Source: a bacterium
GTDB lineage: Bacteria; Hydrothermota; DG-26; JAUXAN01
Direction: 5' to 3'
Length of the DNA stretch: 39,752 nucleotides
NCBI GenBank assembly: GCA_030619885.1
Contig: JAUXAN010000023.1
Span: 1 to 39,752, forward strand
Shown: piece after piece, positions 1 to 39,752 of the stretch
Layout: every line of letters begins with the position of its first letter
Numbering within the stretch: position 1 is the first letter of the stretch
Notes under the pieces: model-generated
What the model was told of the DNA's origin: nothing
The model's database searches: none
Seen by the model: only the letters and a program-made list of their open reading frames with translations
Position numbers and translations under genes: made by a program

Positions 1-445
1 AAAGTTAAACATCCGTTTAAAAAGTAGGCTAATATTATATTTAAAATAGAACTTGACTTGAAACACGAAAAAATGCGGCAACTTTTTGGTTTACAATAAG
101 TTAACCTAATTTTTTGCATAAAATTCGGGAAAGCGTCAAAAGAAACGACTCATGTAACCTGTATGCTGTATTGTTGGTCATTGGTCATTGAGTTATTGTG
201 TCATTGGATATAAAGTCATGAGCACTGGAGCAACAAAACACAGAGTTTTCACGTACTGTCACTCGTCTATGTTGATCGATTACAAGGAGCCGATCTTTTG
301 TCGAGCGCAAGCTTTTCGATAAGGATATATTAGACTTTTGTTCACCCAATCTCGTAAGTTTGTGATATTTACGAACCTACCAACAACAGACGCAGAGTTA
401 AAAGATAAGCGAGGCAAATATCGGCGACTAATCATAATTCATCCC
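1..445. other. non-coding stretch
   Basis: I see no convincing gene here. The only open frames are short and have no recognisable motif. The stretch contains a degenerate repeat island at about 170-215 and is otherwise unremarkable AT-rich sequence. It lies downstream of the minus-strand helicase gene. Confidence 0.6.
170..215. repeat. degenerate TTGGTCATTGG micro-repeat island
   Basis: The units TTGGTCA, TTGGTCA, TTGAGTTA, TTGTGTCA and TTGGATATAAAGTCA follow one another with small changes. It is an imperfect tandem array of a 7-8 nt word, of the same general kind as the islands elsewhere in this window. Confidence 0.6.
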
Positions 446-2431
446 TCATCCTTTAATTTCTTTCCATACTTTGTTTATTTCATCAATATCCTCTACTGTC
501 TTACATTTTGGGAGGGAATTTAAAAAGTAATGCCCGTAAGATTTTTTGACGATTCTTGGGTCTAATATCGCTACGAGCCCAATGTCCATTCTATTTCTTA
601 TCAGCCTACCAAACCCCTGTCGCAGTCTTATTACAGCCAGAGGAAGTTGATAATCTGTGAATGAATTTCCACCTTCGCTCTCTATCCGTTCTGCCCTTGC
701 CTCTATTATCGGGTCATCAGGCACATCAAATGGAAGTTTTGTTATTATAACAGATTCCAATGCCTCTCCTGGTACATCTATCCCTTCCCAGAACGTATTG
801 GTCCCAAGAAGAACAGAATCTATATCTTCTTTAAATTCCTTCAATAGTATATCTCTTGGAAAGTCACCCTGCTTCAATATGGAAATCTCCCGTAACTTAT
901 CCCTTACATAAGGAAAGACCTTGTCCATCAGTTTGTATGATGTAAACAACACAAATGCTCTTCCTTTAGTCGCTTTTAACAACTTCGGAATCTTCAAAAT
1001 GAGTGCATTTGCAAATCTATCTTCATCTTTTGGGTTTGGGTTGTCTTTATCTATATACAAAAGTACCTGTTGCTCAAAGTCGAACGGAGATTCGAGTAGA
1101 ATTTCCTCCCCACTATTTATTCCAAGTCTCTGTTTTAAGAAAGAGAAAGATTTATTGACTGTCAGAGTTGCAGATGTGAGGACAACAACGGGTATAGCTT
1201 TAAACACCTTTTCATTTATAATGTTTGATATATCTATAGGTGCCGCATTTAAAGACATTCTTGCCCTTCTCCTTTTTCCCTCATACTCGTACCAGTACAC
1301 ATAATTTCCATCTTTCTGTCCAAGTATTGTTAAAATCGCGTCTTTCACACCGTTACATCTCTGGATGAGTGAATTCACCTCGATCTTATCCTCTTCATTT
1401 TCTAATGTTCTTTTTAACTCTTTTAATGGAAACAGTAATTTTTTCAACGGTTCTTCGAGTATATTTTCCACAGGATTTGCTTTTTTTATCCTCTTTGCGC
1501 CGAATTCTTTGCCAAACTTATTCGCAAGACTCTCAAAGAAGACATCTGACAGGGAATGGAGTTCAGTAATATTGCTAACAATATCAGTCAGTATTCTATC
1601 TCCATTTTTGACCTTCTTGGTAAAAACTGAGACTGTGCCTTTACCCGTTCTTAAATTATGAATCTTGTTTAAAAGATAACTCATTGAAAAATTGCTCACT
1701 ACCAGACCCAGGTAATTCGTGGCTACATTTTCTAAATTGTGTGCCTCATCGAATACAACCGCATCATAAGGCGGAAGAACCCGTGAGGCAGCCTCGATAT
1801 TGGCGAAAAAGAGGTGGTGATTAGCTATGAGCAGGTGAGCTTTGAACTGTCTCTTCCTCGCTTCTTTGTAGAAACATTCCTCTTTATAAGGACAGTTTTT
1901 GCCAAGACATAGGTCCGTTTCTTTGGCAATTTGGTCCCATAGAGAAGGAGACGGAAGAAACGGTAACTCTGTTAAAAGTCCTGTCTTCGTCTCAGAAGCC
2001 CATTTTCTAATATCATCGAGTTGTTCCACCTCCGCAGTAGAAGTAAAAAGCCCCATCTCATTAGTCCTTAAAAACCTCCTTTTACACAGGTAATTATTGA
2101 CTCCCATACAGATTTCGTAATTAAAGTCCACACCCAGTGTTTTTTTTAAGAATAGAATATCCTTTTCGGTAAGTTGTGTCTGGAGGGTTTTTGTATTCGT
2201 TGATATAATAACCCGTGTATTATTCTCTTTCGCCCAAAGAATAAATGGAACCAGGTAGGCAAAAGATTTACCTATACCGGTTCCTGCTTCTATAACCAGA
2301 TGTTTCTCTTCAGCAATGGAACGAGCGATGGCGAGACTCATTTCAATCTGGTCATCTCTTTGCTCATAGGCAGGCAATTCTTTTGCAATAGGACCGTTGG
2401 GCGAAAAAAAGTTTGCAATAAAATCTTCCAT
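446..2431 (-). CDS. dinG: DinG/XPD-family ATP-dependent DNA helicase
   Basis: Superfamily 2 helicase of the DinG/Rad3 type, expected to unwind damaged or structured DNA (including D-loops and RNA-DNA hybrids) in a 5'-3' direction. The Walker A motif EAGTGIGKS is at about residues 48-56 and the DEAH box (VVFDEAHNLENVA) at about 228-231. Four cysteines between them (about 116, 175, 180, 186) fit the iron-sulfur domain of this family. The C-terminal helicase motifs include TNTFWEGIDVPG and LRQGFGRLIR. An ATG at 2431 is preferred; a TTG seven codons upstream (2452) is possible, and neither has a Shine-Dalgarno. A weak promoter-like pair (TTGACT 2464-2469, TAAATT 2442-2447) lies just upstream. The gene diverges from the glycosyltransferase gene across a 92-bp gap. 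Confidence 0.9.
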   Translation of the reverse strand: MEDFIANFFSPNGPIAKELPAYEQRDDQIEMSLAIARSIAEEKHLVIEAGTGIGKSFAYLVPFILWAKENNTRVIISTNTKTLQTQLTEKDILFLKKTLGVDFNYEICMGVNNYLCKRRFLRTNEMGLFTSTAEVEQLDDIRKWASETKTGLLTELPFLPSPSLWDQIAKETDLCLGKNCPYKEECFYKEARKRQFKAHLLIANHHLFFANIEAASRVLPPYDAVVFDEAHNLENVATNYLGLVVSNFSMSYLLNKIHNLRTGKGTVSVFTKKVKNGDRILTDIVSNITELHSLSDVFFESLANKFGKEFGAKRIKKANPVENILEEPLKKLLFPLKELKRTLENEEDKIEVNSLIQRCNGVKDAILTILGQKDGNYVYWYEYEGKRRRARMSLNAAPIDISNIINEKVFKAIPVVVLTSATLTVNKSFSFLKQRLGINSGEEILLESPFDFEQQVLLYIDKDNPNPKDEDRFANALILKIPKLLKATKGRAFVLFTSYKLMDKVFPYVRDKLREISILKQGDFPRDILLKEFKEDIDSVLLGTNTFWEGIDVPGEALESVIITKLPFDVPDDPIIEARAERIESEGGNSFTDYQLPLAVIRLRQGFGRLIRNRMDIGLVAILDPRIVKKSYGHYFLNSLPKCKTVEDIDEINKVWKEIKG

Positions 2432-2487
2432 TGTTATATCCAATTTACACAAGTAGCAAAAAAAGTCAAATAAAAAAACGTTTTTTA

Positions 2488-2516
2488 TTGACCCCGTTCA
2501 TATACTTTTGTTAAAT
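2488..2516 (+). promoter_or_regulatory. putative promoter of the GT39-like gene
   Basis: TTGACC (2488-2493), a 17-nt spacer and TTAAAT (2511-2516). The -10 box ends 7 nt before the ATG at 2524, so the transcript would be leaderless or nearly so. The match is moderate (5/6 and 4/6). Confidence 0.35.
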
Positions 2517-2523
2517 AAGGTAT

Positions 2524-3954
2524 ATGTCTAAATATAGAATCTGGCTTCTTCTCCTTTTTGCATGCATAATCCCTATTCGTCTTTTCTACATTTCGCATTT
2601 AGGACTGTGTGAAGATGAGGGATATTACTGGCATTGGGCACAAAACCTCGATATTTCATACTTTGACCATCCACCGATGGTGGCATATATAATTGCCTTC
2701 TTCACATCCCTTTTTTCAAATACAGAATTATGGGTCAGAATGGGGGCTCTTCTCTGTTCTGTGGGAACATCAATAGTTATCTTTTTGCTCTGTGTTGATC
2801 TTTTCAACGATGAGAAGACAGGATTCTTTTCCGTTTTGTTACTGAACCTACTACCTGTCTTCAACCTTGGAGCAATACTCATCCTTCCAGATGGACCACT
2901 GGCATTATTCTGGATGCTCACCCTCTATTCTGTATATAGGGCAACACAGAATAAGGGAGTAAAGTGGTGGTACCTGTCAGGAATTTTCCTCGCCCTCTCA
3001 TTTTTGTCAAAGTATTTTGCTGTCCTGCTCATCCCCACAGTGTTTTTATACCTTTTAGTATCAAAGGAAAATAGAATACACCTGTTGAAAAAAGAAGTTT
3101 ATTTAACAATACTTATTGGACTTGCAGGTCTAATTCCTTCAGTTGTGTGGAACTATCAGCACAACTGGGCGTCTTTTGTCTACCACCTTGAATCCCGCCA
3201 TATCGGAGCAGGACTCTCTTTTAGAAACATAGGCCTCTATCTTGGAGGACAAGTGGGTTTCATTACACCACTTGTTTGGATTTTGTGTGTGTATTGCCTC
3301 ATTAAAATTGGAATCAAACATAGAAAAAACAACCTTCTCTTCCTCTTTTCAGCATCTATTCCCACATTTCTGTTTTTCACCGTTATCGGTTGCCTATCAC
3401 CTGATTTTAAACCACACTGGACAGCCCTCTCATATATCCCTCTGTGCATCGCAGTAGTCTACCTGATAGGAAAGAAATTGAAGATTGCGGCATTCGTCTC
3501 TGCTTTACCATTCACTCTCCTCATATATATCCAATCTCTGTTCCCTCTCTTACCACTTGAACCCAAATTTGACATAACCAGTGAACTCTACGGATGGGAG
3601 CAAGTTGGTGAAAAAACAGCAAGTATAGCCGATGAGATGAGTTCTGAACATCTTACATTCCTGTTTACCAATCGGTGGATGTTATCAGGAAGACTTGCCT
3701 TCTATACTGAAGGAAAATATCTGGTAACATCAATAGATCCAAAAGTGGAACAGTATGACTTCTGGGTCCCACTCGATTCTTTAAAAGGATACAATGCGGT
3801 ATTTGTAACGGATTCGCATTTCAGAGTAGACCCATCCAAAAAATTCAAATTTGATTCATTCATACCAGAAGTTCCTCTTGAAATATATCGCTACGGAAAA
3901 AAAACGAAAGAGTTCTATATATGGAAATGCTATAATTTTCATGGGAAACCTTAA
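2524..3954 (+). CDS. GT39/PMT_2-like membrane glycosyltransferase
   Basis: Polytopic membrane protein of the ArnT/dolichyl-phosphate-mannose mannosyltransferase-like superfamily (PMT_2). Such enzymes transfer a sugar from a polyprenyl-phosphate donor to lipid or protein acceptors on the outer face of the cytoplasmic membrane. The first loop after an N-terminal membrane segment carries the family signature: Asp31-Glu32 in CEDEGYYWHWAQ, then YFDHPPMVAYI. About ten further hydrophobic segments follow, then a soluble C-terminal region of about 120 residues. The length (476 aa) is normal. Its 3' end overlaps the start of the Omp85 gene by 14 nt, so the two are probably co-transcribed. Donor and acceptor cannot be inferred from sequence. 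Confidence 0.82.
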   Translation: MSKYRIWLLLLFACIIPIRLFYISHLGLCEDEGYYWHWAQNLDISYFDHPPMVAYIIAFFTSLFSNTELWVRMGALLCSVGTSIVIFLLCVDLFNDEKTGFFSVLLLNLLPVFNLGAILILPDGPLALFWMLTLYSVYRATQNKGVKWWYLSGIFLALSFLSKYFAVLLIPTVFLYLLVSKENRIHLLKKEVYLTILIGLAGLIPSVVWNYQHNWASFVYHLESRHIGAGLSFRNIGLYLGGQVGFITPLVWILCVYCLIKIGIKHRKNNLLFLFSASIPTFLFFTVIGCLSPDFKPHWTALSYIPLCIAVVYLIGKKLKIAAFVSALPFTLLIYIQSLFPLLPLEPKFDITSELYGWEQVGEKTASIADEMSSEHLTFLFTNRWMLSGRLAFYTEGKYLVTSIDPKVEQYDFWVPLDSLKGYNAVFVTDSHFRVDPSKKFKFDSFIPEVPLEIYRYGKKTKEFYIWKCYNFHGKP

Positions 3955-5485
3955 AAAGATTCTGTTCATACTTGCCTTTTCCCTGGCTTACATTGAATGT
4001 AGGTGCGAGGTGTTAATTGGAGAGATAGAAGTTAGAAGAGGTGAGATATTTACCGACTCGACAGATATTCCAGTATGGGTTGTACATATGCTAAACAAAA
4101 TTCATTTTCTCACCTCTGAGGATGTAGTGCGCAGAGACCTCCTCTTTAAAGAAGGCGATATTTATGAACCAGAACTTCTCTGTGAGTCGGAAAGGAATTT
4201 GCGAAATTTGGATTTTTTTTCAAAAGTTGAAATATCTGCTGATAAAATCTCCGATGGGAGAGTCGACATCGTGGTGAATGTTGAAGACCGATGGACAACC
4301 TTTTTGGGCTTTACTACAGAAGGAGGAAGTGGATGGTATGAGTTAGGAATTATGGCAGGTGATTACAATCTATTCGGCAGTGGTCAATGGCTTGAATTCT
4401 CTTTTGTCACTGAAAAAGAGAGGAACACAGGAGGAATTACATTTGAGGAACCGAGGCTCTTCGGTAGCAGGTGTGCTTTCAAAGCAGACTATCAAAATTA
4501 TTCTGATGGGAGTGAAACGGCTTTGAAATTAGAACATCCTCTCTATTCTTTGCAGACTAAATGGGCATACGGTGGATATATAGCCAAATCTAAAAAAATA
4601 GAGAGGCTCTACGAAGAAGGTGAACCAAGTTCAGAATTCAACCAGAATCGAAAGATGGGTTGGATGTACCTCACTCGCTCCTTCGGGGAGAAGATAAAAA
4701 CGAATCTTTCGCTCAGTTATAATTTTGAAGAGATGAATTTCACCCCGACTGACTCTGAACCCATCCCCTCGGATTTTAAAAATAGTATCTTGAATCTCTC
4801 TTCCGGAGTAAGCACCCCGAATTTCATTGAGGAGACATTTCTTGACAGTTATGGTGATGTAGAAGACCTCGATATTGGTCTTGCTGGAATTTTCTCTTTG
4901 GGTCGAGGTTTAAAAATTTTAGGTTCGGATGATGAGAGGATTCTATTTTCTGTAAGTATAAGTAAGGCTTTCAGATTTGCAAATCGGGTTTATACTAAAA
5001 ACCGAATTTCGATTTCAGGCTACTTTTTAGAAAATACTTCGAGGAATATTATTGGCACTGATAGGTTCACCCTTTACATCAAACTTCCACGACAGGCATT
5101 TGCATCCCGTCTGATAATAACTTCAGGGTCGAGACTCGATGATCATCAGCAGATTCTTTTAGGTTCACACAACGGGTTGAGGGGATATCCTGCTTATCGA
5201 TTTGCAGGGACGAGGAGTCTTCTGTTCAATTTGGAAGATAGAATTTATCTCGGCACCATTTTTACTATTGGTTTAGGTATCGTGCCATTTTTTGATTCAG
5301 GGAGTGTATGGTCTAATAATGAAAATTTTCGAGTAGAGAATATGCATAGCAGTATAGGTGTAGGTATTAGATTTGGATTTGGGAAGGTATACAAAGCAAG
5401 GATAGGTAGAATTGACTTTGTGTATCCATTGGATGGGGGAGACTTCAGTATCTCTTTTGGTTCAGGTCATCACTTCAACTTTTAA
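3941..5485 (+). CDS. Omp85/TamA-like outer-membrane barrel protein with POTRA domain
   Basis: Likely outer-membrane beta-barrel of the BamA/TamA/FhaC superfamily (bacterial surface antigen D15). I chose the ATG at 3941 because it starts a clear signal peptide (MGNLKKILFILAFSLAY); the longer upstream frame lies inside the glycosyltransferase gene. One POTRA-like domain follows (about residues 22-110; VVRRDLLFKEGDIYE, RNLRNLDFFSKVEI, VDIVVNVEDRWT). The barrel has the characteristic GLRGYPAYRFAGTRSL and FFDSGSVW segments and ends in Phe, as expected for recognition by the BAM machinery. At 514 aa with about one POTRA it is shorter than typical BamA (five POTRAs), so it is probably an accessory transporter. 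Function beyond the family is unknown. Confidence 0.8.
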   Translation: MGNLKKILFILAFSLAYIECRCEVLIGEIEVRRGEIFTDSTDIPVWVVHMLNKIHFLTSEDVVRRDLLFKEGDIYEPELLCESERNLRNLDFFSKVEISADKISDGRVDIVVNVEDRWTTFLGFTTEGGSGWYELGIMAGDYNLFGSGQWLEFSFVTEKERNTGGITFEEPRLFGSRCAFKADYQNYSDGSETALKLEHPLYSLQTKWAYGGYIAKSKKIERLYEEGEPSSEFNQNRKMGWMYLTRSFGEKIKTNLSLSYNFEEMNFTPTDSEPIPSDFKNSILNLSSGVSTPNFIEETFLDSYGDVEDLDIGLAGIFSLGRGLKILGSDDERILFSVSISKAFRFANRVYTKNRISISGYFLENTSRNIIGTDRFTLYIKLPRQAFASRLIITSGSRLDDHQQILLGSHNGLRGYPAYRFAGTRSLLFNLEDRIYLGTIFTIGLGIVPFFDSGSVWSNNENFRVENMHSSIGVGIRFGFGKVYKARIGRIDFVYPLDGGDFSISFGSGHHFNF

Positions 5486-5489
5486 GAAA

Positions 5490-5530
5490 AAAGGCAACCA
5501 CAGAGAACACAGAGTTCACGGAGAAAAAAC
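5490..5530. repeat. degenerate ACCACAGAGAACACAGAG island
   Basis: Imperfect units ACCACAGAG, AACACAGAG, TTCACGGAG follow AAGAAAAAAGGCA just after the Omp85 stop codon. The same AAGAAAAAAG(G/A)(C/A)AACCACAG lead-in recurs near 6811, 35095 and 36651. Confidence 0.6.
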
Positions 5531-5569
5531 AGAATAAAAAATAATAAAAAATCTCTGCGGATAAATTTC

Positions 5570-5600
5570 TGAATTCTCAATTTCCTAATTTCCATTTTCT
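5570..5600. repeat. degenerate TTCTCAATTTCC island
   Basis: TTCTCAATTTCCTAATTTCCATTTTC is an imperfect repeat of an (A)ATTTCC word. Similar stretches occur at about 12490-12590 and 21560-21600. Confidence 0.45.
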
Positions 5601-5635
5601 GGACTTAATCTTGTGGTTTATATTTACATTAGAGA

Positions 5636-5920
5636 TCAATAGAACTCGACGTCAAAGGAACTAAATTCTCCTTTATATTCAGCCCATTGTACATTCACAT
5701 TTGTCACACTTGCAGAAAAGGGTCCTCTTCTCAAATCTTTTATATAATCGTTCATTAAACCGCTATCCCCTTCAACAACTACCTCCACATCTCCGCTATA
5801 AATGTTTCTGCAATAACCCACAAGTCCCCGTCTTCTCGCCTCTCTCTCGGCAAAAAATCTGTAACCTACACCTTGAACAACACCTGATACAATGATCTGG
5901 GCTCTTGATAATTTTGCCAT
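5636..5920 (-). CDS. acyP: acylphosphatase
   Basis: Small cytosolic enzyme that hydrolyses acyl phosphates such as acetyl phosphate or carbamoyl phosphate. At 94 aa it has normal family length. The phosphate-binding loop GVVQGVGYRFF carries catalytic Arg21, and RNIYSGDVEV carries catalytic Asn39. VEGDSGLMNDYIKDLRRGP is the usual C-terminal half. It starts 11 nt after the accD stop on the same strand, so the two are probably co-transcribed; acyl-phosphate hydrolysis next to a carboxylase subunit is plausible but no specific link can be shown. Confidence 0.93.
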   Translation of the reverse strand: MAKLSRAQIIVSGVVQGVGYRFFAEREARRRGLVGYCRNIYSGDVEVVVEGDSGLMNDYIKDLRRGPFSASVTNVNVQWAEYKGEFSSFDVEFY

Positions 5921-5931
5921 ATTGAGAAGGG

Positions 5932-6774
5932 TTATTTCTTCTCCTCAAAAAAGTCGAGGACACTGACGAGGGTCTTTCTTAAATTTTTTCTCTCTGCAAT
6001 TATGTCCACCATCCCATGTTTTAATAGGAATTCAGAACGCTGGAATCCATCGGGTAACTCCTCTCCAATAGTCTGTTGTATCACCCTGGGACCTGTAAAT
6101 CCCAAAAGCGCACCCGGCTCTGCAATTATTATATCTCCTAAAGAAGCAAAGGATGCCATCACTCCTGCCATAGTTGGATGTGTTAAAATGGTTATATAAG
6201 GTATCCCCGCCTTTGCAAGTTCTGCGAGGTGAGCGGAAGTTTTTGCCATTTGCATCAATGAAAGTATTCCTTCCTGCATCCTTGCACCACCACCAGAGGC
6301 GGTCAGTATGACGAGTGGAACTTTTTCCTGTTTTGCCCGCTGTATAGCCCTGGTGACTTTCTCACCAACCACCGAACCCATACTCCCTCCAATAAATCCG
6401 AAATCTGTGAGAGCAAAGACGACTTTGTGTCCACCAATCGTTGCATCACCAATCAACACCCCCTCTTTCAGCCCTGTCTTTTTTTGAGAATTCTTCAACT
6501 TCTGGACATATTGAGGGAAATTCATTGGATCTTTGGAAGAAAGTTCACCATCCAGTTCTTCAAATTTTCCATCATCACTCAATATCTCTATATATTTCTT
6601 GCATCCAATTCTGAAATGGTATCCACATTTTCCACAGACCCATAGGTTGCGTTCGAGTTCTTTTCTATACAGTATATCTCCACATCGTTCACATTTCAAC
6701 CAGACCCCATCAGGAAGTTCTTTTTTCTGTTGCGGCTCCAGTCCATAAGTTTTCTTCTTTTTAAACCAGAACAT
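5932..6774 (-). CDS. accD: acetyl-CoA carboxylase carboxyltransferase subunit beta
   Basis: Beta subunit of the acetyl-CoA carboxylase carboxyltransferase, which moves CO2 from carboxybiotin to acetyl-CoA to give malonyl-CoA for fatty-acid synthesis. The N-terminal zinc ribbon has Cys28, Cys31, Cys47 and Cys50 (CERCG and CGKCG). The crotonase-fold core has the family stretches FGFIGGSMGSVVGEKV, SGGGARMQEG and LGFTGPRVIQQTIGEELP. At 280 aa it is full length. No accA, accB or accC is in the window. A TTGACA-containing promoter lies directly upstream and leaves almost no 5' leader. Confidence 0.96.
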   Translation of the reverse strand: MFWFKKKKTYGLEPQQKKELPDGVWLKCERCGDILYRKELERNLWVCGKCGYHFRIGCKKYIEILSDDGKFEELDGELSSKDPMNFPQYVQKLKNSQKKTGLKEGVLIGDATIGGHKVVFALTDFGFIGGSMGSVVGEKVTRAIQRAKQEKVPLVILTASGGGARMQEGILSLMQMAKTSAHLAELAKAGIPYITILTHPTMAGVMASFASLGDIIIAEPGALLGFTGPRVIQQTIGEELPDGFQRSEFLLKHGMVDIIAERKNLRKTLVSVLDFFEEKK

Positions 6775-6779
6775 CTTTA

Positions 6780-6809
6780 AAAATAACTAAAAATAGAGAA
6801 TCTTGTCAA
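6780..6809 (-). promoter_or_regulatory. putative accD promoter
   Basis: On the minus strand TTGACA (6809-6804) is followed after 18 nt by TATTTT (6785-6780). Only 5 nt separate the -10 box from the ATG at 6774, implying a leaderless or near-leaderless mRNA. Confidence 0.4.
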
Positions 6810-6810
6810 G

Positions 6811-6852
6811 AAAAAAGAAACCATAGATTGCACGGATTAACACAGATTTTAA
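6811..6852. repeat. degenerate CACAGATT-family island
   Basis: AAAAAAGAAACCATAGATTG, CACGGATTAA and CACAGATTTT are imperfect units of the CAGATT family. The island abuts the -35 box of the accD promoter. Confidence 0.55.
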
Positions 6853-6864
6853 CCCGCTCCTGCT

Positions 6865-6885
6865 TGTCCATACGGATCTTGAGAT
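6865..6885 (+). repeat. left copy of a 21-bp inverted repeat
   Basis: Core TCCATACGGATCTTGAG. It is the exact reverse complement of 9118-9138. The two copies bracket uppP, the DUF3467 gene and ddl. Confidence 0.85.
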
Positions 6886-6956
6886 ATAGTCTCGTGGTTA
6901 GGGAGACCTTTCGTTTTTCTCTTGACTTTGAAAGGGTTCATTGTTATATAGATGTA

Positions 6957-7787
6957 GTGTCCATCGTAAAAGCGGCTATACTTGGACTTGTGCAGGGGTT
7001 CACTGAATTTCTACCCATTTCAAGCTCAGGACATCTTGTCTTAACAGAAACATTATTGAATGTCGAACCCTCTGGAATAAGTTTTGAAGTATTCGTCCAT
7101 TTTGCTACCCTTCTTGCTATAATCTGTGTATTCAGAAAAAAAGTCCGAAAGATCGTTAAATCTATCTTTTGTGGAAGGATTCGCTTTTCATCCGGTAAAA
7201 AAAAGACCGTAACAGTCTCAGACCCAAATCTTAAATTGTTCTTTCTTTTATGTTTGGCAACGATTCCTGCTGCGGTAGTTGGCTATTCTATGAGAGAAGG
7301 GATTGAAAAAATCTTCAAAGTTCCCCTCTTTGCTTCCTGTGCGTTGCTTTTTACAGGCTTTATTCTTTACTTAACGAGATTCCCTTTTAGGCATTCCAAT
7401 AAGATCAACAAAGTTTCTGTTCTCGACTCGGTTTTGATCGGAATTGCACAGGCTGTAGCCATATTGCCAGGAGTATCAAGGTCAGGAATGACCATAAGTA
7501 CAGGACTTTTTAGAGGATTGGATAGAAAGACATCGGCCGAGTTCTCTTTTCTCCTCGCAGTTCCTGTAATTGGTGGAGCAACCTTTCTGCAAATTAAAGA
7601 AGGGATGGGAAATATTGTCCAAATAGGTATCGTCCCTCTACTATTCGGTTCAGTTTTTGCGTTTTGCTCCGGGTATTTCGCAATTAAAGTTGTGTTGAAA
7701 GTATTACAGAAAGCAAATTTTTGTCTCTTTGCCTATTATTGCTGGATAGTAGGGATAGCTACAATTATCTTAATTGTTTTGAAATGA
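6957..7787 (+). CDS. uppP: undecaprenyl-diphosphatase
   Basis: Integral membrane phosphatase (UppP/BacA) that recycles undecaprenyl diphosphate to the monophosphate carrier for peptidoglycan and other envelope polymers. The active-site motifs are near the N-terminus (GLVQGFTEFLPISSSGHL) and in the middle (PGVSRSGMTIS). About eight hydrophobic segments are visible. The GTG at 6957 gives 276 aa, the usual length; the frame stays open for 43 more codons upstream but that extension is arginine-rich and made largely of repeat sequence. No good Shine-Dalgarno is visible. It is the first of three envelope genes ending with ddl. Confidence 0.9.
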   Translation: MSIVKAAILGLVQGFTEFLPISSSGHLVLTETLLNVEPSGISFEVFVHFATLLAIICVFRKKVRKIVKSIFCGRIRFSSGKKKTVTVSDPNLKLFFLLCLATIPAAVVGYSMREGIEKIFKVPLFASCALLFTGFILYLTRFPFRHSNKINKVSVLDSVLIGIAQAVAILPGVSRSGMTISTGLFRGLDRKTSAEFSFLLAVPVIGGATFLQIKEGMGNIVQIGIVPLLFGSVFAFCSGYFAIKVVLKVLQKANFCLFAYYCWIVGIATIILIVLK

Positions 7788-7818
7788 ACCCCGTTAGATG
7801 TTTACTATCTAACGGGGT
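7788..7818 (+). repeat. palindromic CCCCGTTAGAT element, copy A
   Basis: Perfect 12-bp arms ACCCCGTTAGAT (7788-7799) and ATCTAACGGGGT (7807-7818) with a 7-nt loop, directly after the uppP stop codon. It lacks a T-run, so it is not a classical terminator, though it could stall or protect RNA. Related copies are at 14734-14803 and 36957-36985. Confidence 0.85.
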
Positions 7819-7862
7819 GAACACACAGAATGTAAATCTGTATTTATAAGAAGGAGGTAAGT

Positions 7863-8165
7863 ATGGAACAGAAGATGCGAAAGATTGAATTTGAAATGGG
7901 TGAGAAAGAAATGGAAGGGATATACTCTAATATGGTCTTGATCACACATTCTTCACATGAATTTATTCTCGATTTTGCAAGGATGATGCCAGGACTTGAA
8001 AAAGCCAAGATCTATGCCCGAATCATCATGACACCCCAACATGCGAAGTCACTGCTTGTAACACTCGAAGATAACATCAAAAAATTTGAAGAAAAATTTG
8101 GCAAGATCGAGATGAAGGGATACAAAGAATCAAAAATAGGGTTTGCCCCAGGGAAGAAAGAATGA
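7863..8165 (+). CDS. DUF3467 family protein
   Basis: A 100-aa protein recognised as DUF3467 from GIYSNMVLITHSSHEFILDFARMMPG, followed by the conserved ARIIMTPQHAKSLLVTLEDNIKKFE region. Function is unknown; the family is small, soluble and found in many bacteria and archaea. It has a strong Shine-Dalgarno (AAGGAGG) and overlaps the start of ddl by 4 nt (ATGA), which argues for translational coupling with ddl. Confidence 0.85.
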   Translation: MEQKMRKIEFEMGEKEMEGIYSNMVLITHSSHEFILDFARMMPGLEKAKIYARIIMTPQHAKSLLVTLEDNIKKFEEKFGKIEMKGYKESKIGFAPGKKE

Positions 8166-9118
8166 GCAGAGAATATTTTCTTACAAAGAAGATAGGAGTC
8201 TTGATGGGTGGGTGGTCAAGGGAGAGAGAAGTATCCCTCCGTTCGGGCAAAAACATCTACGAATCTTTGAAAAGGCAGGGGTTCAACACTATACCCATAG
8301 ATGTGAATAAGAATATCGCTGAAGCATTAACAAAAGAGAGGATTGATATAGCATTTGTGATGCTTCATGGAAAACCGGGAGAGGATGGTACGATTCAATC
8401 ACTTCTGGAGCTTATGGGTATACCATATACGGGTTCTGATGCATTCTCATCTGCTCTTGGAATGGATAAAATTGCATCGAAGAGAATCTTTGAATCCCAA
8501 AATATACCTATACCACCCTATCTTTTCATTCCCCAAAAGAGCAATTTAGAGACCAATGTAAAGATGGGATTGAAGAAACTCGGACTACCTGTGGTAATTA
8601 AACCAAGAGAAGAGGGGTCAAGCATAGGTGTTCACATCGTAGAGGATGAATCTCAACTCATTGAAAAGGCTGAAGAGGTAAGGGTTCAGTTTGGTGACCT
8701 ATTTTTTGAAAAGTATATAAATGGGATGACCGCTACCTGTGGTATAATAGGAACAAACGAGAATACGAGACCTGTCCCAATACTCGAATTGGTACCGAAA
8801 AAGAGATTTTACGATTACGAGGCGAAGTATACAAAAGGCCTGACAGAATTCATAATACCAGCCCGTCTGAGTGAAGATGTATATAAAAAAGCTCAGAAAT
8901 TTGCACTCGCTGCCCATAATGTAATTGGATGCAAAGGATTCTCAAGAGTCGATATGATAGTTTCATCCGACGGGATTCCTTATGTACTTGAAGTGAATAC
9001 CATACCAGGAATGACAGATATCTCAGACCTTCCAGCAGAAGCAGAAGCGGATGGTATAAGTTACGACAAACTGACTTTCGAAATTTTAAAGAGTGCAATA
9101 AGACAGGAAATTATTTGA
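8162..9118 (+). CDS. ddl: D-alanine--D-alanine ligase
   Basis: ATP-grasp ligase making D-Ala-D-Ala for peptidoglycan. Family motifs in order: MGGWSREREVSLRSG at the N-terminus, MLHGKPGEDGTIQ, YTGSDAFSSALGMDK, PREEGSSIGV in the ATP-grasp region, and VLEVNTIPGMT carrying metal-binding Glu and Asn. At 318 aa it is full length. The start overlaps the stop of the DUF3467 gene. Together with uppP it forms a small envelope-synthesis group bracketed by 21-bp inverted repeats; the right repeat begins on the last base of the ddl stop codon. Confidence 0.95.
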   Translation: MSREYFLTKKIGVLMGGWSREREVSLRSGKNIYESLKRQGFNTIPIDVNKNIAEALTKERIDIAFVMLHGKPGEDGTIQSLLELMGIPYTGSDAFSSALGMDKIASKRIFESQNIPIPPYLFIPQKSNLETNVKMGLKKLGLPVVIKPREEGSSIGVHIVEDESQLIEKAEEVRVQFGDLFFEKYINGMTATCGIIGTNENTRPVPILELVPKKRFYDYEAKYTKGLTEFIIPARLSEDVYKKAQKFALAAHNVIGCKGFSRVDMIVSSDGIPYVLEVNTIPGMTDISDLPAEAEADGISYDKLTFEILKSAIRQEII

Positions 9119-9138
9119 TCTCAAGATCCGTATGGACA
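9118..9138 (-). repeat. right copy of a 21-bp inverted repeat
   Basis: Core CTCAAGATCCGTATGGA, the exact reverse complement of 6865-6885. It is followed by CAGGATTAACAGAATG, part of the CAGATT-like family. A related GTATGGACAGGATT occurs at about 36921. Confidence 0.85.
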
Positions 9139-9157
9139 GGATTAACAGAATGTGTTT

Positions 9158-10132
9158 CTAATTTAGTTCAAAGGACTCAATGATTGCTTCAAGTTCACAG
9201 AGATAGACCCATTTGTTTTTACCCGGAGCAAAGATGAGTCCATCCACAAAATATGCGGTCTTTTTCTTGGGTTCATAGATGCAATAGGTGAGAAAAGGTC
9301 CACCCATTACATATTGCTCATTTTGCCATACACCAGATATAACGAATATATCTCTGCCTCTAAATTTAAACCCCTCAATTTTGGTCCGTGTGGTATCGAT
9401 CTGGTCTCCTCTATAGTAAATTTTAGCAATGATTTTTCTCTCGTCTAAACAATACTGTGCGTCGAAGTTGTCTGTAAATTCCCAGTATATAGATATAAAA
9501 CGGTCAGGGTGGCGGCGAATAAACCTTACAAACCTATCTAAATCTCTTGAGACAAAGTATTGCCTTGGAAGTTTAAGTGACCACCCATATTGATTTCTCA
9601 TCCGTTTACTTAACCTTTCGTTGAATTGTTTCAGTGTTTTAGTCTTTATCCGCTCTTTGATTTTTCCTTGAAATATGTTGAATAGAGTATCCTGCTTTTT
9701 TTTAAGAATATCTTTCAAACTGGTCATATCCTTTGCACCGATTACAACGACTATCTGCCCCTCTGCATAAAAATTTTCCGCCAAAAAGATTCCTGCCCCT
9801 TGACTTTCGATTTTTGATAGTGCATCAGATGGCAAGATATTTCGAATGAATTCGAATGTTCTGTCAGATGTACCTGAGCCAATCAAGAGGAGGTTTTTCC
9901 TTTTTTGTTTTAATCTAAAATTTTGTGGTTCAGCATACTTTACCGTGAAGATAGGTTTTTCATGAACTATTCTGACATCTTTATAGAGAGATTCTTTAAT
10001 CAAATTTTTTAATTCTTTCCACACGCCGGAATCTGCCACTACGAATACCTCATCTTCCTTTCCAGCCGCATAATACACATCTTCAGAACATGTTACCAAA
10101 AATAGCAAGAACAGAAGGAAGATTTTTTTCAT
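9158..10132 (-). CDS. DUF4837-like lipoprotein
   Basis: Probable exported lipoprotein: MKKIFLLFLLFLVTCSED gives a short signal peptide with a candidate lipid-modified cysteine at residue 15. The body resembles DUF4837, a roughly 330-aa family known mostly from Bacteroidetes-type bacteria. The clearest match is the C-terminal part, NEQYVMGGPFLTYCIYE followed by VDGLIFAPGKNKWVYLCELEAI. The central region DLDRFVRFIRRHPDRFISIYWEF is also typical. Function is unknown. A Shine-Dalgarno-like AGGAG precedes the ATG. It lies convergent to ddl and downstream of the tRNA-Arg gene. Confidence 0.7.
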   Translation of the reverse strand: MKKIFLLFLLFLVTCSEDVYYAAGKEDEVFVVADSGVWKELKNLIKESLYKDVRIVHEKPIFTVKYAEPQNFRLKQKRKNLLLIGSGTSDRTFEFIRNILPSDALSKIESQGAGIFLAENFYAEGQIVVVIGAKDMTSLKDILKKKQDTLFNIFQGKIKERIKTKTLKQFNERLSKRMRNQYGWSLKLPRQYFVSRDLDRFVRFIRRHPDRFISIYWEFTDNFDAQYCLDERKIIAKIYYRGDQIDTTRTKIEGFKFRGRDIFVISGVWQNEQYVMGGPFLTYCIYEPKKKTAYFVDGLIFAPGKNKWVYLCELEAIIESFELN

Positions 10133-10169
10133 CAGGTTTTATTCTCCTAAAAAATTGACTTTAATTTTT

Positions 10170-10242
10170 CGCGCCTGGAGGGACTCGAACCCCCAACCAC
10201 CGGATTAGAAATCCGATGCTCTATCCATTGAGCTACAGGCGC
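10170..10242 (-). tRNA. tRNA-Arg (anticodon TCT)
   Basis: On the minus strand the cloverleaf is complete: acceptor GCGCCTG/CAGGCGC, D-arm GCTCAATGGATAGAGC, anticodon stem TCGGA/TCCGG (inner pairs perfect) with loop TTTCTAA, and T-arm GGGGGTTCGAGTCCCTC. The anticodon TCT reads AGA. CCA is not encoded. Confidence 0.95.
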
Positions 10243-10250
10243 TTTTTCAA

Positions 10251-10278
10251 ATTTTATAAAACAAAAATAGTTTGTCAA
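10251..10278 (-). promoter_or_regulatory. promoter of tRNA-Arg
   Basis: Minus-strand TTGACA (10278-10273), 16-nt spacer and TAAAAT (10256-10251), ending 8 nt before the tRNA 5' end. It supports a sigma-70-like consensus in this organism. Confidence 0.6.
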
Positions 10279-10569
10279 TAGGTTGAGAACCTCTTTTTGT
10301 CATTGCGAGTGTGGGCATCTGTAGGGTCTGTGGGGTCTGTGGGGACGGTTCATTCATTATTCATAAAGTTGTAATTATTTGAAAGTTAAAGCAAAAACAA
10401 CTAATAATTAAGTAGATATAAAAACTGAAAAGATTGACAAAAAATGAAAAAGGATTGAAATAAAATTTTGTAAAAGAATCTACTTAAACTTTCAATCTTT
10501 CAAGCTTGACCCTATTTATACATTTTCACCAGTGTAATAGGCTAAAGCATCAATGACGGGATGGAAGAG
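10279..10569. other. non-coding spacer between tRNA-Arg and umuC
   Basis: No gene is visible. It contains a short degenerate array (GTAGGGTCTGTGGGGTCTGTGGGGAC, about 10320-10345) and an A/T-rich tract. That tract holds a perfect 10-bp inverted repeat TTAAGTAGAT (10408-10417) / ATCTACTTAA (10478-10487), plus several GATTGA-like words. The inverted repeat could be a weak structure at the end of the umuDC transcript; nothing proves this. Confidence 0.4.
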
Positions 10570-11847
10570 TTAGAAAGAAGTTCTGACCACAGGTATTTCT
10601 TTCCAGTGTGTGGTAAATCGAGGAGATTTTTTTGACTGCCGCATTTTCCAGAGGCGCTGTATTCCTGCTACAGCATATTTAACGGTATCGCTCCCCCATC
10701 TGGCATTAATCTGGTCTATTGTTTTCATTAGAATCTTTTCCCGAGAAGGATGGTAAGAGGGAGTGATTAGGTTAAGCTGCACTTGCTGTTGTGATAGAAT
10801 ACCAGTAAGCATAATACCTGCTTTTTTATAGCGGTAGCCCGGCTTAAACATTTTTCCCAGGTTTTGATGGGCATAATGAATAAGATCTGGGGTATACGCA
10901 GTAGGTATAGGTAACCAAAAAGTTGCATAATTAGAATATTGGGGTTCATCTTTAAAACGATTTGTGGTCAGAAATACATGTACACAAGAAGCAACCGATT
11001 TCTGCGACCGCAGCTTTTCAGCAGCCCGTGATACATAAGTAGCGACAGCCTCTTTTAGTTCTGCCAAGGTTTCTACCGGCCTGCCGAAGGAAAGTGAACT
11101 TATTATTCCTTTCTTAGGCGGAGCTACTTGTTCTAATGGGATACAGGAGATGCCTCGTAATTCATCTACAGTCCGCAGTCCTACTACGGTCAGGTGTTTT
11201 TTTATCCATTTATCAGGTGCATTTTTGAGTTGTAGGGCAGTGTAGATGCCATTTTGGTTGAGAAATTGTGAGTACTGGTATCCAATTCCCCAGACATCGG
11301 CCACCTCTATGCTGTCCAACAATACATCGATTTGAGGATGCTCAGTAATATCAAATACACCCTCAAATTGGGGATTCTTTTTAGCTATGTGATTGGCAAC
11401 CTTGGCAAGCGTCTTGGTAGGGCCAATTCCAATTGATACAGGAATACCGGTCCATTTTTTTATGGTATTTTTAATGTGTTTCCCATACTGAGTGAGATTA
11501 AGAGAAGTAAAACCGCTAAGTGATAGAAATGCTTCATCAATTGAATAAATTTCCAGATCTGGTGTAAATTGTGCCAGTGTATCCATGACCCGTTGTGACA
11601 TATCGCCGTATAAGGCATAGTTGGAGGAGTAAACATGTATCCTGTGCTTTTTAATTAAATCTTTACATTTAAAGACGGGAATTCCCATTTTCACACCTAG
11701 TGCCTTGACTTCATCGGAGCGAGCAACCACGCAGCCATCATTATTGGAGAGGACAATTACGGGCTTTTCCTCCAGCTTAGGATTAAATACCCTCTCACAG
11801 GAGACGTAGAAATTGTTACAATCCACAAGTCCAAAAATAGTTTTCAT
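10570..11847 (-). CDS. umuC: Y-family DNA polymerase V catalytic subunit UmuC
   Basis: Translesion DNA polymerase subunit used in SOS mutagenesis. The N-terminus FGLVDCNNFYVSCERVF holds the first catalytic aspartate (Asp9). YSIDEAFLSL contains the other catalytic acidic pair, and GIPVSIGIGPTKTLAKVANH and VWGIGYQYSQFL are the palm/thumb helix-hairpin-helix regions. At 425 aa it is full length and matches UmuC rather than DinB. It starts 9 nt after the umuD stop, giving a classic umuDC operon. Confidence 0.95.
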   Translation of the reverse strand: MKTIFGLVDCNNFYVSCERVFNPKLEEKPVIVLSNNDGCVVARSDEVKALGVKMGIPVFKCKDLIKKHRIHVYSSNYALYGDMSQRVMDTLAQFTPDLEIYSIDEAFLSLSGFTSLNLTQYGKHIKNTIKKWTGIPVSIGIGPTKTLAKVANHIAKKNPQFEGVFDITEHPQIDVLLDSIEVADVWGIGYQYSQFLNQNGIYTALQLKNAPDKWIKKHLTVVGLRTVDELRGISCIPLEQVAPPKKGIISSLSFGRPVETLAELKEAVATYVSRAAEKLRSQKSVASCVHVFLTTNRFKDEPQYSNYATFWLPIPTAYTPDLIHYAHQNLGKMFKPGYRYKKAGIMLTGILSQQQVQLNLITPSYHPSREKILMKTIDQINARWGSDTVKYAVAGIQRLWKMRQSKKSPRFTTHWKEIPVVRTSF

Positions 11848-11856
11848 TGTAACTCG

Positions 11857-12324
11857 TTAAACACGATGAATAACATGGGTCACCACACCCCAGACTTCAC
11901 ATTGCATCCCTTCAGTGACCTCAATAGGCTCAAAATCGGGATTTTCAGCGACAAGGTAGAGTTTACCTTTTATTTTTCGAATACGCTTTACTGTAAGTTC
12001 TCCTTCTGTCACAGCGATGACAATTTTGTTATTGGTAGGTTCCAGGGCTCGATCCACTATAAGTATATCCTCTGAGTGAATACCGGCATCAATCATAGAA
12101 TCCCCTTCTACCCGAACAAAAAAGGTTGCTGCGGGGTGTTTAATTAAAAACTCGTTTAAATCCAGTTTTTTATCGATATAGTCATCAGCTGGGGAAGGAA
12201 AGCCTGCAGATATCCTGACATTAAAGAGTGGCAGTTCCTGTTTGGTGCGCTTGTCAAAACTATATATTTGAGCTATAGATGCACCTTTTCTTATATTCGC
12301 AGGAGAACCATTCTTTCTTCGCAT
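11857..12324 (-). CDS. umuD: UmuD-like S24-family autoprotease
   Basis: Partner of UmuC that is activated by RecA-stimulated self-cleavage. I chose the ATG at 12324 (155 aa); the longer frame would begin upstream of the promoter. The expected cleavage site is Ala40-Gly41 (RISAGFPSP). Catalytic Ser76 (VEGDSMID) and Lys113 (GELTVKRI) have the same spacing from the cut as in E. coli UmuD (36 residues, then 37). The N-terminal arm before the cut is 40 residues, longer than the 24 of E. coli, but there is no LexA DNA-binding domain. No obvious SOS box was recognised. Confidence 0.9.
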   Translation of the reverse strand: MRRKNGSPANIRKGASIAQIYSFDKRTKQELPLFNVRISAGFPSPADDYIDKKLDLNEFLIKHPAATFFVRVEGDSMIDAGIHSEDILIVDRALEPTNNKIVIAVTEGELTVKRIRKIKGKLYLVAENPDFEPIEVTEGMQCEVWGVVTHVIHRV

Positions 12325-12330
12325 AACATT

Positions 12331-12359
12331 AATATAATTAAAGTTTATGCTGTTGTCAA
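12331..12359 (-). promoter_or_regulatory. umuDC promoter
   Basis: Minus-strand TTGACA (12359-12354), 17-nt spacer and TATATT (12336-12331), with exactly 6 nt (AATGTT) to the ATG at 12324. No Shine-Dalgarno fits in that space, so a leaderless mRNA is likely. Confidence 0.6.
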
Positions 12360-12479
12360 GATTTAGTCTCAAAATTTGTGCCAACTTTGGTTCAAAATTC
12401 ATCAAAATAACCAGACTCACTAAGATAGCCAAGAATGTGATTTTCCCAAGAATAATAAGGGATTTAAAAAAAACTACTG

Positions 12480-12608
12480 TTTGATAGAAATTTGGGAATT
12501 GGAAATTAAGAAATTACTCCATCTACTTTTGCAATTTCCCATATGGGCCGTATGGCCATTTTCTTATTTTCTCAATTTCCTCTTAGTCTCTTATGTTAAT
12601 CTTGTGGT
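12480..12608. repeat. degenerate TTGGGAATTGGAAATTAAG-type spacer
   Basis: Spacer between umuD and thi4 with imperfect GGAATTGGAAATTAAGAAATT units and, further on, TTTTCTCAATTTCCTC. The end carries AATCTTGTGGTTTAT, a phrase also found at about 5608. Confidence 0.4.
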
Positions 12609-13397
12609 TTATGTTTTTCGAAGAGGGAATTTTTTTATTAACAACTTCGCTACCTTCTCACCCGAAAGAAGCATTCCGCCGAAGATGGGTCCCATTCTGT
12701 ACCCACCAAATACAGCGTTAGCTGCCATACCGCATACATAGACATTGGGATAGATTTCTTTCGTATGCTCCACGATGGTAGTCTCACCAACTTCTGCCCA
12801 CATAGGTTTCTCTCCCAAAAAGTCGCCAGTTTTGGTTTTGAGTTTTTTTCCAATTTTGCGCACAATTATTTTTGCAATCTCACTATCATGTCCTGTTGCA
12901 TCCACTACAAATTTCGTCCGCACAGTTAATGGATCTACATGGAGGTGCGCGAGTTCTGTAGCACTCCAGTTTATTACAAGACCCGTAACCTTCTCTTTTC
13001 TAATCATCACATCCTCTACACTTATCAGATTGAAGATTTTCGCCCCTGCTTTCCTGCATTTCAGACATAATGCAGAAACAGTTTCGATTGAGTCTGTTAT
13101 ATAGTAATCTTTTTCGTATTTTTTCCTATTGATTTCCAATTCATCGAGTATTCTCTTCGACTCTTCCTGAAAGACACATTTATTGAACATCATCCCGCCG
13201 CCCCACATACCACCACCAATAGAAAGTTTCCTCTCAAAAAGGACGGTCTTGATACCTTCTTTTGCGAGATAATATGATGCTGTCAACCCTGCAGGTCCAC
13301 CGCCAACTACAGCGACATCCGTCTCAGTGGAATCCATTAGATCTTTACAAAAACCTTCGACGATTGCCCTGGATATAACTATTTCGTCTATTTTCAT
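12609..13397 (-). CDS. thi4: Thi4-family ADP-thiazole synthase, sulfide-dependent type
   Basis: FAD-fold enzyme making the thiazole moiety of thiamin from NAD and glycine. Key stretches are [18 protein letters not shown] (dinucleotide binding, about 28-45), [18 protein letters not shown], and the C-terminal [24 protein letters not shown]. In yeast Thi4 the sulfur donor is Cys205 in a C-x-D-P context; here the equivalent is His153 (LHVDPLTV). This is as in methanogen Thi4 enzymes, which use free sulfide with iron catalytically. That fits an anaerobic, sulfide-rich life. The gene starts 2 nt after the histidine kinase stop. Confidence 0.93.
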
Positions 13398-13399
13398 AT

Positions 13400-14527
13400 T
13401 CAGGATTTCTTCAGTGGAAGATAGATGGATGCGGTCGTTCCCTTTCCTTCTTTACTTCGCATCTTTATACTTCCCCCGTGTTCTTTAACTATCTGCTGTG
13501 TAATTGCCAGTCCAAGTCCGGTTCCACTCTTCTTTGAAGTAAAGAAAGGTTCGAAAATCTTACCCAACACCTCTTTCTTCATACCAATTCCTGTATCAAT
13601 AAAATCTACTCTCACTTTGTCGCCTTTCTCTTCGGTTCTCACAGTCAATTTTCCGCCTTTTGGCATAGCATGCCTCGCATTATCGGTAAGATTAAAAAAG
13701 ACTCTTCTCATTCTGATTGGGTCTATCCACACATTTCCTTTGTATTTAAAATCTGTTTTAAACTCGATCCCAGTCCCCTTGAGTTCCATCTGCAACAGAG
13801 ATGTAACCTGAATAATAAGTTTGGTAAGACTTGTCTCTACCTTTTTTATTTTTTTCTTTCCTTTTGAATATTCTAAAAGACTTGAAACCATATCCAGAAG
13901 GCGGTCGACCTCGCCATTTATAATGTTTACATACTCTGTTCTCTTTTCATCTTGCAAATCAGGATTTTCTAAATATTCCAAAAACATTTTAACAATCGCT
14001 ATGGGGTTTTTCATATCATGGATAATGGTGCTTGCTGTTCTTCCTATGGTTGAGAGCCTTTCCGTTCTGCGGAGTTTTTCAATGAAAGAGTAGTCCGCTT
14101 CTCTAATTCTTTCCGAAAGTGTTTGCATCATAGAAAATGCTATAGATGGGTTCTCACTTAAAAGATATTTGAATTCTGCTTTGGTTAAGAGATAGAGGAT
14201 AGATTTTTCTGTTGTTATAACTCCTGCAGAACGTGGTTTATCCTCGATTAAGGCCATCTCTCCAAAAAAGTTACCTCTTTTTAACACAACAATGGTTTCG
14301 TCTTCGGTCACTTTTTTAACGATTCTCACCTCACCCGATTTTATAAGATAGAGGGTGTCTCCAAAACTTCCTTCCTTAAAGACAAGTGCATTCTTTTTAT
14401 ATTTTTTTTCTTTCAAAAAGGCGGCTATCTTGGAGAGTTCTTCTTTCTTAAGTGCAGAGAAAAGTGGACACTTTTTCAGAAACGAAACTCTCTCGTCAAT
14501 ATCGGATGGAATGTTTTCCGGTAACAT
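13400..14527 (-). CDS. sensor histidine kinase with N-terminal cyclic-nucleotide-binding domain
   Basis: Soluble two-component kinase with no transmembrane segment. Residues about 20-135 form a cNMP-binding/CRP-like domain ([38 protein letters not shown]). A HisKA domain follows with phospho-acceptor His170 in IIHDMKNP. The HATPase domain shows the N box ([14 protein letters not shown]), G1 (DTGIGM), F box ([17 protein letters not shown]) and G2. At 375 aa it is complete. No response regulator is adjacent. It is directly upstream of thi4 on the same strand (2-nt gap), so co-expression is probable though a functional link is not evident. The ligand is unknown; many such domains do not bind cAMP. 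Confidence 0.9.
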
Positions 14528-14550
14528 TTTATCTATTCAAAAAACATTTT

Positions 14551-14590
14551 AATAGAACGCAGATCTACACAGATAACCGCAGATTTATTT
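14551..14590. repeat. degenerate CGCAGAT island
   Basis: Units AACGCAGATCTA, CACAGATAAC and CGCAGATTTA directly upstream of the histidine kinase start. The same family recurs at 14725-14732 and 14804-14815, on both sides of the palindromic element. Confidence 0.55.
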
Positions 14591-14595
14591 TCAAA

Positions 14596-14623
14596 GTAGG
14601 GAACAGGCATGTCTGTTCCCTAC
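14596..14623. repeat. palindrome GTAGGGAACAG/CTGTTCCCTAC, copy 1
   Basis: Perfect 11-bp arms (14596-14606 and 14613-14623) around GCATGT. It sits 13 nt downstream of where the GxxExxY-like frame breaks off. A second, slightly diverged copy is at 35141-35168. Confidence 0.8.
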
Positions 14624-14636
14624 GATTTCTATTTGA

Positions 14637-14711
14637 TAAGAATCCACATCCAAGTGTATTATAGACTTGGTAAAAAGCCTTGATAATTTTCTCAGTTATA
14701 TCTTCATATTT
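14637..14711 (-). pseudogene. remnant of a GxxExxY (PDDEXK_3-like) protein gene
   Basis: About 25 codons match the N-terminus of GxxExxY proteins (YEDITEKIIKAFYQVYNTLGCGFL). The reading frame then departs from the family where GFLESVYE would be expected, and no nuclease core follows. The full family length is about 120-130 aa. The remnant lies between the 70-bp palindromic element on its 5' side and the GTAGGGAACAG palindrome on its 3' side; the palindrome even supplies the ATG of the open frame (ATGAACCCCG at 14807). Confidence 0.6.
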
Positions 14712-14733
14712 AAAATCCTGAAAATCTGCGTTC

Positions 14734-14803
14734 ACCCCGTTAGAAAGGAGGAAACCAAATGAATTATTTCCTTTCACCTTATAAACAAATTTTCTAACGG
14801 GGT
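14734..14803 (-). repeat. palindromic CCCCGTTAGAAA element, copy B
   Basis: Perfect 13-bp arms ACCCCGTTAGAAA (14734-14746) and TTTCTAACGGGGT (14791-14803) around 44 nt. The outer flanks are CTGCG and CTGCG, as if it had inserted into a CGCAGAT island. The inner sequence carries a GGAGG-type stretch but no gene. Confidence 0.8.
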
Positions 14804-14866
14804 TCATCTGCGTCCCTATTTTTAAAATGACTTGCGTATCACTTTTTTGCCATTTTTATTTAATTT

Positions 14867-14900
14867 CGCTGGTTCCTCTCATGCATTAGAGAAGCCAGCG
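14867..14900 (-). terminator. imperfect hairpin downstream of lipoprotein gene
   Basis: CGCTGG with a TTCCTCT-like continuation pairs with AGAGAAG and CCAGCG over a 34-nt stem-loop, just after the stop codon at 14916. There is no T-run on the minus strand, so intrinsic termination is uncertain. Confidence 0.35.
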
Positions 14901-14915
14901 ATCATGCTCATATCA

Positions 14916-15719
14916 TCATTTACCGCAAGAGCCGAAAAGATGCTCTATTGCCCAATTTTCATATAGGAGGGTATAGTTTCCACCGCTGATACAGTTAAAG
15001 GTATACCGGACGACTTCAGTGCTACCAGCTGCTATGTAACCGGTTCCTTCTCCACTAGACTCGAATGTAAATTCACCGGTAAGAGTTGCTGTTTCCAACT
15101 GACCCGTCGTTGGGGAAATGTATGGGTAACTACACTCCAGTAGGAAATGTCCCTCATAGTCATTAGAAGCAACCGCCACATTATCGTATGACAATTTCCA
15201 CATATAACTAAGGTTATACTCTCCGGCGACGTAGTGAAAGTCAAGTTTCCATTCTCCTTCTATGTGGGCAATGTCTGCACCTTCGTCTGCGTATGCACAG
15301 CGGGCATACCATTTAAACTGATAGGTAGTGTCGTGATACTCCATCTTCCATTCGACCTGCCAGAAAGTAGCAGTGTCAATTGCCCACGGGTCGCCGGGGT
15401 TGAACCTGACCGAAAAGTAGTATAGAGAGTCGTCATAAGTATACCAACCATTGGCATCAGGACCTTCCCATCCTGTTGGTGGGTCTTTTGGGTCTTTCGT
15501 TTTCCATCCGGAACCATCAAGCAGGGGAAGAAAATTCCCGTTCATCTGGCTGAAACACGATGCAAAGGAACTCACACCAATAGCTGCTACTGTCTCCTGC
15601 TCCCCAGATGGGAGTTCAGATGGTGGCGCTTCGGTTTTCTTCTCCTCTTCTTTGCAACCAACGAGTACAACGGTTGCTATCAAGAGGAAACTGATTAAAA
15701 GTGTACTTTTATTTTTCAT
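14916..15719 (-). CDS. putative secreted lipoprotein, unknown function
   Basis: Signal peptide MKNKSTLLISFLLIATVVLVGC with a good lipobox (LVGC, Cys22), then a charged, proline-rich linker (KEEEKKTEAPPSELPSGEQE). The mature part (about 230 aa) is rich in Trp, Tyr, Gly and Asp, with beta-strand-like alternation, and has no family I recognise. A strong Shine-Dalgarno (AAAGGAGG) precedes the ATG. A TTGACA/TAAAAT promoter lies about 130 bp upstream, and the leader resembles that of the lipoprotein gene at 35252-36112. The two proteins also share a CKEEE..TAPPE-like start after the cysteine. Confidence 0.75.
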   Translation of the reverse strand: MKNKSTLLISFLLIATVVLVGCKEEEKKTEAPPSELPSGEQETVAAIGVSSFASCFSQMNGNFLPLLDGSGWKTKDPKDPPTGWEGPDANGWYTYDDSLYYFSVRFNPGDPWAIDTATFWQVEWKMEYHDTTYQFKWYARCAYADEGADIAHIEGEWKLDFHYVAGEYNLSYMWKLSYDNVAVASNDYEGHFLLECSYPYISPTTGQLETATLTGEFTFESSGEGTGYIAAGSTEVVRYTFNCISGGNYTLLYENWAIEHLFGSCGK

Positions 15720-15835
15720 TTTATACCTCCTTTCTACTGGATCCTAGATGCTCGATCCTGGAACCTAGTTTCACTAACAACTAAATACTAATTACTAACT
15801 ACTGTTTCTCACCCCCTTATTTACCGCAGATTTAT
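15720..15835 (-). promoter_or_regulatory. leader shared with the 35252-36112 lipoprotein gene
   Basis: In transcription direction it reads GGGGGTGAGAAACAGTAGTT, imperfect AGTTAGT units, two GGATCCAG-like words, then AAAGGAGGTATAAAATG. The same order of elements precedes the other lipoprotein (36113-36205). Confidence 0.6.
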
Positions 15836-15847
15836 AAATTTATGTCT

Positions 15848-15875
15848 ATTTTAATGTTTTTAAATTCCTTGTCAA
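15848..15875 (-). promoter_or_regulatory. putative promoter of the 14916-15719 lipoprotein gene
   Basis: Minus-strand TTGACA (15875-15870), 16-nt spacer and TAAAAT (15853-15848). It predicts a leader of about 120 nt that includes the repeat-like region. Confidence 0.5.
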
Positions 15876-15887
15876 TAGTTTTTCGGG

Positions 15888-16313
15888 TTATAGAAAGACC
15901 TCTGTCTTGACAGAATTTGGCCCCATTTTTTTTATCTTATCCGTGAACTCCGTAACCACCTTTGCGAATCTCGGCCCTTCTGATGCAGATATCCAGGAGA
16001 GTCTCAGCCTTTCCGACTCCAGTCCGAGTGTCTCGAATACTTTACTTAACAGAGCAAACCGCCTGCGAGTGTAGTAATTCCCTTTTTGATAGTGGCAATC
16101 TCCTGGGTGACATCCTGCAACCATCACTGCATCTGCTCCTTTTAGAAAGGTTGTTATAACAAAGAGTGGGTCTACTCTACTGGAGCACATAACCTTGATG
16201 GTGAGAAGAGAAGGTGGCATTTGTAACCTACTCACTCCTGCAAGATCAGCGCCAGCATACGAGCACCAGTTACAAAGAAAACCTACTATCTTTGGCATAA
16301 ACTCTTCGTTCAT
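15888..16313 (-). CDS. mvhD: MvhD/FlpD-type iron-sulfur subunit (MvhD-3)
   Basis: Small iron-sulfur protein of the MvhD family, which passes electrons between an electron-input module and HdrA. The cysteine pattern is complete: FLCNWCSYAGADLAG near the N-terminus, VMCSSRVDP, and AGCHPGDCHY, followed by the family ending LRLSWISASEGPRF. A GGAGG Shine-Dalgarno precedes the ATG. It is the last gene of the 19-kb cluster, 57 nt after HdrA-d. It is much closer to MvhD-1 (same LESERLRLSW and KGNYY.RRRFA blocks) than to MvhD-2, suggesting duplication. Confidence 0.93.
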   Translation of the reverse strand: MNEEFMPKIVGFLCNWCSYAGADLAGVSRLQMPPSLLTIKVMCSSRVDPLFVITTFLKGADAVMVAGCHPGDCHYQKGNYYTRRRFALLSKVFETLGLESERLRLSWISASEGPRFAKVVTEFTDKIKKMGPNSVKTEVFL

Positions 16314-16328
16314 ATCATACCTCCATTC

Positions 16329-16370
16329 CTTTCGGTCTTGGGTGTTCGGTTTGCGGTGTTCGACCTACCG
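16329..16370. repeat. CGGTGTTCGG-type micro-repeat island
   Basis: TTCGGTCTTGGGTGTTCGGT, then TTGCGGTGTTCGACC and CCGTTAACCGACA, between HdrA-d and MvhD-3. It is an imperfect array of the TTCGGTG word. Confidence 0.6.
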
Positions 16371-19300
16371 TTAACCGACACCCGCCTTTATAGATTCTAA
16401 TCCTGCATCGATCATTACAAGTGTCTGTTCTGATTTGAATCCAAGTTGTTGCATCGCCCCTGATGGGCAAGCACTTGCACAGTTTCCACAGCCTTTACAC
16501 ATCGCCTTGTTGATTTGAGAAAGTCTCTTCCCCTCTTTTTCAACAACTTGCGGAGCGTCATAGGGACAAACAGATACACACATCCCACAACCCGAACAGA
16601 CATTTTCATTTACAGAAGCAGTAATCGCCTCTGCTTCATACTTGTCTTTTGAGATAATTGTGCCTGCCCTTGCGGCAGCAGCTTTAGATTGAGAAATAGT
16701 TTCATCAATAGTCTTTGGTGAATGTGCTAGACCAGCAAGGAAAACGCCTTCTGTAGAAAAATCAACGGGCCTTAACTTAACATGCGCCTCTAAGAAGAAT
16801 TTGTCTTCATTTAAGGGGACTTTTAGCATCTGCGATATATCGGGTGCATCGGCTCGAGGAACTATTGCAGGTGCAAGAACTATAAGGTCTGGCTCTATTA
16901 CAAGATAGCTACCTAAAATGGGATCCTTTACTTTAACTCGCAAGCCATTGCTCTTGTGCTCCTGTGCTCCTGTGCTCCTGTGCTCCGATGTACTTGTTTC
17001 TACAACGGGTTTTTCTTCTTCCTCATATCTTATGAAGGTTATTCCATTATCCCTTGCCTTCTGATAATATTCTTCAAGGAATCCATAAGTTCTGACATCT
17101 CTGTATAAGATGTATATATCTACTTTTGGGTTGAGTTCCTTTAGTTTAAGTGCATTTTTGATTGCTTCTTGACAGCATACCCGTGAGCAATATGGATGTT
17201 CATCATCTCTTGAACCAACACATTGAATCATAACTACAGTTTTCGGTAATCGGTAATCGGTTTTCGCTTTGTTCGCCTTGCGCTTTGCCGGTTTCTCCGA
17301 TAACCGATCCTCGACAATCGATAATCGTTTTTCTAATTCGAATTGGGTAATAACTCGCTCATCCTCTCCGTACAAATACTCTTTCTGCTTTAATTCCTCA
17401 GCACCTGTAGTTACCACAATAATACCGTGCTCTATTTCGTTACTCCGGTGCTCCTGTGCTCCAGTGCTCTGGTCCTCTGGAGCACTGGAGGACTTGTCAA
17501 CTGGAGCACCTACTATTCGCGTCTTATAATTGCCTATATATCCTTCAATATTTTCAATGCTCGCCTCTTTATATACTTTGACTTTCGGATGATTTTCTAC
17601 CTTCTCAATCAGTGAATGCAGATATTCTTGAACATCTCCACCTTGTATCGTGTAGTAAAGACTTTTTAGGTTTCCACCAAGTTCTTTTTCTCTCTCAACA
17701 ATCGAAACTTCAAATCCTTGTTCAGCAATGGAAAGAGCTGCCTCCATTCCAGCAAGTCCTCCACCAATGACTAATCCTTTCTGAATAACATCAAGTTCAA
17801 CAATAGGTAAAGGCTCTAATAGTCGTGACTTACTAACAGCCATCCGAACAAGATACTTTGCCTTCTCTGTAGCTTTCTTTGGTTCATTCATATGAACCCA
17901 ACTGCACTGATCTCTGATATTAGCCATCTCAAATAAACGGGGATTTAATCCAGACTCTTTCAAGGTCTCCTGAAAAAGTGGCTCATGTGTCCTTGGCGAG
18001 CATGACGCAACTACTACACGGTTTAAATTGTGTTCCTCTATTACCTGTTTCATCTTTTGTTGGGTATCCTGTGAACAGGTAAAGAGATTATCTTCAGCGT
18101 AAGTAACACCAGGTAATGTTTTTGCATATTCTACAATAGAGGGAACATCTACCACGCGACCTATATTTATTCCACAATGGCACACAAATACACCTATCCT
18201 TGGAGACTCACCACTAAGATCGCGCTCTGGTGGATATGTCTTTTCAACAATTTCTGTACCCCTGACATCTGAAAGCAACTCTGCTGCAGAAGCTGCTGAT
18301 CCAGACGCCTGCATTACAGTTTCAGGAATATCTTTTGGAGATGATGAAGTGCCACATATAAATATCCCGTCTCGTGTTGTTTCAATAGGTAAAAATCTTG
18401 CCGTTTTAAAGAAATTATGCGCGTTCAATCTAACCCCAAATTTGTCTGAAAGTGCCTGAATCCCCTCCGAAGGCTTAAATCCAACAGAAAGCACTACCAG
18501 GTCAAATTCCTCGGACAGCTGTTTGCCGTCTTCTTTAGTATAATAAACTAAAACATTTCCAGATTCTTCTGCTTCTTCAATTTTTCCTACTCTTGATCTA
18601 ATAAATCTTACTCCGTAGTCTTGTTTTGCCTTTTCATAATATTTATCGAAATCTTTTCCGTGTGCACGAATGTCCATAAAGAAAATAGTAGGTTCAATGT
18701 CTTTTGCATGCTCCTTTGTAATAATTGTCTCTTTGAGGGCATACATACAACAGACGGAAGAGCAGTATAAATTATTAGAGTCTTCATCTCTTGAACCCAC
18801 ACACTGTATCCACGCTATTCTCTTCGGTAATTTGCCATCTGATGGCCTCTGCACGTGTCCCTGATAAGGGCCGGAAGCAGCCAAAATCCGTTCAAATTGG
18901 ATGCTGGTAATGACATTTCGATGTTTCCCGTATCCATACTCGTGTTTAATCGATGGATTAAATTTATCTGCTCCCAGTGCTAAGATAATGGATCCCACAT
19001 TGATTTCTAAGTGTTCCCCAGTCATCGAATGAAGTACTGCGTCTGCATCACATACTCGTTCACATTCTAAACATTCTGAACAAAGTCCACACTCCAGACA
19101 TCTGTCCACTTCTTCAAGTGCCATTTCCTCCGTAAATCCTAAATCTATCTCTTTGAAATCCTTTATCCTTTCTTCTACCGGCAATACTGGCATAATCTGG
19201 CGCTCTTTTTTTTCAATGAATTTCGAAATTTCTCTTGAAGGAAGTTCTTCAGTCGACTCCCCTCTACCCTCTTTGATATCATCACCTCTCAGGAACCTAT

Positions 19301-20963
19301 CTATAGATATAGCCGCTTCATGCCCTTGTCCAACAGCTTCAACAACTGATGCAGGTCCTTTCACTGCATCACCACCTGCAAAAAATCCATTTGCATCAGT
19401 AGCAAGAGTTACTGGATCACACGCAATAGTTCCATATCTGGTAATATTTACTCCAGTCTCTTCAAGGAATGAAAAATCAGAGACCTGGCCAATAGCTATG
19501 ATCACTGTATCACACTCAATAGAAGTTTTTATATTTTCATCAACTTTAGGACTAAATCTACCTTCTGAATCAAAAACAGAGGTGCATTTAATGAGGTCTA
19601 ACCTCCTAATTTTACCATCCTCACCCACGATTCTTTTCGGACCCCATGAGGGATGAAGTTTTACCCTCTCTTCAACTGCTGCCTCAATTTCCCACTCATG
19701 TGCTGGCATCTCTCTTCTTGACTCAAGACATGTAAGATGAACTTCAGATGCTCCAAGTCTTAGAGAGCACCTTGCTACATCAATGGCTACATTTCCACCG
19801 CCAATAATTGCTATCTTTTTGCCTATTTTTACTTCTTCGCCAGTATTTACACTTTTCAAAAACTCGAGCCCGAGGAAGACCCCAAGAAGGTCGGTACCTC
19901 CTATTCTAAGAGCTTTTCCCTTTTGGGCACCAACAGCTAAAAAGAATGCTTTATAGCCTTCCTTTTCGAGTTTCTCAAAGTCCTTTTTGGAAGTAATGGG
20001 GGTATTAGTTTTAAGTTCAACTCCATTTTTTAGGACCTCATTAATCTCCCATTCTATTTGATCTCTTGGTAACCTGTAAGGGGGGATACCCATCCTCATC
20101 ATCCCACCAGGTTTTTCTGTAGCTTCAAATATTGTCACAGGATAGCCAAGATTAGTTAGGAAATATGCACAAGCTAAGCCAGAAGGACCAGCTCCTATAA
20201 TAGCAATTTTTTCTTCTTTCTTCTCAATATTTTTCGGTTCCTCGGCTTGAAGTTCTTCTTTGTGAGTAAACACATAGTCTAAAATAAATCTCTTCAAGTT
20301 CATAATAGCTATAGGCTCATCGTATTCTCCTCTCTTGCACTTGTCTTCACAAGGATGATGGCAAACCCTCCCACAAATTGCTGGAAAAGGAAGATTTTCT
20401 CTTATCAAATTGTAAGCTTCCTTATATTTTTTCTCTCTAATAAGAGCAATATAGCCTTGAGCGTGCGTACCTGCGGGGCAGGTCTCCTGACATTGGGGCC
20501 TTGATTTTTTATCTATAGCAAAAGCATTGGGATAAGCCTGAGGATAGAGCCTAAAGACTGCTTTTCGGTCCACAAGAGATTCATCAAATTCAGATACTAC
20601 ATGTACTGGACAAGCTTTTTCACATTCCCCACAACCAGTGCATTTATCAATGTCAATAAATCTTGGGCGTTTGAATATTTTTACTTTAAAATCTCCAGCT
20701 TTTCCAGTAACTTCTTCTATCTCAGAGGAGGGTAAGAATTCAATATTTAAATGTCTCCCAAACTCCACAAGTTTAGGTGATATAATGCACATTGCACAAT
20801 CGTTGGTTGGGAATGTTTTATCAAGCTGAGACATGATACCACCAATAGCAGGAGAATCCTCAACAAGAAAAACTTTAAATCCTGAGTTTGCTAAATCCAG
20901 TGAAGACTGGATCCCTGCGATTCCTCCACCAACTACTAAAACAGCACCAGTCTTATTTTTCAT
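16371..20963 (-). CDS. hdrA: HdrA-d: giant HdrA with embedded GltD/NfnB-like flavodomain
   Basis: A 1530-aa flavin/iron-sulfur protein. Domain order: HdrA FAD module 1 (VLVVGGGIAGIQSSLDLA; CAMCIISPKLVE), ferredoxin motif CTGCGECEKACP (108-119), a complete GltD/NfnB-like insertion (about 150-600), the rest of module 1, HdrA module 2 (LVIGGGLAGMEAALSIA, about 1065), and two C-terminal [4Fe-4S] motifs (from Cys1456 and Cys1489). The insertion has CPAGTHAQGYI, CGRVCHHPCEDKC, an FAD loop IAIIGAGPSGLACA and a NAD(P)H loop IAIIGGGNVAIDVARCSLRLGA. So it could feed electrons directly from NAD(P)H. Three micro-repeat islands interrupt module 2 in frame. No Shine-Dalgarno is obvious at the ATG. HdrL-type large HdrA proteins of sulfate reducers are the nearest analogues I know. 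Confidence 0.92.
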   Translation of the reverse strand: MKNKTGAVLVVGGGIAGIQSSLDLANSGFKVFLVEDSPAIGGIMSQLDKTFPTNDCAMCIISPKLVEFGRHLNIEFLPSSEIEEVTGKAGDFKVKIFKRPRFIDIDKCTGCGECEKACPVHVVSEFDESLVDRKAVFRLYPQAYPNAFAIDKKSRPQCQETCPAGTHAQGYIALIREKKYKEAYNLIRENLPFPAICGRVCHHPCEDKCKRGEYDEPIAIMNLKRFILDYVFTHKEELQAEEPKNIEKKEEKIAIIGAGPSGLACAYFLTNLGYPVTIFEATEKPGGMMRMGIPPYRLPRDQIEWEINEVLKNGVELKTNTPITSKKDFEKLEKEGYKAFFLAVGAQKGKALRIGGTDLLGVFLGLEFLKSVNTGEEVKIGKKIAIIGGGNVAIDVARCSLRLGASEVHLTCLESRREMPAHEWEIEAAVEERVKLHPSWGPKRIVGEDGKIRRLDLIKCTSVFDSEGRFSPKVDENIKTSIECDTVIIAIGQVSDFSFLEETGVNITRYGTIACDPVTLATDANGFFAGGDAVKGPASVVEAVGQGHEAAISIDRFLRGDDIKEGRGESTEELPSREISKFIEKKERQIMPVLPVEERIKDFKEIDLGFTEEMALEEVDRCLECGLCSECLECERVCDADAVLHSMTGEHLEINVGSIILALGADKFNPSIKHEYGYGKHRNVITSIQFERILAASGPYQGHVQRPSDGKLPKRIAWIQCVGSRDEDSNNLYCSSVCCMYALKETIITKEHAKDIEPTIFFMDIRAHGKDFDKYYEKAKQDYGVRFIRSRVGKIEEAEESGNVLVYYTKEDGKQLSEEFDLVVLSVGFKPSEGIQALSDKFGVRLNAHNFFKTARFLPIETTRDGIFICGTSSSPKDIPETVMQASGSAASAAELLSDVRGTEIVEKTYPPERDLSGESPRIGVFVCHCGINIGRVVDVPSIVEYAKTLPGVTYAEDNLFTCSQDTQQKMKQVIEEHNLNRVVVASCSPRTHEPLFQETLKESGLNPRLFEMANIRDQCSWVHMNEPKKATEKAKYLVRMAVSKSRLLEPLPIVELDVIQKGLVIGGGLAGMEAALSIAEQGFEVSIVEREKELGGNLKSLYYTIQGGDVQEYLHSLIEKVENHPKVKVYKEASIENIEGYIGNYKTRIVGAPVDKSSSAPEDQSTGAQEHRSNEIEHGIIVVTTGAEELKQKEYLYGEDERVITQFELEKRLSIVEDRLSEKPAKRKANKAKTDYRLPKTVVMIQCVGSRDDEHPYCSRVCCQEAIKNALKLKELNPKVDIYILYRDVRTYGFLEEYYQKARDNGITFIRYEEEEKPVVETSTSEHRSTGAQEHKSNGLRVKVKDPILGSYLVIEPDLIVLAPAIVPRADAPDISQMLKVPLNEDKFFLEAHVKLRPVDFSTEGVFLAGLAHSPKTIDETISQSKAAAARAGTIISKDKYEAEAITASVNENVCSGCGMCVSVCPYDAPQVVEKEGKRLSQINKAMCKGCGNCASACPSGAMQQLGFKSEQTLVMIDAGLESIKAGVG
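16941..17003. repeat. in-frame GGAGCACAGGAGCAC island in HdrA-d (island C)
   Basis: Four tandem CTCCTGTG units (coding strand CACAGGAG) encode STSEHRSTGAQEHKSNG at residues about 1323-1340, between a conserved strand and LRVKVKDPILG. Confidence 0.75.
17244..17327. repeat. in-frame CGGTAATCGG island in HdrA-d (island B)
   Basis: Encodes residues about 1213-1240, between the conserved FELEKRL and KTVVMIQCVGSRD. It consists of CGGTAATCGGTAATCGG-like words and their CCGATAACCGAT complements. HdrA-c carries a different island at the same position. Confidence 0.75.
17436..17510. repeat. in-frame GGTGCTCCTGTGCTCC island in HdrA-d (island A)
   Basis: Encodes residues about 1152-1176 between GNYKTR and IEHGIIVVTTGA. 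The units are CTCCGGTG, CTCCTGTG, CTCCAGTG, CTCTGGTC. They end in an inverted version (GGAGCACTGGAGGAC), so it is partly palindromic. Confidence 0.75.
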
Positions 20964-20965
20964 AC

Positions 20966-21060
20966 TTATTCAATGCAAAATTATCAATTAGCAATTATCA
21001 TCTCAAAATAAGTTTACATTACTAATTGTCCATTGTTAATTGCTAATTTTAAATTGTTTA
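20966..21060. repeat. AATTAGCAATTATC micro-repeat spacer
   Basis: ATCAATTAGCAATTATC and CTAATTGTCCATTG followed by TTAATTGCTAATTTT are imperfect tandem and inverted words filling the spacer between HdrC and HdrA-d. A related word forms the 3' end of the FlxB-like gene. Confidence 0.55.
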
Positions 21061-21519
21061 TTTTAATCTTCTATTTACCATAGATTTTATCCGATTACAC
21101 TGCCTTTTAGTAGGCTTCAAGAGATATTTTACCATATTGCATCTCAAATCCTGGGTAAATTTGTCCAATTCCTCTATTTCCGAAAGTCTCTCTTTCAGGA
21201 TATATCCTTCTTTTACTGCCATTTCACGCAGAATTTCCATCACATCGGCAAATTTCACATTCTGTGGACACCTGGCATAACAGGTATAACATCTTTGGCA
21301 CATCCATATAATATCCGACGAAAGAACCTCTTTGCGCATCCCAAGTACTGCCATTCTGATAATCTTTCTTGGGTCGTAATCTTCATTAACTTCTGCTACA
21401 GGACAGGATGCTGTGCAGGTCCCACAGGCGAAACATCTTTTAAAATTTTCTGCCCCAGGCTGTGATGCGATTTCATATTTAAATTTTGAGTCAAGATCTG
21501 AAAGCTTAATCTCTTCCAT
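21058..21519 (-). CDS. hdrC: HdrC-like [4Fe-4S] subunit
   Basis: Soluble 153-aa ferredoxin-like subunit of heterodisulfide-reductase complexes. Two complete [4Fe-4S] motifs are present: CFACGTCTASCP and CQRCYTCYARCP. YDPRKIIRMAVLGM and MREMAVKEGY-type helices lie between and after them, as in HdrC. The ATG at 21519 is supported by GGAGG six bases upstream; a TTG four codons earlier overlaps that Shine-Dalgarno and is unlikely. HdrC normally partners HdrB, but no CCG-domain protein is encoded anywhere in this window, so its terminal acceptor is unclear. It lies between the FlxA-like gene and HdrA-d. Confidence 0.92.
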   Translation of the reverse strand: MEEIKLSDLDSKFKYEIASQPGAENFKRCFACGTCTASCPVAEVNEDYDPRKIIRMAVLGMRKEVLSSDIIWMCQRCYTCYARCPQNVKFADVMEILREMAVKEGYILKERLSEIEELDKFTQDLRCNMVKYLLKPTKRQCNRIKSMVNRRLK

Positions 21520-21544
21520 TATTTCCTCCAATAAGTTGAGAGAC

Positions 21545-21603
21545 TAAGAAATTTAAATGTCCCGATTTTCCTAATTTCCATTTTCTCATTTTCCATATTT
21601 TCG
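21545..21603. repeat. TTTCCTAATTTCCATTTTC micro-repeat spacer
   Basis: GATTTTCCTAATTTCCATTT and TCTCATTTTCCATATTTTCG, an imperfect TTTCCAT array between FlxA-like and HdrC genes; the same words occur at 5575-5600. Confidence 0.5.
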
Positions 21604-22431
21604 TCATTCCTCCATCGGCAACTTCTGCAGTTCTGCATATGAAAATACGGGTCCATCCACACATACATATTTTGGACCAATATTACACCTTCCACATTTC
21701 CCAACTCCGCACTTCATTCTCCGCTCAAGTGAGGTATAAATCCTCTCAGGTGGAAATTCAAGTTCCGAAAGCACAGGCAGTGTATATTTTATCATAATAG
21801 GCGGACCACAGACTACAACCCAAGCATTTTGGGGTGATGGAGCTACTTCCTTCGTCACCGTTGGCACAAAACCTACTCTCTTATTCCAGCCAGAAACTGC
21901 CTCATCAATTGTTAGATGTAGTTTTAGATCATCTCTTTTTTCCCACTGAGCTAATTCATTCTGATAAAGGAGTAATCCCGGTCTCCGTGCACCATATATG
22001 ACTGTAATATCTTTAAAATCTTGCCTCTTTGCTAAGAGATAGACTGTAAGTGCTCTCAGTGTAGTAAACGCAAATCCTCCTCCAATGATAACAACATTAC
22101 ATCCCTTGAATTTCTCTACTGGATAACTGTTTCCAAGAGGTCCTCTAAGTCCAATTGGTTCCCCTTCTTCAAGCCAATGAATGGCAGTAGTAACAACGCC
22201 CACTCTATTAACAGTGAACTTTAAAAATTCTTTCTCGGTTGGTGAAGAGGCGATACCAAAAGGCGCTTCGCCTTTGCCCAGGATAGAGAGTTGACAGAAC
22301 TGTCCTGGCAGAAATTCAAATCTTTCTTCTTCATTACAAAAAACCAGATCATAGGTCCTGAGGGTCTTATCATCCGATTCCACTGTTATCTTCTTTGCCT
22401 TCACCGGAACTGGTATATATGGATTCTCCAT
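21604..22431 (-). CDS. FlxA/HydG-like FAD- and NAD(P)-binding reductase subunit
   Basis: Ferredoxin-NADP-reductase-fold protein related to sulfhydrogenase gamma subunits and FlxA of Flx-Hdr complexes. It would oxidise or reduce NAD(P)H and exchange electrons with the neighbouring iron-sulfur subunits. An FAD domain (about 1-100; FLPGQFCQLSI, FGIASSP) is followed by the nucleotide-binding domain (NVVIIGGGFAFTTLRAL, VVVCGPPIM). The C-terminus has a [2Fe-2S] motif, CGVGKCGRCNIGPKYVC (about residues 241-257). At 275 aa it is complete. No hydrogenase large or small subunit is nearby, so this fits NAD(P)H-driven (Flx-type) rather than H2-driven input. Confidence 0.9.
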   Translation of the reverse strand: MENPYIPVPVKAKKITVESDDKTLRTYDLVFCNEEERFEFLPGQFCQLSILGKGEAPFGIASSPTEKEFLKFTVNRVGVVTTAIHWLEEGEPIGLRGPLGNSYPVEKFKGCNVVIIGGGFAFTTLRALTVYLLAKRQDFKDITVIYGARRPGLLLYQNELAQWEKRDDLKLHLTIDEAVSGWNKRVGFVPTVTKEVAPSPQNAWVVVCGPPIMIKYTLPVLSELEFPPERIYTSLERRMKCGVGKCGRCNIGPKYVCVDGPVFSYAELQKLPMEE

Positions 22432-22534
22432 AACTAATTCAGGTTAAAATTAGCACTGTCTTTGGTAGAGCATTTACAAGTTTGATGATTCGTACTGCAA
22501 AATCAAGCAAACGCTCTGCCAAATTATCTCCTCT

Positions 22535-22582
22535 TTTTCTCATTTTTCATTGCTAATTGTTAATTTTACATTTTTAATTGTG
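22535..22582. repeat. AT-rich micro-repeat at the 3' end of the FlxB-like gene
   Basis: TTTCTCATTTTTCATTGCTA and ATTGTTAATTTTACATTTTT overlap the last codons (KLTISNEK) and the stop of the FlxB-like gene. The gene's C-terminus seems to be written by the island. Confidence 0.45.
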
Positions 22583-23628
22583 TTTATAACTTCTCTTATG
22601 TCCATATTTACAGGACAGCTTCTTATACATCTCCCACAACCAACGCACCCGAAATCTCCAAGATTTTCCACAAAGTAATTAAATTTGTGCATTATGCGCT
22701 GCCTCATCCTTTCTTTTGAACTCGGTCTTGGGTTATGTCCGGATGCCTCTTTTGTAAACAGTGAAAACATACAAGAGTCCCATACCCGAATACGCTTACC
22801 TCGGGCATTTCCTGCTCTTTCGTCTTGAATATCAAAGCAATAGCAGGTAGGACACAAATAACTACAAGCTGCGCAAGAGAGACACTTATAAGCAATCTCA
22901 TTCCATACAGGGTTATCCCATAGAGTATCTAAACCTTCTTTTAAAGAAGTAATATCAACCGGTTCACTCAATGTTGATTCGGCTTCCTTCCTGACAGTCG
23001 ATGCTCTTTTTATATCAACTTTTGCAGCCTTTTGTATGGGCAACCCTTTGGTTTTTATAAATTCTTCTCCATTCTGACTGCAGGGTTCAACAAGAAAATC
23101 TTCACCAATATCTGTGAGCAAGAGATCTGAGCCTTCTTTGGTGAATGGCCCACCGTTTAACCAATTACAAAAACATGTGGACAACGGGTAATTGCAGCCA
23201 ATAGTGAATATCAATGCATTGGTGCGTCTATTTATCCAGTAAGCATCCTTATATCCAGAACATTTCGCAACATTGCGCTCCATACCAAAAAGTCTGTCGA
23301 GGAGAGAAAAACTCTTTACATCACAGGGGCTTGCACCAAAAATGGCTATTTTATCGGTGTTCGGTGTTCGGTATTTGGTGTTCGGTTGCTCTGGAGGAGA
23401 TATTTTCCCTTCTTTATAAGTAAATAGGGTCTCGGTCTGAGGGAAGAATATCTCTTTAGGTGGTCTATCTGTATTATGAGAGTTGATAGTTGGAAGGTGG
23501 GAGTCGGAAGTTACTTCCTTAAAAGAACTTACTCCATCTGACTCAACAGGGATAAATACTCTATATTCTTTTGTCAGACTATCAATAAGTTCCTTTAAAC
23601 GTTTCTTTTTTATCTTGAAAGCAGCCAT
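22540..23628 (-). CDS. FlxB/HydB-like [4Fe-4S] electron-transfer subunit
   Basis: Iron-sulfur protein resembling sulfhydrogenase beta subunits (Fer4_22 type) and FlxB. The N-terminal half has IAIFGASPCDVKSFSLLDR, the P-C-D motif shared with FrhB/HydB proteins, and FTIGCNYPLSTCFC. The C-terminal half has two [4Fe-4S] motifs, CLSCAACSYLCPTCYC and CVGCGRCIRSCP, separated by RVWDSCMFSLFTKEASGHNPRP-like family sequence. It would pass electrons from the FlxA-like flavoprotein onwards. An in-frame CGGTGTTCGG island (encoding PNTKYRTPNTD) is inserted just before the conserved KIAIFGASPCD strand. At 362 aa it is near family length. Confidence 0.9.
   Translation of the reverse strand: MAAFKIKKKRLKELIDSLTKEYRVFIPVESDGVSSFKEVTSDSHLPTINSHNTDRPPKEIFFPQTETLFTYKEGKISPPEQPNTKYRTPNTDKIAIFGASPCDVKSFSLLDRLFGMERNVAKCSGYKDAYWINRRTNALIFTIGCNYPLSTCFCNWLNGGPFTKEGSDLLLTDIGEDFLVEPCSQNGEEFIKTKGLPIQKAAKVDIKRASTVRKEAESTLSEPVDITSLKEGLDTLWDNPVWNEIAYKCLSCAACSYLCPTCYCFDIQDERAGNARGKRIRVWDSCMFSLFTKEASGHNPRPSSKERMRQRIMHKFNYFVENLGDFGCVGCGRCIRSCPVNMDIREVINTIKNVKLTISNEK
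23354..23390. repeat. in-frame CGGTGTTCGG island in the FlxB-like gene
   Basis: TCGGTG, TTCGGTG, TTCGGTA, TTTGGTG, TTCGGTT units encode PNTKYRTPNTDK on the minus strand, immediately before a conserved Rossmann-like strand. Confidence 0.75.
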
Positions 23629-23666
23629 AGTTACAGTTCTACTTTTTTTAAATTAACACTCTCATT

Positions 23667-24671
23667 TTACATAATAAATTCTTCTTTATCGTCTTCATTA
23701 AAAGTCGCCATAGGTGGTGTAGCGTCTAAACTCAGACCTGCTGTATATCCAAATCTTTCTTTTATCTCTTTCTCAATTTTAATTCCAAGCGGTGCAAGGT
23801 CTACGTGAGTGGGACATGCCCTTATGCAAGCACCACATCCTACACATCTGCCCGCAGTATCTAACATCCGGGTTATGTGAAAAGTAAATGTGTCGGAAAA
23901 TTCGGTACTCTTCCCAAACCACTGAGGATTTGTCCGATCAACAACGCATTCTTCACAATAACAGAGGGGGCACGCATTCCTACATGCATAACATCTTATA
24001 CATTTGCTTATTTCATGCTCAAAATACTCCCATCTTTCACCAAAACTCAAGTTTTCAAGTTCGGTCATCGGTTCTTGCTTTTCGGTTTTTGCACCCGAAA
24101 CAGGTTCTCCAATAAAGCTATCATAGACAGAAGGGTCAGGATTGAGGCAGGTCTTACAGCTATCACAAAGAATATCGGATAGCTTCAATGCCTTTTTGAA
24201 ATCCTTCCCCTCAAACAGGACTTCGTCATCCTGGGGATTGTAGTTCAAAATCTCTTTGCCATTAAGTCTATCAGACACTTTCTTTAAATCGAGGATTCCA
24301 GTGCAAGCAATGCCAATCACTGTAATGTCTTCTTTTTTAACTTGTTTCTCCAGGATAAGTTGAACAATTGACCTCGCATCACATGCTTTTGCAATTATTC
24401 CTATCTTACAACGGTTCTCCATACGGACCGTAGGGTCGGTGTTCGGTTTTCGGTGTTCGGCACATTTTGACTTTTGTAGATATGTAGCTAAATTATTGCT
24501 ACAGGTAAGATCGAAGATTAAACTGTCCACATCTTTTTCCTCTCTGATAAAACAGGGTGTTGAGCGTAATGGGAGAGGACTCTTACTGTATCCGATAATA
24601 AGGTCTACCTTCTTCTCGGTTAAGAGTTTTCTCGCACACTCTTTTAATTCATTCTCTAATGATCGCATCAT
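23667..24671 (-). CDS. FlxC-like / FrhB-related [4Fe-4S] subunit
   Basis: Iron-sulfur protein with an N-terminal FrhB/HydB-related domain (IGIIAKACDARSIVQLI), a mid-region cysteine set (ILCDSCKTCLNPDP), and two C-terminal [4Fe-4S] motifs (CIRCYACRNACPLCYCEECV and CVGCGACIRACP). At 334 aa it fits the FlxC position between FlxB- and MvhD-like genes of Flx-Hdr clusters. Its start overlaps the stop of MvhD-2 (ATGATG around 24666-24671), so translation is coupled. An in-frame repeat insertion (residues about 71-86, encoding CAEHRKPNTDPTVRMENR) lies immediately before the conserved CKIGIIAKACDAR block. Confidence 0.85.
   Translation of the reverse strand: MMRSLENELKECARKLLTEKKVDLIIGYSKSPLPLRSTPCFIREEKDVDSLIFDLTCSNNLATYLQKSKCAEHRKPNTDPTVRMENRCKIGIIAKACDARSIVQLILEKQVKKEDITVIGIACTGILDLKKVSDRLNGKEILNYNPQDDEVLFEGKDFKKALKLSDILCDSCKTCLNPDPSVYDSFIGEPVSGAKTEKQEPMTELENLSFGERWEYFEHEISKCIRCYACRNACPLCYCEECVVDRTNPQWFGKSTEFSDTFTFHITRMLDTAGRCVGCGACIRACPTHVDLAPLGIKIEKEIKERFGYTAGLSLDATPPMATFNEDDKEEFIM
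24412..24463. repeat. in-frame island with 29-bp ATACGGACCGTAGGG element in the FlxC-like gene
   Basis: The element 24412-24440 (core ATACGGACCGTAGGGTCGG) matches 26331-26359 in HdrA-c at 28 of 29 positions, and both are read in the same frame (TDPTVRMENR). It is followed by TGTTCGGTTTTCGGTGTTCG repeats. Confidence 0.85.
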
Positions 24672-25117
24672 ACCCTTTTTACAAATCTCTTTGCTGGGCC
24701 AAGTTTTTTCACATCATCGGTGACTTTTTTTACAACCTGTGCAAATTTTTCTCCTTCACCAGCGGATACCCATGAGAATTGTACTCGACCTGGCTCAATT
24801 CCTATAAACTCTAATAATGTCTTTAAAATGGCAAACTTTCTTCGAGCATAGTAATTTCCTGAGATATAGTGGCAGTCTCCTGGATAACATCCAGAGACAA
24901 GTACCCCATCGAATCCATTCTGCAAACACTTCAATACAAAAATTGGGTTTATCCTGCCAGAACAGGGCACCCTTATAACTCGAATATTGGGCGGGTACTG
25001 GATTCTCGAGACCCCAGCTAAATCAGCACCAGCGTATGAACACCAGTTACATAAGAATGCAATTATTTTAGGTTGCCAGTTTCGGTGTTCGGTATTCGGT
25101 TTTCGGTGTTCGCTCAT
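24668..25117 (-). CDS. mvhD: MvhD/FlpD-type iron-sulfur subunit (MvhD-2, FlxD-like)
   Basis: MvhD-family [2Fe-2S]-type electron carrier, in the FlxD position of an Flx-Hdr set. The family core is intact: FLCNWCSYAGADLAGVSR, VPCSGRINP, SGCYPGDCHY, and VQFSWVSAGEGEKFA. The start at 25117 overlaps the stop of the four-helix-bundle gene (ATGA). The first 13 residues (MSEHRKPNTEHRN) are encoded by a CGGTGTTCGG island and are absent from the other two MvhD proteins here. The native start may therefore have been replaced. It is the most divergent of the three paralogs. Confidence 0.92.
   Translation of the reverse strand: MSEHRKPNTEHRNWQPKIIAFLCNWCSYAGADLAGVSRIQYPPNIRVIRVPCSGRINPIFVLKCLQNGFDGVLVSGCYPGDCHYISGNYYARRKFAILKTLLEFIGIEPGRVQFSWVSAGEGEKFAQVVKKVTDDVKKLGPAKRFVKRV
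25079..25113. repeat. CGGTGTTCGG island, right side of the four-helix-bundle gene
   Basis: TTTCGGTG, TTCGGTA, TTCGGTT, TTCGGTG, TTCG units overlap the start of MvhD-2 and the region just past the four-helix-bundle gene. Confidence 0.75.
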
Positions 25118-25473
25118 TTTTTTAATGCCTTAATCAAATTTCTAATCATTCTTGAGATATGATTTACCTCATCTAAAATAATATTAGATTCTTCTTCACT
25201 AATATATTTCATCTCTTTGGCTATAATTAACTGAGTATCAAGTTCAGCTCCAGAACCTAAAGCAATATATAAAAATTGAACAAATTCATTAGTATGCCCT
25301 CTCATTTTTCCCTCTGCTATATTGGACGGGATAGATACGGCCGCCCTTCGCATCTGACTAACAAGCCCATATATCTCGTCTTTAGGAAAGCCTTTTGTGA
25401 CAATATAGATTTTCTTAACCAACTCTATACTTTTCTTCCAAACTTCTAAATCTCTATAACTTCTTATTATCAT
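25114..25473 (-). CDS. four-helix-bundle protein (S23/IVP family)
   Basis: A 119-aa protein of the four-helix-bundle family (TIGR02436, first known from 23S rRNA intervening sequences). Diagnostic segments are RSYRDLEVWKKSIELVKKIY, QMRRAAVSIPSNIAEG and FLYIALGSGAELDTQL. The ATG at 25473 is supported by GGGGAGG seven bases upstream; the longer frame runs into the repeat island. Function is unknown for the family. It interrupts an otherwise purely electron-transfer operon between HdrA-c and MvhD-2 and has CGGTNWTCGG islands on both sides, which suggests it arrived as a unit. All three genes remain coupled. Confidence 0.9.
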   Translation of the reverse strand: MIIRSYRDLEVWKKSIELVKKIYIVTKGFPKDEIYGLVSQMRRAAVSIPSNIAEGKMRGHTNEFVQFLYIALGSGAELDTQLIIAKEMKYISEEESNIILDEVNHISRMIRNLIKALKK

Positions 25474-25485
25474 TTTTATCCTCCC

Positions 25486-25523
25486 CGACAACCGATTACC
25501 GATAACCGATAACCGAGTTAACC
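25486..25523. repeat. CCGATAACCGATAACCG island, left side of the four-helix-bundle gene
   Basis: CAACCGATTACCGATAACCG followed by ATAACCGAGTTAACCG. It encodes the last codons of HdrA-c (SVIGYR) and supplies its stop codon. Confidence 0.75.
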
Positions 25524-28500
25524 GCCTCAAATATCTGTTCATTAGTAAATCCTCTCAAATCTATGGCACCGCATCTACACGATGCAGAACAGGCACCACA
25601 ACCTTTGCACATCGCCTCATTTATCTCAGCTATTCCTTTCTCTTCATTGATTTCTATTGCAGAATAGGCACATATTTCCACACATACACCGCATCCTGTA
25701 CACCTATCAGGATTAACCGAGCATATCGTACCTTCTGCTAATATGGTTTTCTTGCTCAAGATAGTTAGCGCTCTTGCCGCCGCAGCTTCAGCCTGAACTA
25801 TGGACTCCTCTATGTACTTGGGTCCATGGGCGAGACCACATACAAAGATTCCATCTGTTGCAAAATCTACAGGCCTAAGTTTTACATGAGCTTCTAAGAA
25901 GAAACCGTCCTCATTCAGTGGCACCTTGAGTAATTTTGCCAAATCTTCATTTTCCTGAGGAGCATCTATTGAAACCGAAAGAACTAAGAGGTCCGATTCA
26001 AGCACTACTTGTCTGCCCAATATAGGATCTACAGTTTTTATTTTCAACTTGCTATCAGGATTTTCTTTATCAATAATCTCAACTCGTGGCTTGTGGTCCA
26101 AATCATATCTCATAAATACAACCCCATCATCCCGGGCCTGTGCATAATACTTTTCAGTTAATCCATAGGTCCTTATATCTCTATATAATATGTAAATGTC
26201 CGCGTTTGGATAAATTTCTTTCAGTTTCAGTGAGTTCTTCACTGCTTCACCACAACAAACTCGACTGCAGTAAAGTCTCCCCTCTTCTCGAGAATCCACA
26301 CATTGGATCATTACAACGGTTTTCGGTGGTCGGTTTTCCATACGGACCGTAGGGTCGGTTTTCGACCCACCGCTCACCGATGATAGTCTTTTTTCCAGCT
26401 CAAGTTGTGTAATTACTCTCTTGCTTTTTCCATACAGGTATTCCTCCGTCTTATATTCTTTCGCTCCTGTAGCCACAATCACAATCCCATTCTCTATTTC
26501 GGTTGTCGGTTTGCGGTTTGCGGTTTTCGACGGCCGATCACCGCTTACCGATGATAACCTCGTTTTGTAGTTTCCAATATATCCTGTAATATCTTCAATT
26601 TTAGCATCTGTGTAGACTGTAATGAGTTTATTCTTTTCTACCTTTTTAATGGTCTCTTGTAGCAATTTTTGAGGATCACTACCGTCTAAGGTATAATAAA
26701 TATCTCTCAAGTTTCCTCCAAGTTCAGATTCTTTCTCTATAAGTGCGACCTCATAACCTGCCCGAGCTATAGCCAATGCTGCTTTCATTCCAGAAAGTCC
26801 GCCACCAATTACAAATGCCTTGGGATTAATGTCTACTGGCAGTCTTCCTAAAGGGGTGAGATTTCTCGCCTTTGCCACTCCCATTTGCACTAAATCTTTT
26901 GCCTTCTCTGTAGCAAGTTCTGGCTCATTCATATGAGCCCAACTACATTGGTCCCTGATATTCGCCATCTCAAAAAGATACTGATTGAGCCCTACTTCCC
27001 TTAAAGTCTCTCGAAACAAGGGTTCATGGGTCCTTGGTGTACAGGCTGCAACCAGAATACGGTTGAGGTTATGTTCTTTAATTTTTTCCTTTATTGTATT
27101 TAAATAATCTTGAGAACATGCATATAAGAGATTTTCAGCATATTCAACATTTGGCAGGTTCTTGGTAAATTCAACCACTTTTGGAACATCCACAACACCA
27201 GCAATATTTATCCCACAATGGCAGATAAATGCACCGATTCTTGGTCTATCGCCTATTACATCCCGTTCAGGAGGAAACTCCTTCTTAGACACCCGCTCCT
27301 GTCGCTTGAGTGCCAAGAAGTTTGTGCATTCAGCAACAGCACCAGATGCTGACATTACTGATTCCGGAATATCCTTGGGGCCACTCATAGCTCCTGCCAC
27401 AAATATTCCGTCCCTCGTTGTATTAAGTGGAGTAAAAAGGTCTGTTCTAGCAAATCCAAATTCATCGAGTTTTATATCAAGCCTATCTGAAAACTCTTCC
27501 ATTCTCTTTCGGGGTTCTAATCCAACAGATAAAATAGCCATATCAAAATTTTCTTCCTTTGTCTTCCCATTCTCCTGTGCAAAACGCAGTCTTAACCTAC
27601 CTCCATCCAATTCACTAATCTTGGCCACCTTAGATCTCACAAATCTAACACCAAATTGAGACTGAGCCCTTTCATAGTATCTATCAAAATCTTTGCCAAA
27701 AGCTCTTATATCCATAAAGAATATGGTCGGTTTAAGCCCTTTTATGTGCTCTTTTGCAATAATTGCCTCTTTGATGGCGTACATACAACAAACTGAAGAA
27801 CAATAATCATTTCTATTTTCTACATCCCTTGAACCCACACATTGAATAAATGCAACCCGCTTAGGTGATTTCCCATCCGAAGGACACACGACATGCCCTC
27901 TTTGTGGTCCACTTGCTGAAAGCATGCGTTCAAATTCAATAGAAGTTACTACATTCTTAAATCTCTTGTATCCATACTGAGCATGCACAATGGGGTCGTA
28001 TGGATCAATTCCCGATGCCAGGATGACAGCACCACAATTCAACGTGACAACTCTATCTTTATCCTCAAAGTTTATAGCCTCTGCTGAACATGCCTTTTCA
28101 CATAACCTGCAAGCCCCTTTAGTAAGATATAGACAGTGGTTTTTATCGATGAGGTAATTTGATGGGATGCTTTGGAGAAAGTAGCGATATATTGATTTCC
28201 GAGTTCTAAGCCCCATGTCAAACTCGTCTACTATCTTTACAGGACATTTCTCCTCGCAAAGCCTGCACCCAACACACTTTTCAGGGTCTACATACTTTGC
28301 ATGTTCAGTTATCTTGCACAAAAAGTTACCCGGTTCACCAGATACAGATGTGAGTGATGAATAGGTATGGAGTGTGATACCTGGATGTCTTGCGCATTCG
28401 CTCATCTTTGGAGCCAGAATGCATATAGAACAGTCATTGGTAGGGAAAGTCTTATCTAATTGGGGCATTCTCCCACCTATTGATGGAGTCTCCTCAACAA

Positions 28501-28600
28501 GGTGGACATCCGCTCCTAATTCAGCCAAATCCAATGATGCCTGAATCCCTGCTATCCCTGCCCCAACTACAAGAACTTTATCTTTCTTATACTTACCCAT
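25496..28600 (-). CDS. hdrA: HdrA-c: two-module HdrA flavoprotein
   Basis: A 1034-aa HdrA with two fused modules. Module 1: VLVVGAGIAGIQASLDLA, CSICILAPKMSECARHP, ferredoxin CVGCRLCEEKCP (109-119), a second cysteine group (156-171), and the CCMYA region. A linker domain starts at about 455 (IGAFICHCGINIAGVVDV). Module 2: AFVIGGGLSGMKAALAIA (about 595). Two C-terminal [4Fe-4S] motifs follow (CTGCGVCVEIC, CKGCGACSASC). HdrA carries the flavin used for electron bifurcation in Hdr complexes. Two in-frame islands lie at residues 681-701 and 740-758, and the C-terminal codons and stop are also island sequence. It sits between FrhB-like and MvhD-2/Flx genes and probably forms the HdrA of the Flx set. 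Confidence 0.95.
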   Translation of the reverse strand: MGKYKKDKVLVVGAGIAGIQASLDLAELGADVHLVEETPSIGGRMPQLDKTFPTNDCSICILAPKMSECARHPGITLHTYSSLTSVSGEPGNFLCKITEHAKYVDPEKCVGCRLCEEKCPVKIVDEFDMGLRTRKSIYRYFLQSIPSNYLIDKNHCLYLTKGACRLCEKACSAEAINFEDKDRVVTLNCGAVILASGIDPYDPIVHAQYGYKRFKNVVTSIEFERMLSASGPQRGHVVCPSDGKSPKRVAFIQCVGSRDVENRNDYCSSVCCMYAIKEAIIAKEHIKGLKPTIFFMDIRAFGKDFDRYYERAQSQFGVRFVRSKVAKISELDGGRLRLRFAQENGKTKEENFDMAILSVGLEPRKRMEEFSDRLDIKLDEFGFARTDLFTPLNTTRDGIFVAGAMSGPKDIPESVMSASGAVAECTNFLALKRQERVSKKEFPPERDVIGDRPRIGAFICHCGINIAGVVDVPKVVEFTKNLPNVEYAENLLYACSQDYLNTIKEKIKEHNLNRILVAACTPRTHEPLFRETLREVGLNQYLFEMANIRDQCSWAHMNEPELATEKAKDLVQMGVAKARNLTPLGRLPVDINPKAFVIGGGLSGMKAALAIARAGYEVALIEKESELGGNLRDIYYTLDGSDPQKLLQETIKKVEKNKLITVYTDAKIEDITGYIGNYKTRLSSVSGDRPSKTANRKPTTEIENGIVIVATGAKEYKTEEYLYGKSKRVITQLELEKRLSSVSGGSKTDPTVRMENRPPKTVVMIQCVDSREEGRLYCSRVCCGEAVKNSLKLKEIYPNADIYILYRDIRTYGLTEKYYAQARDDGVVFMRYDLDHKPRVEIIDKENPDSKLKIKTVDPILGRQVVLESDLLVLSVSIDAPQENEDLAKLLKVPLNEDGFFLEAHVKLRPVDFATDGIFVCGLAHGPKYIEESIVQAEAAAARALTILSKKTILAEGTICSVNPDRCTGCGVCVEICAYSAIEINEEKGIAEINEAMCKGCGACSASCRCGAIDLRGFTNEQIFEAVNSVIGYR
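26327..26383. repeat. in-frame island B in HdrA-c with the 29-bp element
   Basis: Encodes residues 740-758 (SSVSGGSKTDPTVRMENRP) between the conserved LELEKRL and KTVVMIQCV. It contains the element 26331-26359 also found in the FlxC-like gene. Confidence 0.8.
26498..26560. repeat. in-frame CGGTTTGCGG island A in HdrA-c
   Basis: Encodes residues 681-701 (LSSVSGDRPSKTANRKPTT) between GNYKTR and IENGIVIVATGA, the same loop that holds island A in HdrA-d but with unrelated repeat units. Confidence 0.75.
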
Positions 28601-28622
28601 ACCTAATTGTTCACTGATAATT

Positions 28623-29744
28623 TCAGTCTTCCACTTCGGTAAGTTCTTCTGTTTCGAATGTGGTGAGAGGGATGGCTTCTTCTACATCCTTCCCTGGCAG
28701 ATAATCGAATACTTTCTGGACAGATTCTCCTACTTTTAGAAAAATTGTCGAGAGCGGTATATCAGCAGGACATACATCGCTACATAAGCCACATCCTACA
28801 CAGGAGATACCTACGTGGGTTAACCTGCCAATATGATAGAAGACCGTGTTGGGAGGAACTCGGATCCCTCCCCGTTTTTCAATTTCTGTTTCGTATGTAG
28901 AAGGTTCCCATTCGTAATCCCTAGAGTCGAAAGTACACAAGTTACAATAGCAGATAGGGCAGATATTACTGCATCCGTGGCAACCGATGCATCTTCCAAA
29001 AGTCTTTATCAAACCATCCATGCCGAACTTTTCGATTTGACTCTCGGCAAAAAGTCTTTTCTTTTCTTCTATCCTTTTATTCCGAAACAGTTTTAAAGCC
29101 TCATTTTCTATCTCTTCTTCTATAAATTCGCCCTTTGCACCATCAGCAAATTTCTCTCCCTTATCTGTGTTCAACGATATCTTGCACTCCGTATCAATTG
29201 CTTTGTTTCCAAGTAGAAGAACAGTCATATCTGCACTGTAGGGTAGGAAATGTTCACAAGCCTTACAGGTAGGTCTTACATCCGCCATCTGATTCTCTGG
29301 ATTCTTCACCCCGTCCCAGTATTTAGACCAGAGTTCAGAGTCGGTGGAAAGATCTCCATTGACGGATTTTTCCAATGAATAGACCCCACCGCAACTTGAT
29401 GATATGAATAAAAAGTTTTCTAAACTTCCCTGCTCTCGTTTCACCAGTTCTACAAATGCCCTCAATTCACAGGGTCTCACAACTGCGGCAATTGGTCCTT
29501 TCAATGACCCTGTCAGTGTAAGATGCGAAAGCAACTTGCCAGCATTTGCAGGCATGAAAGGGAAAAATGGTAAAATAGCTTCAACCATATTAGGATTGGT
29601 AATGAGTGAATATGCCACAGCACCATTTTCGTTTATTTTCTTAAGGGCAAAAACCCCCTTTACCTTTTTGTTTTCTAAAAAAGATCTGAGTAGTTCTCGA
29701 ACCCCTTCGTGAACATTCTTATCTATTTTCAATACCTTGGACAT
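28623..29744 (-). CDS. FrhB/FdhB-like iron-sulfur flavoprotein subunit (copy 2)
   Basis: Protein of 373 aa related to coenzyme-F420 hydrogenase/formate dehydrogenase beta subunits and HydB. The N-terminal domain has the conserved IAAVVRPCELRAFVEL, then a cysteine group (PTCKACEHF). The C-terminal half has CIGCHGCSNICPICYCNLC and CVGCGLCSDVCP, enough for two [4Fe-4S] clusters. AGGTATG start context with GGGAG upstream is acceptable. It is a paralog of the preceding gene (same VEEAIPLTTFETEELTEVED-like ending) and lies 22 nt upstream of HdrA-c. The electron donor (F420, formate or another) cannot be deduced; no formate dehydrogenase catalytic subunit is present. Confidence 0.85.
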   Translation of the reverse strand: MSKVLKIDKNVHEGVRELLRSFLENKKVKGVFALKKINENGAVAYSLITNPNMVEAILPFFPFMPANAGKLLSHLTLTGSLKGPIAAVVRPCELRAFVELVKREQGSLENFLFISSSCGGVYSLEKSVNGDLSTDSELWSKYWDGVKNPENQMADVRPTCKACEHFLPYSADMTVLLLGNKAIDTECKISLNTDKGEKFADGAKGEFIEEEIENEALKLFRNKRIEEKKRLFAESQIEKFGMDGLIKTFGRCIGCHGCSNICPICYCNLCTFDSRDYEWEPSTYETEIEKRGGIRVPPNTVFYHIGRLTHVGISCVGCGLCSDVCPADIPLSTIFLKVGESVQKVFDYLPGKDVEEAIPLTTFETEELTEVED

Positions 29745-29771
29745 ACCTTTCTCCCTTGCTCATTCTTAATT

Positions 29772-30887
29772 TTAATCCTCTACCTCCTTGAGCTCCTCTT
29801 CTTTATATGTTGCCATGGGAACCGGCTCGTCTGTCTTTCTACCCGGGATATAGTCGAATAATTTTTGGGTCTCATCAGCTACCAGACCAAAGATTTGGGA
29901 TACAGGAATTTTCAGAGGACAGGCATCTTCGCAACTTCCACAGGATACACAAGAAAGGCTCATATGTGCCATCCGCCCTAAATGAAAAAGCAAGGTATCA
30001 GGAAGGAATCTGAGACCTCCGCTCATTTCCGCTCTAAAGAGATAATCTTCATAGGGATGTTTCAGTTTATCCGAATCAAAATAGCATTGTCGACAATAAC
30101 AAACAGGACAGACCCGCATACAGTTATGGCAGTTTATACATTTGCTAAAAGTATCAAGCAACCTGTCCAGCCCAACAACCCCGGGTTTCAACTCCTCTTG
30201 AAGATTTTTTCTCTTATTCTTCCTCTCTTCTGTAATTTCTTTCACTTTATCTTTCCAGCTACCTATCTCCTTTTTTGGCGAGATATCGAGCTCTTTTAAG
30301 ATGGCCTCCCCTTTTGGGCTGTTAGATATAATGAAGATATCCCTTTCTCCTGCTTCCAACATTCCAATGTGTATATCCGAAGCTCCCGTTGGCATGCTAA
30401 ATCTATGGCATACCTGACAAATCGGTCTCACAGACCCATTTCCCCATTGTTTAAAGACCTTTTCGAATGCATCTCCACCCTTCTTTGGGTTTTCAAGGTA
30501 GTCAGACAACGGCAATACCCCTGGGCAGTCAATACTAATAAGGAACACATTATCCAGCTCTACCTGGCCAAGTTTAGACAGTTCAATTGTTGCACTTATC
30601 TCACACGGTCTCATCACAGTAGCAATCCTCTTTCTCCCCTTTCCACGCCTCATTACACTGGAGATCGCTTTAGCCCCATGGACAGGCATAACCGGTGGCA
30701 ACGGAGATGCATCATCAAGTAATGAGTTATCCTGGGCAAGAACCCATACATAAGAATCTCCTGCAGGAACTTTCACAGGAATTAAAACAGTATCAAAACA
30801 TTTCCTTTCCAACCCCTTCTTTAAGAGATCAAGGATCGCATTTTCTCTCTTTTTCAACCCTGTGGTAGTTGATTTAGGTGCACTCAT
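29772..30887 (-). CDS. FrhB/FdhB-like iron-sulfur flavoprotein subunit (copy 1)
   Basis: Protein of 371 aa, paralogous to the next gene downstream. The shared core includes IATVMRPCEISATIEL, PICQVCHRFSMP, CINCHNCMRVCPVCYCRQC, FHLGRMAHMSLSCVSCGSCEDACPL and the ending VPMATYKEEELKEVED. The final glutamate-rich tail is conserved in both copies, perhaps a docking peptide for an HdrA partner (inference). Its start overlaps the HdrA-b stop by 4 nt (ATGA), so it is translationally coupled to HdrA-b. Confidence 0.85.
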   Translation of the reverse strand: MSAPKSTTTGLKKRENAILDLLKKGLERKCFDTVLIPVKVPAGDSYVWVLAQDNSLLDDASPLPPVMPVHGAKAISSVMRRGKGRKRIATVMRPCEISATIELSKLGQVELDNVFLISIDCPGVLPLSDYLENPKKGGDAFEKVFKQWGNGSVRPICQVCHRFSMPTGASDIHIGMLEAGERDIFIISNSPKGEAILKELDISPKKEIGSWKDKVKEITEERKNKRKNLQEELKPGVVGLDRLLDTFSKCINCHNCMRVCPVCYCRQCYFDSDKLKHPYEDYLFRAEMSGGLRFLPDTLLFHLGRMAHMSLSCVSCGSCEDACPLKIPVSQIFGLVADETQKLFDYIPGRKTDEPVPMATYKEEELKEVED

Positions 30888-32572
30888 CTCAAAGCCTCCA
30901 TAACTTCCTGATAAACTTGCCTAAAGGTAAAATGCTTATGGCTTGCTGCACCAGATGGACAGGCTGCTGAACAATTGCCACATCCTCGACATAGAACCTC
31001 ATTCACTACTGAAATCCTTTTTATCTCATCAAAGACGATGGCACTATAGGGACAGACAGAGATACAGGTCTTGCATCCTATGCAAAACGCATCTGATATT
31101 TCGGATATCTTTACCTCTGGTTCTAACTTCCTGCCAGGGATGAGTGAGGAGAGTATCCTCCCTGCAACTGCCTCTGCTTGAACTATCGAGTCTGGGATGC
31201 TTTTCGGACCCTGTGCACATCCTGCAATGAATACACCTTCCAGTGAGGTAGATACAGGACCAAGTTTCTCATGCTCTTCAGTAAAGAATCCTTCGTCACC
31301 TTGATGAATATTAAGGGTTTCAGCAATCTCAGAGGAATCACCGCTCGACTCAATAGCCGGCGCAAGAATCACCATATCCACATTTCGGTGTTCGGTTTTC
31401 GGCTTTCGGCTTTCGATTTTGTAGTTCACTGACATCTGTCCATTGGACTCGGTAACTTCAATATCTTGGGCACGGATGAAATCAACCCCTTCCTCTTTTG
31501 TCTCCTCATAGAATCTCTGATATGATTTTCCAGGCACACAGAGGTCAGAGTAAAATTGGGATATGTTGACCACGGGAATTTCTGCTTTTAAATATCTGGC
31601 AAACTTGATGGAATAGAGACAACATACCCTTGAACAATACCCCTTCTCTTCTCGCCCCACACAATGGATAATACCAACAGATTTGGGGGGATTACCATTT
31701 TTGAGAAGAATTTTCCCTTTAGTATTCATCCTCTCAAATTCCAATGCGGTATAGACATCACTCAATGTTCCGTATCCATACCTGGAAAGTTTCGTAGGGT
31801 CAAATAGATTTAATCCAGTAGTCACGACAACCGCTCCAACTTTGAATTCATTCTCCTCGGTTTCGGTTTTTTTCTTCACTTTTACAACAAAATTTCCAAA
31901 GAATCCTAAAACCTCCTCAACCTTGGTGTCAGTGAATGCCTCAATGTTTTCATTTTTAAGCACATCCTGGACTTTCTGTTCCAATATGTTGGAAGTCGGT
32001 TCCATTTTGGGAAACAGCTGTTTGAACTCTTTAGCCATGCCGCCGATGGATGATGTCTTCTCAACCAGATAGACCTTTCTATCTTTGGAGGCGAGTAATA
32101 GACTTGCCTCAATCCCTGCGATACCACCTCCGATCACTAATACATCAGGGTTAGATTCTATCTCTTTCTTCTCAAGTGGCGTGTGATAGCGAATTCTGCT
32201 AACAGCTGCTCTTGTATACCTTATCGCCTTTTCAGTGGCTTCTTCTTTATCTTCTACAATCCATGCGCATTGTTCACGGATATTGGCAAGTTGAAATAGG
32301 TAAGGGTTAAGACCGGCTTCTTCACATACATTCATAAATGTAAGTTCATGCAGTTTTGGTGAGCAAGCAGCAATTACTAAATGTGTCAAACCATGTTCTT
32401 CAATATTCTGTTTAAGGAATTTCTTCCCATCCTCAGAACAGAGGAGTTTGTGCCTTTTAGCAACTACTACGCCTTCGAGTCCAGAGACCGCATCGAGTAC
32501 TCTATCAATATGCACATTATCCGCTATATTAGGACCACATTCACATACATATACACCTATCTTCTCTTCCAT
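30884..32572 (-). CDS. hdrA: HdrA-b: HdrA module-2-type flavoprotein
   Basis: A 562-aa HdrA-like protein that corresponds to the second half of HdrA-c. It starts with the linker domain (IGVYVCECGPNIADNVHID; IAACSPKLHELTF; NIREQCAW), then an FAD module (VLVIGGGIAGIEASLLLA, about 144) that lacks the CSxCI cysteine pair, as module 2 of HdrA-c does. Two C-terminal [4Fe-4S] motifs follow (CIGCKTCISVCP, CRGCGNCSAACP). GGAGG precedes the ATG. With HdrA-a it forms a split equivalent of the fused two-module HdrA. One short in-frame CGGTGTTCGG island encodes SRKPKTEHRN before the conserved VDMVILAPAIE. Confidence 0.92.
   Translation of the reverse strand: MEEKIGVYVCECGPNIADNVHIDRVLDAVSGLEGVVVAKRHKLLCSEDGKKFLKQNIEEHGLTHLVIAACSPKLHELTFMNVCEEAGLNPYLFQLANIREQCAWIVEDKEEATEKAIRYTRAAVSRIRYHTPLEKKEIESNPDVLVIGGGIAGIEASLLLASKDRKVYLVEKTSSIGGMAKEFKQLFPKMEPTSNILEQKVQDVLKNENIEAFTDTKVEEVLGFFGNFVVKVKKKTETEENEFKVGAVVVTTGLNLFDPTKLSRYGYGTLSDVYTALEFERMNTKGKILLKNGNPPKSVGIIHCVGREEKGYCSRVCCLYSIKFARYLKAEIPVVNISQFYSDLCVPGKSYQRFYEETKEEGVDFIRAQDIEVTESNGQMSVNYKIESRKPKTEHRNVDMVILAPAIESSGDSSEIAETLNIHQGDEGFFTEEHEKLGPVSTSLEGVFIAGCAQGPKSIPDSIVQAEAVAGRILSSLIPGRKLEPEVKISEISDAFCIGCKTCISVCPYSAIVFDEIKRISVVNEVLCRGCGNCSAACPSGAASHKHFTFRQVYQEVMEALR
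31384..31421. repeat. in-frame CGGTGTTCGG island in HdrA-b
   Basis: TTTCGGTG, TTCGGTTT, TCGGCTT, TCGGCTTTCG units encode ESRKPKTEHRN directly before the VDMVILAPA strand. Confidence 0.7.
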
Positions 32573-32602
32573 TTGCCTCCTTCTTTTTTAAATTTCTCGT
32601 TT

Positions 32603-33883
32603 TCAAAGAGTTGACAGTACCTTCCCTACCGCTGCTTCCGATTGAGCTACCGAATCCTGAATGTCTTTGGGACCCTGGACGCATCCAGCAATGAACACCC
32701 CTTGTTTCGGGGTACACACAGATGCAAACTCCGAGTGCTCTTCTGTGAAGAAACCGTCTGTATCTTGAGGAATGTCGAGAACTTTAGAAAGTTCTGGGGC
32801 ATCTGGTCTTGGTTCAATCGCTGGCGCAAGGATTACCATATCAACAGCAAGACCGTTCTCTTCACCAGTCCCACTCTTATGCTTCACCACCATACCTTTT
32901 CCCTCCTCTGAAACTTCGATCCCATCGGAACGGATAAGGTTAACCCCTGTTTCTTTCATCTTTTCATAAAATTTCTGATACGACTTTCCTGGTATACATA
33001 GATCAGAGTAGAATTCGGATATCTTGACATCGGGCAGTTTGTGTTTCAAATAGTGGATAAATTTAAGGGAGTACATACAGCAGACTGTCGAGCAGTAACC
33101 TTTCTCTTTCCTGCCTACGCAATGGATGATAGCAACAGATTTTGGAGACTCGCCGTTTTTAAGCACGATGTTTCCTCCGGTAGGTCCGTTAGAAGCATAC
33201 ATCCTTTCAAACTCGAAGGCAGTGTATACATCGCTCAATTTTCCGTATCCGAATTGAGGAGTTTTTGTAGGGTCGAAAGTAGTGAATCCAGTGGTTACTA
33301 TAATCGCCCCAACTTTGAGTTCAATCTCTTCGTCTTTTTGAGTAAAGTCAATAGCCTCGAACATACAGGCTTCCTTGCATAACTGGCAGTCTTCTCCTTT
33401 TTTAAAACGGAGGCAATTCTCTGTATCAATGGCAGGAACATTTGGAAGCGCACCAGGACAAGGGACATATATTGCCTTTCTCTCCCCAAGTCCTTGCTCA
33501 AACTCATTTTTCAGACTGACAGGGCAGGGTTCAAAACAGGCACTGCATCCTATGCAGTTCTGTAAATCTACATACCTAGCCCTTTTTTTCACTTTCACGA
33601 CAAAGTTTCCGAATGAGCCTTGAATGGTTTCAACTTCGCTGAGCGTTAAAAGTTCAATATTTTTATCCTGTAGTAATTCCTGTTGTTTTGGCGCCACCAT
33701 ACAGGTAGCGCATTCCATGTTGGAGAATACTTCTTCATACTTTATTACATTACCTCCAATATAGGAGGTCTTCTCAACCAGATAGACCTTTCTCCCTGAG
33801 CGGGAGAGGAGTAAGCTCGCTTCAATCCCTGCTATGCCGGCTCCAATCACCAATACATCGGCATTATACCCCTTTTCTTCCAT
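32603..33883 (-). CDS. hdrA: HdrA-a: HdrA module-1-type flavoprotein (QmoA-like size)
   Basis: A 427-aa HdrA-like protein corresponding to the first half of HdrA-c. The ATG at 33883 follows AAGGAGGG and begins at the conserved VLVIGAGIAGIEASLLL; the longer frame overlaps MvhD-1. Motifs: CATCMVAPKQQELL (Cys58, Cys61), ferredoxin CIGCSACFEPCP (110-120), a second cysteine group (157-173), and VCCMYSLKF. It stops after IQDSVAQSEAAVGKVLSTL without C-terminal ferredoxin clusters. QmoA of sulfate reducers is similarly short, but no Qmo membrane subunit or Apr genes are here. It lies between MvhD-1 and HdrA-b. Confidence 0.92.
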   Translation of the reverse strand: MEEKGYNADVLVIGAGIAGIEASLLLSRSGRKVYLVEKTSYIGGNVIKYEEVFSNMECATCMVAPKQQELLQDKNIELLTLSEVETIQGSFGNFVVKVKKRARYVDLQNCIGCSACFEPCPVSLKNEFEQGLGERKAIYVPCPGALPNVPAIDTENCLRFKKGEDCQLCKEACMFEAIDFTQKDEEIELKVGAIIVTTGFTTFDPTKTPQFGYGKLSDVYTAFEFERMYASNGPTGGNIVLKNGESPKSVAIIHCVGRKEKGYCSTVCCMYSLKFIHYLKHKLPDVKISEFYSDLCIPGKSYQKFYEKMKETGVNLIRSDGIEVSEEGKGMVVKHKSGTGEENGLAVDMVILAPAIEPRPDAPELSKVLDIPQDTDGFFTEEHSEFASVCTPKQGVFIAGCVQGPKDIQDSVAQSEAAVGKVLSTL

Positions 33884-33894
33884 TTTTTCCCTCC

Positions 33895-34320
33895 TTATAG
33901 GGAAGTTTTCTCCTTCACAGGATTTGGTCCTAACTTCTTTATCTTCTCTGTGAATTCGGTTATTACCTCCTGAAATCTGGGACCCTCTGATGCAGATACC
34001 CATGAGAGCCTGAGCCTTTCCGATTCCAATCCCAGGGTCTCCATCACCTTTTTTAAGATAGCGAACCTTCTGCGGGCATAGTAGTTTCCTTTCTCATAGT
34101 GGCAATCACCGGGGTGGCATCCGGCAACGAGCACTCCGTCTGCACCCCGGAGAAATGCCGTTGCAACAAGAACCGGGTCTACTCTACCTGAGCACATCAC
34201 TCTGATAGACGAGACCGAGGGAGGCATTTTTAATTTGCTTGTCCCGGCAAGATCAGCACCAGCGTATGAACACCAATTGCAAAGAAAACCAACTATCTTT
34301 GGTGTAAATTCTCCTTTCAT
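33895..34320 (-). CDS. mvhD: MvhD/FlpD-type iron-sulfur subunit (MvhD-1)
   Basis: First MvhD of the cluster. Complete cysteine pattern: FLCNWCSYAGADLAG, VMCSGRVDP, AGCHPGDCHY; ending LRLSWVSASEGPRF. The ATG at 34320 gives 141 aa, the same length and alignment as MvhD-3; a TTG four codons upstream is less likely. It directly precedes HdrA-a (11-nt gap), matching the usual MvhD-HdrA partnership. Strong similarity to MvhD-3 at the far end of the cluster suggests duplication of an MvhD/HdrA unit. Confidence 0.93.
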   Translation of the reverse strand: MKGEFTPKIVGFLCNWCSYAGADLAGTSKLKMPPSVSSIRVMCSGRVDPVLVATAFLRGADGVLVAGCHPGDCHYEKGNYYARRRFAILKKVMETLGLESERLRLSWVSASEGPRFQEVITEFTEKIKKLGPNPVKEKTSL

Positions 34321-34354
34321 AGTACCTCGCAATAAAATTTACGCATGGAAATTC

Positions 34355-34579
34355 TTAGAACTGTATTTGTGCCTTGAACTTCCCCCCCCCTTCATCTGCA
34401 CAGACGAGGAGCGTCTTACTCATCCTTGTACACCATGCCTCAATATCTTTGGGGAAAGATGGGCAATCAGCTAATACTTCAAGCATATCACCAGGTGCAA
34501 GTTCTTTAGCCTTGACTGCTACCTTGAGTATAGGCTGAGGACATTTGAGTCCCAATGCATCGAGTGTATGTGTAGCCAT
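34355..34579 (-). CDS. tusA: TusA/SirA-family sulfur carrier
   Basis: A 74-aa sulfur-transfer protein with the diagnostic CPxP motif (LGLKCPQPILK, Cys13) that carries persulfide sulfur. The rest (PGDMLEVLADCPSFPKDIEAWC) is typical of the fold. GGAGG precedes the ATG. A run of nine G on the coding strand (34382-34390) encodes Gly-Gly-Gly near the C-terminus and could slip. It sits between the DsrE-like gene and MvhD-1 at the head of the Hdr cluster, a pairing also seen in sulfur-oxidising and sulfur-reducing Hdr-like systems, so persulfide delivery to or from the complex is a reasonable inference. Confidence 0.93.
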   Translation of the reverse strand: MATHTLDALGLKCPQPILKVAVKAKELAPGDMLEVLADCPSFPKDIEAWCTRMSKTLLVCADEGGGKFKAQIQF

Positions 34580-34606
34580 TCTACCTACCTCCTTTCTTTT
34601 TATTCT

Positions 34607-34963
34607 TCAAAAAGAAAATGTTACCTGGGCATCTTTAATCTCTGCCATAAACGAGGTTGCCCCGACGATTTCTATACCGTCTCTGAAATCTTCTTTTTTT
34701 AAATCTTTGGCTTCCAGAGCCAGTTCACAAAGAAGAATTCTACCTCCTAAATTCTGCACACCTTCAACCAATTCGATCATATCGGGCATACCTTTCGCTT
34801 TAATCTCATCCAGTACGCCTTTCTTTAAAGCCGGCGCGGCACCTGGGGTGAAAAACAAAATTACCTTGTCCCCTGCAGCTGCTGCGGCAGAACCCAGGAT
34901 AAAAGTAGGATAGAGGTTCTTAGGCTCTGAGCCATTGCAGACTATAGAGACTAATTTCGCCAC
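34607..34963 (-). CDS. DsrE/DsrF-family protein
   Basis: A 118-aa DsrE-fold protein, likely a soluble sulfurtransferase partner of TusA. The alanine-rich stretch FILGSAAAAAGDKVILFFTPGA and GGRILLCELALEAKDL are characteristic; the cysteine in LLCEL is the candidate sulfur-binding residue. The GTG start at 34963 has a strong AAGGAGG seven bases upstream. It is the first gene of the 19-kb cluster, with a consensus promoter about 100 bp upstream. Confidence 0.85.
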   Translation of the reverse strand: MAKLVSIVCNGSEPKNLYPTFILGSAAAAAGDKVILFFTPGAAPALKKGVLDEIKAKGMPDMIELVEGVQNLGGRILLCELALEAKDLKKEDFRDGIEIVGATSFMAEIKDAQVTFSF

Positions 34964-35025
34964 AATAACACCTCCTTTCTTATATATTCCAATAGTATAC
35001 TGTTATTTGCAGTTATGTAGAATGA

Positions 35026-35066
35026 GTTAATGCTTTTAAAACTTTTCATATAATTTCGTTAATGCT
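35026..35066 (-). promoter_or_regulatory. direct repeats GTTAATGCT near the cluster's transcription start
   Basis: GTTAATGCT occurs at 35026-35034 and 35058-35066, 32 bp apart (about three helical turns). The second copy adjoins the -10 box on the start-site side. It is a candidate operator for a regulator of the Hdr cluster. Confidence 0.4.
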
Positions 35067-35094
35067 CTTATACAAAAAATATAAATTTTGTCAA
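35067..35094 (-). promoter_or_regulatory. promoter of the Hdr/Flx cluster
   Basis: Minus-strand TTGACA (35094-35089), 16-nt spacer and TATAAG (35072-35067). Transcription would start near 35060, leaving a leader of about 97 nt before the GTG of the DsrE-like gene. Unlike several other promoters here, this one leaves room for a Shine-Dalgarno. Confidence 0.6.
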
Positions 35095-35140
35095 GAAAAA
35101 AGCAACCACAGCAGCAATTCCGCAACTTGCAATTTTAAGG

Positions 35141-35168
35141 GTAGGGAATAGGCATGCCTGTTCCCTGC
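35141..35168. repeat. palindrome GTAGGGAATAG/CTGTTCCCTGC, copy 2
   Basis: Diverged copy of 14596-14623 around GCATGC, close to the start of the Hdr cluster. A further small palindrome, CAAGGC-TTCA-GCCTTG, follows at 35187-35202. Confidence 0.7.
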
Positions 35169-35203
35169 GGGACAAGAACCGTAGGGCAAGGCTTCAGCCT
35201 TGT

Positions 35204-35234
35204 AAAAAAAGGGGACTGGCACAAACCAGCCCCC
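35204..35234 (-). terminator. intrinsic terminator of the FN3 lipoprotein gene
   Basis: On the minus strand GGGGGCTGG-TTTGTG-CCAGTCCCC forms a strong hairpin followed by TTTTTTT, starting 18 nt after the stop codon at 35252. Confidence 0.85.
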
Positions 35235-35251
35235 CTATTTCTGTTTGAATT

Positions 35252-36112
35252 TCACTTGTATTCAGGATTATTCGGATCGGGTTGATAAGCAACCCAGAGT
35301 GTAGCGACATCGGAAGCATCAGCAGGGTCCCCTGTAATATTCTCCACATAGATTTTTCCATAATGAATCTCGGTTCCAACTTGCACTCTTATTGCGTATA
35401 CATAATTTTCTAAGGCGGCGGTTGAAAATCTCCAGTACGGATAATCTTCTTCTTGAGTAGAAGGTGCTTCATCAGCAAAGTCCCAGTCACTCATAAAACC
35501 AAGACATTGAATTTGATTTAGCGTATCACAAGCACAGAATCCTGAGCGCCATCCAGTGCCTGCATCGAACGATTCCCACTTTATTGAGGCAGTGGGATCC
35601 TCTCTATAAGTCTTGCTAAAATAGGGATCAGTATTCGAAAACTTTATGGCGCAACTATCTGGTTTAGATAAGACGAAAGATTTTACCTCATGTCTTGGAG
35701 TGTCGTGAATTATGTTACTGGTATAACTGATTGTTCCCCAATCGTCCATAGCTGCAACGACCAAGAAACTGTATGTGTCCCCATTGTCAAGTCCATCTAT
35801 CGTCCTACTAACTGTAACAGGTGGATCGCCTGATATTTCAACAGTATCAACTATCTCAAAACCAGCAGGAATTGAATCTACGGATGCCTCCCCACTATAT
35901 TCGCCATAATATTGATAGATGAGGTAGCCGTTGAATTTCTCTTCGTAATTACTCGTGTACCAACCCAAAGAAACTTGACCATCTCCAGTTATACTATATA
36001 AACCTAAAGCTGGACTGAGTGTTTCTGGTGGTGCTGTTACTGTCTCTTCTTCCTTACAACCCAGTGCAATGATGAGGGTTGTACAGATAAAAAGCAATCC
36101 TAATTTTTTCAT
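35252..36112 (-). CDS. secreted lipoprotein with fibronectin-type-III-like domain
   Basis: Signal peptide with lipobox (IALGC, Cys19), then CKEEETVTAPPETLSP, very like the start of the lipoprotein at 14916-15719. Residues about 36-135 look like an FN3 domain: GDGQVSLGWYTSNYEEKFNGY, YLIYQ, and GLDNGDTYSFLVVAAMDDWGT. The C-terminal half (about 145-286) is unassigned, with scattered aromatic residues and three cysteines. GGAGG precedes the ATG. The leader shares repeat-like elements with the other lipoprotein gene. Cell-surface role likely; function unknown. Confidence 0.8.
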   Translation of the reverse strand: MKKLGLLFICTTLIIALGCKEEETVTAPPETLSPALGLYSITGDGQVSLGWYTSNYEEKFNGYLIYQYYGEYSGEASVDSIPAGFEIVDTVEISGDPPVTVSRTIDGLDNGDTYSFLVVAAMDDWGTISYTSNIIHDTPRHEVKSFVLSKPDSCAIKFSNTDPYFSKTYREDPTASIKWESFDAGTGWRSGFCACDTLNQIQCLGFMSDWDFADEAPSTQEEDYPYWRFSTAALENYVYAIRVQVGTEIHYGKIYVENITGDPADASDVATLWVAYQPDPNNPEYK

Positions 36113-36205
36113 TTTTACCTCCTTCTTTCTGGATCCTGGATGCCTGACACTGGATCCTTGTTTGATATTTGCTAACTGCTAACTACTGTCTCCCACCCCC
36201 TTTAT
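36113..36205 (-). promoter_or_regulatory. leader shared with the 14916-15719 lipoprotein gene
   Basis: In transcription direction: GGGGGTGGGAGACAGTAGTT, imperfect AGTTAGC units, two GGATCCAG words, AGAAGGAGGTAAAAATG. It matches the order of parts at 15720-15835. No clear -35 box is visible, so transcription may come from the HEPN-like gene upstream. Confidence 0.55.
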
Positions 36206-36223
36206 ATAAGATTTTTGAAATAA

Positions 36224-36616
36224 CTACATTTTTGCTATCTTTTCTATATTTTCTATATAATCTTTTACCTTTTCAATCTCACCCTTTGTTTCTATCGGGT
36301 CTATATATCCCACATAGAATGCCTGTTCGTGCAGATTATAGAGTCGGGCTGAAAATCTGTCAAGTAAAAATTTATCTTTTATGCTTCTATCCTGTTTTCC
36401 CAGTTCTCGAGGTCCAAACCTCCTATCCCTACTGCTTTTGGGTAGAGGAAGTTTCTTTTCAACAAATAAATAGTTTGTTGCTAAAACGACCGCATTCCAT
36501 GCCTTTTCGCAAGCATCCCGCATCAAAACTTTGTTTTCCTCCCTTTCTGCTTTTTCATACTCGGTTTTGGCTTCAGCAAAAAATTCTTTTGCTTCAGATA
36601 AGAAATTATTTTGCAT
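36224..36616 (-). CDS. HEPN-like (PaREP1/DUF5618-type) small helical protein
   Basis: A 130-aa, highly charged, all-helical-looking protein. The N-terminal SEAKEFFAEAKTEYEKAEREE, then RDACEKAWNAVVLATNYLFVEK, resembles HEPN-superfamily proteins (PaREP1- or DUF5618-like). Many of these are toxins or nucleotide-binding partners. The RX4-6H motif of HEPN RNases is not evident with certainty (LYNLHEQAF carries a His). No MNT-type antitoxin partner is adjacent. Its promoter ends 6 nt before the ATG, and it is followed by CAGATT-type repeats upstream. Assignment is tentative. Confidence 0.5.
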   Translation of the reverse strand: MQNNFLSEAKEFFAEAKTEYEKAEREENKVLMRDACEKAWNAVVLATNYLFVEKKLPLPKSSRDRRFGPRELGKQDRSIKDKFLLDRFSARLYNLHEQAFYVGYIDPIETKGEIEKVKDYIENIEKIAKM

Positions 36617-36622
36617 ACGGAA

Positions 36623-36650
36623 TTTATATAAAATATCTCTCTGTTGTCAA
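36623..36650 (-). promoter_or_regulatory. promoter of the HEPN-like gene
   Basis: Minus-strand TTGACA (36650-36645), 16-nt spacer and TATAAA (36628-36623), with 6 nt to the ATG at 36616. No Shine-Dalgarno; a leaderless mRNA is likely. The upstream flank is a CAGATT-family island. Confidence 0.55.
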
Positions 36651-36695
36651 GGGAAAAGAAACCACAGATTACACAGATGAACACAGATTAAAACA
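36651..36695. repeat. degenerate ACCACAGATTACACAGAT island
   Basis: AACCACAGATTA, CACAGATGAA, CACAGATTAA, AACACAG units, adjoining the -35 box of the HEPN-like gene promoter. Confidence 0.65.
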
Positions 36696-36895
36696 CAGTG
36701 GAAGGAGAGAAAGCAATGAGATGATATGTTAAAGTGTCATGCTTTGCTTTTTCTAATATGGGGCGGACTTTACCCCTTTCCCCTTAAAATTTAGAAAGTT
36801 GACATTTTTCAGAGCACTGCGAAAAAAACCTTGACAAGATAATTGGGAATCAATAAGATAAAGTCAAGGCGATATGTAAGTTATTTTAAAAATAG
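36696..36895. other. spacer without recognisable gene
   Basis: Between the HEPN-like gene and the transporter gene. I see only an inverted pair CCTTGAC (36829-36835) / GTCAAGG (36863-36869) with TTGACA inside it; no gene. Confidence 0.4.
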
Positions 36896-37075
36896 AGACG
36901 CAGATTTTTCCTCAGTATCAGTATGGACAGGATTTCATTAACCACAAAGACTTTCACCCCGTTAGAGGCGTCGTCTCTAACGGGGCAGGGACACAAAGAA
37001 GAAAATACTTCTTTAATCTTGGTGACTTTGTGCATTGGTGGTAAAAATTATCTGCGGGTATCTGCGTCCAATTAA
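36896..37075. repeat. CGCAGATT/CACAAAG island interrupted by the palindromic element
   Basis: GACGCAGATT, GTATGGACAGGATTTC and AACCACAAAGAC lead into the palindrome at 36957-36985. After it come GGACACAAAGAAG and finally TATCTGCGGGTATCTGCG in inverted orientation. The palindrome appears to split an ACCACAAAGACACAAAG array. Confidence 0.6.
36957..36985 (-). repeat. palindromic CCCCGTTAGAG element, copy C
   Basis: Perfect 11-bp arms CCCCGTTAGAG (36957-36967) and CTCTAACGGGG (36975-36985) with a 7-nt loop. TTTCA precedes the left arm as in copy B. Confidence 0.85.
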
Positions 37076-37111
37076 ATAAAAATCCTGTCAAATAATTTTA
37101 AGAAGGGGAAA

Positions 37112-38590
37112 ATGGCAAAGAGAGAACAGTGGGCAAGTCGGACCGCATTTTTTTTAGCAGCGACAGGTTCGGCAATAGGACTTGGGAATATATGGAGATT
37201 CCCATATATATGTTTCAAGTACGGTGGCGGAGCTTTCTTAATTCCTTACCTTGTAGCCCTGTTTTCTGCCGGTATTCCATTAATGATATTGGAATTTTCT
37301 TTAGGTCATAAATACCAATTAAGTGCACCTCTCGCTCTCGCCAAGGTGCATAAAAATTTGGAATGGCTCGGGTGGTTCGCCCTCTTAGTCGCCTTTGGAA
37401 TCGTCGCATATTACACGGTAATTATGGGATGGTGTTTCAATTATATGTTCCACTCTATAAAATTATCATGGGGAGAAAATACCGGAGGTTTCTTTTATGA
37501 AAAATTTCTTGCACTCTCCAAGAATGTTTTCACAATTGGGTCGATTAGACCTCTGATTTTTGCTGGACTCATCGCAACCTGGATATGGATTGTTCTTTCT
37601 GTATGGAAAGGGGCAAAAACGGTTGGAAAAGTGGTGTATGTGACCGTTACTTTGCCATGGCTCTGTCTGCTCATATTCGTAATCCGAGGACTTACCCTGC
37701 CGGGTGCTATCGATGGGTTAAGTTATTACCTTACACCAAACTTTGCGGCACTCAAAGATCCGAAGGTATGGCTCGCCGCATACTCACAGGTTTTCTTCTC
37801 CCTCTCTATTGGATTTGGTGTTATGATAGCCTATGCGAGTTTTCTGCCCAAGAAATCTGATATTGTAAACAATGCATTTTTAGTGAGTCTTGCCGATGCG
37901 GGCACTGCATTTGCAGGAGGACTCGCCGTGTTCTCCACCCTTGGTTACTATGCCCACACCACGGGTCTGAGTGTACCTGATGTCGTAAAATCTGGTCCAT
38001 CCCTCGCCTTTATCACCTATCCCACAATAATAAGTCTTCTACCTTTTGCATGCAGCTTCTTTGGCATTTTATTCTTTTTGATGCTTTTGACCCTTGGTGT
38101 AGATTCTGCTTTCTCACTTGTCGAAGCTGGCACAGCAGGTATCATAGACAAGTGGAAGAAAAAAAGAATACCTATCAATTTTGCTTTCGGTATAGCCGCT
38201 GTAATAGCAGGACTGATCTTCACGACGAAGGCGGGATTATACTGGCTGGACATCGTTGACTATTTTATGTCCAATTTTGGATTGGTGATAGTCGCCTTGT
38301 TAGAATGCATATTTTTGGGCTATCTATATCGAGAGAAAGGGATAGTAGCCTTGCGTGAACATGCAAATAGTGTCTCCGAGATAAAAGTAGGGAAATGGTG
38401 GGAAATCTGTATAAAAGTAGTTACGCCTATAGCCCTGATTATCCTTTTAGTCCTCACTGTCATCGAAAGGATAAAAGGTGCTTATGAGAATTATCCAAGA
38501 TTGGCGGAATTTCTTGGCGGGTGGCTCATACTAATTGCATTTTTTGTAGTAGCGATTATACTCAATAGAGTAAGATCTAAGGGGGGATAG
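37112..38590 (+). CDS. sodium-dependent NSS-family amino-acid transporter
   Basis: Neurotransmitter:sodium symporter family membrane protein of 492 aa with about 11-12 hydrophobic segments. The first helix has the family signature GSAIGLGNIWRFPYICFKYGGGAFLIPYL, with the unwound Na+-binding region. EFSLGH and the intracellular PKKSDIVNNAF region are also typical. GAAGGGG precedes the ATG by a few bases. It is followed without a gap by a 30-aa MetS-like small subunit, as in the methionine/alanine importer MetPS. It therefore probably imports a neutral amino acid; the exact substrate is inference. Confidence 0.93.
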   Translation: MAKREQWASRTAFFLAATGSAIGLGNIWRFPYICFKYGGGAFLIPYLVALFSAGIPLMILEFSLGHKYQLSAPLALAKVHKNLEWLGWFALLVAFGIVAYYTVIMGWCFNYMFHSIKLSWGENTGGFFYEKFLALSKNVFTIGSIRPLIFAGLIATWIWIVLSVWKGAKTVGKVVYVTVTLPWLCLLIFVIRGLTLPGAIDGLSYYLTPNFAALKDPKVWLAAYSQVFFSLSIGFGVMIAYASFLPKKSDIVNNAFLVSLADAGTAFAGGLAVFSTLGYYAHTTGLSVPDVVKSGPSLAFITYPTIISLLPFACSFFGILFFLMLLTLGVDSAFSLVEAGTAGIIDKWKKKRIPINFAFGIAAVIAGLIFTTKAGLYWLDIVDYFMSNFGLVIVALLECIFLGYLYREKGIVALREHANSVSEIKVGKWWEICIKVVTPIALIILLVLTVIERIKGAYENYPRLAEFLGGWLILIAFFVVAIILNRVRSKGG

Positions 38591-38683
38591 ATGCCAGTTT
38601 CAGCAATAATTATGTTAATAGTCGGATGTGTGGTACTTTATGGTGGGTTGGCTGTTTGTATATGGATCTCCGTTAAGAGATAA
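38591..38683 (+). CDS. metS: MetS-like small subunit of NSS transporter
   Basis: A 30-codon gene whose ATG begins at the base after the transporter stop. The product is one hydrophobic helix (MPVSAIIMLIVGCVVLYGG then LAVCIWISVKR), with a short polar N-terminus and a basic C-terminus. This matches MetS-family methionine/alanine importer small subunits, which are needed by some NSS transporters. The GGGGGG just before the transporter stop codon could serve as its Shine-Dalgarno. Confidence 0.85.
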   Translation: MPVSAIIMLIVGCVVLYGGLAVCIWISVKR

Positions 38684-38694
38684 CACAGGGTTCA

Positions 38695-38815
38695 AACCAA
38701 GTTATTAGTTATTCGTCATTTGTTATTCATCATATGAATGTCATCTTAGGAATTGGGATTTACTTTGGATTTTGGGTTTGGCAGTATTGGGATTTCTCAG
38801 ATTAACACATAATTT
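38695..38815. repeat. GTTATTAGTTATTCG and TTGGGATT micro-repeat spacer
   Basis: First GTTATTAGTTATTCGTCATT and TGTTATTCATCA, then GGAATTGGGATTTACTTTGG and ATTTTGGGTTTGGC. Two different imperfect word arrays lie side by side between metS and the Xer gene. Confidence 0.5.
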
Positions 38816-38829
38816 GAACTGCTCTTCAA

Positions 38830-39708
38830 ATGCATGAGCAAATAGATAATTTCATCAAGTATATAGACAACAAAAATCTCTCACCAAATACTGCAAAGGC
38901 ATACAGGAATGATTTAACCCAATTTTTTGAATACATTGAAGAGACCCTGAAAATTCACAATCTGAAGGATATAAAGAGAACTCATATCAGGGCTTATCTT
39001 GGTTCACTTTTAAGATATGGGATGAGCAAGCGAACCGCATTGAGGAAACTTTCTTCCGTTAGAAGTTTTTTTAAATTTCTCTGTAAGAGGGAGATTTTGA
39101 AAAAGGACCCAACTCTTGGCATTCCATCTTTGAAACTGGATAAACCACTTCCATCTTTTTTAGATCTCTTTCAGGCAAATAAACTTATGTCACAACCCTC
39201 TCAGCAGAATGTTCTCGGATTGAGAGATCTTACAATATTAGAAGTCCTATACTCAACAGGAGTGAGGGCAAGTGAACTGGTGGGAATGAATCTCTCTGAT
39301 GTAGATTTTTCCAATCAAGTCATCAAAGTAATGGGCAAGGGGAAAAAAGAGAGAATTGTGCCCTTCGGGGGGAAGGCAAAAGATGCGCTTTTAAAATATC
39401 TGAGCAAGAGGAACGAATTGAAGCCGAGTGGAGATGCTCTTTTTTTAAACAGAAGGGGTGGAAGACTAACTGCAAGGAGTCTCGGCAGGATAGTGAACAG
39501 GTATATCGGGATGATATCGGAGATGAAGAAGAAAAGTCCCCATGTTTTGCGCCATACATTTGCCACCCATCTTCTTGACAGAGGTGCTGATTTGAGGGCA
39601 GTTCAGGAACTTTTGGGACATGCCTCACTCCAATCTACCCAGATATACACCCATATAACTACAGAAAGGTTAAAAAAAATCTACAAGCAGGCACATCCCA
39701 GAGCATAA
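38830..39708 (+). CDS. XerC/XerD-type tyrosine recombinase
   Basis: Site-specific recombinase of 292 aa, the usual XerC/D length, normally acting at dif to resolve chromosome dimers. The N-terminal SAM-like core-binding domain (about 1-95; NLSPNTAKAYRNDL) is followed by the catalytic domain with a complete active site: Arg146 (TGVRASEL), Lys170 (MGKGKKERIVP), His238-x-x-Arg241 (HVLRHTFATHLL), His264 (LLGHASLQST) and Tyr273 (IYTHI). The length and full motif set favour a housekeeping Xer protein over a phage integrase. No dif site was recognised in the window. Confidence 0.92.
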   Translation: MHEQIDNFIKYIDNKNLSPNTAKAYRNDLTQFFEYIEETLKIHNLKDIKRTHIRAYLGSLLRYGMSKRTALRKLSSVRSFFKFLCKREILKKDPTLGIPSLKLDKPLPSFLDLFQANKLMSQPSQQNVLGLRDLTILEVLYSTGVRASELVGMNLSDVDFSNQVIKVMGKGKKERIVPFGGKAKDALLKYLSKRNELKPSGDALFLNRRGGRLTARSLGRIVNRYIGMISEMKKKSPHVLRHTFATHLLDRGADLRAVQELLGHASLQSTQIYTHITTERLKKIYKQAHPRA

Positions 39709-39722
39709 AGACATTTTAATAT

Positions 39723-39752
39723 GACGCAGATTTCCGCAGATAACCGCAGATT
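39723..39752. repeat. degenerate CGCAGATTTC island at the window end
   Basis: ACGCAGATTTC, CGCAGATAAC, CGCAGATT units; runs off the window end. Confidence 0.6.

Follow-up and report, generated by a model that had tools for sequence, protein, structure and literature searches.

The small gene at 25114-25473 on the minus strand of the window, i.e., of the whole analysed stretch of 39,752 nucleotides, is probably one copy of a mobile single-gene cassette, and its product, a four-helix-bundle (4HB) protein of the S23/IVP family (PF05635), would act on the hairpins of its own cassette. The mobility of such cassettes is well supported by the comparison of present, absent, exchanged and gene-less states in related sequences. 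With somewhat more reserve, we favour the idea of a new minimal class of elements, in which an Avd-like 4HB ring would propagate heptamer hairpins without any known transposase or reverse transcriptase, in bacteria and in at least one archaeon. The cassettes are rated as new in kind because each known kind that was compared fails in a defining feature.

Read on the minus strand, HdrA-c is followed by the 4HB gene and then by MvhD-2. The upstream host gene (25496-28600, minus) encodes a heterodisulfide reductase subunit A-like protein, the downstream one (24668-25117, minus) a protein of the FlpD/MvhD type. The 4HB gene between them encodes 119 amino acids and matches PF05635 with an E value of 1.7e-41 (141 bits, the curated cut-off being 33.8). 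It is preceded by a GGGGAGG ribosome-binding site, starts with the ATG at 25473 and stops with the TGA at 25114; its last bases and the start ATG of MvhD-2 at 25117 overlap as ATGA, as had been noted in the original prediction. The upstream arm, at about 25487-25520, is an array of CGGTTAT/CGGTAAT heptamers, G-rich on the sense strand. Read letter by letter (CTCGGTTATCGGTTATCGGTAATCGG), it spells the last 6 codons and the stop of HdrA-c (...EAVN-SVIGYR-stop), the C-terminus of which is rewritten. The downstream arm, at about 25081-25116, is an array of inverted heptamers (CGAACAC/CGAAAAC/CGAATAC) and rich in C on the sense strand; it (GCGAACACCGAAAACCGAATACCGAACACCGAAAC) encodes residues 1-13 of MvhD-2, MSEHRKPNTEHRN, ahead of the conserved WQPK, and rewrites the N-terminus. 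That the two islands supply these very ends had also been predicted, and on the letters it is exact. The PF05635 gene is the only gene inside; a Y1/HUH (RAYT) transposase is not found in the element. The mirror heptamer arms represent terminal inverted repeats, variable in sequence and length. In the predicted mRNA they pair around the open reading frame, the total energy being moderately better than that of shuffles (z -2.1). Insertions of such cassettes give enzymes of central operons new ends.

A few observations on the surroundings may be added. MvhD-2 is 90-91% identical to genes of G065 and G071, which belong to other classes of the same phylum; judged from sequence, this suggests a transfer of the Hdr operon. 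MvhD homologues in G001, G007, G012, G018 and G024 contain a single in-frame TGA inside otherwise intact genes, possibly a selenocysteine codon. A gene of the PaREP1/DUF5618 family, named after archaeal repeats, is located at 36224-36616 (minus) of the window.

The arrangement had been taken for an insertion of island, gene and island that kept the operon translatable. The relatives bear this out. At the HdrA|MvhD junction, G071 provides the empty site that had been proposed as a check: gene and arms are both absent there (GAAGCGGTTAATGCAGTAGAGATATGAAAGAGTGGCAACC). In its congener G065 the downstream arm alone is present, and G059 carries a whole cassette with a partly different upstream heptamer. 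Finished, complete plasmid sequences of cyanobacteria offer further cases. In Calothrix brevissima a 4HB cassette is situated between an integrase gene and the next gene; the corresponding sequences of Tolypothrix, Aulosira and Nostoc carneum, which are about 90% identical, do without it, and so does that of Anabaena cylindrica at 76%. Likewise, Calothrix NIES-4105 (85% identity) lacks the cassette that Nostoc edaphicum carries at nrdB/nrdA. Empty and filled sites differ over a short stretch at the stop/start junction. A target-site duplication was not seen at HdrA|MvhD or at the plasmid sites A and B.

Cassettes are also exchanged. The congeners G036 and G046 carry two cassettes, A and B, at two neighbouring sites in opposite order (A-X-B-Y versus B-X-A-Y); the aligned blocks are 93-97% identical, each cassette kept its own heptamers, and the breakpoints lie inside the arrays. 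At one site G046 has a 4HB cassette and G036 a hairpin of that heptamer without the gene; at another, the cassette is found in G036, and G046, G041 and G008 have hairpins of other heptamers, likewise gene-less; at a third, three species have three different 4HB cassettes, one of them decayed. Exchange and turnover are seen in fragmented metagenome assemblies, where misjoining at repeats is possible. In the finished cyanobacterial plasmids, the cas6|cas4 junction contains different cassettes in two species, a gene-less array of a third heptamer in one and an unrelated REP-like hairpin in one. The tolC|hlyD junction is occupied by a 4HB cassette in the genome under study (G000) and in G041, and by a RAYT-like Y1 transposase cassette with REP-like repeats in G008 (L253). 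Different kinds of elements thus share landing junctions. Array lengths change quickly, and gene-less hairpin doublets, made of heptamers and not of REP motifs, are dispersed in these genomes.

The genome under study contains 8 PF05635 genes. Inspected by eye for islands, as had been proposed, 7 of the 8 are bracketed by arrays with a period of 7 bp or closely related ones. Their heptamers differ by locus: CGGTNWT, GAACTYT, TTTAGCC, GGATGCT, AATCCAA (shared by two leuC|leuD-type loci that are nearly identical) and one of the ATTGNAA/TTTTACA type. The eighth, the bAvd-like copy L016, shows no flanking heptamer arrays. The CGGTNWTCGG islands, which had been proposed as the bracket, accordingly hold at HdrA-c/MvhD-2 but not in general; the rule is a 7-bp period, inverted arms and a heptamer specific for the locus. 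Neither genes constantly free of islands nor copies without them turned out to be the rule. What the original prediction missed are the mirror-image nature of the arms, the locus-specific heptamer, the gene-less hairpins and the parallel single-gene cassettes with mirror repeats of their own.

The pattern extends over many phyla. From a species-level genome collection, 80 relatives' loci with up to 10 kb of flanks were taken (Bacteroidota, Planctomycetota, proteobacteria, cyanobacteria, Clostridia, Acidobacteria, candidate-phylum bacteria and a Methanophagales archaeon). Within 60 bp of the gene match, tandem repeats with period 7 cover 0.195 of the sequence; the value falls to 0.088 at 60-120 bp and to 0.004 far away (3-10 kb), an about 45-fold enrichment at the gene. 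Periods 8 and 9 are slightly raised beside the gene, periods 5, 6, 10, 11 and 12 essentially not. Chance or local composition as the source of the arrays is ruled out by shuffles and by this distance profile. When left flanks are compared with the reverse complements of right flanks, the mean score is 16.9 within a locus and 7.7 between loci; the best of 10000 permutations of the pairing reached 9.1. In 61 of 76 loci the own mirror match exceeds the 95th percentile of the cross-locus matches. Among 149 non-redundant 4HB genes, pooled from all sources and many phyla, 109 have significantly matching inverted arms (p<0.01) and 23 direct ones; these sequences support the early suspicion that 4HB genes and islands form an undescribed mobile system. 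Arm polarity is fixed on the sense strand, G-rich on the 5' side (44:7) and C-rich on the 3' side (46:4). The arms being mirror images, this polarity is the same on both strands, and it therefore characterises the ends rather than the direction of the gene.

Do the arms belong to the site or to the gene? When protein-similar 4HB pairs beside unrelated genes are compared, 48 of 207 have arms in common, with 5.2 expected and a maximum of 15 in 500 permutations. From these sequence comparisons, the arms are considered part of the moving unit, accompanying the gene between sites. That they are part of the target site is ruled out by this sharing and by the exchanged cassettes. With the same loose detector and in the same relatives, heptamer arrays on both sides were found at 8 of 18 testable 4HB genes, versus 0 of 24 PF13366 and 0 of 23 Y1 genes, and the period spectrum agrees that the latter two lack heptamer arms. 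The cassettes are mostly co-directional with their neighbours (upstream 61/75, downstream 68/76); L318 runs opposite to them. Certain junctions are repeatedly occupied, mostly between subunits of one enzyme or complex: leuC|leuD, sdhA|sdhB, guaB|guaA and tolC|hlyD (L012, L013, L014, L075, L082, L096, L112, L115 and L124; gene names were assigned from end sequences).

The window itself is rich in islands. CGGTNWTCGG occurs 19 times, with 0.10 expected from dinucleotide shuffles. These are 19 of the 74 matches of the genome, of which the window makes up 1.6% (1.2 expected, p about 9e-18). Islands of the genome as a whole were surveyed through patterns of this kind. Two gene-less CGGTNWT islands, each an array with its inverted array, lie in frame in HdrA-c: the one at 26317-26383 adds residues that are absent from the relatives G065 and G071, and that at 26508-26565 likewise adds residues absent from relatives. 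Further in-frame islands are found at 24421-24460 (CGGTNWT; Hdr-operon gene 23667-24671), 23354-23386 (CGGTNWT; gene 22540-23628), 17242-17328 (CGGTAAT with inverted copies; HdrA gene 16371-20963) and 31384-31416 (CGGTNWT/CGGCTTT; HdrA gene 30884-32572). Several Hdr proteins (16371-32572 of the window) thereby carry in-frame heptamer islands, the absence from relatives being a matter of the HdrA-c comparison. They recall the Rickettsia palindromic elements.

On the scale of whole genomes, islands were counted in 99 relatives as AGT every 7 bp, four in a row. Of the 48 genomes with a 4HB gene, 34 contain at least three matches, compared with 6 of the 51 genomes without such a gene (Fisher p 1e-9); at the family level the correlation of islands with 4HB genes is 0.71 (rho, 33 families). 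The island density in random 20-kb pieces had the same sign with weak power (p 0.03), hence the whole-genome pattern count. Of course, this link is a correlation, and such genomes may merely tolerate mobile DNA better. In G056, G019, G040, G050, G035 and G073, 6 to 205 matches occur without a detected PF05635 gene, which may reflect lost genes, incomplete genomes or another driver.

The predicted 4HB monomer has a mean pLDDT of 94 and adopts the four-helix-bundle fold. Its fold matches are Xcc0516 (PDB 2GSC) and BT_0352 (2RLD), whose entries contain five chains each, and further the Avd ring of the diversity-generating retroelement (DGR) of a Bordetella phage and its reverse-transcriptase RNP. 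By analogy, the protein probably forms an Avd-like pentameric ring. Its match to PF22296 stays below the curated cut-off. Among 143 relatives, 94-100% retain Q40, R43, S47, N51, E54, G55, R58, S74 and E77, and the net charge is usually positive. A transposase or nuclease signature was not recognised in the protein, and a tblastn search with it yielded no match in phage records.

How could such a protein move DNA? The complete unit would consist of an array with a 7-bp period, the 4HB/S23 gene and the same array inverted. We infer that an Avd-like ring of five 4HB subunits binds the hairpin that the heptamers of its own cassette form in single-stranded DNA or in RNA, and might help replication or repair enzymes of the host to put a copy elsewhere; the movement itself would take place at the level of DNA. 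Since both the arms and the gene allow readthrough, landings between co-oriented genes would persist. Hairpins without a gene and single arrays would derive from the full cassette rather than precede it, either through transfer in trans or as remnants of a deletion, much as REPINs are connected with RAYTs. In the intervening sequence (IVS) of 23S rRNA, this element would have entered a ribosomal gene.

Among known systems, this IVS with its S23p ORF (Coxiella, Leptospira, Brucella) comes close: the protein family is the same and terminal inverted repeats form a stem around the ORF. In Coxiella burnetii tandem GACAGAT heptamers, variable in number among strains, precede the S23 ORF, and RNase III cuts within a 28-bp terminal stem (PMC4990558). 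By its published description, the Coxiella IVS fits the cassette class. The IVS is, however, defined by its location in an rRNA gene and its excision from pre-rRNA, whereas the present cassette lies between HdrA-c and MvhD-2, nearly all copies of the class are found in protein operons, and its gene-less hairpins are spread genome-wide. The S23-bearing IVS looks like a special case and is arguably the first known member of the class. The closest working analogy is REPIN/RAYT, where a single gene is tied to dispersed, short inverted repeats that form hairpins and to dispersed gene-less doublets (PMC3116915). Both have a gene flanked by hairpin-forming repeats, gene-less doublets and a junction shared among relatives, but the 4HB cassette lacks a Y1/HUH transposase, and its arms are freely varying 7-bp arrays instead of a fixed palindromic motif. 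With Avd of DGRs and with bAvd the 4HB protein has the fold and probably the pentameric ring in common, yet neither a reverse transcriptase nor a variable-protein target was found. Compared with insertion sequences and MITEs, terminal inverted repeats are present and a target-site duplication is absent at the sites inspected. Heptameric repeats as such are well documented: GGGAATC in Xanthomonas, GGGGAYT in Nostoc and TAACTGA in Beggiatoaceae (PMC4692102; PMC4679880). Heptamers are over-represented in many bacteria, their origin is unexplained and slippage has been proposed; in Xanthomonas they form 70-75 convergent pairs (PMC4692102), with the same polarity as the arms described here. X. campestris encodes the 4HB protein of PDB 2GSC. 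These repeats were reported as being of unknown origin, and a link to 4HB genes was not drawn. The Coxiella IVS aside, no published link between heptamers and 4HB genes outside rRNA was found in the open-access literature, which is weak evidence of absence.

Other explanations have to be weighed. The arms could be a device at the RNA level, an RNase III-type processing stem belonging to a resident RNA-binding protein that is spread by ordinary horizontal transfer and recombination. The predicted pairing around the ORF, the cleavage of the Coxiella IVS by RNase III within such a stem (PMC4990558), the prevailing co-direction with the operon and the action of Avd on RNA in the DGR complex agree with this view. 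It leaves unexplained, however, the gene-less islands in coding sequences, the genome-wide islands tracking the gene, the clean empty sites and the exchanged cassettes; nor do opposing cassettes such as L318 and a whole-element fold with a z of -2.1 only speak for it, and we consider it unlikely. Slippage combined with chance, by which heptamer arrays would arise in any intergenic space where 4HB genes merely land or survive, is very improbable by now and largely refuted: it would suit the heptamer excess in many bacteria (PMC4692102) and the fast-changing array lengths, but not the about 45-fold enrichment at the gene, the mirror identity of the arms within a locus, the PF13366 and Y1 genes without such arms in the same genomes, or arms that follow the 4HB gene between sites.

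It is distinctly unlikely, too, that another enzyme, e.g., a Y1/RAYT transposase or a reverse transcriptase, carries the cassettes along in trans as passengers and that the 4HB protein is an accessory. Y1 genes are common in these genomes, at tolC|hlyD a RAYT cassette in G008 takes the place of the 4HB cassette of G000 and G041, and the fold is related to an accessory protein of a reverse transcriptase. Yet islands follow the 4HB gene even in genomes without any Y1 gene (7/9 with 4HB versus 2/36 without, p 2.6e-5), which rejects Y1 in trans as the sole driver, and in partial rank correlation with islands 4HB is the strongest of three (0.39; PF13366 0.23, Y1 0.15). A reverse transcriptase (RVT_1, PF00078) was not found in the genome under study and occurs in 3 of 100 relatives; a DGR-like, reverse-transcriptase-dependent movement was rejected on these grounds. 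The mobile cassette that we prefer has its own difficulties. Target-site duplications and a transposase or nuclease signature are missing, close copies within single genomes are rare, about a quarter of the 4HB genes have no clear inverted arms (L320 and L323 have direct arrays, L016 none), at least three pattern matches also occur in 6 of the 51 genomes where a 4HB gene was not detected, and the exchange was read from metagenome assemblies.

If the mobile cassettes are real, the class would account for much of the prokaryotic heptamer excess, with the 23S intervening sequences as a special case. PF05635 is common, its structure is solved and its function obscure, and the heptamer excess is without an accepted cause; the link makes both testable. 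It would make the old puzzle of the 23S intervening sequences part of a broader class, and it hints at a protein that confers mobility without known transposition chemistry.

A parallel is seen in the single-gene cassettes of PF13366/GxxExxY (PDDEXK_3), where a nuclease-like gene is bordered by mirror arrays of about 9-bp units (e.g., CACAGAGAA types; L260, L262, L263, L267, L269, L281 and L284 in relatives). If the 4HB cassettes are what we think, a sister class would be formed by these GxxExxY (PDDEXK) genes and their 9-bp mirror arrays. A match to PF13366 over a short stretch at 14565-14807 (minus) of the window is a truncated copy.

Follow-up and report, generated by a model that had tools for sequence, protein, structure and literature searches.

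Adjacent Hydrothermota HdrA genes with complementary domain losses probably arose separately from the fused HdrAs of the same operon

Introduction

In solved HdrA, the N-terminal iron-sulfur cluster is ligated partly by Cys197 of the other chain of the dimer (Chadwick et al. 2022, PMC9012536). Complete HdrAs, among them the Methanothermococcus protein (5ODC) and the five-domain HdrA on contig 18 of the genome studied here (C18; L021:6923-8878), are encoded by a single gene, hold all the domains and ligands in one protein and are expected to be homodimers. For ANME archaea, Chadwick et al. describe complementary HdrAs both as tandem pairs and in fused form (PMC9012536). HdrA5/6 and HdrA12/13 are the products of adjacent genes, one having the N-terminal domain without Cys197 and the other the reverse, and were proposed to form heterodimers.

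In the fused type II HdrAs (A3/A4; Yu and Lu 2025, PMC12054007) this domain set and its complementarity are found in one chain. Yu and Lu traced the fused form to one event that joined A6- and A12-like genes, and they noted a mosaic distribution of the domain classes over their tree (PMC12054007). In Chadwick et al. (PMC9012536), the N-terminal domain of fused HdrA3/4 is stated to be carried by the N-terminal module; the module order in the fused HdrAs of our window, in Moorella and in Yu and Lu's A6-then-A12 arrangement is the reverse. A further fused kind, with a GltD-like insertion, is represented by HdrL of Desulfobacterium autotrophicum (PMC2702500) and HdrA of Moorella thermoacetica (PMC9430772). 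In the Moorella protein, GltD interrupts the first of two thioredoxin-reductase-like domains, and the second has no inserted ferredoxin (PMC9430772).

The window analysed here, of 39,752 nucleotides, spans contig 29 of a Hydrothermota genome (2.46 Mb, 97% complete) from end to end. It encodes two short HdrA proteins, HdrA-a and HdrA-b, alongside a fused protein of the type II kind (HdrA-c) and one of the HdrL/Moorella kind (HdrA-d). A sequence-only reading had taken HdrA-a and HdrA-b for a split version of HdrA-c, and the operon for a record of split, fused and fused-plus-GltD forms.

Materials and methods

Domain models derived from the window sequence were applied to about 60 loci of related genomes. 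The modules of fused proteins are referred to as c1, c2, d1 and d2. A quick tree of 133 modules and a careful maximum-likelihood tree of 87 were made; sampling comprised one phylum, three named MAGs and four PDB chains. A scan of genome contigs with HdrA-b as the query found only three loci. The B-type row taken from L077 begins at the edge of its contig and probably represents a truncated fused gene.

Results

Operon order and domain anatomy

The operon is transcribed from the minus strand in the order dsrE, tusA, mvhD, hdrA-a, hdrA-b, two fdhB-like genes and hdrA-c (Table 1). On the same strand these are followed by an ORF for a 23S-rRNA-intervening-sequence protein, mvhD, a gene for a 334-aa Fe-S protein, hydB-like and hydG-like genes, and then by an hdrC-like gene, hdrA-d and a third mvhD. 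The intervening-sequence ORF (25114-25542; four-helix, PF05635) separates hdrA-c from its mvhD.

Table 1. Positions in the window of the cassette genes, of diagnostic parts of HdrA-a and HdrA-b, and of the fused hdrA genes used for comparison
Feature	Position	Strand	Basis
dsrE-like gene of conserved cassette	34607..34963	-	
tusA gene of conserved cassette	34358..34579	-	
mvhD, upstream of hdrA-a	33895..34320	-	
hdrA-a: FAD domain with inserted two-cluster ferredoxin; without N-terminal domain and C-terminal ferredoxin	32603..33883	-	domain models
Cys58 and Cys61 codons of HdrA-a (= Cys194/Cys197 of 5ODC)	33701..33712	-	5ODC alignment numbering
Inserted ferredoxin domain of HdrA-a, 8 conserved Cys	33326..33574	-	
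hdrA-b, 562 aa: N-terminal Fe-S domain, insert-free FAD domain, C-terminal ferredoxin	30884..32572	-	domain models
N-terminal Fe-S domain of HdrA-b (previously read as a linker)	32162..32572	-	
HdrA-b codons where Cys194/Cys197 are lost (Pro192...Asn195)	31988..31999	-	
C-terminal two-cluster ferredoxin domain of HdrA-b	30887..31132	-	
FdhB-like subunit 1, 371 aa; start overlaps hdrA-b stop	29772..30887	-	
FdhB-like subunit 2, 373 aa	28623..29744	-	
hdrA-c: fused a-type and b-type modules, another HdrA lineage (comparison)	25496..28600	-	
hdrA-d: fused modules, GltD-like insertion; genuinely related to hdrA-c (comparison)	16371..20963	-	

The HdrA-a reading frame opens with the ATG at 33883 and closes with the stop at 32603, giving 426 aa without the stop; a longer ORF of 466 aa at this position begins within mvhD. 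By the domain models, HdrA-a is composed of FAD(N), inserted ferredoxin and FAD(C), and it does have the domains of module 1 of HdrA-c, CxxC and ferredoxin motifs included, that had been assigned to it. HdrA-b is composed of the N-terminal domain, FAD(N), FAD(C) and a C-terminal ferredoxin, in agreement with its proposed match to module 2 of HdrA-c plus the C-terminal ferredoxin. HdrA-c and HdrA-d each consist of an a-type module followed by a b-type module; in HdrA-d the GltD-like domain lies in the first module, after the first cluster of the inserted ferredoxin. The CxxC motif is present in HdrA-a as MECATC. The CxCGxNI motif noted at the start of HdrA-b is present as CECGPNI, but the domain that carries it is the canonical HdrA N-terminal Fe-S domain and not a linker.

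In both HdrA-a and HdrA-b the ferredoxin domain retains all eight of its cysteines. Each of a, b, c1, c2, d1 and d2 has E356, K409 and the four cysteines of the thioredoxin-reductase cluster; among other B-type modules there were three exceptions at E356/K409. Both proteins are members of the HdrA family by their thioredoxin-reductase-like FAD domain and these residues. Neither is a canonical type I HdrA, with five domains in one chain, as HdrA-a is without the N-terminal domain and the C-terminal ferredoxin and HdrA-b is without the inserted ferredoxin.

Short arrays of a 7-bp unit (CCGAACA-like) were dispersed along the operon, several of them in frame within hdr genes (31383-31415 in hdrA-b, 26497-26529, 25066-25112, 24427-24459, 23352-23384, 16330-16362 and others). 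For one 17-mer of these arrays, 22 matches were observed against 0.32 expected. The array in HdrA-b encodes ESRKPKTEHRN, and the protein is 2-3 residues longer there than most orthologues. In hdrA-d, 8-bp tandem repeats (GTGCTCCT) were present at 16932-17010 and 17424-17494, where they encode STGAQEH-like stretches.

Complementarity of Cys194/Cys197 and the N-terminal domain

HdrA-a keeps Cys197 and has no N-terminal domain; HdrA-b is the reverse, and the same complementarity is found inside HdrA-c and HdrA-d. Cys194 and Cys197 (either of which may be selenocysteine) were both present in 20/20 separate a-type proteins and 31/31 first modules, and both absent from all 23 separate b-type proteins and all 35 second modules. 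The domain pattern, these counts and the intact ferredoxin cysteines together uphold the anatomical side of the sequence-only reading. The pair shows the arrangement that marks complementary tandem HdrAs, with the N-terminal domain in one chain and Cys197 in the other and, judged by its sequence anatomy, is one HdrA dimer spread over two chains. The pair resembles the ANME pairs in layout; those pairs are archaeal and have HdrBC/FdhAB partners, and no DsrE-TusA cassette is mentioned for them in the cited portion of Chadwick et al. (PMC9012536).

It is improbable that HdrA-a and HdrA-b instead pair with other HdrA chains (HdrA-c, HdrA-d or free ones), or that HdrA-a acts alone. The genome does contain many further HdrA chains, and in genome G116 a B-like protein is found without an adjacent A. 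However, a and b are adjacent, in fixed gene order, at every locus with enough sequence, including loci where no c was found, and the complementarity is exact in all a/b loci.

In HdrA-MvhD fusions (L023, on contig 61 of this genome, L026, L027 and L030) two in-frame TGA codons were present at Cys194/Cys197, and the resulting MDUAIUILG is likely a double-selenocysteine motif. Other relatives, A-type genes included, have selenocysteine at 197 alone.

Descent of the a/b pair

Over the FAD core, HdrA-a and HdrA-b are 59% identical to each other and 56% and 51% identical, respectively, to C18; identity to 5ODC is about 40%. These values, which the sequence-only reading had missed, are far above those of HdrA-a with c1 (38%) and of HdrA-b with c2 (32%). 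By direct alignment, a and b are differently trimmed copies of a C18-like protein. The a-orthologues, the b-orthologues and the complete C18-type HdrAs formed one clade in both trees. In the 87-module tree this clade (100/100) stood apart from c and d and contained the a-orthologues (100/97) and the b-orthologues (100/96) as groups. The grouping of a and b as sisters (98/87, or 94/83 with more complete HdrAs added) has moderate SH-aLRT support, at 87 or 83. A single clade of A-types and first modules was rejected by the AU test (lnL difference 158, p 0.0017), as was one of B-types and second modules (lnL difference 62.8, p 0.009). Per-domain identities put the N-terminal domain of a/b and both of its ferredoxins, inserted and C-terminal, closest to the C18 type. 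A tree-free character gave the same division: each of the 34 modules in the a/b/C18 clade has a Cys386-Cys399 spacing of 8 residues, and every other module measured has one of at least 10.

The most probable history by a wide margin, given the trees and alignments, is that a complete single-module HdrA of the contig-18 kind was duplicated and that the copies underwent reciprocal losses, yielding an asymmetric heterodimer converged on the c/d layout. After duplication, copy a would have lost the N-terminal domain and the C-terminal ferredoxin, and copy b the inserted ferredoxin and Cys194/Cys197; the layout of c/d, which come from a different HdrA lineage, would thus have been repeated by convergence. 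When further complete HdrAs were added to the tree, only complete proteins sat next outside the a/b/C18 clade, which sets the direction as loss from a complete ancestor. The distances of a and b are correlated (r 0.88), in keeping with this reading, though shared species history would give the same.

HdrA-a and HdrA-b have the same domain order as HdrA-c and the same complementary losses, and they are adjacent in one operon; a split form of HdrA-c, whether produced by fission or ancestral to the fusion, would account for this. The identities, trees, AU tests, per-domain comparison and loop spacing place a/b with complete HdrA, away from c and d, and the sisters of the c/d modules are other tandem pairs (L059, L060, L066, L072). 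HdrA-a did not group with first modules or HdrA-b with second modules, as the split form of a type II HdrA should; the two are mutual sisters apart from c/d. Fission products and precursors of c were both rejected on this evidence, and descent of the pair from or towards c is very unlikely. The sequence-only reading had named placement of a and b in unrelated HdrA clades as the result that would speak against it; this misses the problem, because a and b are each other's sisters and not c's. Its account of the operon stands for HdrA-c and HdrA-d, which are genuine relatives (c1-d1 56%, c2-d2 58%), and falls for a/b as their split form.

There is scarcely any likelihood that a and b were once split from c and then overwritten by gene conversion from a C18-type gene or from each other: the high a-b similarity in the window would fit, but all five of five domains are C18-like, with no c-like stretch seen at domain level in a or b orthologues and therefore no c-like remainder to explain, and the a- and b-orthologues each form one clade across many genomes, which argues against recent conversion.

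Fused HdrAs and their split relatives

In the tree, the first modules of the fused HdrAs are joined by separate A genes other than the a-orthologues (100/99), and the second modules by separate B genes other than the b-orthologues (100/100). On this grouping, A/B tandem pairs in genomes G001, G007 and G012 are the real split relatives of c/d, outside this operon; both kinds of pair are present in G012. HdrL and Moorella HdrA are fused and NAD(P)H-linked, and are relatives of d and not of a/b. The B-like HdrA of G116 (L120:5317-7092) has kept the N-terminal domain and lost the insert and both cysteines; it nests in a clade of complete HdrAs (100/99) and may represent a third symmetry-breaking event.

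A fold prediction for HdrA-c (pTM 0.83, 16 sequences) matched HdrA chains and is compatible with two modules packing on each other.

The GltD-like insertion was carried by hdrA-d of the window, by L024, L025, L075, L110, L120, L124 and L126, and by L022, L057, L068 and L078. Its carriers do not form one clade on the module tree and include complete HdrAs, which suggests repeated gain, loss or movement of the insertion.

Conserved cassette and candidate partners

Homologues of HdrA-b (47-71% identity) were found in about 15 of the 147 genomes searched in the phylum, in seven families. The order mvhD-a-b-fdhB-fdhB is constant, and a second mvhD is usually next; in the window this trailing mvhD is absent and hdrA-c follows directly. 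In G126 a complete C18-type HdrA and its mvhD come directly after the cassette. An upstream tusA was present in 12/12 loci tested; of the 11 loci with sufficient sequence, 10 showed dsrE as well, and in G003 it was not found. No description of a DsrE-TusA-MvhD-a-b-FdhB-FdhB cassette was found in the open-licence papers searched; the novelty here appears to lie in the pair's independent origin and in the sulfur-relay/FdhB cassette around it.

Both FdhB-like proteins gave matches to FdhB chains from solved Fdh-Hdr complexes. F420 and formate were rejected as their partner, as F420 ligase (PF01996) and molybdopterin oxidoreductase (PF00384) were not found in the 97%-complete genome. No HdrB domain (CCG, PF02754) was found on the contig of the window, all matches being on contigs 11, 14 and 61, and the locus does not encode an HdrABC set. 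DsrE and TusA hint at a persulfide carrier as a possible partner.

QmoA and QmoB are likewise two HdrA-like flavoproteins encoded side by side. A Qmo identity for a/b was rejected, since HdrA-b had no match to the MvhD domain (PF02662) and no sulfite-reductase domain was found in the genome.

Discussion

The complementarity of HdrA-a and HdrA-b leads us to infer a physical heterodimer, in which the pair would stand in, as a fixed unit, for one HdrA homodimer. The N-terminal cluster of b would be completed in trans by Cys197 (Cys61) of a. Electrons would enter from MvhD, fed by the FdhB-like subunits, through the C-terminal ferredoxin of b, pass to the two FADs with their bifurcation residues, and leave through the inserted ferredoxin of a to ferredoxin; such a unit would carry out bifurcation or confurcation.

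More tentatively, and with somewhat less than even confidence, we propose two things together. The HdrA dimer may have become a fixed A/B unit independently at least twice, once in a/b and once in the lineage of c/d and its tandem-pair sisters, with G116 as a possible third case; and the cassette may encode a hitherto undescribed complex, bifurcating or confurcating, whose partner in electron exchange is a sulfur-relay carrier and not a heterodisulfide.

If this is right, the same experiment on the HdrA dimer has been repeated by nature. The N-terminal cluster with Cys197, the ferredoxin exit and the MvhD entry would be what is needed once per dimer, and the flavins with E356/K409 and the thioredoxin-reductase clusters would be what is kept in both halves; the electron route would be testable through mutation of a single chain. 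Domain layout would also be a poor guide to HdrA descent, and separate lineages could be mixed within classes that are drawn up from domain content (A6, A12, type II).
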